From assembly GCF_002715865.1 (NCBI RefSeq), contig NZ_CP017696.1:2108001-2172000 (forward strand): a DNA stretch of 64,000 nt, given 5' to 3'. Below, piece by piece: positions 1 through 64,000 of the stretch. The stretch is from Bifidobacterium asteroides DSM 20089 (lineage in GTDB: Bacteria > Actinomycetota > Actinomycetes > Actinomycetales > Bifidobacteriaceae). The position numbers and the translations under genes are program-made. Every line of letters starts with the position of its first letter. Position 1 is the first letter of the stretch. Under the pieces are notes generated by a model. It did not search any database. It was not told where the DNA came from and saw nothing but the letters and a program-made list of their open reading frames with translations.

Positions 1-6
1 GGATTA

Positions 7-729
7 GTGGGTCGGCCCTCCACGGTAGTGCCCGGGCGCTTTGGGCAGGAGCTCAAGGTCGAGCAGGTCCGTTGGTCCCGCAAGCAGGGCACAGCCAACC
101 CTTCTCGGCCCATTTTTGTACTCATGCACGGATGGGGCTCCAACGAGGAGGACATGGCCGACTTGATGCGTTATGCGGCCCCCTACAACGACTACGCATC
201 CCTGCGGGCGCCCATGGTGGTGCCAGGCAGCGAGCGCGGCATGTTCGGCCCGGGCTACACCTGGTTTCACGACATGCGCCCTGAGCAGGAGGACCTGGAT
301 CGGGATGGCTACGCAGCGGCTCGGGCTGTGGACGCCTGGGTGTCAGCCAACATCCCCGAGGATCGACCTGTGGTGGCCATGGGCTTCTCCCAAGGAGCCA
401 TGCTGGCTGTTCATCTGCTTCGGGTCAACCCTGAGCGCTATCGGGCCTCCATATGTCTGTCCGGATTCCTGGCCCCAGGCCTGGTACCGGGAACCGCTCC
501 GGCGGATGAGCGTCTGGCTGGTTTGAATAAGCCGGTCTTCCTGGGCTTCGGTTCGGATGACACCACAGTACCCAAGTACGAATTCCGGGCCCTGGCCGCC
601 TGGCTGGACGAGCATGTATGGCTGCACACCACCGAGTACGACCATATGGAACATGCCGTCGACATGCGCGAGATGAACGACCTTCGCCAGTGGTTGGGCG
701 AGATTGATGTGACCTCGGGTCTTATGTAG
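7..729 (+). CDS. alpha/beta-hydrolase, phospholipase/carboxylesterase family
   Basis: A serine hydrolase of the phospholipase/carboxylesterase family, probably a cytoplasmic esterase acting on short acyl or phospholipid-type esters; the substrate cannot be told from sequence. The nucleophile elbow GFSQGA puts the catalytic serine near residue 128. GSDDTTVP (about 182-189) supplies the aspartate and HMEHAV the histidine near 216. LMHGWGSNEED near residue 39 is the oxyanion-side loop. The length of about 240 residues fits the family. No signal peptide is seen. The reading frame is open to the window edge, so the GTG at 7 is only the first visible start and the true start may lie upstream. It converges with the antiporter gene, with only 6 bases between the stops. 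Confidence 0.8.
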   Translation: MGRPSTVVPGRFGQELKVEQVRWSRKQGTANPSRPIFVLMHGWGSNEEDMADLMRYAAPYNDYASLRAPMVVPGSERGMFGPGYTWFHDMRPEQEDLDRDGYAAARAVDAWVSANIPEDRPVVAMGFSQGAMLAVHLLRVNPERYRASICLSGFLAPGLVPGTAPADERLAGLNKPVFLGFGSDDTTVPKYEFRALAAWLDEHVWLHTTEYDHMEHAVDMREMNDLRQWLGEIDVTSGLM

Positions 730-735
730 ACCGGG

Positions 736-2982
736 TCACAGGGCCGAATCTGCGTCGACCTGCATGACGTAGACGTTGCGGCGCATCTTCCTGGCTGTCG
801 TGCGTGAGATTTCTCCGGATTCGACCATGTCCTGAATCTGGCTCAGCTCGATGGCATACCCCTCGCGCTTGGCCTCCTCCAACTGATCCCTGATGGCAGG
901 CATGCCCGCGTATTCGGTCTTTCCTTCCGCCGAGGATTCAATCATCTGGTGGTTGATGATGGTGGTCAGCAGGTCCTCGGTCTTGAAACGTCCCTTGCCC
1001 AGCTCGGAGTAGAGCTTCTCGATCAGGAAGTGGTTCATCTCCGCCTGCAGGTGGCGCCCGGCGATGAAGACCTGGTCCTTGTCAATCGGCTGGGTCAGGT
1101 GCTTTAGGCGGTGGAACTGGCTGTGCAAGAGGCCCTTGATGCGCCTGCGAGCAGTATAGGCCCTCCAGCGAAGTTCCCCGCCCCTGTCCAGGTGGAAGAG
1201 GGATCCGGATATGGTGGACAGGATTCTGCGTGCTGCCTGTTCCTGGCTGCGCAGATTCAGCAGTTCCTCCTGGTCGTCTCCGCGCTCGCTGCGCCGGTCG
1301 ATCAGCTGGGCGTCAGCATCCCTGTCGGCTACGGTCTCGGCCTCAGTACTGGGTTCGATCCCGGTTTCGGTCCCGGCGGCAGACTGCCTTGATGCAGGTG
1401 CCTGTTCTACATCATCTTCGCTTCTGAGCTGCTCTTCCAGCTGATCCTGGGCCTCTTCGATCCGGCTCAGCCGCTCCTCCATGTAGTCCTGCTCCCACTC
1501 CATGGTCTGTACCTGCAGGTCCTGGAAATCCTTGGGCGAATACTGTCCGATCTGTGACTTGAGTTTGGCGATGCGGTGGTTGTACTGCTTGATCACCTGC
1601 TGAATGGCCAGCCGGTTCTCGTCGGTGATCCTGCTGGAGAGTTCCCGGACCGTGCCCCTGAGCACCTTGATTGATTTTTCGACCTGTTGGGCCGGCACCT
1701 CGCTGCTCTGTGAGGGGGCCAGCAGCGGCAGGGCGAAGTTGGCCAGCACCAGGGTGACGATGATGACCCCGGCGGCCACGAAGATCAGCTCGCTGCGCAT
1801 GGGGAAGGCTGACCCATCGTCGGTCATATAGGGGATGGTCAGAGCCAGGGAGAGGGTGATGGTTCCCTTGGGGCCACCGAAAGTCATGACGGCTGCCGAC
1901 CTCAGGAGCTTGGATGTGATCCTTGGCCTGCTGCCGGTTTCATGGTCCTTGGTGAAGATCAGGACGCTGGCCGTCCACAGGAAGCGCAACACGATCACGG
2001 TCAGGCAGACCACAGTGATGGTAGCCACCAGCATCCAGTTGCTGACCCGCCGGTCTCGCCAGCTGGTGCCCATGGCTGCCGGCAGCAGCATGCCCAGAAG
2101 GACGAAGACCGCACCGTTGAGGCTGAAGGAGAGCACCTTCCAGACGCTGGACGAGACGATGTTGGCCTTGGAGGTATTGGGTCCCACTCCGGTGTGGTCG
2201 AAGCGAATCAGCAGTCCGGTGGAGACCACGGCCAGGATTCCGGACACATGCAGAATGTTCTGCCCGACCATGTATATCAGGAAGGGAAGGAAGAGCTCCA
2301 GCAGGATCCTGGTAGTGGTTGTTTCCCAGCCCAGGCGACGGGCCGACTCAAAGAGCCAGTTGATCACAAAGCCCATGATCAGTCCGAAGCCGATGCCGCC
2401 CACGAACTCAACGAAGAACTCGCCCAGGGCCTGGGGCAGGGAGAAGGAGCCGGTCACGGTTGCCAGGATGGCAAACTGGAAGCCGATGACGCCGGTGGCG
2501 TCGTTGAAGAGTGATTCGCCGGCCAGGATTGAATGTTCGTCCGGTGTCAGGTCGGCGCTCTCGCCCAGGGAGGAGACGGCCACGGCATCGGTGGGTCCCA
2601 GGGCGGCGCCCAGGGCCATGGCTGCAGCCAGGGGAAACATGGGCCAGGCGGCATGCAGGATGACGCCCACCATGAGCATGGTCAGAGCAGCCAGGCCAAT
2701 GGCCAGGGAAAGGGATGATCGCAGCCCCTTGAGCAGCTCCACCTTGTTGATGGTATGGGCCTCGTAGTAGAGCAGCGGCGCGATGAAGAGGACCATGAAC
2801 AGCTGGGGATCCAGCCGCATCCGCGGGAAAATGGGCAGTAGGGCCATGACTGCGCCCAGAACGATCTGGACCAGGGGGGTGGAAATCCGGGGAACGAACC
2901 TGGAGATGAAGGAAGAGACGAGGACGGCAGCAAGTATGCACAGAATGAGGATGAATGTTTCCACGGGCTTCCTTTCCGCCAC
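736..2982 (-). CDS. Na+/H+ antiporter, CPA1/NhaP type, with long C-terminal cytoplasmic domain
   Basis: A monovalent cation/proton antiporter of the inner membrane for pH and sodium homeostasis. Residues 1-430 are a string of about 12 hydrophobic segments. They include GPTDAVAV near 129-136 and the ion-binding GESLFNDATG near 155-164 (Asn160-Asp161), both typical of CPA1 exchangers. Residues about 435-748 are hydrophilic, charged and partly coiled-coil, probably a regulatory domain, and make it longer than a bare NhaP core. The first start is GTG at 2982. An alternative GTG at 2964 gives METFILILC, closer to the usual NhaP N terminus, and lies just after a GGAAG purine tract. It converges with the upstream esterase gene and is divergent from the P-type ATPase gene. 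Confidence 0.88.
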   Translation of the reverse strand: MAERKPVETFILILCILAAVLVSSFISRFVPRISTPLVQIVLGAVMALLPIFPRMRLDPQLFMVLFIAPLLYYEAHTINKVELLKGLRSSLSLAIGLAALTMLMVGVILHAAWPMFPLAAAMALGAALGPTDAVAVSSLGESADLTPDEHSILAGESLFNDATGVIGFQFAILATVTGSFSLPQALGEFFVEFVGGIGFGLIMGFVINWLFESARRLGWETTTTRILLELFLPFLIYMVGQNILHVSGILAVVSTGLLIRFDHTGVGPNTSKANIVSSSVWKVLSFSLNGAVFVLLGMLLPAAMGTSWRDRRVSNWMLVATITVVCLTVIVLRFLWTASVLIFTKDHETGSRPRITSKLLRSAAVMTFGGPKGTITLSLALTIPYMTDDGSAFPMRSELIFVAAGVIIVTLVLANFALPLLAPSQSSEVPAQQVEKSIKVLRGTVRELSSRITDENRLAIQQVIKQYNHRIAKLKSQIGQYSPKDFQDLQVQTMEWEQDYMEERLSRIEEAQDQLEEQLRSEDDVEQAPASRQSAAGTETGIEPSTEAETVADRDADAQLIDRRSERGDDQEELLNLRSQEQAARRILSTISGSLFHLDRGGELRWRAYTARRRIKGLLHSQFHRLKHLTQPIDKDQVFIAGRHLQAEMNHFLIEKLYSELGKGRFKTEDLLTTIINHQMIESSAEGKTEYAGMPAIRDQLEEAKREGYAIELSQIQDMVESGEISRTTARKMRRNVYVMQVDADSAL

Positions 2983-3474
2983 GCAATCCCGGGCGGGCTG
3001 CCGCAGGCCCGACTAGCAGGGTTCGTTCGACCAATGAAGGAATCTCCGAGTGCAGGGTCGCATGAGGATCGACGTCGCACAGTCCATTATACGGAATCAC
3101 GGTATCCAGGAACAGCATCAATGGACAATGTGCGCCAAGTTGACACCTCAAGCCAAAATGGTGGACAGACTGTGCTCGCGATAGGCGAACATTTGTGAAA
3201 ATCCGGCCCGGGGACCCCTCGTAATCGCATGAAAGACCGGCTCAATCGGTATACTCATGAAGACCGGGAAGGCTCCGAACCTCCCAGAGGTTCACCGCTT
3301 GCGGCGGATGACCATGGAGCCCCATCTCTTGACCCCGGGGACTTGCGTACACGCTATTGTTTCCCCGATGCTTTTGGACATACCCCGGTCCAAAAGGAAG
3401 ATTGCAAGAAAGACTGCAGAGGGTCGCATGCGGGGACAAATGACCGATCCGGTTTGGAAAGGCCAGGTTGACCG
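2983..3474. other. divergent intergenic region between antiporter and P-type ATPase genes
   Basis: This 492-base stretch separates two divergently transcribed ion transporter genes and must carry both promoters. I see no convincing long ORF, RNA gene or repeat, and no clear -35/-10 pair with standard spacing. A TATACT near 3250 is an isolated -10 candidate for the ATPase gene. Confidence 0.5.
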
Positions 3475-6273
3475 ATGACATCATCCATGACATCTACAGA
3501 CATTAAGAATCAGAACGCAGCGGCGGCAGGGACCGACATGCGCTTCGACGACACCGACTGGCATAGCCTGGAGACCTCGGCTGTGCTGGAGACCCTGCAC
3601 ACCGGGGACCAGGGTTTGGATACGCAGGAGAGCGCACGCCGACTGGAGCTCTTCGGGCCCAACAGCCTGGCCGAGGCCCAGGCCAAACCCCGTTGGAAGC
3701 TCTTCCTGGAGCAATTCGCCGGCCCCCTGATCGCCGTCCTGATGCTCTGCGGCATCATCACCATTTTTCTGCAGCACTATGTGGATGCTGCGGCCATTTT
3801 CCTGGTCCTTTTTCTCAACGCCATCATCGGCTATGTTCAGGAGTCCAAGGCCGACAAGGCCGTGGAGGCCCTGACCACCCTGTCCACCCCCACCACACGG
3901 GTGGTGCGTCAGGGCCGGATGGAGCAGATTGACGCCGACCAGCTGGTGCCCGGCGACCTGGTCCTCCTGGAGAGCGGTGATCGCATCCCCGCCGACCTGA
4001 GGCTGATCGAGGCCCTCCACCTGCGCATCGACGAGGCCATGCTGACGGGCGAGAGCGAGGATGCCAAGAAGAATACGGACCCCGTGGACCGCGATGCAGC
4101 CCTGGGCGACAGGCACTGCATGGCCTTCTCAGGCACCATGGTCACCAGTGGCCGTGGCCGAGGTCTGGTGGTGGCCACCGGTTCCGACACCGAGCTGGGC
4201 GAAATCAACGATCTGGTCCATGTGGCCAAGGGTCGCACACCCCTGCAGCGGATAATCCACCGCACCGAGGTGGGCATTGCCGTTGCCGTCATCCTTGTGG
4301 CCATCTTCGTCTTCATCGGCGGAGCCATCCTCAATGGCGACGCTACTGGGGCCTTCCTGTCCGCAGTCTCCCTGGTGGTGGCCTCCATGCCAGAGGCCCT
4401 GCCCATCGTGCTGACCGTGGCCATGGCCTTGGGAGTCTCAAGGATGGCCGAATACCATGCCATCGTCCGCTCTCTGCCGGCCGTTGAAACCCTGGGTTCC
4501 ATCACCGTCATCGGCTCGGACAAGACCGGCACGCTGACCCAGAACCGCATGACCGTGGAACAGTTCACCCTGGGTGGCGGCCAGCCGGTCCCAGTTGAGG
4601 GTCTGGACCTGGGCGCAGCGACCGTGTCCGACGACGACCGTATGCGCGGTCTGGCCGCCCTTGCCCGGGCCGGGGCTCTGACCAATGAGGCCCACCGGCA
4701 GCCGAATGAACAAGGCGGCATCGAATACAGCGGCGACGCGGTCGATATGGCCATGGCCCGCCTGGCCGACCAGACCGGGGCCGTGACTACTGAAGACCTG
4801 GATGCTCCCATCGTCATGGAGACCCCCTATGAGCCGGAGCTGCTCCACTCCATGACCATCCGCCGCAGCCCGGACGGCACCCTGACCCAATACGTCAAGG
4901 GTGCCCCGGACGCGGTCATGGCCATGAGCCGAACCATGCTGGACCCGGATGGCCAAGTCGTCCCCCTGGACACCCCGGCCGTCCACAAGTCCTACGAGGC
5001 CATGGGTTCCCAGGGGCTACGTGTCATAGGCGTGGCCAGCAGGGTTCTTTCCTCCGACCAGGATCCCGCCTCCCGCCGTCGGCCCGACGACCTGACCTTC
5101 CTGGGACTTGAGGGCATGCTCGACCCGCCTCGTCCCGGCGTGCGCGAGGCCATCGCCGACTGCGCCGGGGCCGGCATCCGTGTGGTCATGATCACCGGCG
5201 ACCACCCGGTGACCGCAGCCGCCATAGGCCGCCGTCTTGGTCTCGATCACACCGATCAGGCACTGACCGGCAGCGAGATGCTGGAGATGAGTGACGAGGT
5301 CCTTCGGGCCCGTCTGCGTGAGACCTCCATCGCCGCCCGTGTCTCCCCCCAGGACAAGCTGCGCATTGTGGAGGCCCTGCAGGATGAGGGCCATGTGGTG
5401 GCCGTGACCGGCGACGGCGTCAATGATGCCCCGGCCCTGAAAGCTGCTTCGGTAGGCATCGCCATGGGCCGTTCCGGCACCGACGTGGCCCGGGAGGCCA
5501 GCGACGTGGTTCTGACCGACGACAACTTCGTCACCATCACCCAGGCCGTGCGCCAGGGGAGGGTCATCTTCAAGGCCATCCGCGGGTCCGCCTACTTCCT
5601 CCTGTCCACGGCTGCAGCCGCCATGATCGCTGTGGGGGTCAATGTAATCTCCGAGGAGCCCCTGCTCTTCCTGCCCCTGCAGATGCTCTGGATCAACTTC
5701 GTGACCAACGGTGTCCAGGATATTGCCCTGGGATTCGAACCAGGCAACGGGGATGAACTGGAGTCGCCCCCGCGTTCGTCTGGAGAGGGCCTGCTCTCGC
5801 GGGTGCTCTGGGCGCGACTGGCCGTCTGCGGGCTCTGGATGGCCACCTGCATCCTGGTCCTCTTCCGCTTGAACATCAACGCGGGAATGGATCTGGCCCA
5901 CGCCCGGACCATCGCCCTGACCCTGCTGGTCCTCTTCAACTTCTTCGTCGCCATGTCGGCCCGGTCCGAGAACAGGCTGATCTTCCAGCTCAACCCCTTG
6001 GACAACATCTTCCTTCTGGTGGCCTCGTTCGTGGCCCTTGGCATCCATGCGGGGGCCATGTATCTTGCTCCGGTTGCGGGCGTTCTGGGCATGGCCCCCT
6101 TGAGCGCAAGCCAGTGGCTCATCTGCCTGGGGATTGGACTGACGGTTCTGATCTTCAGCGAAGGCGACAAGATGGTCCGTGCCTTCCTGGCCAAGCGTGG
6201 CATCGACACGTCGGGGCGGACCAAGGGCCATCTGCACCACGTGCGCCGCCGCATCGCAGGCATGATCAACTGA
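3475..6273 (+). CDS. P-type cation-transporting ATPase, Ca2+-ATPase (P2) class
   Basis: An ATP-driven cation pump of the plasma membrane, most like the P2A/P2B calcium ATPases. Motifs occur in the right order: TGES at about 191-194 (actuator domain), PEALP at 306-310 in transmembrane segment 4 (calcium pumps usually have PEGLP or PEALP, heavy-metal pumps CPC), SDKTGTLTQ with phosphorylated Asp349, KGAPD in the nucleotide-binding domain, and TGDGVNDAP near 645-653. The N-terminal cation-ATPase domain and six C-terminal membrane segments are present. The length of 932 residues is normal. The ribosome binding site is weak: a GGAAAGG lies about 13 bases before ATG 3475. Calcium export is the family-based inference; Mn2+ or Na+ cannot be excluded. 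Confidence 0.9.
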   Translation: MTSSMTSTDIKNQNAAAAGTDMRFDDTDWHSLETSAVLETLHTGDQGLDTQESARRLELFGPNSLAEAQAKPRWKLFLEQFAGPLIAVLMLCGIITIFLQHYVDAAAIFLVLFLNAIIGYVQESKADKAVEALTTLSTPTTRVVRQGRMEQIDADQLVPGDLVLLESGDRIPADLRLIEALHLRIDEAMLTGESEDAKKNTDPVDRDAALGDRHCMAFSGTMVTSGRGRGLVVATGSDTELGEINDLVHVAKGRTPLQRIIHRTEVGIAVAVILVAIFVFIGGAILNGDATGAFLSAVSLVVASMPEALPIVLTVAMALGVSRMAEYHAIVRSLPAVETLGSITVIGSDKTGTLTQNRMTVEQFTLGGGQPVPVEGLDLGAATVSDDDRMRGLAALARAGALTNEAHRQPNEQGGIEYSGDAVDMAMARLADQTGAVTTEDLDAPIVMETPYEPELLHSMTIRRSPDGTLTQYVKGAPDAVMAMSRTMLDPDGQVVPLDTPAVHKSYEAMGSQGLRVIGVASRVLSSDQDPASRRRPDDLTFLGLEGMLDPPRPGVREAIADCAGAGIRVVMITGDHPVTAAAIGRRLGLDHTDQALTGSEMLEMSDEVLRARLRETSIAARVSPQDKLRIVEALQDEGHVVAVTGDGVNDAPALKAASVGIAMGRSGTDVAREASDVVLTDDNFVTITQAVRQGRVIFKAIRGSAYFLLSTAAAAMIAVGVNVISEEPLLFLPLQMLWINFVTNGVQDIALGFEPGNGDELESPPRSSGEGLLSRVLWARLAVCGLWMATCILVLFRLNINAGMDLAHARTIALTLLVLFNFFVAMSARSENRLIFQLNPLDNIFLLVASFVALGIHAGAMYLAPVAGVLGMAPLSASQWLICLGIGLTVLIFSEGDKMVRAFLAKRGIDTSGRTKGHLHHVRRRIAGMIN

Positions 6274-6308
6274 ATCGACCTGTCTGGCTGGACTGTCAGA
6301 CTGAATCC

Positions 6309-6761
6309 GTGCGAGAACGGTGGAAGGCGCCCATGGGGGAGGCCCTGCGGCTGGCCGGCATAGCCGGAGACCGGGGGGATGTGCCCGTGGGTGCCCTGGT
6401 CTTGGATGCCTCGGACCGGGTCATCGGCCGGGGCTTCAATCAGCGGCAGGCCCTGGGCCGCCCCCTGGCCCACGCCGAGATGGAGGCTATCGGGAAATCC
6501 GACGCGGGCTGGGATCTGGCAGGATGCACCATGGTCGTCACCCTGGAGCCCTGCCCTATGTGTGCTGGAGCCCTGATGGCCTGCCATTTCAGCAGGGTGG
6601 TCTTCGGTGCCTGGGATCCCAAGATGGGTGCCTGCGGATCGGTCTGGGATCTCCCTCGTGATCCGCACACCGGAACGAAGGTCGAGGTGCTGGGCGGTGT
6701 GTGTGAACAGGCGTGTGCCGGTATTCTTGCCGACTTCTTCGCCCAACACCGCCAGGACTGA
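6309..6761 (+). CDS. tadA: tRNA-specific adenosine deaminase
   Basis: Deaminates adenosine 34 to inosine in the anticodon wobble position of tRNA-Arg (ACG). The zinc and catalytic motif HAEME (His55, Glu57 counting from GTG 6309) and the second zinc motif PCPMCAGA are intact, and GDVPVGALV precedes them as in TadA. The GTG at 6309 aligns with the usual N terminus. An ATG at 6333 has a GGAAG a few bases ahead and is the alternative. The frame also runs back into the ATPase gene, but that part has no family resemblance. It lies 35 bases after the ATPase stop, so it is probably cotranscribed, and it converges with the TauE/SafE gene. Confidence 0.9.
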   Translation: MRERWKAPMGEALRLAGIAGDRGDVPVGALVLDASDRVIGRGFNQRQALGRPLAHAEMEAIGKSDAGWDLAGCTMVVTLEPCPMCAGALMACHFSRVVFGAWDPKMGACGSVWDLPRDPHTGTKVEVLGGVCEQACAGILADFFAQHRQD

Positions 6762-6771
6762 GTCCCTGTTT

Positions 6772-7569
6772 TCAGCGGTGGTTGTGATTGGCTCTGTACC
6801 GCTGGAAGGCCGGGGTGACCTGGAGGGCCGCCCAGATGCAGCGCAAAACAATCAGGCAGAGGTAGGCGGCGAACAGATTGGCACCCATTCGCGCGCTGAC
6901 CCCCGAGGCCGCCCAGGTGCCCACCGGCGTGGTCAGAGCAGCCACAATTCCCAGAAGCAGCCCTTGACCTGCATGGACCAGGTGGTGCCGCAGGTTGGTG
7001 AATGTTCCTGACAAGGAACTGGGCAGGATGGCCAGCAGGGAGGTCCCCCTGGCGATCAGGTCGCTGGCGCCCAGCAGGGCCAGGGCCGGGACCGCGATGG
7101 CACCGCCCCCAACGCCCAGCAACCCTGACAGGGTTCCAATCAGGACGCCGACCAGCAGAATGATCAAGGCCACCGCCGGGCTCAGCCGGATGCTGCTCTC
7201 CCGGGAAGGCGTGGACAGCAGCTGTTGGGCAATGACTGCCATCAGAAAGCCCACGTAGAGCCACCTGAGTATCACCTCAGGAAGCCGGTCCAGCAGCCAG
7301 GTGCCAATCTGCGCTCCAATGACCGTGCCCACGGCCAGCAGCAAGGCCGCCAGCCAGTCCACATGCCCGCCCAAGGCGTAGGAGGCCACTCCGGCCAGCG
7401 ACATGGGGATCATGGATGCCAGCGAGGTGGCTGAGGCCTGCCGTTGCTGCAGTCCGGTCCATACCAGTGCTGGCACGATGATCGATCCGCCGCCGATGCC
7501 GAACATTCCCGACAGGAATCCGCTGATCACACCTACCAGGACCAGGATGGCCAGGGTCCGCCGGTTCAT
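6772..7569 (-). CDS. TauE/SafE (DUF81) family membrane permease
   Basis: An integral membrane protein of the TauE/SafE family, which exports or imports sulfonates, sulfite or related organic anions; the actual substrate is unknown. The family's internal duplication is plain: SGMFGIGGGSIIVPAL near the N terminus and SGLLGVGGGAIAVPAL in the second half. About eight hydrophobic segments fill about 265 residues, a usual length. I chose ATG 7569 because GAGGAG lies 8 bases before it; an upstream ATG at 7599 has no such site. It converges with tadA, with 10 bases between the stops. Confidence 0.85.
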   Translation of the reverse strand: MNRRTLAILVLVGVISGFLSGMFGIGGGSIIVPALVWTGLQQRQASATSLASMIPMSLAGVASYALGGHVDWLAALLLAVGTVIGAQIGTWLLDRLPEVILRWLYVGFLMAVIAQQLLSTPSRESSIRLSPAVALIILLVGVLIGTLSGLLGVGGGAIAVPALALLGASDLIARGTSLLAILPSSLSGTFTNLRHHLVHAGQGLLLGIVAALTTPVGTWAASGVSARMGANLFAAYLCLIVLRCIWAALQVTPAFQRYRANHNHR

Positions 7570-7844
7570 TCTTCCGGCTCCTCTCTGCTCTTTCTGCATG
7601 GGTTCCAGCCTAGGTCGACGTTTTCGTCGGGAAGGCAGGATGTCCGCGTACGTGCCGATGGGCCCCGATCAGACGTGGCGGGATCTTTTAAGGTGCAGGA
7701 ATCCACGCATATTTCGGTCCTTATGTCCACCATGCGACCTTTGCCCTGGTTCCCCTCTGCCGTCTCGGCATACTGCTTGGTATCCCCCGGGCCGGTCCCC
7801 GGAGGTGTGTTGTCTATTCAAGAGAATTAAGAGGGTGTGTTTCG

Positions 7845-8819
7845 ATGCGATATACGGTCATCGGTGCCGGAGCCATGGGCTATCGGCTGGGCGTGCTGCT
7901 GCAGGAGCAGGCCGGCCTGCAGGTGGATTTCGTGGATACCTGGATGCCCAATATTGACAAGGTTCATGACCAGGGAGGCGTCTATGTTTCCCGCGATCAT
8001 GAGAATCGGCATTTGGTGCCCGTCAACATTTACACCCCCGAGGACTACAAGGGCGACCCCGACGTCTGGATCGTCATGCTCAAGCAGATGCAGCTGGAGG
8101 GGGTCCTGGAGCGTTGCGCACCGCTCTTCCGCGACCATCAGGTGGTCTTCTCGGCCATGAATGGCTGGGGGCACTTCGACAAGTTGCTCAAGTACTTCCC
8201 CAAGGAGCGCATCTACGGCGGCACGGCCATGATCGGCACGGTCCTCAATGGGCCGGGCGACGTGGACTTCATCGGCAAGTCCGGGGGCGGTTCCATGCAC
8301 CTGTGTGCCATGACCGAGCAGACCACCGACCTGGAGCGCCGGATGGCCGAGGACTTCAAGGCCGCCAACCTCAACCCCATCCTGACGGAGAACTTCGAGG
8401 GAACCTGCCTGGCCAAGATAATCTTCAACTCGGTGGTCAACACCATCTGCACTATGTACCAGATCACCATGGGCCAGTTCATCTCCTACCCGGGGGCCAA
8501 GGACATGTCCCGCCAGCTGATCGACGAGGCCTATGACGCCTGCGAGCGGGCCGGCAAGCAGTTGATTCAGACCCGCCAGGAGACCCTGGACGAGGTGGAC
8601 TACGTCAGCCGCGTGGGCAACCCGCTCCACTACCCCTCCATGTACCAGGACATGTCCAAGGGCCGTCCGACCGAGGTGGACTACATCAACGGCTACCTGG
8701 CGCGCCTGGGCCGCGAGCATGACTACGTCTGCCGGACCCAGGAGTTCCTGACCCACGGCGTTCACCTGGCCGAGCTGGCCTTCCGCGTCCACCACGAAGA
8801 GCAGGCTGACCAGCGGTGA
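7845..8819 (+). CDS. ketopantoate reductase family (ApbA/PanE-like) oxidoreductase
   Basis: A Rossmann-fold NADPH-dependent oxidoreductase of the 2-dehydropantoate 2-reductase superfamily. The N terminus RYTVIGAGAMGYRLG carries the GxGxxG dinucleotide-binding motif, and the C-terminal half is the helical ApbA_C-type domain, including NSVVNTICTMYQ and ISYPGAKDMS. The 324-residue length fits. Many actinobacterial paralogues do not make pantoate, so a role in coenzyme A synthesis is unproven, and no other pan genes are nearby. Start ATG 7845 has a weak AGAGGGTG upstream. Confidence 0.75.
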   Translation: MRYTVIGAGAMGYRLGVLLQEQAGLQVDFVDTWMPNIDKVHDQGGVYVSRDHENRHLVPVNIYTPEDYKGDPDVWIVMLKQMQLEGVLERCAPLFRDHQVVFSAMNGWGHFDKLLKYFPKERIYGGTAMIGTVLNGPGDVDFIGKSGGGSMHLCAMTEQTTDLERRMAEDFKAANLNPILTENFEGTCLAKIIFNSVVNTICTMYQITMGQFISYPGAKDMSRQLIDEAYDACERAGKQLIQTRQETLDEVDYVSRVGNPLHYPSMYQDMSKGRPTEVDYINGYLARLGREHDYVCRTQEFLTHGVHLAELAFRVHHEEQADQR

Positions 8820-8879
8820 ATAGGTGATTTATAGTGGGGGTGGCACAAGGACGTCCGAACCCGTCCGGCAAGGAGGACC

Positions 8880-10790
8880 ATGACCCAGGAAGAACGCATG
8901 CAGCTGCCCGATAGGGTACGGACCAACGGGGCCACCCCCAACCCCTGGTGGGCCAACGCAGTGGTCTACCAGATCTATCCGCGTTCCTTCCAGGACACCA
9001 ACGGCGATGGCTACGGTGACCTGCCGGGCATCACGCAGCGGCTGGACTACCTGGCCGACCTGGGCGTGGACGTGATCTGGCTCAGTCCGGTCTACAAGTC
9101 CCCCCAGGACGACAACGGCTATGACATCGCCGATTACCGGGACATCGATCCCATCTTCGGCACCATGGACGACATGGATGAGCTTCTGGACCAGGCCCAC
9201 CGTCGGGGAATCAAGGTGGTCATGGACCTGGTGGTCAATCACACCTCGGATGAGCACGCCTGGTTCCAGGCCTCCCGCGACAGGGAGGACCCGCACGCCG
9301 ACTGGTACTGGTGGCGGCCCGCCAAGGCCGGCCACGAACCCGGCACCCCTGGCGCAGAGCCCAACCAATGGGGATCCTGCTTTGGGGGCTCCGCCTGGCA
9401 GTACGATCCGCAGCGCGGCGAATATTACCTGCACCTGTTCTCCAAGAAGCAGCCCGACCTCAACTGGGAGAACCCCCAGGTCCGGCAGGCCGTCTTCGAC
9501 ATGATGAACTGGTGGATGGACCGGGGCATCGACGGATTCCGCATGGATGTGATCGTCATGATCTCCAAGACCGTCGACTCCGAGGGCCGCCTGCCCGGCG
9601 AGGACGGATCGGCCATTGCTGACGGTCCCGTGGGGCCTGAGGGGTACTCGTCCTCGGTGCCTTTCTGCGTGGACGGCCCCAGGCTGGATGAGTTCCTCCA
9701 AGAGATGCGCAGCCAGGTCTTCCAGGATCGGCAGGGTTACCTGACCGTGGGGGAGGCTCCCCGTCTGGCGCCTGCCCGCAGCGGGCAGATCACCGACCCG
9801 GCCAACCACGAGCTGGACATGCTCTTCCTCTTCACCCAGACCGAGGTTGACACCGGGGACAGCAAGTGGGACATCCGTCCCTTCCGAGTTCCCAGGCTCA
9901 AGGCTGCCATGGACGAGCAGCAGCAGGCTGTGGCCAAGGCCGGATGGGCCAGCCTCTACTTCGACAACCACGACCAGCCCAGGATCGTCTCCCGCTGGGG
10001 CGACACCTCCAGTGAGGGGCTGCGCTCGCGTTCGGCCAAGGCCCTAGGGCTCCTCCTGCACATGCACCGGGGGACCCCCTACATCTATCAGGGCGAGGAG
10101 CTGGGCATGACCAATGCCGGCTTCACCAGCCTCGACCAGTACCAGGATCTGGAGTCCATCAACCTCTACCATCAGCGGGTCGATCAGGCGCACGAGCAGG
10201 ATCCGGAGTCCATGATGGCCGCCCTGGCCTATATGAGCCGCGACAACGCCCGCACCCCCATGCAGTGGGACTCCACCAAGTTCGCCGGCTTCACGGCTCC
10301 ATACGCCCCCAAGGAGCCCTGGCTGGCCGTCAACCCCAATAGGGACAAGGTCAACGCCAAGACTGAGCAGCGTGATCCGGATTCGGTCCTGGCCTTCTAC
10401 CGGGAGCTGATCCGCCTGCGTCATACCAATCCGGTCGTGGCGGCCGGCGGCTTCACCCTTCTGGATCCGGATGCGGACCAGATTTACTCATTCACCCGTT
10501 CCCTGGACCAGGCGCCCGAGCCCAAGTCGGGACCCGAGGCTGCCAGCGTTCTGGATGCCCTGCCCTGTCAGCGCCTTCTGGTTGTGGTCAATCTGAGCAG
10601 CCGCCCGGCCTCACTGCCGCCTGAAACCGCCGCACTTCTGGGCCTGGACCAAACCGGATTCACCTCCATGGCCCTCGGAGCGGTGGACCCCGATCGAATC
10701 CTCATATCCACCTACAGACCGGAGCAAACCGCCAGCTCCCTGCTGACCGGCCGTCTCTCCCCCTGGGAGGGCTTCGTCTACCGACTCTGA
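8880..10790 (+). CDS. GH13 alpha-glucosidase / oligo-1,6-glucosidase
   Basis: A cytoplasmic GH13 exo-glucosidase releasing glucose from short alpha-glucosides such as isomaltose-type sugars, sucrose or trehalose-like disaccharides. It opens with WWANAVVYQIYPRSF and carries the (beta/alpha)8 motifs: MDLVVNHTSD, GFRMDVIV with nucleophile Asp223, TVGEAP with acid/base Glu292, and FDNHDQPR with transition-state Asp365. At 636 residues it is slightly longer than typical oligo-1,6-glucosidases. No signal peptide is visible. GGAGG lies just before ATG 8880. The OtsA-OtsB fusion gene follows on the same strand about 160 bases away, so both may serve glucoside or trehalose turnover. A 7-bp hairpin at 10791-10818 follows the stop. 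Confidence 0.88.
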   Translation: MTQEERMQLPDRVRTNGATPNPWWANAVVYQIYPRSFQDTNGDGYGDLPGITQRLDYLADLGVDVIWLSPVYKSPQDDNGYDIADYRDIDPIFGTMDDMDELLDQAHRRGIKVVMDLVVNHTSDEHAWFQASRDREDPHADWYWWRPAKAGHEPGTPGAEPNQWGSCFGGSAWQYDPQRGEYYLHLFSKKQPDLNWENPQVRQAVFDMMNWWMDRGIDGFRMDVIVMISKTVDSEGRLPGEDGSAIADGPVGPEGYSSSVPFCVDGPRLDEFLQEMRSQVFQDRQGYLTVGEAPRLAPARSGQITDPANHELDMLFLFTQTEVDTGDSKWDIRPFRVPRLKAAMDEQQQAVAKAGWASLYFDNHDQPRIVSRWGDTSSEGLRSRSAKALGLLLHMHRGTPYIYQGEELGMTNAGFTSLDQYQDLESINLYHQRVDQAHEQDPESMMAALAYMSRDNARTPMQWDSTKFAGFTAPYAPKEPWLAVNPNRDKVNAKTEQRDPDSVLAFYRELIRLRHTNPVVAAGGFTLLDPDADQIYSFTRSLDQAPEPKSGPEAASVLDALPCQRLLVVVNLSSRPASLPPETAALLGLDQTGFTSMALGAVDPDRILISTYRPEQTASSLLTGRLSPWEGFVYRL

Positions 10791-10818
10791 GGAAAACCCC
10801 GCCGTCGGCACGTTTTCC
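10791..10818 (+). terminator. weak hairpin after GH13 gene
   Basis: GGAAAAC pairs with GTTTTCC across a 14-base loop directly after the stop codon. There is no following T tract, so termination is doubtful; it may just be a processing hairpin. Confidence 0.25.
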
Positions 10819-10952
10819 CGGCTAGAGTGGAAGTCAGCGATGCCCTGATGGGCCTGTGCGGACCGGTCGGGTCCGCGGGTCCCGGGGCGATGGGTTCGCG
10901 CTGTGGTCAATCCCGACGATTCCGGCGCGGACGGGAAAAGAAAGCGGGTTGC

Positions 10953-13418
10953 ATGTCTCGTCTGATCATCGTCTCCAACCGTTTGCCCATGTCCTTGCAG
11001 GCACAGGAGGACGGCTCTTACACCTTGCGCCAGAACGTGGGGGGACTGGCCACGGCCATCGGCCCCTACCACCATTCCCATAAGGACTGCCTCTGGATCG
11101 GCTGGAGCGGCATCGATCCTCAGAAGTACTCGGAAAAGGAGCTGGACCGCATCCGTCAGGCCTACCGGGAGAGCCGGTGCATTCCTATCTTCCTGAGCAA
11201 GGAGGAGCTGAATGGATACTACGCCGGCTTCTCCAACAACACCCTCTGGCCGCTCTTCCATGACTTCTCGCATGAGGCCGTCTTCCGCCAGGAGGACTGG
11301 GAGATGTACCGCAAGGTCAACATGCGTTTCGCGCAGGTGGTGGAGCCGCTCATCCGCAAGGGCGACACCATCTGGGTCCAGGACTACCACCTGATGCTCC
11401 TGCCCAAGATGCTGCGCGAACGTTACCCCGATGCCTCCATCGGCTGGTTCCTGCACGTGCCCTTCCCCAGCGCCGAGATCTTCCGCTCCCTGCCATGGAG
11501 CCGCGAGATCCTGGAGGGTGTCCTGGGCGCCAACCTGATCGGCTTCCATACGGTGGACTTCTCCGCCAGCTTCCTGGCTTCGCTGCACAGGCTGCTGCCC
11601 GAACTGCCGGTCAACCGGGACGGTGTGGTCGAAATGCCTGACGGCCACCGAGCAGCCATCGACGCCTTCCCCATCGGCATCGACTACAACCTCTACCGGC
11701 GTACCGCCCACTCCGGCCTGGCCCGGGCCATGCGTCGAGGAATCGACGAGGTCTGCGGCAAGTCCCCCCGTCATCGCTACCGCACCTCGGTGACTGCCGA
11801 GGGCGTGGCGGCCAACGAAGCCGCCACATCGGACGCCAACTGGTGGAGCCACTACATGGAGAAGGACATCCCCGAGTCCACGCTGGCCAAGCAGGCGGCT
11901 TCCTCGGTGGGCAGCCGCTCCAACAAGGTCATCGTTTCGGTGGATCGGCTGGACTACACCAAGGGTCTGCCCGAGCGGCTTCAGGCCTTCGGCCGCATGC
12001 TGGACAAGTACCCTGAGTGGGTGGGCCATGTCACCTACTACCTGCTGGCCACCCCCTCGCGTGAGGTCGTCGAGTCCTATCAGCGGCTCAAGGCCCAGGT
12101 GGACCAGTTGGTGGGGGAGATCAACGGCCGCTACTCCCTGCTGGCCTGGACCCCCATCCACTACATCACCCGTTCCCTGTCCATCAAGCCTGTCTGTGGC
12201 ATCTACACGGCCGGCGATGTAGCCCTGGTCACCCCCCTGCGTGACGGGATGAACCTCGTTGCCAAGGAGTACCTGGCCTGCCATGACGGACGCGACGGCA
12301 CCCTGGTCCTGTCGGACATGTGCGGGGCAGCCGACGAGCTGACCGATGCCTTCATCGTCAATCCCTACGATATCGACATGGTCTGCGAGGCCCTGCACAA
12401 TGCCCTGGAGATCACCCCCGAGGAGTCCAAGCGGCGCAACATCCGCATGCAGGCCCGACTCAAGGTGCGCACCGCAGCCAACTGGTGCACCTCGTTCCTC
12501 GACTCCCTGCGGCAGGTGTCCACTCCGGGCATGACGGACAGGAGGCTGCGTATGGATCACCACAACGCCATCGTTCATCAGTGGGACGGCGCCCATCGTC
12601 GTCTGGTCCTGTGCGACTATGACGGGACGCTGACCCCGCTTGTTCGCCGTCCTGAGCGGGCCAAGCCCACCCAGGCCCTTCGCCGCCTGCTGACCCAGGT
12701 GGGAAGCAATCCCGATGTGGACTTCCTGCTGGTCTCCGGCCGCAGCCATCAGATCATGCAGGACTGGTTCGGTGACCTGCCGGTGGGGCTGATTGCCGAG
12801 CATGGCGCCTGGAACCGCAACCTGCCCGGCAGCGACTCGGAGGAGTGGCAGCGGGCGAAAGGTCTGCCCGACTCCGATACCTGGCAGAAGGTGATCCGGC
12901 CCATCATGGATGAGTCGGCCACCAGGGTCCCCAACTCCTTTGTGGAGAGCAAGTCCGATGCGGTGGCCTGGCATTACCGGATGAGCGATGCCCAGGTGGC
13001 CGACCAGGAGCGTCAGGATCTGCTCCATCGCCTGCGCGGAGTAGTGGTCGGCCTGGGGTTGATGATCATGGAGAACTCCAAGGTCGTCGAGGTCACCCCT
13101 GTGGCCACCAGCAAGGGCCAGGCCATCCTGCCCTTCGTCAACAGCGGCGACTACGACTTCATGATGGCCTTGGGCGACGATGAAACGGACGAGACCATGT
13201 TCGCCGTCATGCCTGATAAGGGCTGGACCATCAAGGTCGGGCCCGGCCAGACCAAGGCCCGGCTGCGGGTCAACGATCCGACCGCGGTCACTCTGCTGCT
13301 GGCCGACCTGGGTGCCGGTGTGGCCCGTGACTCCAATGAGCCCGTGGCATCCCACGACTTCCGCGACGACCATACCGTGGTCGACGAGGCGCATGCCCAG
13401 CTCACTGACGACAAGTAA
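10953..13418 (+). CDS. otsA-otsB fusion: bifunctional trehalose-6-phosphate synthase / trehalose-6-phosphatase
   Basis: Makes trehalose from UDP-glucose (or another NDP-glucose) and glucose-6-phosphate, then removes the phosphate. Residues about 1-510 are a GT20 domain ([11 protein letters not shown] start, [40 protein letters not shown]). Residues about 540-820 are a HAD phosphatase with [11 protein letters not shown] (Asp555, Asp557) and [11 protein letters not shown]. The two activities are separate proteins in E. coli; fusions are known in eukaryotes and some bacteria. ATG 10953 starts the conserved N terminus. The frame stays open to 10827, but that stretch has no family features. Trehalose would serve as an osmolyte or stress protectant. 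Confidence 0.9.
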
Positions 13419-13874
13419 GACAGGTCACCGCTAACCGCTACCGGTGGCAGCTAGTGAATGCCGGCAAGTTTACGAGTGGCTGGTGGCGATCACCAACCAC
13501 CGGCGGCAGCCTGCAATGACTATGGTCGGTCTGGTGCGACCGTTGCCTTCTGTCGCCTGTCCTGTCTGTCGGTGGCGACTGGCGAAGGGTGCCGGCAACT
13601 ATTGGCCGCAGACGGACTTTTGTTCATCATACCGACTTGTTTGTCCAGCTTGGTCGCATTGGCCTACCAATCTGTCTGTTGGCATGCCGATCCGTCTGGT
13701 GTTGGTGACTCACCTGGTTATCGGCCTGGTTGTTTCAATCCTCTCTCATACTTATCTGGTCCTCGGGTGCCCAAACGTCCGATTGCTCACATGTTTTGGT
13801 TTTTGGCATGTTTGGGTGTCCACCATGTTGACGGCTGACCCCATTGGTCGGGACCGGCCGACCATACTTGGAGC
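13419..13874 (+). other. 456-base intergenic region upstream of ilvA
   Basis: No recognisable gene or tRNA. It contains several short GGTGGC/CCACC complementary stretches around 13480-13510, and a 6-bp palindrome with a 6-base loop (GGTCGG/CCGACC, 13846-13863) ending 11 bases before the ilvA start. This long leader could hold the ilvA promoter and an operator or attenuator, but I cannot identify a leader peptide with Ile/Thr/Val codon runs. Confidence 0.4.
13846..13863 (+). repeat. short palindrome before ilvA start
   Basis: GGTCGG-GACCGG-CCGACC forms a 6-bp stem immediately upstream of the ilvA start codon at 13875. It could be an operator or hide the ribosome binding region. The evidence is the symmetry alone. 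Confidence 0.35.
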
Positions 13875-15140
13875 ATGGATACTTCAACAATCACGGCCTG
13901 TCTTGAGGCCGATCATGCCGCTGACCTGCGCAACGCCGCCCAACGTCTGGAAGGTGTTGCCCGCCATACCCTTATCGAGGAATCCGATGACCTGGGTGCG
14001 CGGATAGGCCATCGCGTTCTGCTCAAGCCGGAGAATCTGCAGCTGACCGGATCCTTCAAGATTCGTGGAGCTTATAACAAGGTGGCCTCGTTGGATCAGG
14101 ACGAGCTGGACCGCGGCATCGTCACCGCCTCCGCCGGCAATCATGCCCAGGGGGTGGCTTTTGCCGCACGCAGCCGTGGCGCGAAGGCCACGATTGTCAT
14201 GCCCCGGATCACTCCGCCCCTCAAGGTCGATGCCACTCGGGCCTATGGCGCCGAGGTTGTCCTGCAGGGCGAGGTCTTCGACGAAAGTTCCGATTACGCC
14301 TTGGGTCTGGCACGTGATCGCGGCATGACCTTCGTCCCGCCTTTTGACGACTACGAGGTCGTCTGCGGTCAGGGAACCATCGCCATGGAGATTCTTCAGG
14401 ATGTGCACGATGTCACCGATATCGTGGTTCCCCTAGGTGGGGGCGGGCTGGGCGCCGGAGTGGCGCTCGCCGTAAAGACCTTCAAGCCTGAGATCAGAGT
14501 CATTGGAGCCACCCCGGTCGGATCTCCGGCCTGGCGTGAATCCCTGACAGCTGGTCATGTGGTCGCAGCAGACCGGATGCGTACGGCCGCCGAGGGCGTG
14601 GCCGTCAGGCGTCCCGGCGATCTGAACTACGCTCTGCTCAGCCGCTATATGGATGATCTGGTCCAGGTGACTGAAAGCGACATCTCCGAGATGATCCTAT
14701 TCATGCTGGAGAAGCACAAACTGGTGGTCGAGGCGGCTGGCGCCGTCTCCCTGGCGGCCTTGGGCCAATTGGATCTGCAGTCCGAGGTCTTCCGGTCGGC
14801 CCCGGGGCCGCATGTGATCGTCCCCATTATCTCGGGCGGCAACATCGACACGGTAACCATGGGTGCGGTCATCCAGCGGGGGATGATCTCCCGCGGACGC
14901 ATCATGCAGTTCGGCGTGGAGCTGCCCGACGTTCCTGGTCAGCTGGTCAAGGTGGCCACGGTCCTGGCCGATCTGCGCGCCAATGTGATCGAGCTCAACC
15001 ACGATCAGTTCAAATCCTCCGGCCACTATGACAACGGCGTGCTCTTGGAAGTGACCGTGGAGACCAACGGCCCCGATCACATCACCCAGATTCTGGATAC
15101 CTTGCGCAGTCGAGGCTTCCAGGTCCATCAGAACTACTGA
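13875..15140 (+). CDS. ilvA: threonine ammonia-lyase (threonine dehydratase), biosynthetic type
   Basis: PLP enzyme converting threonine to 2-oxobutanoate plus ammonia, the first step toward isoleucine. SFKIRGAYN carries the PLP lysine (Lys62), VTASAGNHAQG contacts the phosphate, and VPLGGGGLGAG is the glycine-rich PLP phosphate loop. The C-terminal part from about residue 330 (GRIMQFGVELPDVPGQL) is a single ACT-type regulatory domain, giving a 421-residue protein like the shorter actinobacterial form, not the 514-residue E. coli form with two regulatory ACT-like domains. ATG 13875 has GGAG only one base away, so translation could be weakly initiated or leaderless. Confidence 0.9.
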   Translation: MDTSTITACLEADHAADLRNAAQRLEGVARHTLIEESDDLGARIGHRVLLKPENLQLTGSFKIRGAYNKVASLDQDELDRGIVTASAGNHAQGVAFAARSRGAKATIVMPRITPPLKVDATRAYGAEVVLQGEVFDESSDYALGLARDRGMTFVPPFDDYEVVCGQGTIAMEILQDVHDVTDIVVPLGGGGLGAGVALAVKTFKPEIRVIGATPVGSPAWRESLTAGHVVAADRMRTAAEGVAVRRPGDLNYALLSRYMDDLVQVTESDISEMILFMLEKHKLVVEAAGAVSLAALGQLDLQSEVFRSAPGPHVIVPIISGGNIDTVTMGAVIQRGMISRGRIMQFGVELPDVPGQLVKVATVLADLRANVIELNHDQFKSSGHYDNGVLLEVTVETNGPDHITQILDTLRSRGFQVHQNY

Positions 15141-15677
15141 GCACTAGGTCCCGATTGGATCCGGTGCCGGTGTCTGTGCCTGGCATCCGATGTTCGGGAC
15201 AATGATGGACCATGATCATCGCCGAGAGAACAGTCAGAATGGTCGACGCCTTTGCTGGGCTTGGCTGATGGGACTTGCTGGTTCTTAAAGGGCCAATCTA
15301 TGGCGATTCTTGTGCTGCCTTGCGTCTTATCACAGGCGGAGTCCCTTTCTTGATGCTCTCATGAGGCCTGCCCTTTGCGCCGGCATCGGTCAGGGCCGCG
15401 TCCCAGAGAGCGGCCGCATGCTTCAGCGACTGCTTGATTCTGGTGACGAGGTTTCGTGTTTTGGCGTAGTTCGAGCCCATTTGGTTCTGGAGCGAATTCC
15501 GTACCCCGGCCTGTGGAGGGGCGCATGATGACGCGGCTGGTGTTGTGCCTCTTCTGGGCGCCCGACTTGGGTGCTTATCCACACCATGAGCAGCCTGGGC
15601 TTCTCCCTGTCCGGCCAGATGTGGGTGATGCCTTTCCCCAGGGTCGTCACGGTCTGCGGTTGGAGGACGTGGGTATA
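15141..15677. other. 537-base intergenic region, start of accessory island
   Basis: No recognised gene. On the minus strand there is an open frame of 94 codons (15298-15582), including KTRNLVTRIKQSLKHAAALW, and an overlapping one at 15423-15650 in another frame. Together they read like a decayed, frameshifted protein, but I cannot name a family. It marks the change from housekeeping genes to the bacteriocin-type island. Confidence 0.3.
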
Positions 15678-16349
15678 TCAGCCTATTTCGATAATCGACG
15701 AACAGATTTGCTTTATTTCTTCATTGTGCGTTGAGATGATGACGGCGGCACCTTGTTGGGCAAGTTCGCACAGTATACGTATTACGACGTTGGCGTTGTC
15801 TTGATCCAGCGCAGATGTCGGCTCGTCTGCAAGAATGACACTCGGCTGTTTGAGCAGGAGCCTTGCGAGGGCGATTCTCTGTTGTTCCCCGCCCGATAGG
15901 GTGTAAATCTTTTTCTTCTGTGAACCTTTCATCCCGACGATGTCAAGTACGCTGTCGATTCGTTCGTCCCGTTCCTTGCGATGCTCGCGCTTCTTCATTT
16001 TGAGGGGAATCTGCAGGTTACGCGATACGTTCCACTGTTCGACAAGACCATAGTTCTGGAATAGAAATCCTATGTTTTCGCGAAGACACACTCGCTGTCC
16101 CTTCCTGCTCTTGTGTAAGTAACCGGAACGGAATGTCCCTTCGTTGTAAGTGACCGATCCTTCATCGAAGTCCTCCAACAAGCCGACGCAGTTGAGCAGG
16201 GTCGTCTTGCCTGCACCGGACGGCCCGCTCACTGCGATTATGGAACCAGGTCCAGCGTCGAAGGACAGTCTCGACCATAAGGTGTGTTCTGCAAATCTCT
16301 TGGTAAGTCCTTCGACTTTCAATGTCGGCTGCATGCCTGCGTCTGTCAT
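15678..16349 (-). CDS. ABC transporter ATP-binding protein, lactococcin-972-type bacteriocin export group
   Basis: Cytoplasmic ATPase of a two-component ABC system. Walker A GPSGAGKTT, Q-loop FLFQNYGLVE, signature LSGGEQQR and Walker B VILADEPTS are all intact. The stretches GLLEDFDEGSV and LSGGEQQRIALARLLLKQPS resemble the ATPase subgroup found beside lactococcin 972 family bacteriocins (from memory of that family, not a search). GGAGGGAG abuts the ATG at 16355 and is correctly spaced for the ATG at 16349, so I take 16349. The membrane gene ends 25 bases upstream, so the two form an operon. It probably exports a bacteriocin or protects the cell from one. At 223 residues it is a typical stand-alone ATPase. 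Confidence 0.82.
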   Translation of the reverse strand: MTDAGMQPTLKVEGLTKRFAEHTLWSRLSFDAGPGSIIAVSGPSGAGKTTLLNCVGLLEDFDEGSVTYNEGTFRSGYLHKSRKGQRVCLRENIGFLFQNYGLVEQWNVSRNLQIPLKMKKREHRKERDERIDSVLDIVGMKGSQKKKIYTLSGGEQQRIALARLLLKQPSVILADEPTSALDQDNANVVIRILCELAQQGAAVIISTHNEEIKQICSSIIEIG

Positions 16350-16374
16350 ATGCATCTCCCTCCGCACCGCGGAT

Positions 16375-18456
16375 TCACGGGCGTTTGATGTCGTCGGCAC
16401 GGAACCTTGATTCGTATGCCGATACGGTAATGGCCATGATGAGGCTGGATCCGGCGAAGAGCAATGTTCCAGCCACCAGATCCGCAACCTTGTTCATCGA
16501 GCCGATCATGCCGACTGCCATGAGGGTCAGCAGCACCCCGGTGTTCTGCATGATAAGGAAGCCTCCATGTCTTCTGAAAAACCCGTATCCATGGATGAAT
16601 TGGACGAAGGAGAGCCTGCGTCGTCTTGCGCAATACGCGGCCGAGCACACAAGGATGGCCATCATGGCAGCGGCCAGACCGAACGATATGGCTATAATGT
16701 CCCCGCGTTGCTCGTTCCTGGATAATGACAACGTATACGCCACCGAGTCTTTGGCGTTGTCAATACCCTGGAAGTTTCCAGAGATTCCATAATGGTCCAG
16801 CTTGCTTTGCAAGAGTTCCGGATCAGAGAACAATACACTATCGCTTGATGTGTATGACAGGTATACCATGGGGCTGATCAACCCTGACGATGGGGATGTG
16901 ACGGCTACCACTGGATCTTTCAAAGACAGCCTCTGCTGATCTTCCGCAGGCATGAACTGGGTCCCCGAGAAGAGAGATATGTCTTGGCCCGAACGTGTGC
17001 GGACCAGGACGCCGTGAGGGTTGCAGGAATATGGTTTCTGTTTCTGGGTAACACCCAGTTGGCACTGTGTCTTGAAATATTCGGCATATTTCTTCAATAA
17101 GGCTCCGGGGTCCCCTTTATATGATGAAGGCACCAGGAGTGTGAAAGCCCCGATATCTCTTCCAACCACTTTAACCGGTTTCCCATCAAGTCCGGCAATG
17201 GATTGTTTGTCAAGATAGTTCGGACTCACTATCATCGAATCGGATCCGTCCGGTTCGTAAGGATCATTGTTCCCATCAGCGGGACGAACGGAGTCACCAT
17301 TATACCCGACCAACATCGCCTTCCCCCTGCCGTCAAGATCCTCGATCACTTTCATCAGGGGAGGCGCTGCCCGGAGCATATCCTCCTGTGTGGTGTTGAT
17401 TGAAAACCTCAGGACATATTGATCCGAGATGCGAGACCACTGTGCCAAGGACCGGCTGGTGCTCTGTACCGCGCTGATTCTATTCAGAGAACCGCTGATG
17501 GTGCCAAAGAGAACAGCCACTACTATGAACTGGGCAAAACCCGCAATAATGCCATCACGGAGTTCGTTGCCCTCTCCGTTGAGAACGGCGGGTATTCGAT
17601 CGCGGAATGCACTGGCACCACCTAAAGCCAACGCTAGGAAGACAAGATATGCTGTCAATACAGCCACGGCGACAAACAGCGCTCGAAGGAGTCGCCAAAT
17701 CTGGTGGAAGTTATTGATAAACCAGAGGAAAGGTAATCCCACTAAGGTAATTGTCACCAATCCCACGGCGAGTGTGGCGAGCAGTGACGCCAGCTCGCCG
17801 ACGAGTATCCTTCCGCTGGTATAACCGTGCATCGCCTTGATCGCATGTATCTTCCTGTTCCTGGACAGGGAATACGCGGTGGAAACCACCAATGTGATGG
17901 CGATGATAACGACTCCCGCCCAAAGGCCACCCCTCCCTAACGCGTATATCATCGCAGCTATCCAGAAGCCTCGTGACCAGAGGCTTTGTGATTCGTCAAC
18001 CACTATCCGGGAACGTGACAAAGCCTTGGCGAGCTGTTCCATATGCGACCTATCCGCATTGGTCGCATAGCTTCCGCGCAAGTCCTGGGTGGTAATCTCC
18101 TCAAAAGAAACTACTTTCGTTGACTGGTCACGCGTTGAAAAGGAAGGATAATCGTACCCTCCATTTCGTTGAAAAGACTTTTGGTCACCCACAAAGGCCA
18201 CGAGAACACGAGACTTCATTGAATCACGAAATGAAGGTTGGATTTTGAAGACATTAATCCCTAAATTTCTTGATGCTTGAGCAATCGCACGCACGGCATC
18301 CGCCTTCGTCGCGGTATCAACCCTCTCGACGGTGAAAGAGGTACCGGTACCTGCCGGAAGCTCCTGGTCGATAGTGATAAGCATCTCGAATGTCACCACC
18401 ATGGTGAGAATCAAGGAAGCCCAAACCGTCAACCGTTGAATCCAGTGAATTCGCAA
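16375..18456 (-). CDS. bacteriocin-associated integral membrane protein (putative immunity/export, lactococcin 972 type)
   Basis: A 693-residue membrane protein with one N-terminal segment (about 9-27), a first external domain, four segments between about 165 and 320, a large second external domain (about 320-590), and three C-terminal segments (about 590-685). This roughly seven- to eight-segment layout with FtsX-like character, plus the following ATPase gene, matches the 'bacteriocin-associated integral membrane protein' family linked to lactococcin 972 loci. The start is a TTG at 18456 preceded by GAGGTGA, a strong Shine-Dalgarno. The stop of the broken leader ORF lies 6 bases before it, suggesting translational coupling. 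Base composition is lower in GC than the housekeeping genes. Exact role (immunity or secretion) is inferred. Confidence 0.75.
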   Translation of the reverse strand: MRIHWIQRLTVWASLILTMVVTFEMLITIDQELPAGTGTSFTVERVDTATKADAVRAIAQASRNLGINVFKIQPSFRDSMKSRVLVAFVGDQKSFQRNGGYDYPSFSTRDQSTKVVSFEEITTQDLRGSYATNADRSHMEQLAKALSRSRIVVDESQSLWSRGFWIAAMIYALGRGGLWAGVVIIAITLVVSTAYSLSRNRKIHAIKAMHGYTSGRILVGELASLLATLAVGLVTITLVGLPFLWFINNFHQIWRLLRALFVAVAVLTAYLVFLALALGGASAFRDRIPAVLNGEGNELRDGIIAGFAQFIVVAVLFGTISGSLNRISAVQSTSRSLAQWSRISDQYVLRFSINTTQEDMLRAAPPLMKVIEDLDGRGKAMLVGYNGDSVRPADGNNDPYEPDGSDSMIVSPNYLDKQSIAGLDGKPVKVVGRDIGAFTLLVPSSYKGDPGALLKKYAEYFKTQCQLGVTQKQKPYSCNPHGVLVRTRSGQDISLFSGTQFMPAEDQQRLSLKDPVVAVTSPSSGLISPMVYLSYTSSDSVLFSDPELLQSKLDHYGISGNFQGIDNAKDSVAYTLSLSRNEQRGDIIAISFGLAAAMMAILVCSAAYCARRRRLSFVQFIHGYGFFRRHGGFLIMQNTGVLLTLMAVGMIGSMNKVADLVAGTLLFAGSSLIMAITVSAYESRFRADDIKRP

Positions 18457-18462
18457 ATCACC

Positions 18463-18552
18463 TCACCCACCCAAAACAAAGAGCAGACACATGCCGGCCG
18501 ACAAGGCAGGAGCTGCCATTCATGAAGCAACAACTTTCCCAAACTTCCTCAT
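18463..18552 (-). pseudogene. remnant of a secreted peptide (bacteriocin-like precursor) gene
   Basis: An AAAGGAGA Shine-Dalgarno precedes ATG 18552. The frame reads MRKFGKVVAS, a TGA at 18520-18522, then MAAPALSAGMCLLFVLGG and a second stop, all in one phase. The basic start and hydrophobic tail look like a signal peptide with no mature domain. Lactococcin 972-type precursor genes normally sit exactly here, just ahead of the membrane protein, so I read this as a decayed precursor. It could instead be a short leader peptide that couples translation into the TTG start of the next gene. Confidence 0.45.
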
Positions 18553-18888
18553 AGTCTTCTCCTTTGAAAGCAAATATGAGGCGAAACGTTCTACCGCTAA
18601 CTATTCTACGCCATAAACACAGCTAACTCATTCCGGCCTCTCACACATTGAGACTGCTCTCATGTCACTGACACCGATGTGGAAATCCGAACTGGTACGA
18701 TGACGCCACCACTCTTGGAACAATACCCCTGCCGGAATTCGAACAACACATAAAAGACCAGTTTGCTTGGTTACACTCACACCATGAGCATGGGATGTTT
18801 AGTGGATGCAGTGCGGAATCATGTAGAGAATGTCGCTGGTGATGACACTGGTGGGGATCGTGGCGGTCAGCCAGTTGCGGGTCTGATG
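18553..18888. other. 336-base region upstream of the bacteriocin-type operon
   Basis: Holds the presumed minus-strand promoter of the leader/membrane protein/ATPase operon. No ORF is recognised. On the minus strand, 18724-18744 reads GTTCGAATTCCGGC followed by AGGGGTA, like the 3' end of a tRNA T arm, but no complete tRNA folds here. A minus-strand frame at 18790-18880 could be a frameshifted tail of the coiled-coil gene. Confidence 0.35.
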
Positions 18889-19389
18889 TCAGCCGAGCCG
18901 GTTGCTCATCCGTCTGATCTGCTCGCTGGCCTGTCTATCGAGTGAGACCAGTGCCTCGTCGAGGTGTCGTGTGACGTCGTGGGCGAGCGAGTCGAGCCCG
19001 CTGTTCTGCTTGCTCTGCAGCCTCAAGAGTCGATCGTTCACGTACCGCTGCTCGTCGTGCATCTTTCTGAGCTGTGTTTCGTGCCTGCTCGCCGTTTGCT
19101 CCACGTTCTCCTCGAACGCCTTGTAGCCAAAGAGGATGACCTTCCTTGAGGCTTCGCTCTGCCTGTTGCCTGAGTCCTCTAGTCGCTGCAAGCTGGTCAA
19201 CAGCATCTGGTTGACCTGTTCCATCGTGGAGGTTATCGTCTCCAACTACTCCCTGAGGTTCACCTGGCGGCTGGTGACCAGCTGTATCTGCGCGCCCTGG
19301 TAGTTCCTGAGCTCCTCGAGCACCTGCCTCGTCTCGCACAGTCGTGCACTCAGGTCCTCCTCGTTGCTCTGGTTCGGGTTTTTGTCCAT
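18889..19389 (-). pseudogene. coiled-coil protein gene interrupted by an in-frame amber codon
   Basis: GAGGAG precedes ATG 19389 and the frame reads MDKNPNQSNEEDLSARLCE and on for 47 residues, reaches a single TAG at 19246-19248, then continues in the same phase for another 118 residues to 18889. Both halves are charged, leucine-rich and heptad-like (for example RQVLEELRNYQ, and LLRLQSKQNSGLDSLAHDV), so the whole was one coiled-coil protein of about 165 residues. A hydrophobic stretch follows in another frame downstream (about 18800-18880: WLTATIPTSVITSDILYMI), suggesting a lost membrane tail. Function unknown. It lies 30 bases from the left end of the IS element. Confidence 0.55.
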
Positions 19390-19418
19390 GTCTCCTCGTT
19401 TCGTCCAGCGGCGATTGC

Positions 19419-19445
19419 GGGCTATAGGAACTAAACGCGTTGTTT
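19419..19445 (+). repeat. left terminal inverted repeat of the IS
   Basis: Begins GG, then CTATAGGAACTAAACGCG and onward. 26 of 27 bases match the inverted right end. Confidence 0.85.
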
Positions 19446-19551
19446 ATGTTGGGGGTTTGGCCTTGTGGCTGTAAGCGTGTTGGGTGGTTGTTAATAGGTC
19501 GGGTTGTTAATAGGGGTCTTGCAGGGGTGCCCGTTCCTGTTCGATTGGGGA

Positions 19552-20715
19552 ATGAGAACCAGATCGAAGAGGGCCAGGCATTGCCCCATATGCCATGGGC
19601 GGATGCGCAAGCATGGGCGCAACAGATCAGGCACGCAGCGCTGGATGTGTCCGTCCTGCTCGATCACGTCCACCGCGCGCAGGCAGGACCGGGCCCGCGC
19701 CGCGCAGTTGAGGGAGTTCCTGGACCGGCTGCTGACGGGCAGGACCCGGGAACAGATGGGGGCCATGGGCGCCAGGGCCTGGCGTAAACGGGTCGGCTGG
19801 TGCTGGAACATCAAGCCGGCAATCACACCGGACGGGGTGGTCCATCACACGCTCATGGCCGACGGCACGCATATGGCACACGGCTGGTGCCTCCTGATAG
19901 CGATCGACGGGCAGACGGGCCAGGTCATCGACCGGCAGTGGTGCCATCAGGAGAACACGGCGGCCTGCACGGCCCTGTTCTCCCGCATCCCCGGGCCCGA
20001 CGTGCTCATCACCGACGGCCTTCGCGGCGTGCAGAAAGCCTGCCATGCCTGCTGGCCGGGCACGCGCATCCAACGCTGCCTGGTGCACGTGCAACGCAAC
20101 ACCAAAACCGACCCGACACTCAAACCACGACTTCAGGCCGGCAAGGAACTCAAGCGACCCTCCGACCAGCTCACCCGGGTCCATACCATCGAGGAAGCGG
20201 TGCGTTGGGGTGAGGCCTTGAACGCCTGGCACGAAAGATGGAAAACCCCCATCGACGAACGCACCATGGCCAAGGACGACCCAGCCAACCCCAAAGCCAG
20301 CCACCAATCCTGGTGGTGGACCCACCAGGAACTCCGCCGCTGCTACCGCAGGCTCGAACACCTCTTCCAAGACAGGCAGCTCTTCGCCTTCCTGGAACCC
20401 GAACTCACCGCCGGCGGGCCAGTGGAACGCACCACCAACCGGCTGGAAGGAGGAGTCAACCCACCCATCAAACGCACCCTCCTGCAACACCACGGCCTAC
20501 CCGAGAGCCACATGAGACGCGCCTGCGAATGGCACTGCTACATGAAAACCGACAACCCCGACCCCGCCAGCCTGATCAGGGACGAACACCACCAGCCACA
20601 ACCAGCACCCAAACGGGAAACCAGACAGGAACAGGACGAGCCCGAACACTACGGCACCGCCATCAACTGGAACGAGTTCCACACACCAGTCAGATACCCC
20701 AACACCACACTCTGA
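19552..20715 (+). CDS. IS1249-type transposase
   Basis: Transposase of about 387 residues. It starts MRTRSKRARHCPICHGRM; the C-x2-C pair and a second pair (WMCPSCS) form an N-terminal zinc ribbon for end binding. The catalytic core has LMADGTHMAHGWCLL (first Asp), PDVLITDGLRG (second Asp) and a C-terminal glutamate within ERTTNRLEGG, a likely DDE triad. ATG 19552 is preferred because it begins the zinc ribbon; an upstream in-frame start at 19504 adds residues with no family features. No frameshift is seen, so the element may be active. Confidence 0.85.
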   Translation: MRTRSKRARHCPICHGRMRKHGRNRSGTQRWMCPSCSITSTARRQDRARAAQLREFLDRLLTGRTREQMGAMGARAWRKRVGWCWNIKPAITPDGVVHHTLMADGTHMAHGWCLLIAIDGQTGQVIDRQWCHQENTAACTALFSRIPGPDVLITDGLRGVQKACHACWPGTRIQRCLVHVQRNTKTDPTLKPRLQAGKELKRPSDQLTRVHTIEEAVRWGEALNAWHERWKTPIDERTMAKDDPANPKASHQSWWWTHQELRRCYRRLEHLFQDRQLFAFLEPELTAGGPVERTTNRLEGGVNPPIKRTLLQHHGLPESHMRRACEWHCYMKTDNPDPASLIRDEHHQPQPAPKRETRQEQDEPEHYGTAINWNEFHTPVRYPNTTL

Positions 20716-20748
20716 CCAACACACAACCAAACCCACACACAGAACCTA

Positions 20749-20775
20749 AAACAACGCGTTTAGTTCCTATAGGCC
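20749..20775 (-). repeat. right terminal inverted repeat of the IS
   Basis: Inverted copy of the left end, reading AACGCGTTTAGTTCCTATAG toward the outside and ending GCC. Confidence 0.85.
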
Positions 20776-20795
20776 GACTTTTAACCGTCACGCAA

Positions 20796-20811
20796 GCAAT
20801 ACTTGTATTGC
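20796..20811 (+). promoter_or_regulatory. perfect palindromic operator-like site before the ABC/FtsX operon
   Basis: GCAATACTTGTATTGC is a perfect 16-base palindrome located 88 bases before the ABC ATPase start and about 20 bases from the IS right end. The outer ACGCAA/TTGCGT bases are also complementary. Size and symmetry suit a TetR- or PadR-type repressor, but no such gene is in the window; the IS may have separated the operon from its regulator. Confidence 0.5.
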
Positions 20812-20898
20812 GTCTCAGTGTAAAGTTCGCTGTAGCTTTTCGCGTTGTGGATTCGTATGGTGCTCGGGGTTTCGTCGGGCTGTGGATTGGGGTTGGGT

Positions 20899-21630
20899 AT
20901 GGCTGGTGAGTTTCTGTCCCTTGAGGGTGTCTCCTATCATTACGGTTCGGGCGGGGCCGGCATCACCGACGTGTCCCTGCAATGCCCGCCTGGGTCGTGG
21001 ACGGCGATCATGGGGCCCTCGGGCGCGGGCAAGTCGACCCTGCTGAATTGCGCCTCGGGCCTGCTGCCGGTCGACCAGGGCTTGGTGCACATCGGGCAGC
21101 ATGACCTGGCCCGGATGGGAGAGGCCGACCTGACACGTGTCAGGCGTGACCTGATCGGGTTCGTGTTTCAGGACTACAACCTCGTCGAAGCGTTCACATG
21201 CCTGCAGAACGTGATGCTGTCCTTCCTCTTCGGCGGGCCGCGCATCGAGGTCGACGACGCCGTGCGGGCCCTGCAGGCGGTGGGTCTGGATGGTTTCGCC
21301 GACGTCTATCCCTCGGACATGTCGGGCGGGCAGCGGCAGCGTGTGGCGGTGGCCAGGGCTTTGGCCTCGAGGCCCTCGGTCGTCTTTGCCGACGAGCCGA
21401 CGGGCGCCCTGGACACCGCCGGCTCCCAGCTGGTGCTGGACGCCTTCGGCCAGGTGGCGGCGCGGGGGTCCACGGTGCTGATGGTGACCCACGACCCGGA
21501 TGTGGCGGCCCGTGCTGGCAGCACCGTGTTCCTGGTCGACGGCCGCATCCACTCGGTGTGGTCGGGCTGCACGGCCGAGCAGCTGGCCATGCACCTGGCC
21601 GAGACCACGTTGAGCGGGGCCGACCGGTGA
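20899..21630 (+). CDS. ABC transporter ATP-binding protein (MacB/LolD/BceA-like)
   Basis: ATPase subunit of an ABC system with an FtsX-type permease. Walker A GPSGAGKST, FVFQDYNLVEAFT (Q-loop), signature MSGGQRQR, Walker B VVFADEPTGALD and switch histidine MVTHDPD are all present in a 243-residue protein. Proteins of this class drive antimicrobial-peptide resistance or lipoprotein/peptide extrusion. ATG 20899 begins the conserved start; the GGGGTTGGG ahead of it is a weak ribosome site. Its stop overlaps the permease GTG start (GTGA), implying coupled translation. GC is high compared with the exporter that follows. Confidence 0.85.
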   Translation: MAGEFLSLEGVSYHYGSGGAGITDVSLQCPPGSWTAIMGPSGAGKSTLLNCASGLLPVDQGLVHIGQHDLARMGEADLTRVRRDLIGFVFQDYNLVEAFTCLQNVMLSFLFGGPRIEVDDAVRALQAVGLDGFADVYPSDMSGGQRQRVAVARALASRPSVVFADEPTGALDTAGSQLVLDAFGQVAARGSTVLMVTHDPDVAARAGSTVFLVDGRIHSVWSGCTAEQLAMHLAETTLSGADR

Positions 21631-23663
21631 GCGCGGGCATGGCCTCCCCGGCCCAGCAGGCGAGCCGACCCTGGCGCAAGCGGCCAACAAGGGCCAGCCT
21701 GTCCTTCTCCCTGGTCAGGGCCCACCGCTCCTCCTACTGGATCATGTGCCTGGCCGTGTTCGCCGCCACGACCCTGTCCTGCGCGACCCTGCAGGCACGT
21801 CAGGCGGGCCTGGCCTACGACGGCCTGCACGGCCTGGAGGGCCTGAACGCCTACCACCGCATTCTGACCAAGGCCTACTACGACCTGGCATTGAACACTG
21901 TGTCGCTGATCGCGCTGGTGTTCTGCCTGCTGGTGACGGTGTTCCTGGTCCTGTCATCGGTGTCCTTCCTGGTCCAGGAAAGGCGCCGGGAATACGGCCT
22001 GATGCGGCTCAACGGCGCCTCGGGCAAACAGGTCGTGGCCATGGCCCTGCGAGAGTTCTCCCTGCCCCTGGCCCTGGCCGACGCCGCGGGATGCCTGGCC
22101 GGATCCCTGCTGACCGTTCCTGTGGGCATGGCCTTCATAAGGGCCATGGGCACCACGGACATCGACCTGCTCTTCCACCCCAGGGCCCGCCTGTGGGTGG
22201 CGGCCGTGGCCTTCGCCCTGATGATGGCGGTCTGCCTGCTGGGCGTGTGGCTGGCCACGCGCAGGTTCGGGGCCGAGACCCCCCTGAAGCTGATGACACA
22301 ACCGGCCGTCAAGGACAAAAAGGCCAGCCGGTTGCGGATCGTATGCTCCCTGGCCCTGTTCCTAGCCTCTATCACGGTCGCCTTCATGCCGGTCGACCGC
22401 TCGGAGTTCTACGACCGGCTGCTGGGCTTGATCGTCCTACTGATAATCACCGTGTACGTGGCCGCCCCCCTGCTGGTCCCCCCGGTAGCATCCCTGCTGG
22501 GCCTGCTGGCCGAAAAAACCGCGGCCGGACCGGGCCTGCTGGCCCGGCAACGGGTCCGCAGGGGCAGGGCAGGCGCCACGGCCATAGCGTTGCCGGCCAT
22601 GATGGCGCTGACCATTCTGGTCTCCTTCATCCTCATCATGCAGGCGGGCCGCATGAGCTCGGTGGTGCTCAGCATCGAGCCCATGAAGGCCGACGTGGTG
22701 GCCTCCTCGGACGACCTGTCCCAGGCCGGCAGGATCTCGCGCACGCTGCAGGGGCTCGGACGGGAGGTCGGCACAGCCGACATCTACCAGACCCAGCAAT
22801 GGGTCCTGACCGACAAGCACGGAAACATCCAGATGGACACCTTCCCCCAGGTCACCTGGGCCCAGGCCCGTGACCTGGCCGACCCCAGCCACAAGGACAC
22901 CGCCCCCAAGGTGCTCCAGGGCAGCCTGGCCGACCTGGGCGCCGGCAAGGTGGCCATAAGCAGAGCATACGACAACCAGCGCAAGCCGGGCGACACGATC
23001 ACCCTCATCGACCGCCACGACAAAAGACACCAGGTCCAGGTCGTGGCCGTCATCGAGCCGCCCAAGACCACCCCCCACGTGAACATGGACATGCTCACGA
23101 CCGAGGATGGCCTGCCCAGGGAGGGCGAGAACGGCCGACTGTACGCCTTCATCACCGCCCGCGACCACACCCAGGCCGACGACATAGCCCAACAGATAAG
23201 GGACACCACCCACAAGATCACCGCCTTGAACAGGCAGGACTTCATCGACGACTACATCAAGACCAGCATCAAGGAGCAGCAGGGAACACCGCTCATGATA
23301 GCCGGCGGCACCATCCTGGCCCTGATATTCCTCGTCCAATCTATAGCCATAGGAATCAGCGAACGACGCATGCAGAACCGGCGCCTCAACCAGATGGGCG
23401 TCACCCGCGGCGCCCTCGCCTGGTCAGCGGCCATCGAGACCACACTCGACGTCACCGCCGGCATCATCCTCTCCCTCGTCGCCGTGGCCATCACCGAGGC
23501 ATCCGTGGCGATAAGCTTCGTCCGGGACGGGGTCGGCATACAACACACACCCATCATCGCAGACATCTTCCTACCCATGTCCCTCCTGCTCCTGGCCGTC
23601 GCCATAGCCACCACCATCCTCTGCACACGCCTCACCCACAAGAACCAACCCACAAAACACTAG
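21627..23663 (+). CDS. FtsX-like permease, partner of the preceding ABC ATPase
   Basis: A 678-residue inner-membrane permease. The N-terminal FtsX domain has a segment at about 35-50, then a three-segment unit around residues 85-205 (SVSFLVQERRREYGLMRLNGAS is the classic FtsX motif). Middle segments follow, then an external domain (about 340-540) and a C-terminal three-segment FtsX unit (SERRMQNRRLNQMG). GTG 21627 overlaps the ATPase stop; ATG 21639 is an alternative. With the ATPase it forms a BceAB/MacB-like pair for export or for defence against peptides. An ABC exporter gene follows 14 bases later, so the three probably share one transcript. Confidence 0.83.
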   Translation: MSAGMASPAQQASRPWRKRPTRASLSFSLVRAHRSSYWIMCLAVFAATTLSCATLQARQAGLAYDGLHGLEGLNAYHRILTKAYYDLALNTVSLIALVFCLLVTVFLVLSSVSFLVQERRREYGLMRLNGASGKQVVAMALREFSLPLALADAAGCLAGSLLTVPVGMAFIRAMGTTDIDLLFHPRARLWVAAVAFALMMAVCLLGVWLATRRFGAETPLKLMTQPAVKDKKASRLRIVCSLALFLASITVAFMPVDRSEFYDRLLGLIVLLIITVYVAAPLLVPPVASLLGLLAEKTAAGPGLLARQRVRRGRAGATAIALPAMMALTILVSFILIMQAGRMSSVVLSIEPMKADVVASSDDLSQAGRISRTLQGLGREVGTADIYQTQQWVLTDKHGNIQMDTFPQVTWAQARDLADPSHKDTAPKVLQGSLADLGAGKVAISRAYDNQRKPGDTITLIDRHDKRHQVQVVAVIEPPKTTPHVNMDMLTTEDGLPREGENGRLYAFITARDHTQADDIAQQIRDTTHKITALNRQDFIDDYIKTSIKEQQGTPLMIAGGTILALIFLVQSIAIGISERRMQNRRLNQMGVTRGALAWSAAIETTLDVTAGIILSLVAVAITEASVAISFVRDGVGIQHTPIIADIFLPMSLLLLAVAIATTILCTRLTHKNQPTKH

Positions 23664-23677
23664 AGGCCAGGCCAACC

Positions 23678-25400
23678 ATGAACTTTATCCACGTCGTCAG
23701 GAAATACATGCCGGGGCACATTCTTGCATACACGGCAAGCCTTCTGCTGGGAATCCTCGCACAAGCGGTCGTCCTGCTGCAACCACAGCTCAGCGGAGCC
23801 CTCATAGACGGCGTGCAACAATACAAAGCAATCGTATTAATCGCGGTGCAATTGGGAATACTGTTCATTCTTGGCGCTGTATTGACAGCAATCCAGCAAG
23901 CCATACTAGGCACAATAGGGGAGAAATCATTATATTCCATTCGCAACAGCATGGTCGACAAGTTTTTCCGGATGAGTTTGCTTGATAGGGAACAGAAACC
24001 TCCGGCCTGGTATTCGCAAAGAGTTTCCAATGATGCCGCTTTGATAAAGTCGGTTCCATCGCAATTCCTCTCACTGGTGCAAGGAATAATCCTGATTGTA
24101 GGTTCAGGGGTGTGCCTTGTGTGGCTTGACCCCATTTTCTTTGTGATAGTTCTCATTCCTGCAGGTTTTTCAATATCACTTATGCTTATTGCAACTAAGC
24201 CGGTAAAAAAAACTGCAGAACAATCTGCAGAATGCAACAATGGACATGACCTCGACTGTGCAGGAAGCCGCCGCTTCCATGAGAACACTTGAAGCCTATA
24301 ACTCTATCGACCCGGAAAAAAACAAGATATATGCCATAACAGGGCAGGCTTTTGCCTCCGGGAGGAAACTTGTTTGGTTATACAGCAGTTTTGCGCCTGT
24401 CAACCAGATTTTGTCAAAGCTGGGAAACATAGTCGCCATCCTATACGGAGCATATCAAGTTGCGTGTGGACAGATGGAATTCACATCGCTAGTCATGTTC
24501 TTGATGTACTTTTCCTACTTCTCAACAGCGATCAATTCAATAGTGTCTGCTATAGGGCAGATGCAACAAGCCATAGTCGGAAGCCAACGAGTGGATGAAT
24601 TCTTTACGGTGAAAGAACAGCAAGACGATTCAGCAGGAACGGTGCTTAGCCTAACAAAGGCTCCAAAAGTGACTTTCAAGGAAATCAACCATAGGTATAT
24701 CGACCAAACAGAGAATTCGCTAACCAATGTTAGTTTTACCGCTCCTCCAGGGAAAATAACGGCACTGGTTGGAGAATCAGGCGGCGGAAAAACAACATGC
24801 TTGAGCTTAGTCGAACGGTTCTTCCAGCCCACCAATGGGCAAGTAACCGTCGATGGTTCCGATCTCGCTGGCCTTCACATGGAGAAGTTGAGAAAAGACA
24901 TCGCGTATGTGGAACAAGACCCCTGTATCCTGACGGGAACCATCAGAGACAACATACTACTTGGGAACAACACGGCAACAGATGATGAAATATCTCAGGT
25001 GCTTAAACGTGTCGGCCTCGAACTCGACGGCGTATCAGATGCACAGCTCCTGGATAGGGAAGTGGGCCAGTCTGGTTTAGCCTTGTCGGGCGGTCAAAAG
25101 CAAAGAATTGCCCTGGCCCGTGCCTTGATTAGAATGCCCAAGCTTTTACTCATGGATGAGCCGACATCCAACTTAGACGGTCTGGCTGAGGAGACTATTG
25201 CCAAACTTATTCGACAGAGATTCGGAAACACAACAGTTCTATATTCAGCCCATCGCCTCTCACTTATTCTTGAAGCCGATTGGATTGTCGTTATCAAGAA
25301 CGGTAGGGTCCTGGATGAAGGCAACCATGAAGAGTTGCTGGGTAGATGCGACTACTACAAGCAACTGATTGCTTCACAGGAACAGCACACCACCAAGTGA
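23678..25400 (+). pseudogene. ABC exporter (fused membrane and ATPase domains) split by a +1 frameshift in an A8 tract
   Basis: A type-I ABC exporter half-transporter in two phases. The first frame (23678-24292) gives the N-terminal membrane segments up to IATKPVKK. The second (continuing to 25400) begins LQNNLQNATMDMTSTVQEA and gives the last segments and the ATPase, with Walker A GESGGGKTT, signature ALSGGQKQR and Walker B LLLMDEPTS. The switch is at 24205-24212, a run of eight A. Removing one A joins the frames into KPVKKLQNNLQNATMDM, exactly as expected for this family, for about 573 residues. The gene is AT-richer than the FtsX pair. It could be a true pseudogene, a phase-variable gene, or one rescued by transcriptional slippage; an assembly error is also possible. 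ATG 23678 follows the FtsX stop by 14 bases. Confidence 0.75.
24205..24212 (+). repeat. A8 homopolymer at the exporter frameshift
   Basis: Eight consecutive A bases span the phase switch in the ABC exporter gene. Runs of this length are prone to replication slippage and to RNA polymerase slippage. Confidence 0.7.
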
Positions 25401-25445
25401 AAGGTTTCAATCTGCCTTAAACACATCTGCTGCAATTGGTTTTAT

Positions 25446-25459
25446 CAGTTCTATAGGCC
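25446..25459 (+). repeat. solo sequence resembling the right IS end
   Basis: CAGTTCTATAGGCC resembles the outer right end of the IS (AGTTCCTATAGGCC) with one base missing, in the same orientation, 46 bases after the exporter stop. It could be a leftover IS end; the length is too short to be certain. Confidence 0.3.
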
Positions 25460-25521
25460 AGAATTACTCCCTGAAGCACACCAACGTCCAAATATTTCAC
25501 TTCTCACAGATGATATTCTTT

Positions 25522-26118
25522 TCACTCGTTATCATTTAATGAATCATATCCGTTAAGTTGTTCAGTGCCATCAGATTTAATCGTCTTGTATATCGTTCCT
25601 CGGGAGACATTAAAGCGCTGCGCAATCTCCTGGACTGTAACGCTCCTGGACTCGTAGAGCTGCCGAACCATGGACTTATCGCTCTTGCTCAGCTTGGGAC
25701 GCCGCCCACCAACCCTTCCCCGTGACCGGGCAGCCTTCAGACCGGCGGTGGTTCGCTCACGGATTAGGTCACGCTCAAACTGGGCCATGGCGGCGAACAC
25801 GTTGAACACCAGGACGCCACCAGGAGTGGTTGTGTCCATCTGCTCGGTCAGAGATTTGAAGCCAACACCCATATCCTGCAGACGGTTCATGATATCGACC
25901 AGGTTCTGGACGCTGCGCCCCAGTCGGTCGAGTTTCCATACCACCAGCACGTCACCCTCTCGCAAAACATCAAACATACGGTCGAGTTCAGGACGGCTGG
26001 CCTTGGCTCCTGAAGCGTGATCAACATAGCATCGATCACACCCGTCAGCCTTCAAAGCATCGACCTGCAGGTCCTCGTTCTGGTCCAGGGTGCTGACCCT
26101 GGCATACCCAATCAGCAT
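25522..26118 (-). CDS. serine recombinase (resolvase/invertase family)
   Basis: Site-specific recombinase of the small serine class. MLIGYARVST has the catalytic serine near residue 9, GAKASRPELDRM, VVWKLDRLGRS and the dimer/active-site region QFERDLIRERT follow, and a C-terminal helix-turn-helix VQEIAQRFNVSRGTIYKTI binds DNA. At about 198 residues it is the size of Tn3-type resolvases and Hin/Gin invertases. ATG 26118 is chosen because a GGAGGGG tract lies about 7 bases ahead; a TTG at 26124 is possible. It overlaps the end of the membrane protein gene, so the two are coupled. Its target sites are unknown; the inverted repeat at 26785-26854 is one candidate. Confidence 0.85.
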   Translation of the reverse strand: MLIGYARVSTLDQNEDLQVDALKADGCDRCYVDHASGAKASRPELDRMFDVLREGDVLVVWKLDRLGRSVQNLVDIMNRLQDMGVGFKSLTEQMDTTTPGGVLVFNVFAAMAQFERDLIRERTTAGLKAARSRGRVGGRRPKLSKSDKSMVRQLYESRSVTVQEIAQRFNVSRGTIYKTIKSDGTEQLNGYDSLNDNE

Positions 26119-26795
26119 GCGCAAGCCCCTCCCCCATATGGATACGCCGAATCCTTACCCGTATACGGTCCCTCCTTGGGACAGATACGCTCGTCAAATA
26201 TCTGCTTGCCATAGGTAAAAATAACCAGTGAGAAAACGCCACATACGATCCACCACAACACATTCCTGCTCTGAGGGAAATCGGATATCCTCGAATCATT
26301 GCGCCACAGCCAATATGCCATAATGCCCCCGAGGAGCATATACGGCCATGTTCGCAAGAACCATCTGAGATTCAGGGCTCCCCTGCACCAATCCCAGGAA
26401 TAGTATCCAAGAGCCACATCTTCTACCAGAGACATAGCTATTATCAACCAAGACACATCAGCCGACAACGCCACCGCCCGTGTCATCAAAACCATTAACG
26501 CGGACAGATAAAGCAGGTGTCCGCCACAAACAACCATCAACACATCCCGACTGTTCCCTAAAGGATCTTCTTCAGGTCGTCGATAAAAAAGAATCCAAAG
26601 GACGGCAAGCAAGCCGGCCAACATCAGCCACATCGCTATCCCATTCAGCGGCTGAATCTTTCCCCCGACTACACCAGGCACTATCGACACAGCTACAAGC
26701 GCTATATACAAAGACAGCCAGACCTGTACACATTTGCGTACCAGTTTTTTCAGACCATATTGCCGAAGCGCATCGCGACTCCATGAGTGTTTCAA
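26112..26795 (-). CDS. hypothetical membrane protein upstream of the recombinase
   Basis: A 227-residue protein with about six hydrophobic segments (around 22-40, 53-70, 86-105, 112-128, 146-163, 180-197) and no family I recognise. Basic residues before the first segment (LKKLVRKC) suggest a cytoplasmic N terminus. The apparent start is TTG 26795 with GGAAGG about 8 bases ahead, but that TTG lies inside the left arm of an inverted repeat, so the start is uncertain. It is AT-richer than housekeeping genes and shares a transcript with the serine recombinase, as cargo of a mobile unit would. Confidence 0.55.
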   Translation of the reverse strand: MKHSWSRDALRQYGLKKLVRKCVQVWLSLYIALVAVSIVPGVVGGKIQPLNGIAMWLMLAGLLAVLWILFYRRPEEDPLGNSRDVLMVVCGGHLLYLSALMVLMTRAVALSADVSWLIIAMSLVEDVALGYYSWDWCRGALNLRWFLRTWPYMLLGGIMAYWLWRNDSRISDFPQSRNVLWWIVCGVFSLVIFTYGKQIFDERICPKEGPYTGKDSAYPYGGGACAC

Positions 26796-26854
26796 AACCC
26801 GTCCTTCCGTCCATCAAATTGTACATTGATTTTTAGACGAGTTTTGAAACACTC
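26785..26854. repeat. 19-bp inverted repeat with 32-base spacer at the membrane protein start
   Basis: Arms 26785-26803 and 26836-26854 match 18 of 19 (GAGTGTTTCAAAACCCGTC against the inverted copy). The left arm contains the TTG start of the membrane protein gene. The symmetry fits a repressor operator, a recombinase binding site or an element end; on the minus strand it sits just upstream of the membrane protein/recombinase pair. Confidence 0.6.
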
Positions 26855-27522
26855 AATTCAACAAAAAGAATCAAATTCTCCAGGAATCACCATTTGTTCC
26901 AAAAACGGTCCTTTTCCCGCTGGCGAGAGGCGCCGGTGCTTTCCCCGATGAATTTGGACTCGTGATCTTGTCTTTCAGGCGAGTTTCAGCTCGGCTATTA
27001 CACGTTTAATCTACTTGGTGACTATCAGAGATTTAGATTCTATATTGGAAGCGTCGGAGCTCTGTTGGGACAAGGCGTTTCAGGCTTAGGCTCTACTAAA
27101 AGTATGCTATCGGGGATGAAAAGGCTCCGCTGGGATGTATGGCTGGAAGCCAGCGGGGTACCCACTGATCATTGTGGCGTGGCCATGGGTGTTTTGGAGC
27201 AAAGAATCGACTCTGCCGGTGCTGATAAGGGCATGTCCAGGGCATCATACTTTGCTCGGGCGGGAAGACTTTGGCTTCTGGAGTCGATTTGCCGTCCTTC
27301 TTCTGGGGCAGAGGTTCGCTTCCTGATGCAGTATCCGCGTGATAGGAGTGCCGGGGTTCCAAAACGACGCTGACAGGGGACCGGTACAAGTGGAGTCTGT
27401 CTGTAGTGAGACGGAAGACGGCTCAAGGATTGCCATAGTGGGCCCTGCAGGTTCTTGCAGGGCCCATCAGAAACCTGCAGATCGCAGATCTGTTCCAGTA
27501 ATTGCGCGGAGCGATTGGGGAA
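26855..27522. other. 668-base intergenic region, right edge of the island
   Basis: No recognised gene. Open frames of about 100 codons on both strands around 27065-27390 lack any family signature and a good ribosome site. An 11-bp hairpin (27439-27466) with a 6-base loop lies downstream of the sirtuin gene, but without a T tract. Confidence 0.4.
27439..27466 (-). terminator. GC-rich hairpin downstream of the sirtuin gene
   Basis: TGGGCCCTGCA pairs perfectly with TGCAGGGCCCA over 11 bp with a 6-base loop, about 56 bases after the sirtuin stop on the minus strand. It is not followed by T residues on that strand, so it could be a Rho-type or processing hairpin. Confidence 0.35.
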
Positions 27523-28278
27523 TCATCCTTGTCCGGCGATGGTTTTGTCGACGAGTTTGGGCAGTGCCTCTTCGATAGGTTCGTGGATGAGTCGGGTCGC
27601 CAGGGAATCGTATTGGGTCGAGCCCATGTTCATGATGGTGATTGGCACGCCCGCCTGGGCTGCCACCGGCACCAGCGAAGCTGCTGGATACACTTCCAAG
27701 GTGGAGCCAATCACCCAGAACTGATCGGCCTGGCTGGTCAGCCTCATGCTCTTCTCCATGGCTCCTTCGGGCAGGGCTTGACCGAAGTAGACCACATCAG
27801 TCTTGATGATGCCGTTGCATGGCATGTTGCCTTGGTAGGGCATGGGCTTGTGGCAGTGTGGATCGGGTTCCTGATCAAGCTTGGCCATGATGTCGGCCGT
27901 CCGATATGCCTGACCGCACTTCATGCAATGGGAGCTGCCGATGGTCCCGTGAAGGTTGACGATGACATCCTCGGAGTTGCCGGCTTTCTCGTGGAGGGCA
28001 TCGAAGTTCTGCGTAGCCAGCAGGTTCAGCATGCCTGCCTGCTCCAGCCTGGCCAGTGCCTTGTGCGCTACTCCGGGCTGGGCCTTCCAGACTGGTGACT
28101 CCTTCTGCCACCGCCATGAATACTCCCGCTGCTTCCGGTCACTCATGAACAGGTCCAAGTCATAAACATTCATCTGATCGGGATGCTTGGTCCAAACCCC
28201 GTCAGGCCCGCGAAAATCCGGTATGCCGGCGGAAGTCGAGATTCCCGCCCCGGTCAGTACTGCAATTGTTGTGCTCAT
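27523..28278 (-). CDS. NAD-dependent protein deacylase (sirtuin, Sir2/CobB)
   Basis: Removes acyl groups from protein lysines using NAD+. The N terminus AVLTGAGISTSAGIPDFRG is the Sir2 NAD-binding motif. TQNFDALH corresponds to the usual TQNIDGLH, NLHGT provides the catalytic histidine, and cysteines in CMKC and further on (PHCHK, MPCNG) likely bind zinc. GSTLEVYPAA is the GTSL-like motif. The 251-residue length is normal. The NFD/ALH substitutions are mild departures from the family consensus. ATG 28278 begins the motif directly. The gene stands alone next to the rRNA operon, with no acyl-CoA synthetase beside it. Confidence 0.9.
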   Translation of the reverse strand: MSTTIAVLTGAGISTSAGIPDFRGPDGVWTKHPDQMNVYDLDLFMSDRKQREYSWRWQKESPVWKAQPGVAHKALARLEQAGMLNLLATQNFDALHEKAGNSEDVIVNLHGTIGSSHCMKCGQAYRTADIMAKLDQEPDPHCHKPMPYQGNMPCNGIIKTDVVYFGQALPEGAMEKSMRLTSQADQFWVIGSTLEVYPAASLVPVAAQAGVPITIMNMGSTQYDSLATRLIHEPIEEALPKLVDKTIAGQG

Positions 28279-28929
28279 ACACCCGTCTTACCATCCGTCA
28301 ACAGAATCCATGACTCGTAGACCAACATAGTGCGCGAACATACATCTATGTCAACATTCATATTCGTAGGCTGTGGATGACTGGCGGTCGAGAACGGAAG
28401 GTGAACTCCGCATTGGATACAGCCGACTATGAGCAGAGTTCAAAAGGACTATGAAGGGACTAAGCCGACACGCCAATGGCGCTGGGAACCGATCGTCACT
28501 TTGTGAATAAAATGTGTGCATGAAGCCGTGGCGGTGCGCTGAAGTCCAACTTCGCGACGTCTAAAGTTAAAAAGGGACATGCAACGACACGCCGTCTGAG
28601 GGCTTGTTATAGCTTGTTTTGAGGGTCTTTTCGGAGGGGCCGGGTTGCGTTTTGCTCGGCTCGTGGTAAGTTTATCTCTTGCTGCTCAACACGGCGGTTC
28701 TTCTTCCGAGAGGAAGCTGAACGCTTGTTGGTGTGGTGGTGGTTTGAGAACTCAAGAGCGTGTTTGTGCTACTTATAGCTTTTTGATTGCCAGTCCGATG
28801 CCCGCCCGGCTGTTGTCGGGTACGTGGGAGCGTTGTGAGGGGTGTCGGGGTTTTTCGTGGGTTGGTTTCCTCCTTATGGAAGCCGGCCCGTCAATTATTG
28901 ATGTGGGCTGTTTCGGCCTTCTTCATGGT
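28279..28929 (+). promoter_or_regulatory. rRNA operon promoter and leader region
   Basis: A 651-base region between the divergent sirtuin gene and 16S. It should contain the rRNA promoters. GAGAACTCAAGAGCG (28746-28760) resembles the leader antitermination region seen again in the 16S-23S spacer as GAGAACTGGATAGTG. I cannot fix a -35/-10 pair with confidence. Confidence 0.5.
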
Positions 28930-33927
<4,998 letters not shown>

Positions 33928-34097
33928 AACACCCGCCCCCCGGAGGGGCGGCGGCATCAACCCGACTGCGCATCCTGCCTGCGGCAATGAACACGAACGG
34001 CCACAGGCGATCGAACACACGGAACACGCGTCCACCATCCGGTCCCCAAGCCGCCAGGAGACCCCATCCCCCCACACGGGGTTGGAAGAACCGAAGA

Positions 34098-34217
34098 TTC
34101 GCGGCGGTCATGGCCTGGGGGAGACGCCCGGTCCCATTCCGAACCCGGAAGCTAAGACCCAGCACGGCAATGGTACTGCACCCGGAAGAGTGTGGGAGAG
34201 TAGCACACCGCCGCCAA
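34098..34217 (+). rRNA. rrf: 5S ribosomal RNA
   Basis: Starts TTCGCGGCGGTCATGGC and ends near ACCGCCGCCAA, giving helix I pairing of GGCGG with CCGCC. TCCCATTCCGAACCCGGAAG in the middle is the conserved 5S loop. About 120 bases. Confidence 0.92.
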
Positions 34218-34229
34218 TACACCTACATA

Positions 34230-34274
34230 GGGAGGTCTCTTCAGGAGGATAAACCTGAAGAGACCTCCCTTTTT
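34230..34274 (+). terminator. rRNA operon intrinsic terminator
   Basis: A perfect 16-bp stem (34230-34245 against 34254-34269; GGGAGGTCTCTTCAGG) with an 8-base loop is followed at once by TTTTT. It ends transcription of the 16S-23S-5S operon. Confidence 0.93.
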
Positions 34275-34515
34275 CCATATCTTCTCAGACTCAGGTCGGG
34301 CAAAGTTGCATCCGTGCGCAAAGCCTCACGGGAAATGAGCGGCCACGATCAGGCTGAGCAAGGGAGGCTGCCCCTCACCAGCAGTCTGCAATCGAAGATT
34401 TGCAGACACGGGCGCGGAAGCTCAGGCCGGTTTTGCCGCCTGTCGTTTATGCCCACAAGATCTAGAATGAGAAGCAGCCGAATCATATACGCAAACACAT
34501 ATTCGAAGAAAGCGG

Positions 34516-35181
34516 ATGAGCATGGGCAAACGAATCATTCTTGTAGGAGCCACAGGCCGAGTGGGCGCATCGACCTGCGAGGACCTGGTAAAAGCCGGCC
34601 ACGAGGTGGTCGCCTGCGCTCGGGGAGCCTCGAAGATTCCAGCAGGCCGGCAGGTGGAGCCCATGACCCTGGACCTGCATGACCCGCTCTCCCAAGTCAC
34701 CGACGCATTCCGCAAGTCGAATGCGGACGTCGTCGTCTTCACCGCAGGCTCACGTGGCAAGGACATCAATCAGATCGATGCCCTGGGAGCCATGAAGACC
34801 ATAGAGGCCGCTAAAGCGGTCGGCATCACCAGGTACATCATGCTGGGCGCCATGTATGCAGCGGACTGGCTGCGCTGGGAGCAGCCACAGGTCAAACCAG
34901 CCATCGACGCCCTGGCCGACTACTACGTGACCAAGAACATGGCCGACCAGTACCTGATCAGCTCCGGTTTGGACTACACCATCATCGAGCCAGGCAGCCT
35001 CACCGAGCAGGAAGGCACAGGAACAATCCAGGTGGAGCCAGACGGACCCGGGCCCATATCGATTCCCGACGTGGCACAATGCCTGGCCGACTGCGTCGAT
35101 CTCCCCCAGACCGCGAACAGGATTTACAACATCGTCGGTGGCAGCACACCCATCAGGCAGGCCCTCACTGCAAAGCAGTGA
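34516..35181 (+). CDS. NAD(P)H-binding SDR-like protein (NmrA/atypical SDR family)
   Basis: A Rossmann-fold protein of the atypical short-chain dehydrogenase group. GKRIILVGATGRVGAST carries GxxGxxG at the N terminus, VVVFTAGSRG follows the usual second Rossmann strand region, and YIMLGAMYAADW with DYYVTKNMADQYL fits the YxxxK region of the family. The 221-residue length is usual. Substrate unknown; such proteins act as NAD(P)H sensors or oxidoreductases. It lies about 240 bases after the rRNA terminator and has its own promoter region. Confidence 0.7.
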   Translation: MSMGKRIILVGATGRVGASTCEDLVKAGHEVVACARGASKIPAGRQVEPMTLDLHDPLSQVTDAFRKSNADVVVFTAGSRGKDINQIDALGAMKTIEAAKAVGITRYIMLGAMYAADWLRWEQPQVKPAIDALADYYVTKNMADQYLISSGLDYTIIEPGSLTEQEGTGTIQVEPDGPGPISIPDVAQCLADCVDLPQTANRIYNIVGGSTPIRQALTAKQ

Positions 35182-35370
35182 ATGAAACCCAACCGAGTTC
35201 CTCAGAAGAGCATCCCGTCGATAGACTATGGCGTGTCTGCACAGCATGGGGGATGGTACCTTGGTTGCAATGCTTGTTGCTGTTGATTGCGCGCTGGCAC
35301 ACTGAGTTCCCGTGTCCTTTCTGAAGGCGGGGTTAGCTTGGAGGCAGGGCTGATCTCGAGGAGGTCATTG

Positions 35371-36123
35371 ATGAATATCACCAATTTTCGTGATCTGGGA
35401 GGCACCCGGACCATCCACGGCCGTCAGGTGCGTCCCTACAAGTTCATCAGGTCAGGACAGCTGGTGGGTTTGGACGAGGAGACCAAACAAGAGCTCGTCA
35501 ACCGTTATCAGGTGACTCAGGTCGTGGATTTCCGCAGGCCCTTCGAAATACAGGAAAGCCCGGATGATCGGATTGACGGCGTAACCTTCACCAACATCGA
35601 TTTGTTGGAGCAAAGCGGCACCAACAGTGCCAGTTTGGACGATTTCGCATCGCTGGGTTCGGCGGATCAGGTCAACGGCCACATGCTGAATGTCTACCAT
35701 GACCTGGTCACGAATCCTGCGGCCCAGCAGGGGTATGGGCGCTTCCTGCGCATCGTCGTGGGCAACACCCAGGGTGCCACGCTCTTCCACTGCTTCGCCG
35801 GCAAGGATCGAACCGGATTCGCCGCGGCTTTGGTCCTCTGGCTGTTGGAGGTAGACGACGACCAGGTGTTTGCGGACTATCTGAAGACCAACGAGGAGCG
35901 GGTCGAGGCTAACAATCAATTGCTGGATCTATTCCGCGCCAAGGGCTTCGACCAGGATTCACTGGATGCACTGCAGATTGCGCTCTGCGTCAAGAAAGAA
36001 TACCTGGCCCATGCCCAACAGACCATGCTCGAGGCTTACGGGGATGTCTTCACCTATGCCCAGAAGGCTCTAGGGTTCGGGTCAGACCAGGTAGATGCCC
36101 TGCGCAGCAACCTGCTGGAGTAA
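35371..36123 (+). CDS. tyrosine/serine protein phosphatase (PTP, DSP-like)
   Basis: A phosphatase of the Y_phosphatase3 type. MNITNFRDLGGTRT is the family start and FHCFAGKDRTG is the CxxGKDRTG P-loop holding the nucleophilic cysteine and arginine. VVDFRRPFE supplies the general acid region. About 250 residues with no signal peptide. The ATG at 35371 has GAGGAGG about 7 bases ahead, so I prefer it to an upstream in-frame start at 35287. Its substrate (protein or phosphoinositide) is unknown. Confidence 0.83.
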   Translation: MNITNFRDLGGTRTIHGRQVRPYKFIRSGQLVGLDEETKQELVNRYQVTQVVDFRRPFEIQESPDDRIDGVTFTNIDLLEQSGTNSASLDDFASLGSADQVNGHMLNVYHDLVTNPAAQQGYGRFLRIVVGNTQGATLFHCFAGKDRTGFAAALVLWLLEVDDDQVFADYLKTNEERVEANNQLLDLFRAKGFDQDSLDALQIALCVKKEYLAHAQQTMLEAYGDVFTYAQKALGFGSDQVDALRSNLLE

Positions 36124-36486
36124 ACTTATAAGGCTGGATAAGTGGAGACTTCACCATAGTCCCCACTTTGTATATCTGAATAGACTGCCTTCCAAACATG
36201 TTGTTCCCGTTCTGCGGACTGTCACCGTCCCGTCTTACATCTGCAACAAAACTCTGTCCTCCTTCCTTGTTTATTGAGTTCGTACTTGGGGAATGGTGAA
36301 TGGTTCCTAGGGACTGGGCTTATCCTCGTTACGTGCAACTACCAACTGCAACAGATTGAAAGTTATCTGTTCTGAAGTGTGAGGCATCATACTATATATG
36401 AGGTAGTGCGGTAATCAAAGTTGAAACCGCATTGTGCTAATGACAGGGGCCAACCGGTTCATAACGAAGCTCAGAGGTGAACAGAT
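36124..36486 (+). other. 363-base region upstream of the surface protein gene
   Basis: AT-rich for this genome, with a hairpin after the phosphatase gene (36141-36167) and room for the surface protein promoter. AGAGGTGA at 36473-36480 is its ribosome site. No gene seen. Confidence 0.5.
36141..36167 (+). terminator. imperfect hairpin after the phosphatase gene
   Basis: AGTGGAGAC pairs with GTCCCCACT with one mismatch across a 9-base loop, then TTGTATAT follows. Placed 18 bases after the stop, it is a plausible intrinsic terminator. Confidence 0.45.
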
Positions 36487-39400
36487 ATGAACGTAAGCGG
36501 GAATAATCATAGAAATGCAGCAGAGCAGGCTTATTTGTCTGTCATACGTGAGTCATTGCGACGGAGAATCCGATTATTGCCTGCGATCTTGGCGGCATTG
36601 GCCACCTTAGCTGCGCTGGTGCTGACCGGGCTGATTGGGCCGGTTCAGGCTATGGCGGCGGAGCCGTCCAGTACTGCTGGAAGATCCTCAGTTGGCGATG
36701 CGCGACCCTTTACTTCTGTAGGTGTGTCAAAGACCGGTAAAACCTATTACGTTGATTCAAGTCATGGCAATGATGCCAATGATGGATTGGATTCGACGCG
36801 GGCCTGGAAGTCTTTGGACAAGATATCAGCCACGACCTTCGCGCCAGGCGACCATATCCTTCTTGAGTCCGGGTCTACCTGGCAGGGGCAGATACGCCCG
36901 AAAGGGGATGGTAGCGACACAGGAAAGATCGTTCTGGATTTCTATACCCGCCAGACAGATGGGTCTGCCTCGTATGAGGCGGCACGACGACCTGTCATCA
37001 ACGGCGGCGGGACCTATGGCTCGGGCTCCTTTAAAAGGTATGTGTCGGGAGCGGTACAGCTGACCAACCAGGAATACTGGACAATCAGGAACCTTGAAGT
37101 CACCAATTCACCGGAACAGAAAGACCTTGAGGGCTATAAAAAGCACGGTGACGCCCAGAGGGTCGGAATACTCCTGCTGGGGTTCGGGTTGGACAGAATG
37201 CTTGAATCCGATACGGTCGAGAACTGCTATGTCCATGATGTTCAATCAGAGTACTATCTGCAGGCCAGACGAGAAGGTAAGCCGCAGACCCTGAAGGCCG
37301 TTGGAGGAATCATCGCTCTGGGACACTGGGTTGATCCGGACGGGCGGACCTTAGACGACGGAGTGACCAATACAGGCTTCCATAACCTGACCATACAGAA
37401 CAATATCGTTCGGCGTGTCGGCCTTGAAGGCATACGAACCAAGGCGGACAGTTCCAATGACTCATCCCCTGGGCTCTTTGAGAAGGTCACCATCAGGAAC
37501 AACTACCTGGAGGATATTGCAGGCGATGCCATCGTCATCTCAGAGAACAAGGCGCAGGGGCTGGTTGAGGGCAATACCGTGGTGCGGGCCTGCAACGCGG
37601 ACTATGGAACCGAGAACTACGCGGCCATCTGGGCCATGGCCAGCAAGGACGTCCTCCTACAGTTCAACGAGGTCTACGGCAATACCCATGGGTATAACGA
37701 CGGCGAGGCCTTCGACATCGATATGGGCTGCGACCGAATCACCTACCAATACAACTACAGCCACAACAACGGTGGCGGCTTCATGCTCCTCATGAGCAAC
37801 CAGACCAACTCTGTCATCCGCTACAACATCTCGGTGAACGACGGGGCGGGGAACTCGGGCACGAATGCAGCCGGACCTGGTCACGGCTCCTACGATTACA
37901 AGGAGCAGAGTCTTTTCCATTACTGGATATCCGATCCTGGTGCCAGCATGCCGCAGATATACAACAACACCTTCTACGTGGGTGACGGGGTCTCGACATC
38001 CCTCTTCGGGGAGGGCAACTCCGGCGACAACTCCGGCACCATCGCTTACTTCACCAATAACATCCTCTACAAGACAGGTTCGGGGAGTCTGAAGTTCCTG
38101 GCAGCCTATCCGCCGGACGGCAGTCAGCCCATAGAGCACAGCCTGCACAATAATGCGGGCGACTTCATCAAGCACAACCTGATCTGGCCCGATACTGTTC
38201 CGACCGCTGCAAGTGGCGCTACTGTCGATGAGCTGAAAGCAGCAGGAAACGTTTTCCAAGCTCCGAAGCTGGATATCGACAAGAACACGGACGCAGCTAA
38301 GGTAATCCGGGATCAGCTTGCTACAACCCTCTCCAACCCTGAGACTTCCCTTCCCTGGTCCAATCAGGTCGATCGGATGCGCGAACGGGCTTCTCTCTTC
38401 AAAATTCAGACAGAGAGCCCTGCAGTCGCTGCTGGTATCAGAATGGAGGGTGCGCCTAATCAGGATATGTTCGGAGGCAGTACCAAGGACCGCGGCATCG
38501 ATATTGGAGCCAATCAGATATCAAACAATGAGATTACGACCAGATACGAGATTCCGGAGACCAGGGTCAGCACTTTTGCTGGAGTTTATCCGGCATTGCC
38601 GGAGACCCTGAATGTCACTGTCAAGGAGTCATCTGGCGGATCCAACACCGAGAAAGTGACCAGCATGCCGGTCACCTGGGACCAGCTCAGTCTCAAGCAG
38701 TTCAGTCAGGAGGGTGAGTTTACCGTTACGGGCAGGATCCAGGGGATTCCCGATCTGGCCAAGGCCACTGTGACTGTAACAGGGCAGATGGGTTCGGGCA
38801 AGCTCAGGGATATCAGGTCCTTGGCTGATCAAGCGGCCACGGTTGAGCGGGGCTCAAGCGAAGCACTGGGCGCCAAGCCTGGAACCTCATCCAAGGCCAT
38901 TGGCGACAAATACCCATTCGGTGTCTCCTATTCAAACAAGCTTGCTCTGAAGCTGAAGAATTCGTCTTCGGCCTCATACAACCGCCGTTTCTATGTCAAG
39001 GTCGATCCCTCTGCCTATCCCGGCCAGACCGACCAGATCAAGAAGGCCAAACTGCGGGTCTACCTGTTCAGGTTCGACATCAACACCAGTGCGGGGAGCA
39101 GCGACGCGGAACGTTTGAACAATACCGCTTTCAGCATTGACGTATACAGGACCGATCCGGGATGGGATCAGAGCACCCTTACCTGGGCCAACGGTCCTCT
39201 CAATAGCGAGGTGACCGAGGCCAACCATCAGCCGCTGGGGACCGGCGAAAATATCCCCGACTATGTCCAACTCCGGCCCGGCGCCCACCAGGTCTTCACC
39301 AACAAGGAGATCATTGACAATGGGTATGCCGTCGACATTGATGTGACCTCGATCCTTCGGAGTATGGGTGGTTCTCATTTGACGGGGCCGATTAGTTTAC

Positions 39401-41061
39401 TTGTCGACATCCCGATGAGCGATACCCCCAACTTCAATCGTGACAATGGCGGATTTGATGCTTTCTCGGTGGAGGGGGCCAAGCAGGCCTATGCCGACTT
39501 CCAAAGCGGCCTGTTGACCGTGCCCGCCGGTGTGAGCAAACCTACCGATGAACACAGTCTGGCGCCGCAGCTGCTTATTTCCGATACCTATATCACTTCG
39601 GTGCAGGACGTTTCGGTTACCGTTAAGCCCGGGCAAGTCCCGGATTTGCCTGAAAACGTCTTGGTCGGTTATTCCGATGGGAAGTTCATTCGGAAGGCTG
39701 TGAATTGGAAGGTCGACCCGGCCTTGTTGACTCACGACGGCGTGTATACAGTGCAGGGAAGGCTACAGGACGATACCACCATGGTAAAAGCCCAGGTCAA
39801 AGTTGAGTCCGATCCGATTGTGTGCTTCGAATCCCTGCCCGCCATGGATAAGCCTGTTGGACTGGCGCGCCAGGAGCTGGGAATGCCCACGACGGTCAAG
39901 GCCAGCCTGGCATCAGGGAAGCAGGTGGATTTGACCGTGACTGGTTGGGATGACGATCCCTCCAACTACACGGAGAATAGTGACCCTGGCACCTATCACT
40001 TCCCTGGCGGTGTCAGCCTGCCCATGGGTGTCAGCAACCCCTCGAATCTGAAACCCATTCAGGAGGTCCGTACCCACCCTAGGCCTGAATCGATTGAGCT
40101 GAAGATGAAGCGGCCCGAGGTAATTCAGGGCAGGAATGCAGAAATTTACTTCAAGGTCCACACAGCAGCCCCCTTCACTGAACCGGATGACTGGGGCAAG
40201 GAGATCAGATGGACTGTTGCCCCGGGAGTTTCTAGTCGGCAGTTGCGGCAGAACCTCCCCGTTGTCGACCAAAGCGGGCAGGTCCGAACCAATCAGGACA
40301 CGCCTCTTGGGACATACAGGATTACAGCAACCAGCATCCGGAATGCGGCGGTTGCGGCATCTGTCGAGATTCATGTGGTGTCCCCGGCTGATACCGCTTC
40401 TCTGACGCAGAAGGTGAATCAGGCTAAAGCCGTCAAGCCTTCTGCAGGCCACCAGTTCACGGTTGCCAGCGCAGCTGCGTTGAGGACGGCCCTGGCTGAT
40501 GCAGAACGGATCATCAACGATCCTGATGCTTTGCAGGCCGAGGTTAATGAGGCTCTTGCCAACCTGAACGCAGGACTTCTGGGGTTGCGGGAGGAACCTT
40601 TGGACACGGATGGTGGCACGGATGGTGACACAGATGACGGTGTGGATGGTGGCACGGATGGTGACACGGTTGGCGGCGTGGATGGTGGCACGGATGGTGG
40701 CACGGTTGGCGGCGTGGATGGTGACACGGATGGTGGCACGGATGGCGGCGTGGATGGTGACACGGATGGTGACACGGATGGCGGCGCAGATGGCGATGAA
40801 GACCATACCTCCGATGCCACCCATCAGCTTTCTAGTCCAGACCATTCCTCCGATGCCACCCATCAGCTTCCTGGTCCAGACCATGGTCGGAAGAGTTCCA
40901 CCAGTTCTTCATCAGACACCGGGAATACGGTCCTCAGCGCGACTGGTGCTTCAGTTCGCCCTGCCATCCTGATGATCCTGGCACTGTTTGTCTCCTCCCT
41001 AGCGACCCTGGTTACGGCTATCTCCTGGCGTAGAAACAACACTGATGAGCGCGAATCGTAG
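36487..41061 (+). CDS. large cell-surface beta-helix protein with Ig-like, DNRLRE and FIVAR domains
   Basis: A 1524-residue secreted, wall-anchored protein. Residues about 1-58 are a long signal peptide ending AMA-AEPS. From about 84 to 560 there is a right-handed parallel beta-helix (KTYYVDSSHGNDANDG, then many short NN/TI repeats such as VTIRNNYLEDI). Residues about 684-770 look like a Big_4 Ig-like domain, 771-1025 like a DNRLRE domain, 1040-1107 like a second Ig-like domain, and 1306-1370 like FIVAR. A D/G/T repeat linker (1372-1438) and twin 13-residue repeats (DHTSDATHQLSSP, DHSSDATHQLPGP) precede LSATG, a membrane segment and RRNN. It probably binds or cleaves polysaccharide outside the cell; catalytic residues are not identified. 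AGAGGTGA precedes the ATG. Confidence 0.8.
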   Translation: MNVSGNNHRNAAEQAYLSVIRESLRRRIRLLPAILAALATLAALVLTGLIGPVQAMAAEPSSTAGRSSVGDARPFTSVGVSKTGKTYYVDSSHGNDANDGLDSTRAWKSLDKISATTFAPGDHILLESGSTWQGQIRPKGDGSDTGKIVLDFYTRQTDGSASYEAARRPVINGGGTYGSGSFKRYVSGAVQLTNQEYWTIRNLEVTNSPEQKDLEGYKKHGDAQRVGILLLGFGLDRMLESDTVENCYVHDVQSEYYLQARREGKPQTLKAVGGIIALGHWVDPDGRTLDDGVTNTGFHNLTIQNNIVRRVGLEGIRTKADSSNDSSPGLFEKVTIRNNYLEDIAGDAIVISENKAQGLVEGNTVVRACNADYGTENYAAIWAMASKDVLLQFNEVYGNTHGYNDGEAFDIDMGCDRITYQYNYSHNNGGGFMLLMSNQTNSVIRYNISVNDGAGNSGTNAAGPGHGSYDYKEQSLFHYWISDPGASMPQIYNNTFYVGDGVSTSLFGEGNSGDNSGTIAYFTNNILYKTGSGSLKFLAAYPPDGSQPIEHSLHNNAGDFIKHNLIWPDTVPTAASGATVDELKAAGNVFQAPKLDIDKNTDAAKVIRDQLATTLSNPETSLPWSNQVDRMRERASLFKIQTESPAVAAGIRMEGAPNQDMFGGSTKDRGIDIGANQISNNEITTRYEIPETRVSTFAGVYPALPETLNVTVKESSGGSNTEKVTSMPVTWDQLSLKQFSQEGEFTVTGRIQGIPDLAKATVTVTGQMGSGKLRDIRSLADQAATVERGSSEALGAKPGTSSKAIGDKYPFGVSYSNKLALKLKNSSSASYNRRFYVKVDPSAYPGQTDQIKKAKLRVYLFRFDINTSAGSSDAERLNNTAFSIDVYRTDPGWDQSTLTWANGPLNSEVTEANHQPLGTGENIPDYVQLRPGAHQVFTNKEIIDNGYAVDIDVTSILRSMGGSHLTGPISLLVDIPMSDTPNFNRDNGGFDAFSVEGAKQAYADFQSGLLTVPAGVSKPTDEHSLAPQLLISDTYITSVQDVSVTVKPGQVPDLPENVLVGYSDGKFIRKAVNWKVDPALLTHDGVYTVQGRLQDDTTMVKAQVKVESDPIVCFESLPAMDKPVGLARQELGMPTTVKASLASGKQVDLTVTGWDDDPSNYTENSDPGTYHFPGGVSLPMGVSNPSNLKPIQEVRTHPRPESIELKMKRPEVIQGRNAEIYFKVHTAAPFTEPDDWGKEIRWTVAPGVSSRQLRQNLPVVDQSGQVRTNQDTPLGTYRITATSIRNAAVAASVEIHVVSPADTASLTQKVNQAKAVKPSAGHQFTVASAAALRTALADAERIINDPDALQAEVNEALANLNAGLLGLREEPLDTDGGTDGDTDDGVDGGTDGDTVGGVDGGTDGGTVGGVDGDTDGGTDGGVDGDTDGDTDGGADGDEDHTSDATHQLSSPDHSSDATHQLPGPDHGRKSSTSSSSDTGNTVLSATGASVRPAILMILALFVSSLATLVTAISWRRNNTDERES
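40601..40797 (+). repeat. short tandem repeat coding a D/G/T-rich spacer
   Basis: Units of GATGGTGGCACG and GATGGTGACACG, with GGCGTG variants, repeat in phase and encode TDGGTDGDTDGG-like sequence. This is a flexible wall-spanning spacer likely to vary in length between strains. Confidence 0.8.
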
Positions 41062-41107
41062 GGGCGCGACGATAGGATTGCATCAGTTGAATTTCTAAGG
41101 AAGAAAC

Positions 41108-42046
41108 ATGAAATATATGAATATTGGGGTCTCGGGTGTAAAAGCCTCCCGGGTGGCCCTGGGAGTCATGCGGATTAATACCAAGTCGTCCGAAGAGGCT
41201 GCCAAGATAGTGCAGAAGGCACTGGATGCGGGAATCGACTATTTCGATACGGCCGATTGCTACCATAACGGCGAGAGCAGCAGGGTGCTAGGTCGGGCCC
41301 TGAAGGATCTCGGCGTCGACAGGTCTAGTATTGGCATCCAGACCAAGGTCGGCATCTTCCGTAATCCTGACAACGATGAAATCACACGGTATGACTTTTC
41401 TGCCAAGCACCTGATTGCGGCTGTTGACCAGGAGCTCGAGAACCTCCATACGGACTACGTTGATTACCTGCTCCTGCACAGACCGGATACCTTGGTCGAG
41501 CTGGACCAGCTGGCGGAGGCCTTCAACACTATGCAGACTTCGGGGAAGGTTCGCCACTTCGGTGTCAGCAATGTCAATCCCATGCAGGTCGAGCTTCTTC
41601 AGAGCGGAGTCAGCCAGAGGCTGGATGTCAACCAGATTCAGTTCGGGCTGGGCCATACCGGCATGATTCAGCAGGAATTCCATGTCAATATGATTGACGG
41701 GCCCAGCCTGGACCATGACGGTGGGTTGATTGCCTACTCCCGACTGAGGCAGATGACCATCCAGGCATGGAGCCCCTTCCAGACTGGGTTCTTCGAGGGG
41801 GTCTTCATTGACAATCCCAAGTTCTCGGAGCTGAATGAATGTCTGGAGAAGGTGGCCGGGAAGTACGGCGTCAGCAAGAGTGCCATCGCTGTGGCTTGGA
41901 TTCTTCGTCATCCCGCCGGCATGCAGGTTTTGCTTGGGTCTATGACCCCTTCCCGTATTGCCGAGATGGCCGCCGGGGCCGATGTGGAACTTACCGCCCA
42001 GGAGTGGTACGACCTCTATCTGTCCACCGGGAATGACCTCCCTTAA
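41108..42046 (+). CDS. aldo/keto reductase (YdhF-like)
   Basis: An NADPH-dependent aldo/keto reductase of the YdhF-type subgroup. The catalytic tetrad is visible: YFDTADCY (Asp and Tyr), IQTKVGI (Lys) and LLLHRPD (His). VRHFGVSNV and a C-terminal cofactor loop complete the fold. 312 residues, usual length. AAGGAAG lies 7 bases before ATG 41108. It follows the surface protein by 46 bases, so cotranscription is possible but not functionally indicated. Confidence 0.85.
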   Translation: MKYMNIGVSGVKASRVALGVMRINTKSSEEAAKIVQKALDAGIDYFDTADCYHNGESSRVLGRALKDLGVDRSSIGIQTKVGIFRNPDNDEITRYDFSAKHLIAAVDQELENLHTDYVDYLLLHRPDTLVELDQLAEAFNTMQTSGKVRHFGVSNVNPMQVELLQSGVSQRLDVNQIQFGLGHTGMIQQEFHVNMIDGPSLDHDGGLIAYSRLRQMTIQAWSPFQTGFFEGVFIDNPKFSELNECLEKVAGKYGVSKSAIAVAWILRHPAGMQVLLGSMTPSRIAEMAAGADVELTAQEWYDLYLSTGNDLP

Positions 42047-42088
42047 GGCGATTTCGGCGGGTCAAGAGGTTCAGTATCAAGGTATTCC

Positions 42089-42340
42089 ATGCATTATTTC
42101 ACTCCCAAACGATGTTCCAGCACCTCGAAAATCATGTATCACGACAAGGCGAAGGCGTTGCGAGCTGCTGATCAAAGTCTGATGGAGCGGGGTGCCCGGC
42201 TCTGGGTGTACCGATGCCAGTATTGCGGTGCATGGCATCTGACCAGCCATGAGCCGGGTTCCTATGCCCGGGTGCCCTTCAACCAGCAGTTGAAACCGCA
42301 CTCGCGGAAGAAAGGGTATAAGCCCAGGCATGTGAAATGA
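42089..42340 (+). CDS. small protein with a zinc-ribbon-like motif
   Basis: An 83-residue basic protein. CQYCGAWHL looks like half of a zinc knuckle, and the tail HSRKKGYKPRHVK is strongly basic, so nucleic-acid binding is plausible. AAGG lies about 6 bases before ATG 42089. I do not recognise a family. It follows the aldo/keto reductase by 42 bases. Confidence 0.5.
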   Translation: MHYFTPKRCSSTSKIMYHDKAKALRAADQSLMERGARLWVYRCQYCGAWHLTSHEPGSYARVPFNQQLKPHSRKKGYKPRHVK

Positions 42341-42371
42341 GGGGACTTCTGGCCGCAATGGCGCTTGCAGG

Positions 42372-43217
42372 TCATCGACTCATATCGAAGCCTTGTGCCT
42401 GGATGGAGGGGAGCATGGGTTCATGGCCCTCTTTGGGGCTGCAGGATTTGTCGGCCATGATCTGACTAAAGGCCTTGCGAGGAGCGTCCATATGGCGCAG
42501 GTCCCGGTAGTAGAGCTTGACCGTTTCGTCGAAGTCCTTAAGGGCCCGGGCGGCCTCACCAGGCCTGTCGGACTGGCCATAGGAGTCGATGAATATCTGC
42601 GCGGGCCGGGGCATGCGGGGCTTCATGGGCGGATCCTGGTCAGGATGGCCAATGGCCAGACCCAGCACCGGGTAGACTAGGCGGGGCAGGTCAAGCAGGT
42701 CGATCAGTCCGTCTACGTCGTTGACGACGCTGCCCAGGATGACGGCTCCCAGGCCCAGCGAGTTGGCGGCTGTCTCCATGGCATGCAGAGCAAGAACGGC
42801 GTCGTTCTGGGATTGCAGGAAGGCATACCCTGTATTGAGTATAAACGAGTCCGTATCAATATCGACGCCTTCCTGTCGGGCCAGGTCAGCATTCCGGCGC
42901 TGGTCTGCGAGGAAGATGTATAGGAGGGGTGCCTGGGACACGTAACCTTGGTGCGCCATGTCGGCAATGGTCCGGGCTTTGTCGGAATCGGTGATGCGGA
43001 TGGCGGACCATTCATTGAAGTACCGACTAGTGGCGGCATGCTGGGCCGCCTCCTCCAGAATGGCTATCGTGTCAGGGTCTATTGCCTCATTGGTGAAGGC
43101 CCGGATGGTCCGGCGGTTAAGCAGGGTGCTGATGGTCTGGTTGGGGACGGTTCTCTCGGATTTGGCGGATTGATCGCTCTTCCCGGCATCAGCGGGGGTC
43201 TGAATTGAAGTAGTCAT
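42372..43217 (-). CDS. NADPH-dependent nitroreductase/FMN oxidoreductase (NfsA/FRP type)
   Basis: A flavin-dependent reductase of nitro or quinone compounds. STLLNRRTIRAFTNEAI is the FMN-phosphate binding start of the family; GLGAVILGSVVND and VLGLAIGHPDQDPPMKPRMP are the later FMN and NADPH-side motifs. About 281 residues from ATG 43217. No Shine-Dalgarno is clear before this ATG and the region may be leaderless. It points toward the small zinc-ribbon gene. Confidence 0.83.
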   Translation of the reverse strand: MTTSIQTPADAGKSDQSAKSERTVPNQTISTLLNRRTIRAFTNEAIDPDTIAILEEAAQHAATSRYFNEWSAIRITDSDKARTIADMAHQGYVSQAPLLYIFLADQRRNADLARQEGVDIDTDSFILNTGYAFLQSQNDAVLALHAMETAANSLGLGAVILGSVVNDVDGLIDLLDLPRLVYPVLGLAIGHPDQDPPMKPRMPRPAQIFIDSYGQSDRPGEAARALKDFDETVKLYYRDLRHMDAPRKAFSQIMADKSCSPKEGHEPMLPSIQAQGFDMSR

Positions 43218-43428
43218 GATGTCATTGTGACCATCGTAGGCAGCGAGACACAAGAACTGAGAAGATAATCTTGCTCTGAGAATAGTGACATATATCCAAT
43301 CGGGCAGAAGTATTCCAGGTGGATCTGCTCAGATTGGAGAGGTGATATGCCGAATTGTGGAAGCCAGTCCATGCGCTGCCTTCGTAAATACTCGGCGGGC
43401 AGGTTTGCGGCAGCTTGGTTGGAGTTGC

Positions 43429-43791
43429 CTACTTATGGCGCTTGTCGATCAGAGTCTGGGATCCGCGTTCGATCAGCCCTGAAGCCAGGGTTGTCACGGC
43501 CGCCGAAAGTACCGCAAAGAGCAACCCGGCCGTTGCGCTTTCTTGATCGCCCTCCTCGGTGTCCATGTCACCATTGCGCTTGCGTACCAGACTGCTCCAG
43601 AACGCTTGGAAGAGCTTGCCGGCCAGCAACCCTGCGATGCTGGGAAGAGCGAACTTCAGCAACTTGTCCATAAGAGTCTCCTGATCAGATTCGGTTAAAG
43701 AACGCATCTGGCTCACCTTTTCATCTATACGGCTGAATGCGCCGACCAGTTGATCGGCCTGATTGTTCGGTTCTCGTTTTGCCATGTCCAT
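43429..43791 (-). CDS. DUF4235 family membrane protein
   Basis: A 120-residue protein of the actinobacterial DUF4235 type: LLAGKLFQAFWSSL is the characteristic glycine/Trp segment, followed by a second hydrophobic helix (FAVLSAAVTTLASGLI) and a basic tail. Two transmembrane helices are expected. ATG 43791 or ATG 43785 could start translation. It is divergent from the histidine phosphatase gene, 58 bases apart. Confidence 0.7.
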   Translation of the reverse strand: MDMAKREPNNQADQLVGAFSRIDEKVSQMRSLTESDQETLMDKLLKFALPSIAGLLAGKLFQAFWSSLVRKRNGDMDTEEGDQESATAGLLFAVLSAAVTTLASGLIERGSQTLIDKRHK

Positions 43792-43849
43792 ATGGCCATT
43801 ATTCCACGCTTCCGGGCCTTAATACCGCTCACTTGTGCATGATAAAATC

Positions 43850-44557
43850 ATGGCCATGGTACTTGCAGCGTTTGCATCAGGCAAGGATGCCCTTGACAAT
43901 GGATATGCCGTACTTCTGCGCCACGGGCAGACCGCATGGAGCGAAACGGGTCAGTACACCGGCAGGACGAATCTACCCCTGACAGCTGAAGGCAGGAACC
44001 AAGCAAAGGCAGCAGGCGAGCGTTTGGCAAGTGCTTTTCCAGAAGGATTCGATCCTGGATTTATTTTTTCCAGTCCCCTGCAGAGAGCCCGGGAAACCGC
44101 TCAGCTGGCTGGATTTAATCGGCTTACTGATATGCCTGAAATTATGGAGTGGGATTATGGCCGCGCTGAAGGGTGCCGACCAGCGCAGGTAAGTACTGAA
44201 ATGAGGAAGGACTGGCGTCTTTGGGTCGACGGCCCCCAGGCCTTGCGTCGCTTCCCGGTCAAAGACTGGGAGACTGAACTGCCCTCTGGCGAGCGTATCA
44301 AAGTCCATGTCACGGAGGGGGAAACTCTCAATCAAGTGGCCCGACGCACACGCAAGGTTGTTGATCGGATCGAACCTGTTATCCGTGCCGGTGGGCACGT
44401 TCTTCTGGTCGCCCATGCACATGTTTTGCGCATTCTGGTTACCCAGTGGCTGGATCTGGAACCGAACAAGGCCCAGCTTTTGCGCATGGATACAGCTCAC
44501 TATGGTGTTCTAAGCATCTACCAGAATCAGCGTGTCCTCAAGCAATGGAATGTCTGA
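43850..44557 (+). CDS. histidine phosphatase superfamily protein (phosphoglycerate mutase-like)
   Basis: A phosphohistidine-enzyme phosphatase, with VLLRHGQTAWSETGQYTGRT as the RHG motif holding the catalytic histidine, SSPLQRARETAQ as the downstream arginine-rich motif, and VLLVAHAHVLR as the second histidine. About 235 residues. It starts at ATG 43850 by my choice; GTG 43835 is upstream in frame and no clear ribosome site decides. The substrate is probably a small phosphate ester, unlike the larger true phosphoglycerate mutases. Confidence 0.8.
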   Translation: MAMVLAAFASGKDALDNGYAVLLRHGQTAWSETGQYTGRTNLPLTAEGRNQAKAAGERLASAFPEGFDPGFIFSSPLQRARETAQLAGFNRLTDMPEIMEWDYGRAEGCRPAQVSTEMRKDWRLWVDGPQALRRFPVKDWETELPSGERIKVHVTEGETLNQVARRTRKVVDRIEPVIRAGGHVLLVAHAHVLRILVTQWLDLEPNKAQLLRMDTAHYGVLSIYQNQRVLKQWNV

Positions 44558-44776
44558 GTCGAATGTTCAAGAGCTACTTGCTGCGCTTGAATCCTCTTTG
44601 GTGCATGAACTGATATGGCTCGGAACCTCTTGGGGGAGCTATTTTGGTGCATCAATCGCTGGCACTGTTGCTTGAATCTTAAGCGTCTTGGTGATGCAAG
44701 AAGTTCACTGTAACTTCCGTATTTGCTTCTCAATCGCAAATACCAGCATCTGATTCATATGACCTATAGTCTGCTG

Positions 44777-44793
44777 TATTTGCAAACGTTATA
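44777..44793 (+). promoter_or_regulatory. LacI-type operator 1 of the permease operon
   Basis: TATTTGCAAACGTTATA carries the GCAAACGTT core seen in other sites of the locus and overlaps a TATAAT -10 sequence, a position suited to repression. Confidence 0.6.
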
Positions 44794-44856
44794 CTATAAT
44801 TGCTATTTTATATCCGGCATCGGGTCAACTTTCTAATTAATAAGCGGATTTACAAA

Positions 44857-44870
44857 ATGCCATCGTTTGC
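44857..44870 (+). promoter_or_regulatory. LacI-type operator 2 of the permease operon
   Basis: ATGCCATCGTTTGC is a weaker copy of the same palindromic pattern, 77 bases after operator 1. Confidence 0.45.
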
Positions 44871-45254
44871 TTTTTCGGTATTTTCATGCATAATTAAATT
44901 GATGATGCGAAAGGGTGCCAGACAGGTTCAGACACCTGTTTAGCTGCTCCAAAAAGAAAGGTCTGATATGTAGGTAGTCGGATTCACGGATTATAGGATT
45001 CTGGCGGATGCGTATGTTCATTGGAATATGCTGGTCTAGGCTGCCGGTTTTCGTATCCAGATGACAATATCAGTATCGAAGAAGTATTGAAAATTGTGTG
45101 CACGGGGGTTCACGCGACTTTTGATTCTTGCTAATCACCCTGTGCTGTCTTTGAAGATATATTCCCTGGCAGTTGGGATTTGTTGGCTTCAGTCAGCAGT
45201 ACTTGGACGATTTAGAGACGCTGATTCATATCTCAATGAGGAGTATGGCTAAGA

Positions 45255-46109
45255 ATGATTTCAATGGCCGGGAAAGCAGTCAAGAGGTGGTGGGCGTTAT
45301 TCGCCTTGCCGACTTTTATAGCTTTCATCATAGGTTTTATAGTTCCATTCCTGATGGGAGTGTATTTAAGCTTTACCAGGTTCAGCACCGTAACCGATTC
45401 CCAGTGGGTGGGTCTGAGCAACTATGCAGCAGTCTTCAGTGACCCTGACTTTATTCATGCGCTTTGGTATACGGTGCTTTTTACCATTGTCACAACGGTT
45501 GTCGTGAATATCGCTTCTTTTGCGATTGCCTATATGCTGACGCGCGGAATTAAAGGATCCAACCTGTTCAGGTCGGTTTTTTTCATGCCTAATCTGATTG
45601 GTGGCATCGTTCTGGGCTACATTTGGCTTCTCTTGCTTAACGGAGTTCTGCAGATGTGGGGGAAGTCGATCACCTTCTCCGGAACATATGGATTCTGGGG
45701 GATGGTACTTCTTGTTTGCTGGCAGCAAATCGGCTATATGATGATTATCTACATTGCCGGCATACAGGCTTTGCCTGGCGATTTAATCGAGGCGGCCGCC
45801 GTTGATGGCGCCAACAGATGGCAGACCCTTTCCAAGGTCGTTATCCCCTTGATGATGCCGTCCATTACCGTTTGCACTTTTTTGACAGTCACCAATGGTT
45901 TCAAGATGTTCGATCAGAATCTGGCACTGACTAATGGCGCCCCATCAAATAGTTCTGAGTTGCTTGCGTTGAACATTTACAGGACCTTCTATGGCCGTGC
46001 AGGCTTTGAAGGCATCGGGCAGGCAAAGGCAGTGGTCTTCTTCGTGATTGTGGCAGTCATTGCATTGGTGCAAAACAAGATCACGACCAGCCGGGAGGTA
46101 GAGGCATGA
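45255..46109 (+). CDS. sugar ABC transporter permease (MalF-type)
   Basis: Membrane subunit of a carbohydrate ABC importer. About six hydrophobic segments are present, with the cytoplasmic EAA loop (EAAAVDGANRWQTLSKVVIP near residues 178-197) that docks on the ATPase. 284 residues, short for MalF because the large periplasmic loop is absent, as is usual in Gram-positives. GAGGAG lies upstream of ATG 45255. Its stop overlaps the next permease start by four bases (ATGA), so the two are translationally coupled. Confidence 0.87.
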   Translation: MISMAGKAVKRWWALFALPTFIAFIIGFIVPFLMGVYLSFTRFSTVTDSQWVGLSNYAAVFSDPDFIHALWYTVLFTIVTTVVVNIASFAIAYMLTRGIKGSNLFRSVFFMPNLIGGIVLGYIWLLLLNGVLQMWGKSITFSGTYGFWGMVLLVCWQQIGYMMIIYIAGIQALPGDLIEAAAVDGANRWQTLSKVVIPLMMPSITVCTFLTVTNGFKMFDQNLALTNGAPSNSSELLALNIYRTFYGRAGFEGIGQAKAVVFFVIVAVIALVQNKITTSREVEA

Positions 46110-46942
46110 ACGCACAGAGAAAGCATAATTTGTTATGGACCCTCCTGTTTGCCGCCATTTCGTTGGTCTGGATCTTCCCCATTGTTCTTGTGTTTATCAA
46201 TTCCTTTAAGCAAAAAGCCTATATCTCTAGGAATGCTTTTTCCATACCCAAGGGCAAAGCTTTTGTCGGTTTGGAGAATTATCGTACAGGAATTGAGCAG
46301 ACCAACTTATTTGTGAGTTTCGGCTGGACCATTGTGGTCACTGTGGGTGCTGTCTTACTGATTCTTGTTTGTACCTCAATGTGTGCCTGGTGGATTGTCC
46401 GAGTGAACAACTGGACGGCTAAAACGCTGTATACCCTGTTTCTGCTGAACATGATCGTACCGTTCCAAATGGTGATGTTCACACTCTCCAAACTGGCTGA
46501 CATGCTCGGGTTCAATACGCCTTGGGGATTGTGGTTCATATATTTGGGATTTGGCGCAGGCTTGGCTGTCTTCATGTTTACGGGAGTGGTAAAAGGGATT
46601 CCCAAGGAGCTTGAAGAGTCGGCCATGATCGATGGTGCCAGCGTTCCGAGGATATTCTTCAGTATCGTTGTCCCGATAATGAGACCATCCATAATTTCGG
46701 TTGCCATCCTTGAGGCCATGTGGATTTGGAATGATTTCCTTCTTCCGTATCTGACTCTTAACATAAGCAAATACAAGACGATGAGTATTGCCATCCAATA
46801 CCTCAGAGGCGGCTATGGCAGTGTGGACATGGGCGCTATGATGGCCTGCCTGGTCTTGGCCATCATTCCAATCCTTCTCTTCTATTTGCTCTGTCAGAAG
46901 TACATCATTAAGGGCGTTTTAGCTGGTGCAGTAAAGGGCTGA
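46106..46942 (+). CDS. sugar ABC transporter permease (MalG-type)
   Basis: Second membrane subunit of the importer: 278 residues, six hydrophobic segments and the EAA loop ELEESAMIDGASVPRIFFSI. GGAGG lies about 8 bases before the ATG, inside the upstream gene. No ATPase subunit (MsmK/MalK) is encoded in the locus, so a shared ATPase elsewhere in the genome probably powers it, as is common in bifidobacteria. Confidence 0.87.
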   Translation: MNAQRKHNLLWTLLFAAISLVWIFPIVLVFINSFKQKAYISRNAFSIPKGKAFVGLENYRTGIEQTNLFVSFGWTIVVTVGAVLLILVCTSMCAWWIVRVNNWTAKTLYTLFLLNMIVPFQMVMFTLSKLADMLGFNTPWGLWFIYLGFGAGLAVFMFTGVVKGIPKELEESAMIDGASVPRIFFSIVVPIMRPSIISVAILEAMWIWNDFLLPYLTLNISKYKTMSIAIQYLRGGYGSVDMGAMMACLVLAIIPILLFYLLCQKYIIKGVLAGAVKG

Positions 46943-46951
46943 CTCCTCAGA

Positions 46952-46993
46952 AAGCCAGTCTTTGCTTCCCTGTTGTATCTGCAGGGCTGGCTT
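46952..46993 (+). promoter_or_regulatory. hairpin between permease and binding-protein genes
   Basis: AAGCCAG pairs with CTGGCTT and an inner CCCTG with CAGGG, forming a two-part stem. Such hairpins in transporter operons often give partial termination or mRNA protection, so the binding protein is made in excess. That role is inferred. Confidence 0.4.
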
Positions 46994-47115
46994 GGTCGCA
47001 GTTCTCCGATCGGGGGAAGAGTACCGCGAAGACCCTTATATTCCTGCGTGCTGCTGAAACTGTAACGAAAACCAAGTCGTACCAGCGACTGAAAAAGAAA
47101 AAGATAGGAAAGAAA

Positions 47116-48456
47116 ATGCAAAAAGTTCGGCAAATCATCATCACTGCCGTCGCCGCATCCTTATGCGTAGGAATGACGACCGCATGCGGCTCCGGCGGTG
47201 GAACATCAGATAAAAATGCAGATGGCAAGGTCTATTACCTGAATAAGAAACCAGAACATGCCAAGTACTGGGAGAAACTTGCCAAGCAGTTCCAGAAGGA
47301 AACAGGCATCGAGACGAAAATTACGACGAGCCCCAATTACGATGAGACGCTTCGATCAGAGATAGCCAAGAGTGATGCCCCGACTATGTTCCAGGTGGAC
47401 GGCCCGCCCAATCTTGAACAGTGGAAAAAGTACGGTACCGATCTTTCCGACACCCAGGGGTACAAAGAGCTTACTGATAGCAAGTTGGCTCTGAAAGCTG
47501 ATGACAAGCCAGTGGCACTTCCCTTTGCCATCGATGCCTATGGCCTGATTTACAATAAGGCAATTCTGAACAAGTACTTCAAGTCATCGTGGGCGAGCGT
47601 AAAGTCTCTGTCCAAACTTAACAATTTTGAAGCGCTAAAGACCGTCGCCGACGAGGTTCAGGAGCATAAGGATGACCTTGGCGTCAAGGGAGCCTTTACT
47701 TCAGCAGGCATGGACGATACATCGGGATACAGATTTAATTATCATCTGCCCAGTGGTCCTCTTTTCTATGAGTACAAAGACAACAACTGGGATATGAACA
47801 CGACCGTTCCTGCGGTGAAAGGAACCTACGCACCGAATATGAAGAAGATCTGGGATCTGTACATTCATGATTCGACCGTTCCCGTGTCGGCCATTTCGGG
47901 TAAATCCATGTCAGACGCCACTTCTGAGTTTGCTCTTGGAGAGGCATTATTCCTTCAGAGTGGCACCTGGTCCTATACCGACATCTCTGGCCAGAGCGTC
48001 GAGGATTCAGATATCGGTGTTTTACCTATCTATCTTGATGTTAAAGGAGAAGAAGATCAGGGTCTGAATACTGTTACCAGCAATTATTGGGTTGTGAACT
48101 CCAAGGCTCCCAAAGCCAACCAAAAAGCAACTAAGAAATTCATTGATTGGCTGATTACCTCTGACGCCGCCAGGGCTTCCATTTCGCAGGACATGGGCTT
48201 CCTCACGCCTTTCAAGACGTTCTCTGGCAAGAAGTACGCTCCCAAGAACCCGATTTATACCGAATATACGAAGCTGAAAAAGGAAGGAAAATACGACGTG
48301 TATGGTGTCTGTGCAGTGACGCCTTCCCATCAATGGCAGAAGGATCTGGGAAACGCGATGCTGAACTATGCACAAGGAACAGGTGACTGGGATGCCGTTC
48401 AAAAGGTGTTCAGCGACAATTGGGCCAAGGAATATAACCTGGTTTACAAGCAGTAA
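47116..48456 (+). CDS. sugar ABC transporter extracellular solute-binding lipoprotein
   Basis: Binding protein of the same importer. A lipoprotein signal (MQKVRQIIITAVAASLCVGM) ends in the lipobox TTAC with Cys24, followed by a GSGGGTS linker. The rest is a family 1 sugar-binding fold of about 420 residues (AKQFQKETGIETK near the start, DAPTMFQVDGPPN, ALPFAIDAYGLIYN). AGGAAAG precedes ATG 47116. The sugar is not determined by sequence; the alpha-glucosidases around it suggest maltose or isomaltose-type oligosaccharides. Confidence 0.87.
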   Translation: MQKVRQIIITAVAASLCVGMTTACGSGGGTSDKNADGKVYYLNKKPEHAKYWEKLAKQFQKETGIETKITTSPNYDETLRSEIAKSDAPTMFQVDGPPNLEQWKKYGTDLSDTQGYKELTDSKLALKADDKPVALPFAIDAYGLIYNKAILNKYFKSSWASVKSLSKLNNFEALKTVADEVQEHKDDLGVKGAFTSAGMDDTSGYRFNYHLPSGPLFYEYKDNNWDMNTTVPAVKGTYAPNMKKIWDLYIHDSTVPVSAISGKSMSDATSEFALGEALFLQSGTWSYTDISGQSVEDSDIGVLPIYLDVKGEEDQGLNTVTSNYWVVNSKAPKANQKATKKFIDWLITSDAARASISQDMGFLTPFKTFSGKKYAPKNPIYTEYTKLKKEGKYDVYGVCAVTPSHQWQKDLGNAMLNYAQGTGDWDAVQKVFSDNWAKEYNLVYKQ

Positions 48457-48622
48457 GGCATGAAAAAAAGACGGTGCTGCGTAAAACCTTACCGGGCTGC
48501 GTAGCACCATTGAGCCTGTCTGTGCGTCCCTAGTCTTCTTCAGTGGTATGGTCAGCTGCCAATTATGGCTGGTCGTGCAGTTCGGCTAGTGCGTGGTTAA
48601 AATCTGACAGGCGAGGATTTTA

Positions 48623-48659
48623 AACGGTGCCTGCCCAATCAGTTTGGGCAGGCACCGTT
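48623..48659. terminator. bidirectional terminator between binding-protein gene and GH31 gene
   Basis: A perfect 16-bp stem (48623-48638 against 48644-48659) with a 5-base loop separates two convergent genes. GTTTATAT follows on the plus strand and TTTAAAAT on the minus strand. Confidence 0.85.
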
Positions 48660-48683
48660 CGTTTATATAGGTTTGGATGATGA

Positions 48684-51185
48684 TTACCTGGCCCGGGTCA
48701 ACACCTCGGTAAGGGCGCTGAGCACGGCTTGCGGTATCACCGGGCTGGCTCCAGTTTCTTGGTCGCACCCCGAGGCCTTGTCGACTTCGCCTACCGACAT
48801 GAGCGAGGCCATGGAACCGCCCTTTTCGTCTTTGATGATGGAGTAGGCTTCCTCTAAGGTGGTGTATGCGATTTGGGCATCACGCAGTACGGCGAATGAC
48901 TCGCTCACCACCGATTTGGAGGCTATGATGATGGGCCTGTCCTTGGAGGGAAGAATGCGTATGGTTGATGATGCAGGAATCTTCTTTACAGAGATGGACA
49001 GTGTCTCGGTTGCCTCATCGTAGTCGATTGTAGCTGCGCGGTCATTTCCGTCAACTATCACCCTGCATGTGCCTTTGGTGACGCCCCTGAATCTGATGGT
49101 CCAGTTGCGTTCAGTCGGCAACGCTGCAAGATTGCCCTTGGCGCCTGCTATTCTCAGCTCTGTCAATTTGCCGTCTTCATTCGACCATAACGTAGTAATT
49201 GATGTAGATGCGGCATCGGATGCTTGAGGACTTTCACATCCAGAATCTTCAAGGATGGTGAAGTGGTTACTGGCACCCGGAAAGACCAGGATATCTAGAT
49301 CAACCGGATTGTCGGTGTCGTTGATGTTGCCGGAGCCTGTCTGCAGTTTTTGCATAGGGATGATAGCCCCCGCTTTAGCAAAGACCGGTATGCGGTCCAG
49401 CCCGCGCCAAACCTGCATATATCGGCCTTGCTCCGACTTGGCCTCATACCTTGCACCATCAAAGAAATCAAACCATATTCCTTGGGGGAACCAGACATCA
49501 GTGTGGGCTTTCTGCACATCATGGCTCTGTGGCTCAGTGATGGGTGAGACCATGAGTTCGCTGCCGAACATATACTGATTCCTGACCTTGTAAGCGGCGG
49601 AGGTTTCTGGATTATCCCAATACATTGGCTCCACGATGGGCAGCCCTTCAATCGCAGCCCTCCAATTCATGGTGTACAGATAAGGAATCAGACGGTGCCT
49701 AAGCCGCAAGGCCCGTACCATCGACTGCATGATCTCAGGGTGGTAATTCCAAGGCTCCTTGCTGTTGAAACTGGAATCGGTTGAATGAAGCCGGTTGATG
49801 GGGCTGAATACCCCAAGCTGATACCAACGAGCTTCTAGTTCCTCATCACGGTAACCGAACATGTGCCCGCCGATATCGTGGCTCCACCATCCATATCCGA
49901 TGTTGCTGGCCGTTGCAGTGAAGTATGGCTGGAAATTGAGCGATTTCCACGAAATGACCGTGTCGCCAGAGAAACCGATCGGATATCTGTGCGAACCGGG
50001 CCCCGCATATCTTGAAAAGGTCAGAGCTCTGGTTCCTCTGCGTGAAGAGTCAAGGTAATGCAGATAATTGAGAATCCATAGAGGATCCAAACCTTTCTGT
50101 CTGGTTACCCCGCCCTGTTGCCAGTCGAGCCACCAAAAATCGACGCCCTCATCTTCGAGGTCATGATGCAAATCCAGATAAGCATGGACGAAATCAGGAT
50201 TGGTCAAGTCGAAATCAATGGTCTTCTCGTTGTTGGGATCCAGCCCCATCGACTTGGCTGCCTTGGCGTAACCCTGCTCGAAAGGCCTGATGCCATCCCT
50301 TGGGTGTACGTTCAAGGTTGTCCGGATGTTTCGTTTATGGAGCTCTTTCAGGAAATCTGCATGGTCGGGGAAGAGCTCTTGATTCCATGTGTACCCGGTC
50401 CAACCGGATCCGTACTTGGTATCAATATCCGTCAGGTGCCAGTCCATGTCGAGCACTCCGACTGCGAGCGGGATGCCCTCGGCGTTGAACCGATCCATAA
50501 GTCTGAGGTATTCATCCGCCGAGTATGGATAATATCTACTCCACCAATTGCCAAGAGTGAAACGCGGTATTAGTGGTGTCGGGCCGCATAGCCGGTAGAA
50601 ATCCTGGACGGCCTCCTTGTATCTATGCCCATATCCGAATATGTACAGGTCGACATCGGAGTTGGCCCTTGGACGGATTGTGCCGAATGGGTTCGTTGTG
50701 GATTGCGATGAGTGCGTACTCGGAATAACTTCATTGCTCCTGGAATCGTCGAGTATGGCCCATCCGTCGAAGGACGCGACTCCTGGATCGAGCGGCGCCT
50801 CGCCATTGACTCCATCAAGTGTTCGTCTGGTGCCGAGTAGGTTGCCTTCCTGAATGTCCTGATAATGCCAGGTGTTGTTGTGCGTGATAGGAACATTTTT
50901 GACAGTTACGCTCAGTCCCTCCTTGCTGAAAGGCTTTTTGTCATAAACCAGATGCATCTTGGCGGTATCCACAATCAGCCTATCGTCCTCGACGGTGTAA
51001 GTGTAATGAGGCTTGGCGTCCCAATTGCGGTTTACTACTATTTGTGTCATCTCATCTTCGAAGTTACCGGAATCAGACCATTCAAGTCGTAATAGGGAAT
51101 CAGAAATGATGCCTATCCGCCAATGCTGTCCGGTGATAGTCGAGTCGGGATCCATCAAGGGATGGAAGGACGAACGACGAGACAT
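48684..51185 (-). CDS. GH31 alpha-glycosidase
   Basis: A family 31 hydrolase of 833 residues: an N-terminal galactose-mutarotase-like domain, the (beta/alpha)8 core starting about 210 (FTLGNWWSRYYPYS), and C-terminal beta domains. The nucleophile region reads FWWLDWQQG, with Asp354 as candidate in place of the more usual WLDMNEP. FSGDTVISW with Asp408 is the candidate acid/base. No signal peptide, so it acts inside the cell. AAAGGAGC precedes ATG 51185. The WLDWQQ variant points to a subfamily whose substrate I cannot name; alpha-glucosides are favoured by the neighbours. Confidence 0.83.
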   Translation of the reverse strand: MSRRSSFHPLMDPDSTITGQHWRIGIISDSLLRLEWSDSGNFEDEMTQIVVNRNWDAKPHYTYTVEDDRLIVDTAKMHLVYDKKPFSKEGLSVTVKNVPITHNNTWHYQDIQEGNLLGTRRTLDGVNGEAPLDPGVASFDGWAILDDSRSNEVIPSTHSSQSTTNPFGTIRPRANSDVDLYIFGYGHRYKEAVQDFYRLCGPTPLIPRFTLGNWWSRYYPYSADEYLRLMDRFNAEGIPLAVGVLDMDWHLTDIDTKYGSGWTGYTWNQELFPDHADFLKELHKRNIRTTLNVHPRDGIRPFEQGYAKAAKSMGLDPNNEKTIDFDLTNPDFVHAYLDLHHDLEDEGVDFWWLDWQQGGVTRQKGLDPLWILNYLHYLDSSRRGTRALTFSRYAGPGSHRYPIGFSGDTVISWKSLNFQPYFTATASNIGYGWWSHDIGGHMFGYRDEELEARWYQLGVFSPINRLHSTDSSFNSKEPWNYHPEIMQSMVRALRLRHRLIPYLYTMNWRAAIEGLPIVEPMYWDNPETSAAYKVRNQYMFGSELMVSPITEPQSHDVQKAHTDVWFPQGIWFDFFDGARYEAKSEQGRYMQVWRGLDRIPVFAKAGAIIPMQKLQTGSGNINDTDNPVDLDILVFPGASNHFTILEDSGCESPQASDAASTSITTLWSNEDGKLTELRIAGAKGNLAALPTERNWTIRFRGVTKGTCRVIVDGNDRAATIDYDEATETLSISVKKIPASSTIRILPSKDRPIIIASKSVVSESFAVLRDAQIAYTTLEEAYSIIKDEKGGSMASLMSVGEVDKASGCDQETGASPVIPQAVLSALTEVLTRAR

Positions 51186-51349
51186 GCAATGCTCCTTTGC
51201 TCAGCAGTTTCTTTATATCTGTCATTTTCCAGCATAATATGCAAACATATTCATAGACTAATAAAGCTATAAATACGCTTAATTAGTAAATATAATGCTA
51301 ACGTTTGCTAACTCGAGTATATTCCAATATCAGGAATGGACGTTGATTG
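51186..51349 (-). promoter_or_regulatory. GH31 promoter region with two LacI-type sites
   Basis: The 164 bases between the lacI-type gene and GH31 contain ATGCTAACGTTTGC (51295-51308) and ATATGCAAACATAT (51237-51250). Both share the GCAAACGTT-type palindrome of the locus and lie upstream of the GH31 start. Confidence 0.6.
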
Positions 51350-52369
51350 TCATGTGCGCTTTTTACAGACTGCTGTCGTTTCACGAAGTAAGAGGCGAAC
51401 GGGCGGTTTTTCGTACGGTTCTTCCAATGGATCACCTTCAATCAGCGCCATCGTCTTTTTGGCCGCAGACTGTCCGTTGATGAAAGGGTCTTGGTGCAGT
51501 GTCGATAGGCCGATCTCGTCAGCGTAAAGACTGTCATCGAAACCAAGTATGGAAAAATCATCGGGAACTTTGATGCCATATTGTCTTAGACGGAAGAGCA
51601 CCGGTATGGCAGATCGGTCACTTTCGAAGAAAGCCGCTGTGCACGACCTAGCATCAGAGGTGAGACGGCCCAGAATAGTACTGGTCAGATCCTGCCCAGG
51701 GTCGACATCAAGCACGTAGGGGTTGATTGATTCGCTACTGGATTTGCAGGATCTGAGGAAGGCCTTTTTCCTGGCTTCAGAGCTGAAATGTAGGTTTTTT
51801 GACTCGTTAAGTACTGTGACGTAGGCGATGTGACGATGGCCGAGGGATATAAGGTGCTCTACGCCTGCTTTTACCGCTTTGGCATCATCAATGGAAACAG
51901 TTGCGTTAAACCCCTGCTCGGGTGGCGTATTGATGCCGATGACAGGAACATTCATCTCGCTCAGTTTGGCCACTTCTTCTCCGACAATGTTGAAAGAGCA
52001 GACGATGACGGCATCGACATTGCGACGCATGGGGAGTTCCTCGAAGAAAGCCTTGCGGGATTCCCCGCTGTTGATCCGGTAAATGGATATGTCATAGCCT
52101 GCGGTGTGGAATACGGAATCCAGACCAGCAAGAATTTGCGAATTGAACCACTCGGTTGTCGGATCGTTGGTGAGCACCGCGATTCTTAGGGATTGTCCTG
52201 ATTTCAGGGCTGTTGCGGATCGTGATATACGAAAATTCAAGGCGTGGGCAGCTTGCATGACTTTGGCCTTGGTGCCCTTGGCTACCAGATCTGGTCTTGC
52301 AAACGTTCTAGAAACAGTGGATACGGAGACCCCCGCTGCATCTGCCACATTCTGTATTTTGACAGTCAT
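51350..52369 (-). CDS. LacI family transcriptional regulator
   Basis: A sugar-responsive repressor. MTVKIQNVADAAGVSVSTVSRTF is a standard LacI helix-turn-helix with the hinge following, and about 280 residues of periplasmic-binding-protein fold (LRIAVLTNDPTTEWF, FSILGFDDSLYADE) bind the inducer. ATG 52369 is chosen because GAGG lies 7 bases ahead; upstream in-frame starts add residues before the HTH. It is placed between GH31 and a YesL-like gene and probably controls the whole locus through the nearby palindromes, perhaps including its own gene. Confidence 0.87.
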   Translation of the reverse strand: MTVKIQNVADAAGVSVSTVSRTFARPDLVAKGTKAKVMQAAHALNFRISRSATALKSGQSLRIAVLTNDPTTEWFNSQILAGLDSVFHTAGYDISIYRINSGESRKAFFEELPMRRNVDAVIVCSFNIVGEEVAKLSEMNVPVIGINTPPEQGFNATVSIDDAKAVKAGVEHLISLGHRHIAYVTVLNESKNLHFSSEARKKAFLRSCKSSSESINPYVLDVDPGQDLTSTILGRLTSDARSCTAAFFESDRSAIPVLFRLRQYGIKVPDDFSILGFDDSLYADEIGLSTLHQDPFINGQSAAKKTMALIEGDPLEEPYEKPPVRLLLRETTAVCKKRT

Positions 52370-52521
52370 ATTGTGCCTCATTTTGTGCGCCTGCAAAAAT
52401 TGATACAAGTAAATGTTAGTTCACGACCTGCGTGGTAGAGCAACGATCCATGGAAAAGGGTTGTTTATCGGGTTGCTGCCATGGGCTCGACGGATTGAAT
52501 GTTGCTACAAACGAGGATGTA

Positions 52522-52540
52522 ATATGAAAACGTTGCATAT
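52522..52540 (+). promoter_or_regulatory. LacI-type operator before the YesL-like gene
   Basis: ATATGAAAACGTTGCATAT has the AAACGTT core and near-palindromic ends, and lies 40 bases before the gene start at 52580, in the right place for regulation of this gene by the adjacent LacI protein. Confidence 0.55.
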
Positions 52541-52579
52541 CCTGATATCTGCATTGAGTATGACCAGGCAAGGAGTGGG

Positions 52580-53182
52580 ATGGAGTTCCTGTCACCTGAT
52601 TCAAAATTGATGCGAGGTCTGTCTGATCTGGTCGATGCCATATGGATTAATGTCCTGATGTTGATAACCTGTATTCCAATAATCACCATTGGTGCAGCTT
52701 TGACTGCGGCTCAGGTTGCCTCACGACGCTCGTTGCAAGGCCAGGGAAAGGTTACGGTCAATTACTTCAGAGCTTTCAAGGAGAATTTTTTCCAATCCAC
52801 CCTTTTATGGTTCGTTTTCGGCCCGCTTCTGGCGGTTCTGGTTGCATCTTGGATATTTCTGCAGATCACACCCCTGCTCATTCCCAAATTCGGATTAAGT
52901 ATCGTCTGGCTTGTCGCCTTTGATTGGGTCTGGCCCTTGCAGGCGAGGTTCACTAATTCTGTGGGGCGTACCCTGCTTAATTCCTTGGTTTTCGGGTTTG
53001 CCTACCTAGGCGAAACCGCAGCCATGGTGTTGATTGATGTTGTTTATTTTGGTCTCGTGGCAGCTTCCTGGTTCTTCATGCCCCAAGGTTTGATCCTGCT
53101 CCTGATCCTGGGATTTGGTGTGATCACGATGCTTCATGTCCCGCTTACCGAGAAGGTGTTCGTCAAGTATGTGCAGGCTTAG
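52580..53182 (+). CDS. DUF624 (YesL-like) membrane protein
   Basis: A 200-residue membrane protein with four to five hydrophobic segments and the YesL start (MEFLSPDSKLMRGLSDLVDA; residues 20-40 are the first segment). YesL-type proteins accompany sugar ABC importers and LacI regulators in many Gram-positive loci; their biochemical role is unknown. AAGGAG lies 5 bases ahead of ATG 52580. An operator-like palindrome sits just upstream, tying it to the same regulon. Confidence 0.75.
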   Translation: MEFLSPDSKLMRGLSDLVDAIWINVLMLITCIPIITIGAALTAAQVASRRSLQGQGKVTVNYFRAFKENFFQSTLLWFVFGPLLAVLVASWIFLQITPLLIPKFGLSIVWLVAFDWVWPLQARFTNSVGRTLLNSLVFGFAYLGETAAMVLIDVVYFGLVAASWFFMPQGLILLLILGFGVITMLHVPLTEKVFVKYVQA

Positions 53183-53308
53183 CCGGCCGGGGCGCTTCAG
53201 CCTTACCAGAGGGTGCGTGGAGAGCGACAAGACCGATATGCAGAGCAAGATACCAGCATAAAATGCTGGAGGTTCTTGAAAATGAGGGCAACCTTGTCGA
53301 AGCGATGT

Positions 53309-53346
53309 GCCGCCACTCAGATGAATTCCGGTCAATTGGTGGCGGC
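53309..53346 (+). terminator. hairpin downstream of the YesL-like gene
   Basis: GCCGCCAC pairs with GTGGCGGC across a 22-base loop and is followed by TCTTCTCTC. It sits between convergent genes (YesL-like + and GH13 -) and may terminate both. Confidence 0.4.
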
Positions 53347-53371
53347 TCTTCTCTCAATATAGGGGTCTCGC

Positions 53372-55132
53372 TTAGGCTTTAACTAGCCAAACACAGGTAT
53401 CGGTTGGAATTTTACCTCCGGCAAGCGGTTCCGAGGAGATGACAACGCGACCTTCAGGGGCGTCCACAGGTTGATGTGTAAAATTGGTGATGCAGACCAG
53501 ATGACCAGGCTTGTTGTCAAGAAGGGCCGAGCGCGTATAGGTCAACACCCCGTGGTTTTGATTAATGGATTCTATGGTCTTGTTGCCTGTGGCCGTCAGA
53601 AGCTGAGCCCTCAGTATGATTGCCGTACGGTATAGATTGAGCATTGAGCTCTTATCGTGACATTCGACATCAACCGCGAATTTCTTGAACCATAGAGGCT
53701 GTGGAAGATGAGGATCGTCGGCAATGGTGCCATCAGCCTTGGTTTTGGGAGAAAAGCCGAATGAGGCACCCTGCCCAAAGTTCCTGTTCCAATCAGCTGG
53801 CTCCGGTGTATCCTCGGAATTCCAAGGCAGGGGAACCCTGCATCCATCTCGTCCTTTTTCAGTAAATTCCCTACTTGATCTGAAGGCGGTTGGATCCTCC
53901 AGACGGTCCCATGGGATGTCAGCAACTTCAAAGAGGCCAAGCTCCTCTCCCTGATAAATGTAAAGGGATCCTGGCAGAGCCGCCTCCATAAGGAAACCTG
54001 CGCGTGCGCGACGATTACCGACAGCGCGGTTTTCCTTATAAGTCTGACCGTTTCGGAGCAGCCAGTCCTTTCCCAGTTGCTGGGTATCCAGATCCTCCGC
54101 TTGAGGAAGCGCATACCGTGTGGCGGAACGGATAATGTCGTGGTTGTTCATGACCCATGTAGTCGTGGATCCGGATTCCTTGGCCTCCTGCAGGCCCTCT
54201 TTGATTGCCGCTGAAAACGCCTGGCAATTCCAATCGGCCTTGGCGAATTCAAAGTTGAAGACCTGTCCCAATTCGTCCTCAGAGGCATAAAGGTGCTGGT
54301 GCTCCGGCACAACCCAAGCTTCTCCAACGGCGAAGCGATGAGGTTCGTACTCGTTGAACACCTGCCGCCATTCTTTATATATGTCATGCACTTCAGGCCT
54401 GTCCCAGAGCGGGTGCTCGTAATTGTGACTGGCTGATTGCTGCTGCACAGGCCAAGCGTCGAGTTCGGACAGAGGTTTACTGTCGAGGTCCTTGGCCAGC
54501 CCATGCGCAACATCGATACGGAATCCGTCGGCGCCATGGTCGGACCAGAAGCGGAAGATATCCTTGAACTCCTCGTGAACATCGCGGTTCTTCCAATTGA
54601 GATCAGGCTGCTCCTTGGCGAAGAGGTGCAGGTACCATTCCCCGTCTTCAACCTGCTCCCAGGCGGGGCCGCCAAAAATGGACATCCAGTTGTTGGGAGG
54701 GAGCTCCCCGTTTTTGCCTCGTCCTTTGCGGAATATATACCGATCGCGCTCAGCTGATCCAGGGCGGGCTTTTAGTGCCTGCCGGAACCACTTATGTTTG
54801 TTGGAAGTGTGGTTTGGCACGATATCCACGATGATTTTGAGGCCGGCCTGGTGTGCCGCTTCAACCATGGCATCGAAATCCTCCAAGGTTCCCAGCCTCG
54901 GATCGACGTTTTCATAATCAATGACATCATAGCCGCCGTCTGCCAGATCCGACGGGTAGAAAGGTGAGAGCCAGATGGCATCGATGCCCAGCTCCTGCAG
55001 GTAGCCAATTTTTTCAGTCACACCACTGATGTTTCCGATTCCGTCCCCGTCAACGTCCTTGAAACTACGAGGGTAAACCTGGTACACAACCGCTTGCTTC
55101 CACCAGTCCTCGCTCAAGTTGTTCGTTGTCAT
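53372..55132 (-). CDS. GH13 alpha-glucosidase (AglB/maltase-type)
   Basis: A cytoplasmic GH13 exo-glucosidase of about 586 residues, acting on maltose, sucrose or isomaltose-type sugars. It opens WWKQAVVYQVYPRSF. Catalytic candidates are Asp207 in GFRIDVAHG, Glu271 in VGEAWVV and Asp332 in MNNHDIIR. I start at ATG 55132 because GGAAGG lies 9 bases ahead; the ATG at 55141 would abut it. Two LacI-type palindromes lie upstream. It shares about 45% of its motifs with the GH13 at 8880 by eye, but has a different C-terminal domain, so it is a separate paralogue. Confidence 0.88.
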   Translation of the reverse strand: MTTNNLSEDWWKQAVVYQVYPRSFKDVDGDGIGNISGVTEKIGYLQELGIDAIWLSPFYPSDLADGGYDVIDYENVDPRLGTLEDFDAMVEAAHQAGLKIIVDIVPNHTSNKHKWFRQALKARPGSAERDRYIFRKGRGKNGELPPNNWMSIFGGPAWEQVEDGEWYLHLFAKEQPDLNWKNRDVHEEFKDIFRFWSDHGADGFRIDVAHGLAKDLDSKPLSELDAWPVQQQSASHNYEHPLWDRPEVHDIYKEWRQVFNEYEPHRFAVGEAWVVPEHQHLYASEDELGQVFNFEFAKADWNCQAFSAAIKEGLQEAKESGSTTTWVMNNHDIIRSATRYALPQAEDLDTQQLGKDWLLRNGQTYKENRAVGNRRARAGFLMEAALPGSLYIYQGEELGLFEVADIPWDRLEDPTAFRSSREFTEKGRDGCRVPLPWNSEDTPEPADWNRNFGQGASFGFSPKTKADGTIADDPHLPQPLWFKKFAVDVECHDKSSMLNLYRTAIILRAQLLTATGNKTIESINQNHGVLTYTRSALLDNKPGHLVCITNFTHQPVDAPEGRVVISSEPLAGGKIPTDTCVWLVKA

Positions 55133-55184
55133 GATGGGCATCCTTCCTGAAGATATTCACCAACCCAGTCAGCTATTAACTGAT

Positions 55185-55203
55185 AATGATAACGATAGCA
55201 AAT
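55185..55203 (-). promoter_or_regulatory. LacI-type operator 1 of the GH13 gene
   Basis: AATGATAACGATAGCAAAT keeps the ACG core and GCAAA half and lies about 53 bases upstream of the GH13 start. Confidence 0.4.
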
Positions 55204-55304
55204 AGGTCAATACAATCTGAAAATAGAATATTCCTTGTATAATAAGCAATTATCTACCCAAGATTCTCTTTTTCTTAAGCAAAATGTTGTGAGATATATT
55301 TATT

Positions 55305-55324
55305 ATTTGCATACGTTTGCAAAT
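55305..55324 (-). promoter_or_regulatory. LacI-type operator 2 of the GH13 gene
   Basis: ATTTGCATACGTTTGCAAAT is an almost perfect 20-base palindrome (one mismatched pair), the best site of the locus. It lies about 173 bases from the GH13 start on the minus strand. Confidence 0.6.
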
Positions 55325-55391
55325 CAGTTTAGAATTCAGCGCCTCTTGCAAAATCGACCTGTCTGAGTGGGAATAATATTTGCCAGAAGAA

Positions 55392-55412
55392 GTTGAGTGA
55401 TGTAGGCTCAAG
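55392..55412 (+). promoter_or_regulatory. HAIR element, HspR binding site before dnaK
   Basis: GTTGAGT-N7-GCTCAAG matches the HspR consensus CTTGAGT-N7-ACTCAAG at 12 of 14 positions. It lies about 140 bases before dnaK, and an HspR gene ends the operon. Confidence 0.7.
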
Positions 55413-55552
55413 TTTCGGAGTGGTCATGATGGCTGCTTGCCCGGGTCGACGGAAGCCGGCCATCGGGACCACGAACGAAGCGCGAGCGGAGAACGTGAAC
55501 GTCGAGGTGCGGGGTCAGACCCTACGCCCCATTTCATCAGGAGGTAACGAGT

Positions 55553-57451
55553 ATGGCACGTGCAGTTGGCATCGATCTGGGAACCACCAATTCCTGCATT
55601 GCAACCCTTGAGGGCGGCGAGCCCACGGTAATCGTCAACGCTGAGGGCGCGCGGACCACGCCGTCGGTGGTGGCATTCAGCAAGTCCGGCGAGATTCTGG
55701 TCGGCGAAGTGGCCAAGCGCCAGGCGGTCACCAACGTGGACCGGACCATCAGCTCGGTCAAGCGTCACATGGGCACCGACTGGTCCGTCGAGATCGACGG
55801 CAAGAAGTGGACCCCGCAGGAGATTTCGGCCCAGATCCTCATGAAGCTCAAGAGGGACGCCGAGTCCTATCTGGGCGAACCCGTCACCGACGCGGTCATC
55901 ACCTGCCCTGCATACTTCAACGACGCTCAGCGCCAGGCCACCAAGGATGCCGGCAAGATCGCCGGTCTGAACGTCCTGCGCATCATCAACGAGCCCACCG
56001 CTGCGGCCCTGGCCTACGGGCTGGAGAAGGGCAAGGAGGATGAGCGCATCCTGGTCTTCGATCTGGGCGGCGGCACCTTCGATGTCTCACTGCTGGAGAT
56101 CGGCAAGGACGACGACGGCTTCTCCACCATCCAGGTCCAGGCCACCAACGGCGACAACAAGCTGGGCGGCGACGACTGGGATCAGAAGATCATCGACTGG
56201 CTGGTCAGCGAGGTCAAGAACAAGTACAACGTGGATCTGTCCAAGGACAAGATCGCCCTGCAGCGGCTCAAGGAGGCCGCCGAGCAGGCCAAGAAGGAGC
56301 TGAGCTCCTCCTCGTCCACCAGTATTTCCATGCAGTACCTGGCAATGACCCCCGACGGGACTCCAGTCCACCTGGACGAGACCCTGACTCGGGCCCACTT
56401 CGAAGAGATGACCTCCGACCTGCTGGGCCGTTGCCGTACGCCCTTTAACAACGTGCTGCACGATGCCGGCATTTCGGTTCAGGACATCGATCACGTGGTG
56501 CTGGTCGGCGGCTCCACCCGTATGCCTGCTGTCAAGGACCTGGTCAAGGAACTGACCGGCGGCAAGGAAGCCAACCAGACCGTCAACCCCGATGAGGTCG
56601 TAGCCGTCGGCGCTGCCGTGCAGTCCGGCGTCATCAAGGGCGACCGCAAGGACGTGCTGCTGATCGACGTGACCCCGCTCTCCCTGGGAATTGAGACCAA
56701 GGGCGGCATCATGACCAAGCTGATCGACCGCAACACCGCCATCCCCACCAAGCGGTCCGAGGTCTTCTCGACCGCCGAGGACAACCAGCCCTCCGTGCTG
56801 ATCCAGGTCTACCAGGGCGAGCGTGAGTTCGCCCGCGACAACAAGCCTCTGGGGACCTTCGAGCTGACCGGCATCGCTCCGGCCCCGCGCGGTGTTCCTC
56901 AGATTGAGGTCACTTTCGACATCGACGCCAACGGCATCGTGCACGTCTCCGCCAAGGACAAGGGGACCGGCAAGGAGCAGTCCATGACCATCACAGGCGG
57001 CTCCGCTCTGCCCAAGGACGAGATCGACCGCATGGTCAAGGAGGCCGAGGCCCACGAGGCCGAGGACAAGCAGCGTCGTGAGGATGCCGACACCCGCAAT
57101 GCCGCCGAGTCCGCCGCCTACCAGACCGAGAAGCTGGTCAACGACAACAAGGACAAGATCTCCGACGAGGTGGCCAAGGAGGTCACCGACAAGGTCAACG
57201 CTCTGAAAGAGGCTCTGAAGGGCGAGGATATGGACAAGATCAAGAACGCCCAGAGCGAGCTGATGACCTCTGCCCAGAAGATCGGCCAGGCCCTTTACGC
57301 CCAGCAGGGCTCCGGGGATGCTGCAGGCGCCCAGGGCGCTGCAGGCGCCGCCGGTGCTGCCTCGGGTGCGGGCTCCTCCTCGTCCGCCGATGACGACGTG
57401 GTGGATGCCGAGGTCGTGGACGACGACGACAAGAAGAAGGACGGCGAGTGA
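55553..57451 (+). CDS. dnaK: chaperone protein DnaK (Hsp70)
   Basis: The 632-residue Hsp70 chaperone. [10 protein letters not shown] starts the nucleotide-binding domain, [11 protein letters not shown] and [10 protein letters not shown] complete it, and the substrate-binding domain and helical lid run from about residue 370. The acidic C terminus ([13 protein letters not shown]) follows an alanine/glycine-rich linker, usual for actinobacterial DnaK. AGGAGGT lies 7 bases before ATG 55553. It is first in dnaK-grpE-dnaJ-hspR and is probably repressed by HspR at the HAIR site. Confidence 0.96.
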
Positions 57452-57452
57452 C

Positions 57453-58178
57453 ATGTCGGCCTTCGACAAGGATGATGCCGGGCCGCTGAAGGGCGACCCG
57501 GCCGCCGCCGGCAAACCGGACGGAAATGAGGTCAAGGCCTCTGACGCCGCCTCTACGCCCGATCAGGAAGCGGCCCGCGGCCGTCATGCCGGCAAGAGCG
57601 CTGCAGACGATGGCCGGGCGGCCGGTCAGCCCTCGTCGGATTCCTCCGCCAAGGATGCGTCGTCAGCAGATGCTCATGCTGATGACAAGACTGATGCTGA
57701 CTCGGCCAAGGAAGACGGTGCCGACAAGGGATCAGAGGGGCTGACCCCTCTGGGCCAGGCCAAGAAGGAGGCCGCCGATTACCTGGAGGCCCTCCAGCGC
57801 GAGCGGGCCGAGTTCGTCAACTTCCGCAACCGCGCCAAGAAGGAGCAGGACATCTTCCGCCAGCATGGCATCGTGGATGTGTTGACCGCCCTTCTTCCGG
57901 CCCTCGATGACATTGACCGGATCAAGGAGCACGGGCAGATGGACGATTCCTTCCAGGCCGTGGCCAAGAAGATCGACAAGACCTTCGAGAAGTTCGGTGT
58001 CGAGAAGTTCGGCGAAAAAGGCGAGGACTTCGACCCCACCAAGCATGAGGCCATCCTGCACAAGCCGGACCCCGATGCCAAGAAAGAGACCGTTGACACG
58101 GTCGTCGAGGCAGGCTATCGGATCGGCGACCGGGTGATTCGGGCCGCCAGGGTAGTGGTGACCTCGCCCGGGCAGTAG
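57453..58178 (+). CDS. grpE: nucleotide exchange factor GrpE
   Basis: Releases ADP from DnaK. The first about 95 residues (MSAFDKDDAGPLKGDPAA and on) are a long, poorly conserved acidic/alanine stretch. The GrpE core follows: coiled coil (YLEALQRERAEFVNFRNRAK, about 108-127) and beta domain (GVEKFGEKGEDFDPTKHEAI; YRIGDRVIRAARV). ATG 57453 lies one base after the dnaK stop; translation is likely coupled. Length 241 residues. Confidence 0.93.
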   Translation: MSAFDKDDAGPLKGDPAAAGKPDGNEVKASDAASTPDQEAARGRHAGKSAADDGRAAGQPSSDSSAKDASSADAHADDKTDADSAKEDGADKGSEGLTPLGQAKKEAADYLEALQRERAEFVNFRNRAKKEQDIFRQHGIVDVLTALLPALDDIDRIKEHGQMDDSFQAVAKKIDKTFEKFGVEKFGEKGEDFDPTKHEAILHKPDPDAKKETVDTVVEAGYRIGDRVIRAARVVVTSPGQ

Positions 58179-58325
58179 CAGGGACGGTGATTGCGGACCT
58201 TCCGCAGGCTGAACGACGCCTTCGCATGCGGCGGCTGGGTGGGTTTATGGTCCCGCCCGCCGCCGCACGCGAAAGGGCGGATTCCAATTCGATATATTCG
58301 TAGCTTATGAGGAAAGGAGACATGG

Positions 58326-59330
58326 ATGGCTGAGAATGAATGGCTGAGCAAGGACTATTACAAGGTCCTTGGTGTCTCCAAGGACGCCAGCGAAGCGGAG
58401 ATCACCAAGGCCTACCGCAAGCTTGCCCGCAAATACCATCCCGATCTCAATAAGACCAAGGAGGCTGAGGAGAAGTTCAAGGAGATCTCCGAGGCCTACG
58501 ACGTGCTCAGCAACAAGGAGCAGCGCCAGAAGTATGATGCCATCCGCCAGTTCGGCATGGGGGGAGCCCGGTTCGCCGGCGGCTCCGGCCAGGGTGGCTT
58601 CAACACCGATGCATTCTCGGACATCTTCGGCTCCATGTTCGGCGGGGCCGGGGCGCCAGGAGGCACCCGCATCCGTTTCGGCGATGGTTCCGGACAGCCG
58701 GACTTCGCTGACATCTTCTCCTCCTTCGGTGGGGGTGCCGGCGGTGGCGGTCGGACCGCTTACCAGGAGGCCAGGCCCAGGCCCGTCAAGGGCGAGGATC
58801 GCAATTCGAAAATCGGCCTGTCCTTCCGTCAGGCGGTCAAGGGGGCTACGGTCTCCCTGAGTGTGGGCGGCAAGCGTTTCAAGACGCATATCCCCGCCGG
58901 GGTTCGCAACGGTCAGCGGATCAGGTTGGCCGGCAAGGGTCGGCCTGGCAGGGACGGGGGCGCCAATGGCGACCTCTACCTACAGATCAGCGTCCAGCCC
59001 AGCCAGCGGTTCGCCATGAAGGACAGGGATCTGGTCATGACCCTGCCGGTGACGGTAGCTGAGGCGGCCCTGGGGGCCAAGGTCCAGGCCCGGGACATCG
59101 ACGACCAGGTCGTCACCTTCAGGATCCCGGCCGGCTCCTCCAGCGGCGACGAGATCCGCATCGCCGGCAAGGGGGTTCAGGACAGGCGCGGCAAGGGCGA
59201 CCTGGTGGGGCGGCTTGAGATCCGCATGCCTGGTCGGCTGGGCATGGCCCAGAAGAAGGCCATGCGTGACTTTGCCAAGTCCAGTGGCGACTTCGACGAG
59301 CGGATCGCCGGGGAGCGCATGAAGATATGA
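58326..59330 (+). CDS. dnaJ: DnaJ family co-chaperone without zinc fingers
   Basis: J-domain protein of 334 residues. The J domain ([23 protein letters not shown] in KYHPDLNK) is followed by a long G/F-rich linker (about 75-150) and the two C-terminal beta-domains. The CxxCxGxG cysteine repeats of standard DnaJ are absent, as in CbpA/DnaJ2-type proteins. GGAGA precedes ATG 58326. It stimulates DnaK ATPase. The missing zinc domain should reduce its ability to hold unfolded proteins by itself. Confidence 0.9.
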
Positions 59331-59382
59331 CGATCCGGATGCCGGATCAAGTCGGAGCGAACAGCGGGAAGGAGTGATGACC

Positions 59383-59913
59383 ATGGTCAGGGTGGATCCC
59401 GAGACCAGGCGGATCTATCTGGCCTGCGCTCGCGGCCTGGTGGCCGGGCGCATCAGCCTGGATGCTGCCGACGATGCCGGCTTGGACATCGAGCTGCCGG
59501 TCTTCAGTGTCGGCCAGGTCGGGCAGTTGGCCAACATCCATCCGCAGACCCTGCGCCAATACGACCGGCTGGGTCTGATTGTGCCGGAACGTACCGAGGG
59601 GGGTGCGCGCCGTTACTCCCTGCGGGATCTGGACCGGCTGGGCCAGGCCCAGCATCTGAGCCAGGACGAGTCCATCAACCTGGCTGGCGTGACCAGGATC
59701 CTGGCCCTGGCCGAGGAGAATCGCCAGCTGAGGCGCCAGCTGCGCCGCTCCCACCAGTCACAGGGGTCCAGTATGTTCGCAGCCGCCGCCGATGGCCGGG
59801 TCGTCGAGGTCAGGCGGTCCAGCAGGGCCCGGCTCTGGCGGCAGGACACGACGCATGACGAGGCCGATCCGACTGATTCCAAATCGCTGATCGTCTGGAG
59901 CGTACGCTCCTGA
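59383..59913 (+). CDS. hspR: HspR, MerR-type heat-shock repressor
   Basis: Represses the dnaK operon by binding HAIR. The MerR helix-turn-helix FSVGQVGQLANIHPQTLRQY with the wing GLIVPERTEGGARRYS is intact, then a helix ending in a basic tail (RQLRRSHQS). ATG 59383 is chosen because AAGGAG lies 8 bases ahead; GTG 59374 and ATG 59377 are alternatives. About 176 residues. Being last in its own target operon gives negative feedback, as known in Streptomyces and Mycobacterium. Confidence 0.88.
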   Translation: MVRVDPETRRIYLACARGLVAGRISLDAADDAGLDIELPVFSVGQVGQLANIHPQTLRQYDRLGLIVPERTEGGARRYSLRDLDRLGQAQHLSQDESINLAGVTRILALAEENRQLRRQLRRSHQSQGSSMFAAAADGRVVEVRRSSRARLWRQDTTHDEADPTDSKSLIVWSVRS

Positions 59914-60100
59914 AATGGGTGCGGGGCCTGTGCTATGGTGTACAGGTTGGCCGCTCGCCCAAGAGCTGCGGCTGACTGTCGCCTGAATGCTTTGAGTACG
60001 GGGAAACCGCTTGCGCGAAATTCGTCATTCTCTGCTTTGCACGCGGCCTGCGAACTGTCGACCGACAGTGTCGTTTTCTTCCCTGTTGTGAAAGGTCATT

Positions 60101-60547
60101 GTGACTGCTTCATCCATGCCTGATTCCAATTCGTCCAATTCCGGCCAGTCTGCCGTAGAACCTATGACTTTTGACCAGCTGGGGGTGCCTGAGCCCTTGG
60201 TTCGCGTCCTGCGCAAGGACGGCAAGACCAGGGCCTTCCCCATCCAGCGGGATACCCTGCCTGATGCCCTGGCTGGCCGTGACATTCTGGGACGGGGCCG
60301 GACCGGTTCCGGCAAGACCCTGGCTTTCAGCATCCCTCTGGTGGCTCAACTGGCTGCCTGCGAAGGAGGACGGACCCGCCATGGCCGCGGTGGTGCCGCC
60401 GGTTCAGACAGTCTGCCCCGCCCGCGCGGTCTTGTCCTGGCTCCCACCCGCGAGCTGGCCAATCAGATCGACGTGGCAAAGCGCCGGAAGCGATTGATTT
60501 TCGGGCGCTCGCAGCGTTGCTCAAGGCCGATTGTGTCGAGTTGTTGA
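60101..60547 (+). pseudogene. DEAD-box RNA helicase, cut after motif Ia
   Basis: N-terminal piece of a DEAD-box helicase. It starts at GTG 60101 with AAAGG about 7 bases ahead. MTFDQLGVPEPLVRVL and FPIQRDTLP form the Q-motif region, GRGRTGSGKTLAF is motif I (Walker A), and LVLAPTRELANQID is motif Ia. After about residue 124 the sequence abruptly stops resembling the family and ends at a stop codon at 60547; motif II (DEAD) and the whole second domain are missing. The loss coincides with the truncation of the oppositely oriented YhgE gene. It is therefore a fragment, or a join artefact. Confidence 0.8.
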
Positions 60548-61673
60548 TGCCGTTGGCCGCCGAGACTGTGCTGGTTGTCGTCGCGCCGAGATTGGTGTTG
60601 AGATCGGTGATGGTTTTGATGGAATCGCCGAGGCTCGCGTTTTGTGCCTTGAGCTTGGCGATTGCGTCCGTGCTGCCGGGCACGCCCGCGGTTTCCAGAC
60701 GATTGATGAGGCTGGCGGTGTCGCTGTTGATCTGCTGGGCGGAGGAAAGTGCCGAGCTCGCGTCGCCGTTGGCTTTGGTCAGCCCGGCCGCAATGGAATT
60801 GATGGCGATGTTGGATTGGGAACTGGCCTGTGAAAGCAGGCTTGAGCTCTGGTCGAGCGTGCTGCCGGCGCTGCTGGTGAAATCGTTCAGCGTGTTCTGT
60901 GTGCTGGTGATTGCGGCGGACGCGTCACTCAGCTTTTTGGCCGTTTGTGTATTGGCTTTTTGCGTTCTGTCGAGCGTCCCTTGTGCTGCTTTGGTTTTGT
61001 CGGGAATGCCGTTCAGCGTCGCGGTGAGCTCGGCGATGCCACCGCGTATGTCGCTGACGGAGCGTTGCGCCTTGTCGAGATCGGCCAGAACGTCGGTCGT
61101 GGTGGTATCGGCTTTGGCGTTGATGTCGTCGTCGGTTTGGTTGATGGTGCTCGAAACGACCTTGCTTACCGTGGAGACAAAGGTTTCGTTGACCTGGCTG
61201 TCGACGGTCGAAGCACCGGTGTCGGTCATGCGGCTGGCCAGTGCGTTCGCTTTTTCGTTGACGTAATATTCGAGCGTGGGGCGCGTGCTGCGTCCTTCGA
61301 TGACCCCGGCCACCCGGTCACTGAAGTTCTTGGGGATGACGATGGCAGCGTAGCTTTTCCCGGATTCCACGCGCTGCATGGCCTCGGACTTGTCGGCGAA
61401 TTTCCAACCCAGCTGGTTGTTGCCTTTGAGCTGTTTGACGATCTGATCGCCCATGTTCATCTTGCCGATGGTCTGAGAATCGGTGCCGCGGTCGTTGTTG
61501 GCTACGATCACTTCGATGCTGCTGGTGTTGCCGTAAGGGTTCCAGAAACCGGCGATATTGAACCACGCGTAAAGCGGTGGAATGAAGATGATTCCGAACA
61601 GGACGACCCACGCTGCCGGCACACGCAACAGGCGCACGATATCGCGTCGTACGATGGCCATCACGTTGTTCAT
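60327..61673 (-). pseudogene. YhgE/Pip-family membrane protein, C-terminally cut
   Basis: N-terminal piece of a YhgE/Pip (phage-infection-protein-like, ABC-2-type) membrane protein. From ATG 61673: a first membrane segment (VVLFGIIFIPPLYAWFNIAG, 20-39), then a long extracytoplasmic domain, with NNDRGTDSQ and SYAAIVIPKNFSDRVAGVI as typical motifs, followed by a serine/threonine/alanine-rich coiled region (about 180-390). Family sequence ends near SARKSIASGALP (about 60473-60490); the residues after it are the antisense of the helicase gene. The C-terminal membrane domain that normally completes it is missing. AAGGAG lies 7 bases before the ATG. Confidence 0.8.
60472..60484. other. breakpoint joining two truncated genes
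   Basis: The DEAD-box gene (plus strand) loses family identity after ATCGAC at 60467-60472, and the YhgE gene (minus strand) after its GCTTTGCCA, whose bases lie at 60476-60484. Two unrelated genes broken at the same 10-15 bases imply a join. Confidence 0.7.
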
Positions 61674-62032
61674 AGAGAGGCTCCTTCAAGCTTATTCGTC
61701 GGATGAAATCAAAAACTTCCGACTAGCCCGTCGGGTTCCTGTTTATATTCATTATTATTCCTGCTGTATCACCATATTTGACCCCCTAAATCTTTTGTTC
61801 AAAGCGAATACTTTGTTTATTGGTCAGAAGAGGGCCGTCGCGGCGCCAGGGGGATATCGAGCTTGTGAACGACAGGCATGGCAAGATCGGCATTGTCTGG
61901 TTCGAGCATAGAGCCGACAAGGTGTCAGACCGATTTCAAAGACGTGGGCGAGCCCGGATTCGGGTACGACCACCGCGTTTGGTAGCCTTATAAGAATTGT
62001 AAGAGGACTTGCTCGGGTAAGGGGAGTGGGCT
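61674..62032. other. 359-base divergent region
   Basis: AT-rich region between the divergent YhgE-type and CmpB-type genes, carrying both promoters. AGGGGAG at 62017-62023 is the ribosome site of the next gene. No gene or repeat recognised. Confidence 0.5.
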
Positions 62033-63379
62033 ATGGGAACTGCTCCCGATAATGAAACTTCAAAGAAGTCGGCGGTTTCGCAAACTCTGCGTGACTCGGC
62101 GCAGACTTCGGCAAACGCCCTTGGCAAGGCCGCCAGCAGTGCAGCGGACGCCGTCGTGCATTCGGCCACACGGGCCGCGGAAGGTGTCGGCGATGCCTCG
62201 CGCAGCCTCGCAAACCATGCATCCCAGCACCTGACTCTGATCGGCCATATCTATGGTGTTCTGGTGCTGCTGGTTGGCTTGGTCGGCGTGCCGTACGTCG
62301 GCTATGAGATTTTCGACGGCATCCAGAAGTTCGTTACCGGACGGCTTCACGCCGACCCACTTGATCTGACATTTTTGCTTACTTGTGCGCAGGCGGTTGT
62401 CGCGTTTGCCAACGCCGTCGCCCTGATCGTATTCGGTGTCATGCTGCTGCGCGACATGCGTCGGCACGCGGCACGATGGGCGTACATGATGATGGCCGTG
62501 ACTTTCGTTCAGGGCATGCTGGCGTTGGCATTGCAGGGCCTTGGCCTTGGCGTGGGGCTTTCCATGATCCAGATTGCCATCCTAGTGGCGCTCGCCATCG
62601 CTCTCGATCCGGCGCTGATCGGCGAACGTGCTGTGCGACGCAGGCTCAAGCGGATGGATGAGCACGACGAATACATCGAGGCGAAGGGTGCGGGTATGCT
62701 CGGCCGCGACCCGAGCGGCAAAGGCTACGTCGAGCTCAATGTTTTCAATGTGTTCTGGCTTTTTGTGGTGGGTTGCGTCGGTGGGCTCATCGTCGAGGAG
62801 ATCTATCACCTCATCTTTTACAACGTTTGGCAGGACCGTGCAGGGCTTATCTGGGGACCGTTCTCGCCGATTTACGGGTTCGGGGTCGTGGTGCTGACGA
62901 TGTGCCTGAACCGTCTCTGGCATGCCAACGCCGTCCTGGTTTTCTTTGCCAGTGCGGTTATCGGCGGGACGTTCGAAGCGTTTGTCAGCTGGTTCATGCA
63001 GGTGGCCTTCGGCATTATCGCCTGGAATTATTCAAACGACTGGCTGCCGCTTTTCGGCGGGCGGACCAGTGGCAAATACATGGTTTTCTGGGGGCTGGCG
63101 GGCCTGATCTGGCTGCGTGAGCTGCTGCCACGCATCCTCAAATTCATCAACCTCATCCCGTGGAAGTGGCGTTACGCACTGACCGCTGTCGCGCTGGTGC
63201 TGATGCTCATCGACATCGTCGTCACCCTGATGGCGCTGGATTGCTGGTACGGCCGCGTTGCCGGCCTGCCGCAGACTTCACCGGTCGCCCGCTTCTTTGG
63301 GGAGCATTTTGACAATGCGGTGATGAAACAACGTTTCCAGACCATGAGCATCAATCCTCAGTGGTCTGGCCGTGGGTGA
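62033..63379 (+). CDS. putative ABC transporter permease, CmpB/DUF1113 family membrane protein
   Basis: A 448-residue membrane protein. The first about 60 residues are alanine-rich, charged and repetitive (SQTLRDSAQTSANALGKAAS), perhaps amphipathic. Two clusters of segments follow: about 70-90, 110-140 and 150-195, then after residue 230 the family-like core FWLFVVGCVGGLIVEEIYHL, WGPFSPIYGFG and FGRRTSGKY-like region, typical of the CmpB family (COG4905). Despite the family name, transport activity has not been shown. ATG 62033 is preceded by AGGGGAG. It may be affected by the nearby rearrangement, but the gene is complete. Confidence 0.7.
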   Translation: MGTAPDNETSKKSAVSQTLRDSAQTSANALGKAASSAADAVVHSATRAAEGVGDASRSLANHASQHLTLIGHIYGVLVLLVGLVGVPYVGYEIFDGIQKFVTGRLHADPLDLTFLLTCAQAVVAFANAVALIVFGVMLLRDMRRHAARWAYMMMAVTFVQGMLALALQGLGLGVGLSMIQIAILVALAIALDPALIGERAVRRRLKRMDEHDEYIEAKGAGMLGRDPSGKGYVELNVFNVFWLFVVGCVGGLIVEEIYHLIFYNVWQDRAGLIWGPFSPIYGFGVVVLTMCLNRLWHANAVLVFFASAVIGGTFEAFVSWFMQVAFGIIAWNYSNDWLPLFGGRTSGKYMVFWGLAGLIWLRELLPRILKFINLIPWKWRYALTAVALVLMLIDIVVTLMALDCWYGRVAGLPQTSPVARFFGEHFDNAVMKQRFQTMSINPQWSGRG

Positions 63380-63406
63380 AAACAGCCTATTCCCGGTTCT
63401 GTTTCG

Positions 63407-63504
63407 ACTTTTCATAGTATAACTAGAAAAATCCAGTTTATTGTGTGACTTTTTAATTTATACTATGAAAAGTTGAATAATTTGATATGCTTTTAATAGT
63501 ATAA
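63407..63504 (+). repeat. inverted and direct repeats upstream of the AAA ATPase gene
   Basis: ACTTTTCATAGTATAA (63407-63422) is perfectly inverted at 63458-63473. A third, near-identical copy CTTTTAATAGTATAA (63490-63504) is in direct orientation, 21 bases before the ATPase start. AT-rich with three copies, it suggests an operator array or a hairpin in the leader. Confidence 0.65.
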
Positions 63505-63524
63505 ATGGAAAAGTTGGTGGTGTA

Positions 63525-64000
63525 ATGGTGCGTGATGAAAACAGCAAAGGTGTCGGCATCGAAATACCTAATGCCAAAAAGCTTAATAAAATGTCTGTCG
63601 GCAGGGCCGCCTTGCTTGATAGTTCAACATTGAAGTTGAAGCCGCGACCCGATTATCTTGCCATGTTGGTCAAGTTTCTCGATAATGAGGCTATCAAAGT
63701 CATATCCGGCATGCGCCGCTGTGGGAAATCAAGTCTGCTTATCATGCTTGCGGAGTATTTGCGCGAAATGGGTATTCCGCAAAAAAATATTGTGATGGCT
63801 AATTTCGAGTCTTCTGAGTTCTTTGATGTGACGGATTATCGGAGTTTGACAGCATGGCTATACAAGCGGATGGATGAACCGGAGCATTATTATGTGCTGC
63901 TTGACGAGGTGCAGTTGGTGGATCACTGGGAACGTGCCATCAATGCCCTGCGCGTGGACGCCGATGTGGACATTTATCTGACTGGGTCGAATGCTTATCT
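63525..64000 (+). CDS. AAA+ ATPase (AAA_14/DUF4143 type), partial at window end
   Basis: The first 158 codons of a gene running out of the window. MVRDENSKGVGIE starts it, SGMRRCGKSSLL is the Walker A, NFESSEFFDV and YYVLLDEVQLVDHWE contain the Walker B (LLLDEVQ-like), and DVDIYLTGSNAY is sensor 1. This arrangement is typical of the COG1373 ATPases, which usually run to about 400-450 residues with a C-terminal DUF4143. Their role is unclear; many sit in variable regions. No strong Shine-Dalgarno (only GGTGGTG) precedes ATG 63525. The lower GC than most of the window is notable. Confidence 0.75.
   Translation, partial: MVRDENSKGVGIEIPNAKKLNKMSVGRAALLDSSTLKLKPRPDYLAMLVKFLDNEAIKVISGMRRCGKSSLLIMLAEYLREMGIPQKNIVMANFESSEFFDVTDYRSLTAWLYKRMDEPEHYYVLLDEVQLVDHWERAINALRVDADVDIYLTGSNAY

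Follow-up and report, generated by a model that had tools for sequence, protein, structure and literature searches.

Do a DEAD-box helicase gene and a yhgE/pip-type gene that end at the same place on opposite strands mark a real event in the chromosome of Bifidobacterium asteroides DSM 20089, and if so, of what kind? The stretch of DNA analysed here, referred to as the window, covers 64,000 nucleotides (C1:2108001-2172000) of a genome assembled as one contig (C1) of 2,190,368 bp. In the preliminary description, the shared break was attributed to an inversion, a deletion or another rearrangement, or to a chimeric contig join. The comparisons reported herein lead to a different answer, to which a probability of about 0.8 is assigned: a real foreign insertion, in which 13,875 bp from the clade of Bifidobacterium sp. 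ESL0682, ESL0784 and B. commune lie between two 1,581-bp copies of host DNA, each comprising the end of dnaJ, hspR and the start of the helicase gene.

The break point, the direct repeat and the empty site

The helicase remnant on the plus strand and the yhgE remnant on the minus strand both end at about 60,473/60,474 in the window. The common cut on opposite strands is real in the assembly; its earlier placement at 60478 is replaced by about 60,473, as given by the alignments. The helicase remnant (60101..60547, plus strand) tracks the host's full helicase as far as 60,473 and then continues for 24 unrelated codons, and in the profile search its best stretch spanned just positions 84-101 of the matched helicase profiles. 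Alignments of the left side to the 12 nearest congeners stop at 60,471-60,476. On the other strand, the yhgE/pip-type gene (60327..61673, minus strand; TIGR03061 above cut-off) is cut at codon 400. Its open reading frame (ORF) retains family sequence from 61,673 to about 60,474-60,475, and its last 48 codons are the antisense of the host helicase. Alignments of this gene to ESL0682, the metagenome-assembled genome (MAG) B-bin1, ESL0763 and B. commune (72-81% nucleotide identity) start at 60,475, and those to ESL0784 and B. aemilianum start further in, at 60,505 and 60,580, respectively. In the six relatives checked, the ORF encodes 859-968 aa, against the 400 aa left here. Since identity to the 12 nearest congeners amounts to 89-96% on the left side, across the repeat described below, the double truncation is not a matter of chance. 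A single insertion with direct duplication accounts for both truncations, in line with the earlier view that one event lay behind them. The two remnants should be read as pieces left by this event next to a complete helicase gene, and not as decaying host genes.

A search of the genome with positions 59,800-61,200 returned four places, namely the window itself, the contig start and two places matching the left half only. The sequence to the left of the break belongs to a direct repeat of 1,581 bp, of which copy 1 (58893..60473, plus strand) is 99.75% identical to copy 2, located outside the window at C1:14989-16569, equivalent to C1:2182349-2183927. The copies are separated by 13,875 bp, giving a repeat period of 15,456 bp. 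Copy 1 takes in the last 438 bp of an intact 334-aa ORF (58326..59330, plus strand), a putative dnaJ named from its translation (J domain; position after dnaK and grpE) rather than from a profile match. It also contains the first of two complete hspR copies (59374..59913, plus strand; NCBIfam HeatShock_HspR above cut-off), both of which encode 179 aa, the second at L005:15470-16009. For B. asteroides PRL2011, the available passages of PMC9004370 give no copy number for a second hspR. Repeat copy 2 opens inside dnaJ and runs on into a full-length helicase of 554 aa (C1:16197-17861) downstream of the insert; this helicase has matches to CshA-type and further DEAD-box profiles (the best over residues 24-395, below curated cut-offs). 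Altogether, dnaJ and the helicase gene are each retained by the host as one whole copy, and hspR as two.

The two repeat copies differ by four mismatches, at window positions 59362, 59368, 59369 and 59817. Copy 1 carries alleles found in congeners at all four sites, and copy 2 does so at three, with a private base at one. Three of the differences are packed into 8 bp directly before hspR (window 59362-59369, corresponding to L005:15458-15465), and the contig starts within two bases of this cluster, for which a conversion tract or an assembly effect is possible. One repeat copy may derive from another strain or have recombined with it, or may have changed later; the allele pattern does not decide the insertion route.

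The ancestral state of the site was examined by joining the host flanks and aligning them to 26 congener loci. The joined flanks aligned through both break points in 12 loci, those of the 12 nearest congeners, at 88-93% identity. Among the remaining 14, four gave no match and ten gave partial, diverged matches only, three of which (L069-L071) cross the place of junction 1 alone. The proposed comparison with related genomes was informative: the nearest relatives carry an uninterrupted site and the right side of the break is foreign, which bears out the suggestion that the two sides were not neighbours originally.

Both joints can be read at base level. At junction 1 (60472..60474, recurring at C1:~1112), the host sequence ..GATCGACG is followed by TGGCAAAGCG.., with the host matching up to GACG and ESL0682, the nearest foreign relative, matching from GGCAAAGCG; the intervening T agrees with neither the host nor the five relatives compared. 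At junction 2, foreign sequence ending in ..GGCGTAA is followed by host CCCGCCGGGG... At both joints, at most about 2-3 bp are common to the host and foreign sides. An inverted 9-mer common to both joint areas was set aside, about 0.05 such matches being expected by chance by our own estimate.

Content and origin of the inserted DNA

The foreign insert occupies 60474..64000 in the window and goes on for 10,348 bp past the window end, to C1:2182348. Its ends cut through yhgE on the left and nrdE on the right. Between and including these ends, the order from left to right is yhgE (minus strand), a CmpB-type membrane protein, an AAA/DUF4143 ATPase, a LacI regulator, an alpha/beta hydrolase, an MFS transporter, a second alpha/beta hydrolase, a GDSL-type esterase, NrdF (minus strand), a short-chain dehydrogenase (SDR; minus strand) and the C-terminal ~194 residues of NrdE (minus strand). 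The CmpB-type gene (62033..63379, plus strand) is open over its full length and encodes a membrane protein with a "putative ABC transporter" domain (PF06541, E 5e-33). The AAA/DUF4143 ATPase gene (63525..64000, plus strand) crosses the window end and encodes 438 aa, with PF13635 in the C-terminal 279 aa. Before it, at 63403-63514, lies an A+T-rich inverted repeat whose own opposite strand matched at ~75% over 67-75 bp, and which is perhaps an operator or a terminator.

From about the AAA gene to the GDSL esterase, the GC content is 47-48%, compared with 55-62% at the ends of the insert. Given this low GC content, the AAA-to-GDSL part was probably island DNA in the donor chromosome already. The stretch from the first hydrolase to the GDSL esterase has matches in 7 of 189 family genomes, the genome itself included, the other six at 63-83% nucleotide identity. 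Low GC also occurs elsewhere in the window. A block at 44001-54000 (47-51%), left of dnaK, encodes two transporter permeases, a solute-binding protein, a GH31 enzyme, a LacI regulator, a DUF624 protein and an alpha-amylase family enzyme, and looks like a carbohydrate island. A further low-GC region, at 23678-26795, holds a resolvase-family gene next to an ABC transporter gene; in the latter, the profile match of the membrane part is confined to the end of the profile.

Judged by gene order and sequence similarity, the insert is a chromosome slice from the lineage of Bifidobacterium sp. ESL0682, ESL0784 and B. commune. The gene-order comparison covered 8 of the 12 named loci found. Five of these eight carry yhgE, CmpB and nrdE in the order and orientation of the insert, two more carry yhgE-CmpB-AAA(-nrdF) and one carries yhgE only; the LacI regulator, the two hydrolases, the MFS transporter, the GDSL esterase and the SDR had no match in the eight. 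Across these loci, the best protein identities were 84% (ESL0682), 81% (MAG B-bin1), 78% (ESL0784) and 72% (B. commune) for YhgE; 87% (B-bin1), 86% (ESL0784) and 81% (B. commune) for CmpB; 87% (B-bin1) and 72% (ESL0763) for the AAA protein; 57-66% for NrdF in ESL0784, B-bin1 and B. commune (partial); and 98% (ESL0682 and ESL0784) and 97% (B. commune) for the NrdE part.

At the nucleotide level, the nrdE fragment shares 94-95% identity with ESL0682 and ESL0784 and 84% with the host's own copy; for the 19 congener loci compared, the figure is 81-87%. A 26-row tree places the insert's nrdE with B. commune, B. bohemicum, ESL0682 and ESL0784 (support 96/99) and the host's own nrdE with its congeners (support 100/96). 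The host's own gene is an open frame of 748 codons at C1:1534890-1537133 and is different from that of the insert. Furthermore, the insert was searched in four pieces against 26 other genomes of the genus. Matches comprised nrdE at 74-87%, short pieces of nrdF, one 47-bp SDR piece and diverged yhgE pieces at 65-73%, reaching 88% in one 33-bp piece; beyond these, the 26 genomes gave no match to the insert, and the pieces at window 61,674-64,000 and L008:1-2340 matched none. The donor is not among the genomes compared, and the named loci are its relatives.

An inversion or deletion inside the native genome, as entertained in the preliminary description, would also truncate two genes at one point. 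The lost parts were sought in the chromosome, those of yhgE and nrdE with the ESL0682 relative as a stand-in for the true donor. The missing part of the helicase does exist, in the intact gene at C1:16197-17861. The remainder of the donor-type yhgE, queried with ESL0682, was not found; the best own-genome match, 69% over about 490 bp, falls in the host's own yhgE-type region (near C1:2062-2067 kb, identified from DNA matches alone). Likewise, the upstream part of the donor-type nrdE was not found in the genome, the sole match being the host's own copy at 81%. In addition, the nrdE fragment at the opposite end is likewise foreign, and a complete helicase gene lies beyond the insert. A native inversion or deletion is hence scarcely credible, and a foreign insertion, accompanied by direct duplication of 1,581 bp of the host, takes its place. 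The suggestion that both genes being full-length in the strain would speak against a rearrangement fails, since the start of the helicase is duplicated.

Entry by means of a mobile element such as an ICE, a prophage or a transposon is very improbable. The definite length of the insert and the direct repeats at its ends would suit such an element, but the ends cut housekeeping-type genes. Moreover, no integrase, transposase, relaxase or phage family was detected among the 11 insert genes and fragments (ten searched with Pfam, the nrdE part and yhgE with NCBIfam, in a set that covers the larger ORFs), and no tRNA gene was found in the window or the rest of the insert. To our knowledge, transposases and integrases do not make target duplications of 1.58 kb.

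The contig ends and the possibility of an artefact

The ends of the contig overlap: C1:1-23039 equals C1:2167360-2190368 at 99.69% identity, with one mismatch and 59 gap openings. Window positions 59360..64000 fall in this overlap and are the same DNA as C1:1-4640. The terminal overlap and the 1,581-bp direct repeat are two independent duplications. A second alignment of the overlap gave 76 differing columns, confined to two zones with none between them. The start copy has 32 of these at C1:502-4363 (window 59,862-63,723), and the other 44 begin at C1:2183574, within the contig's final 6.8 kb. The errors are placed at the outer ends of the contig because reading frames are broken in the start copy in the first zone and in the end copy in the second. 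The overlap would fit an untrimmed circular long-read contig. The true circle would then have about 2,167,360 bp (C1:4641 corresponds to C1:2172001), or 2,151,904 bp minus the insert and one repeat copy. Users of this assembly should be aware that ~23 kb, including junction 1 and its genes, occur twice in the file.

An assembly or library artefact, in which contaminant or chimeric foreign DNA was joined into the host contig, is quite unlikely. In its favour, the contig begins within a repeat copy, two bases from the three-difference cluster, its ends are untrimmed and error-rich, and the evidence rests on one assembly. The length of the insert also falls in the size range of long-read library fragments. 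However, an artefact would take two chimeric joins sharing both the host neighbourhood and the foreign neighbourhood. The assembly contains two versions of junction 1, one in the window and one in the error-rich start of the contig; their errors are different and the break is identical, which makes a single chimeric read an improbable source. For junction 2 there are likewise two copies, in identical stretches; these may share their underlying reads or the reads used for polishing, and to that extent are not independent. The chimeric join raised earlier is disfavoured by a pair of matching junctions, the first of which exists in two copies that differ in their errors.

The size of the circle is within 60 bp of that of PRL2011, which counts against an artefact only if PRL2011 is identical or nearly identical to the window's strain. 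PRL2011 was reported at 2,167,301 bp from a 454 and fosmid Sanger assembly (PMC3447821), and a table in PMC5540593 has "LMG 10735 (PRL2011)" at 2,167,304 bp; PMC10092428 lists both DSM 20089 and PRL2011. No publication describing a PacBio-based complete genome of DSM 20089 was found. As far as the accessible part of PMC3447821 goes, the insert, with its two alpha/beta hydrolases and GDSL-type esterase, could have a counterpart in S5 of that source.

Routes of insertion and known systems

For the foreign insertion, non-homologous capture during replication or break repair, with use of the sister chromosome, is tentatively preferred as the route, at slightly less than even odds. One end would have been joined at helicase codon 124, the foreign fragment would then have acted as filler or template, and synthesis or joining would have restarted 1.58 kb upstream on the sister chromosome, yielding insertion and duplication together. 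Because the change adds DNA and leaves both dnaJ-hspR (left) and hspR-helicase (right) whole, selection need not remove the insert.

The same insert may have arrived by another route, which we consider conceivable though rather doubtful. Foreign DNA would have been ligated to a host-type fragment of 1.58 kb, which may stem from another strain of the species, and the resulting circle would have integrated through one RecA crossover (Campbell type). An insert flanked by near-identical direct repeats (1,581 bp, 99.75%) is the exact product of a single crossover, and linear DNA in E. coli is described as circularising by ligation and integrating by single crossover (PMC3240628, in the part consulted). 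The four repeat differences, three with alleles known in congeners, fit a conspecific fragment. The congener alleles of copy 2 are explained at least as well by a chimeric fragment or circle with a conspecific 1.58-kb piece. Against this route, two unrelated fragments must first be ligated within one cell, and the genes of the insert include no replicon, integrase or vector gene. Plasmid and phage searches (near-mode) with the 3.5 kb of the insert inside the window gave no match. With the right 10.35 kb, 22 plasmids were matched, all of the 10 listed in the nrdE part, and one phage record, also in the nrdE part; no circular donor bearing the host segment turned up.

Whichever route applies, the locus offers an example of DNA transfer between two Bifidobacterium lineages with readable joints, and shows that foreign DNA can join the neighbourhood of dnaJ-hspR and the helicase without breaking those genes. 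RecA exchange between the repeats would be expected to release a circle of 15,456 bp, which would return the site to its ancestral state. A broader generalisation, that bifidobacteria of this group can acquire large arbitrary chromosome slices from one another additively, by homology-independent sister-chromosome capture with insertion-duplication, is unlikely. If it were true, the 15,456-bp repeat unit could excise or amplify via RecA and act as a passive, enzyme-free genomic island.

The event is of a known kind, probably illegitimate recombination adding foreign DNA, and three described systems invite comparison, each as far as the consulted parts of its source describe it. In homology-facilitated illegitimate recombination (HFIR; PMC3240628), foreign DNA is likewise added through at least one joint without homology, and no mobile-element enzyme is needed. 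HFIR, however, combines one homologous end with one illegitimate joint, whereas here neither foreign/host joint is homologous and a host segment is duplicated; with at most about 2-3 bp shared at both joints, HFIR was set aside as a description of this locus. Campbell-type integration of a circularised linear fragment (PMC3240628) resembles the present case in placing an insert between direct repeats of the homologous segment, and differs in that the putative circle here would have to combine foreign DNA with 1.58 kb of host-type sequence. Finally, in transformation-generated merodiploidy of S. pneumoniae by interchromatid integration (PMC3784515), a donor fragment bridges sister chromosomes and gives rise to a tandem duplication with a novel junction, as proposed here; pairing in that system proceeds via recipient repeats, whereas in B. 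asteroides 13.9 kb of foreign filler is bounded by joints without homology.
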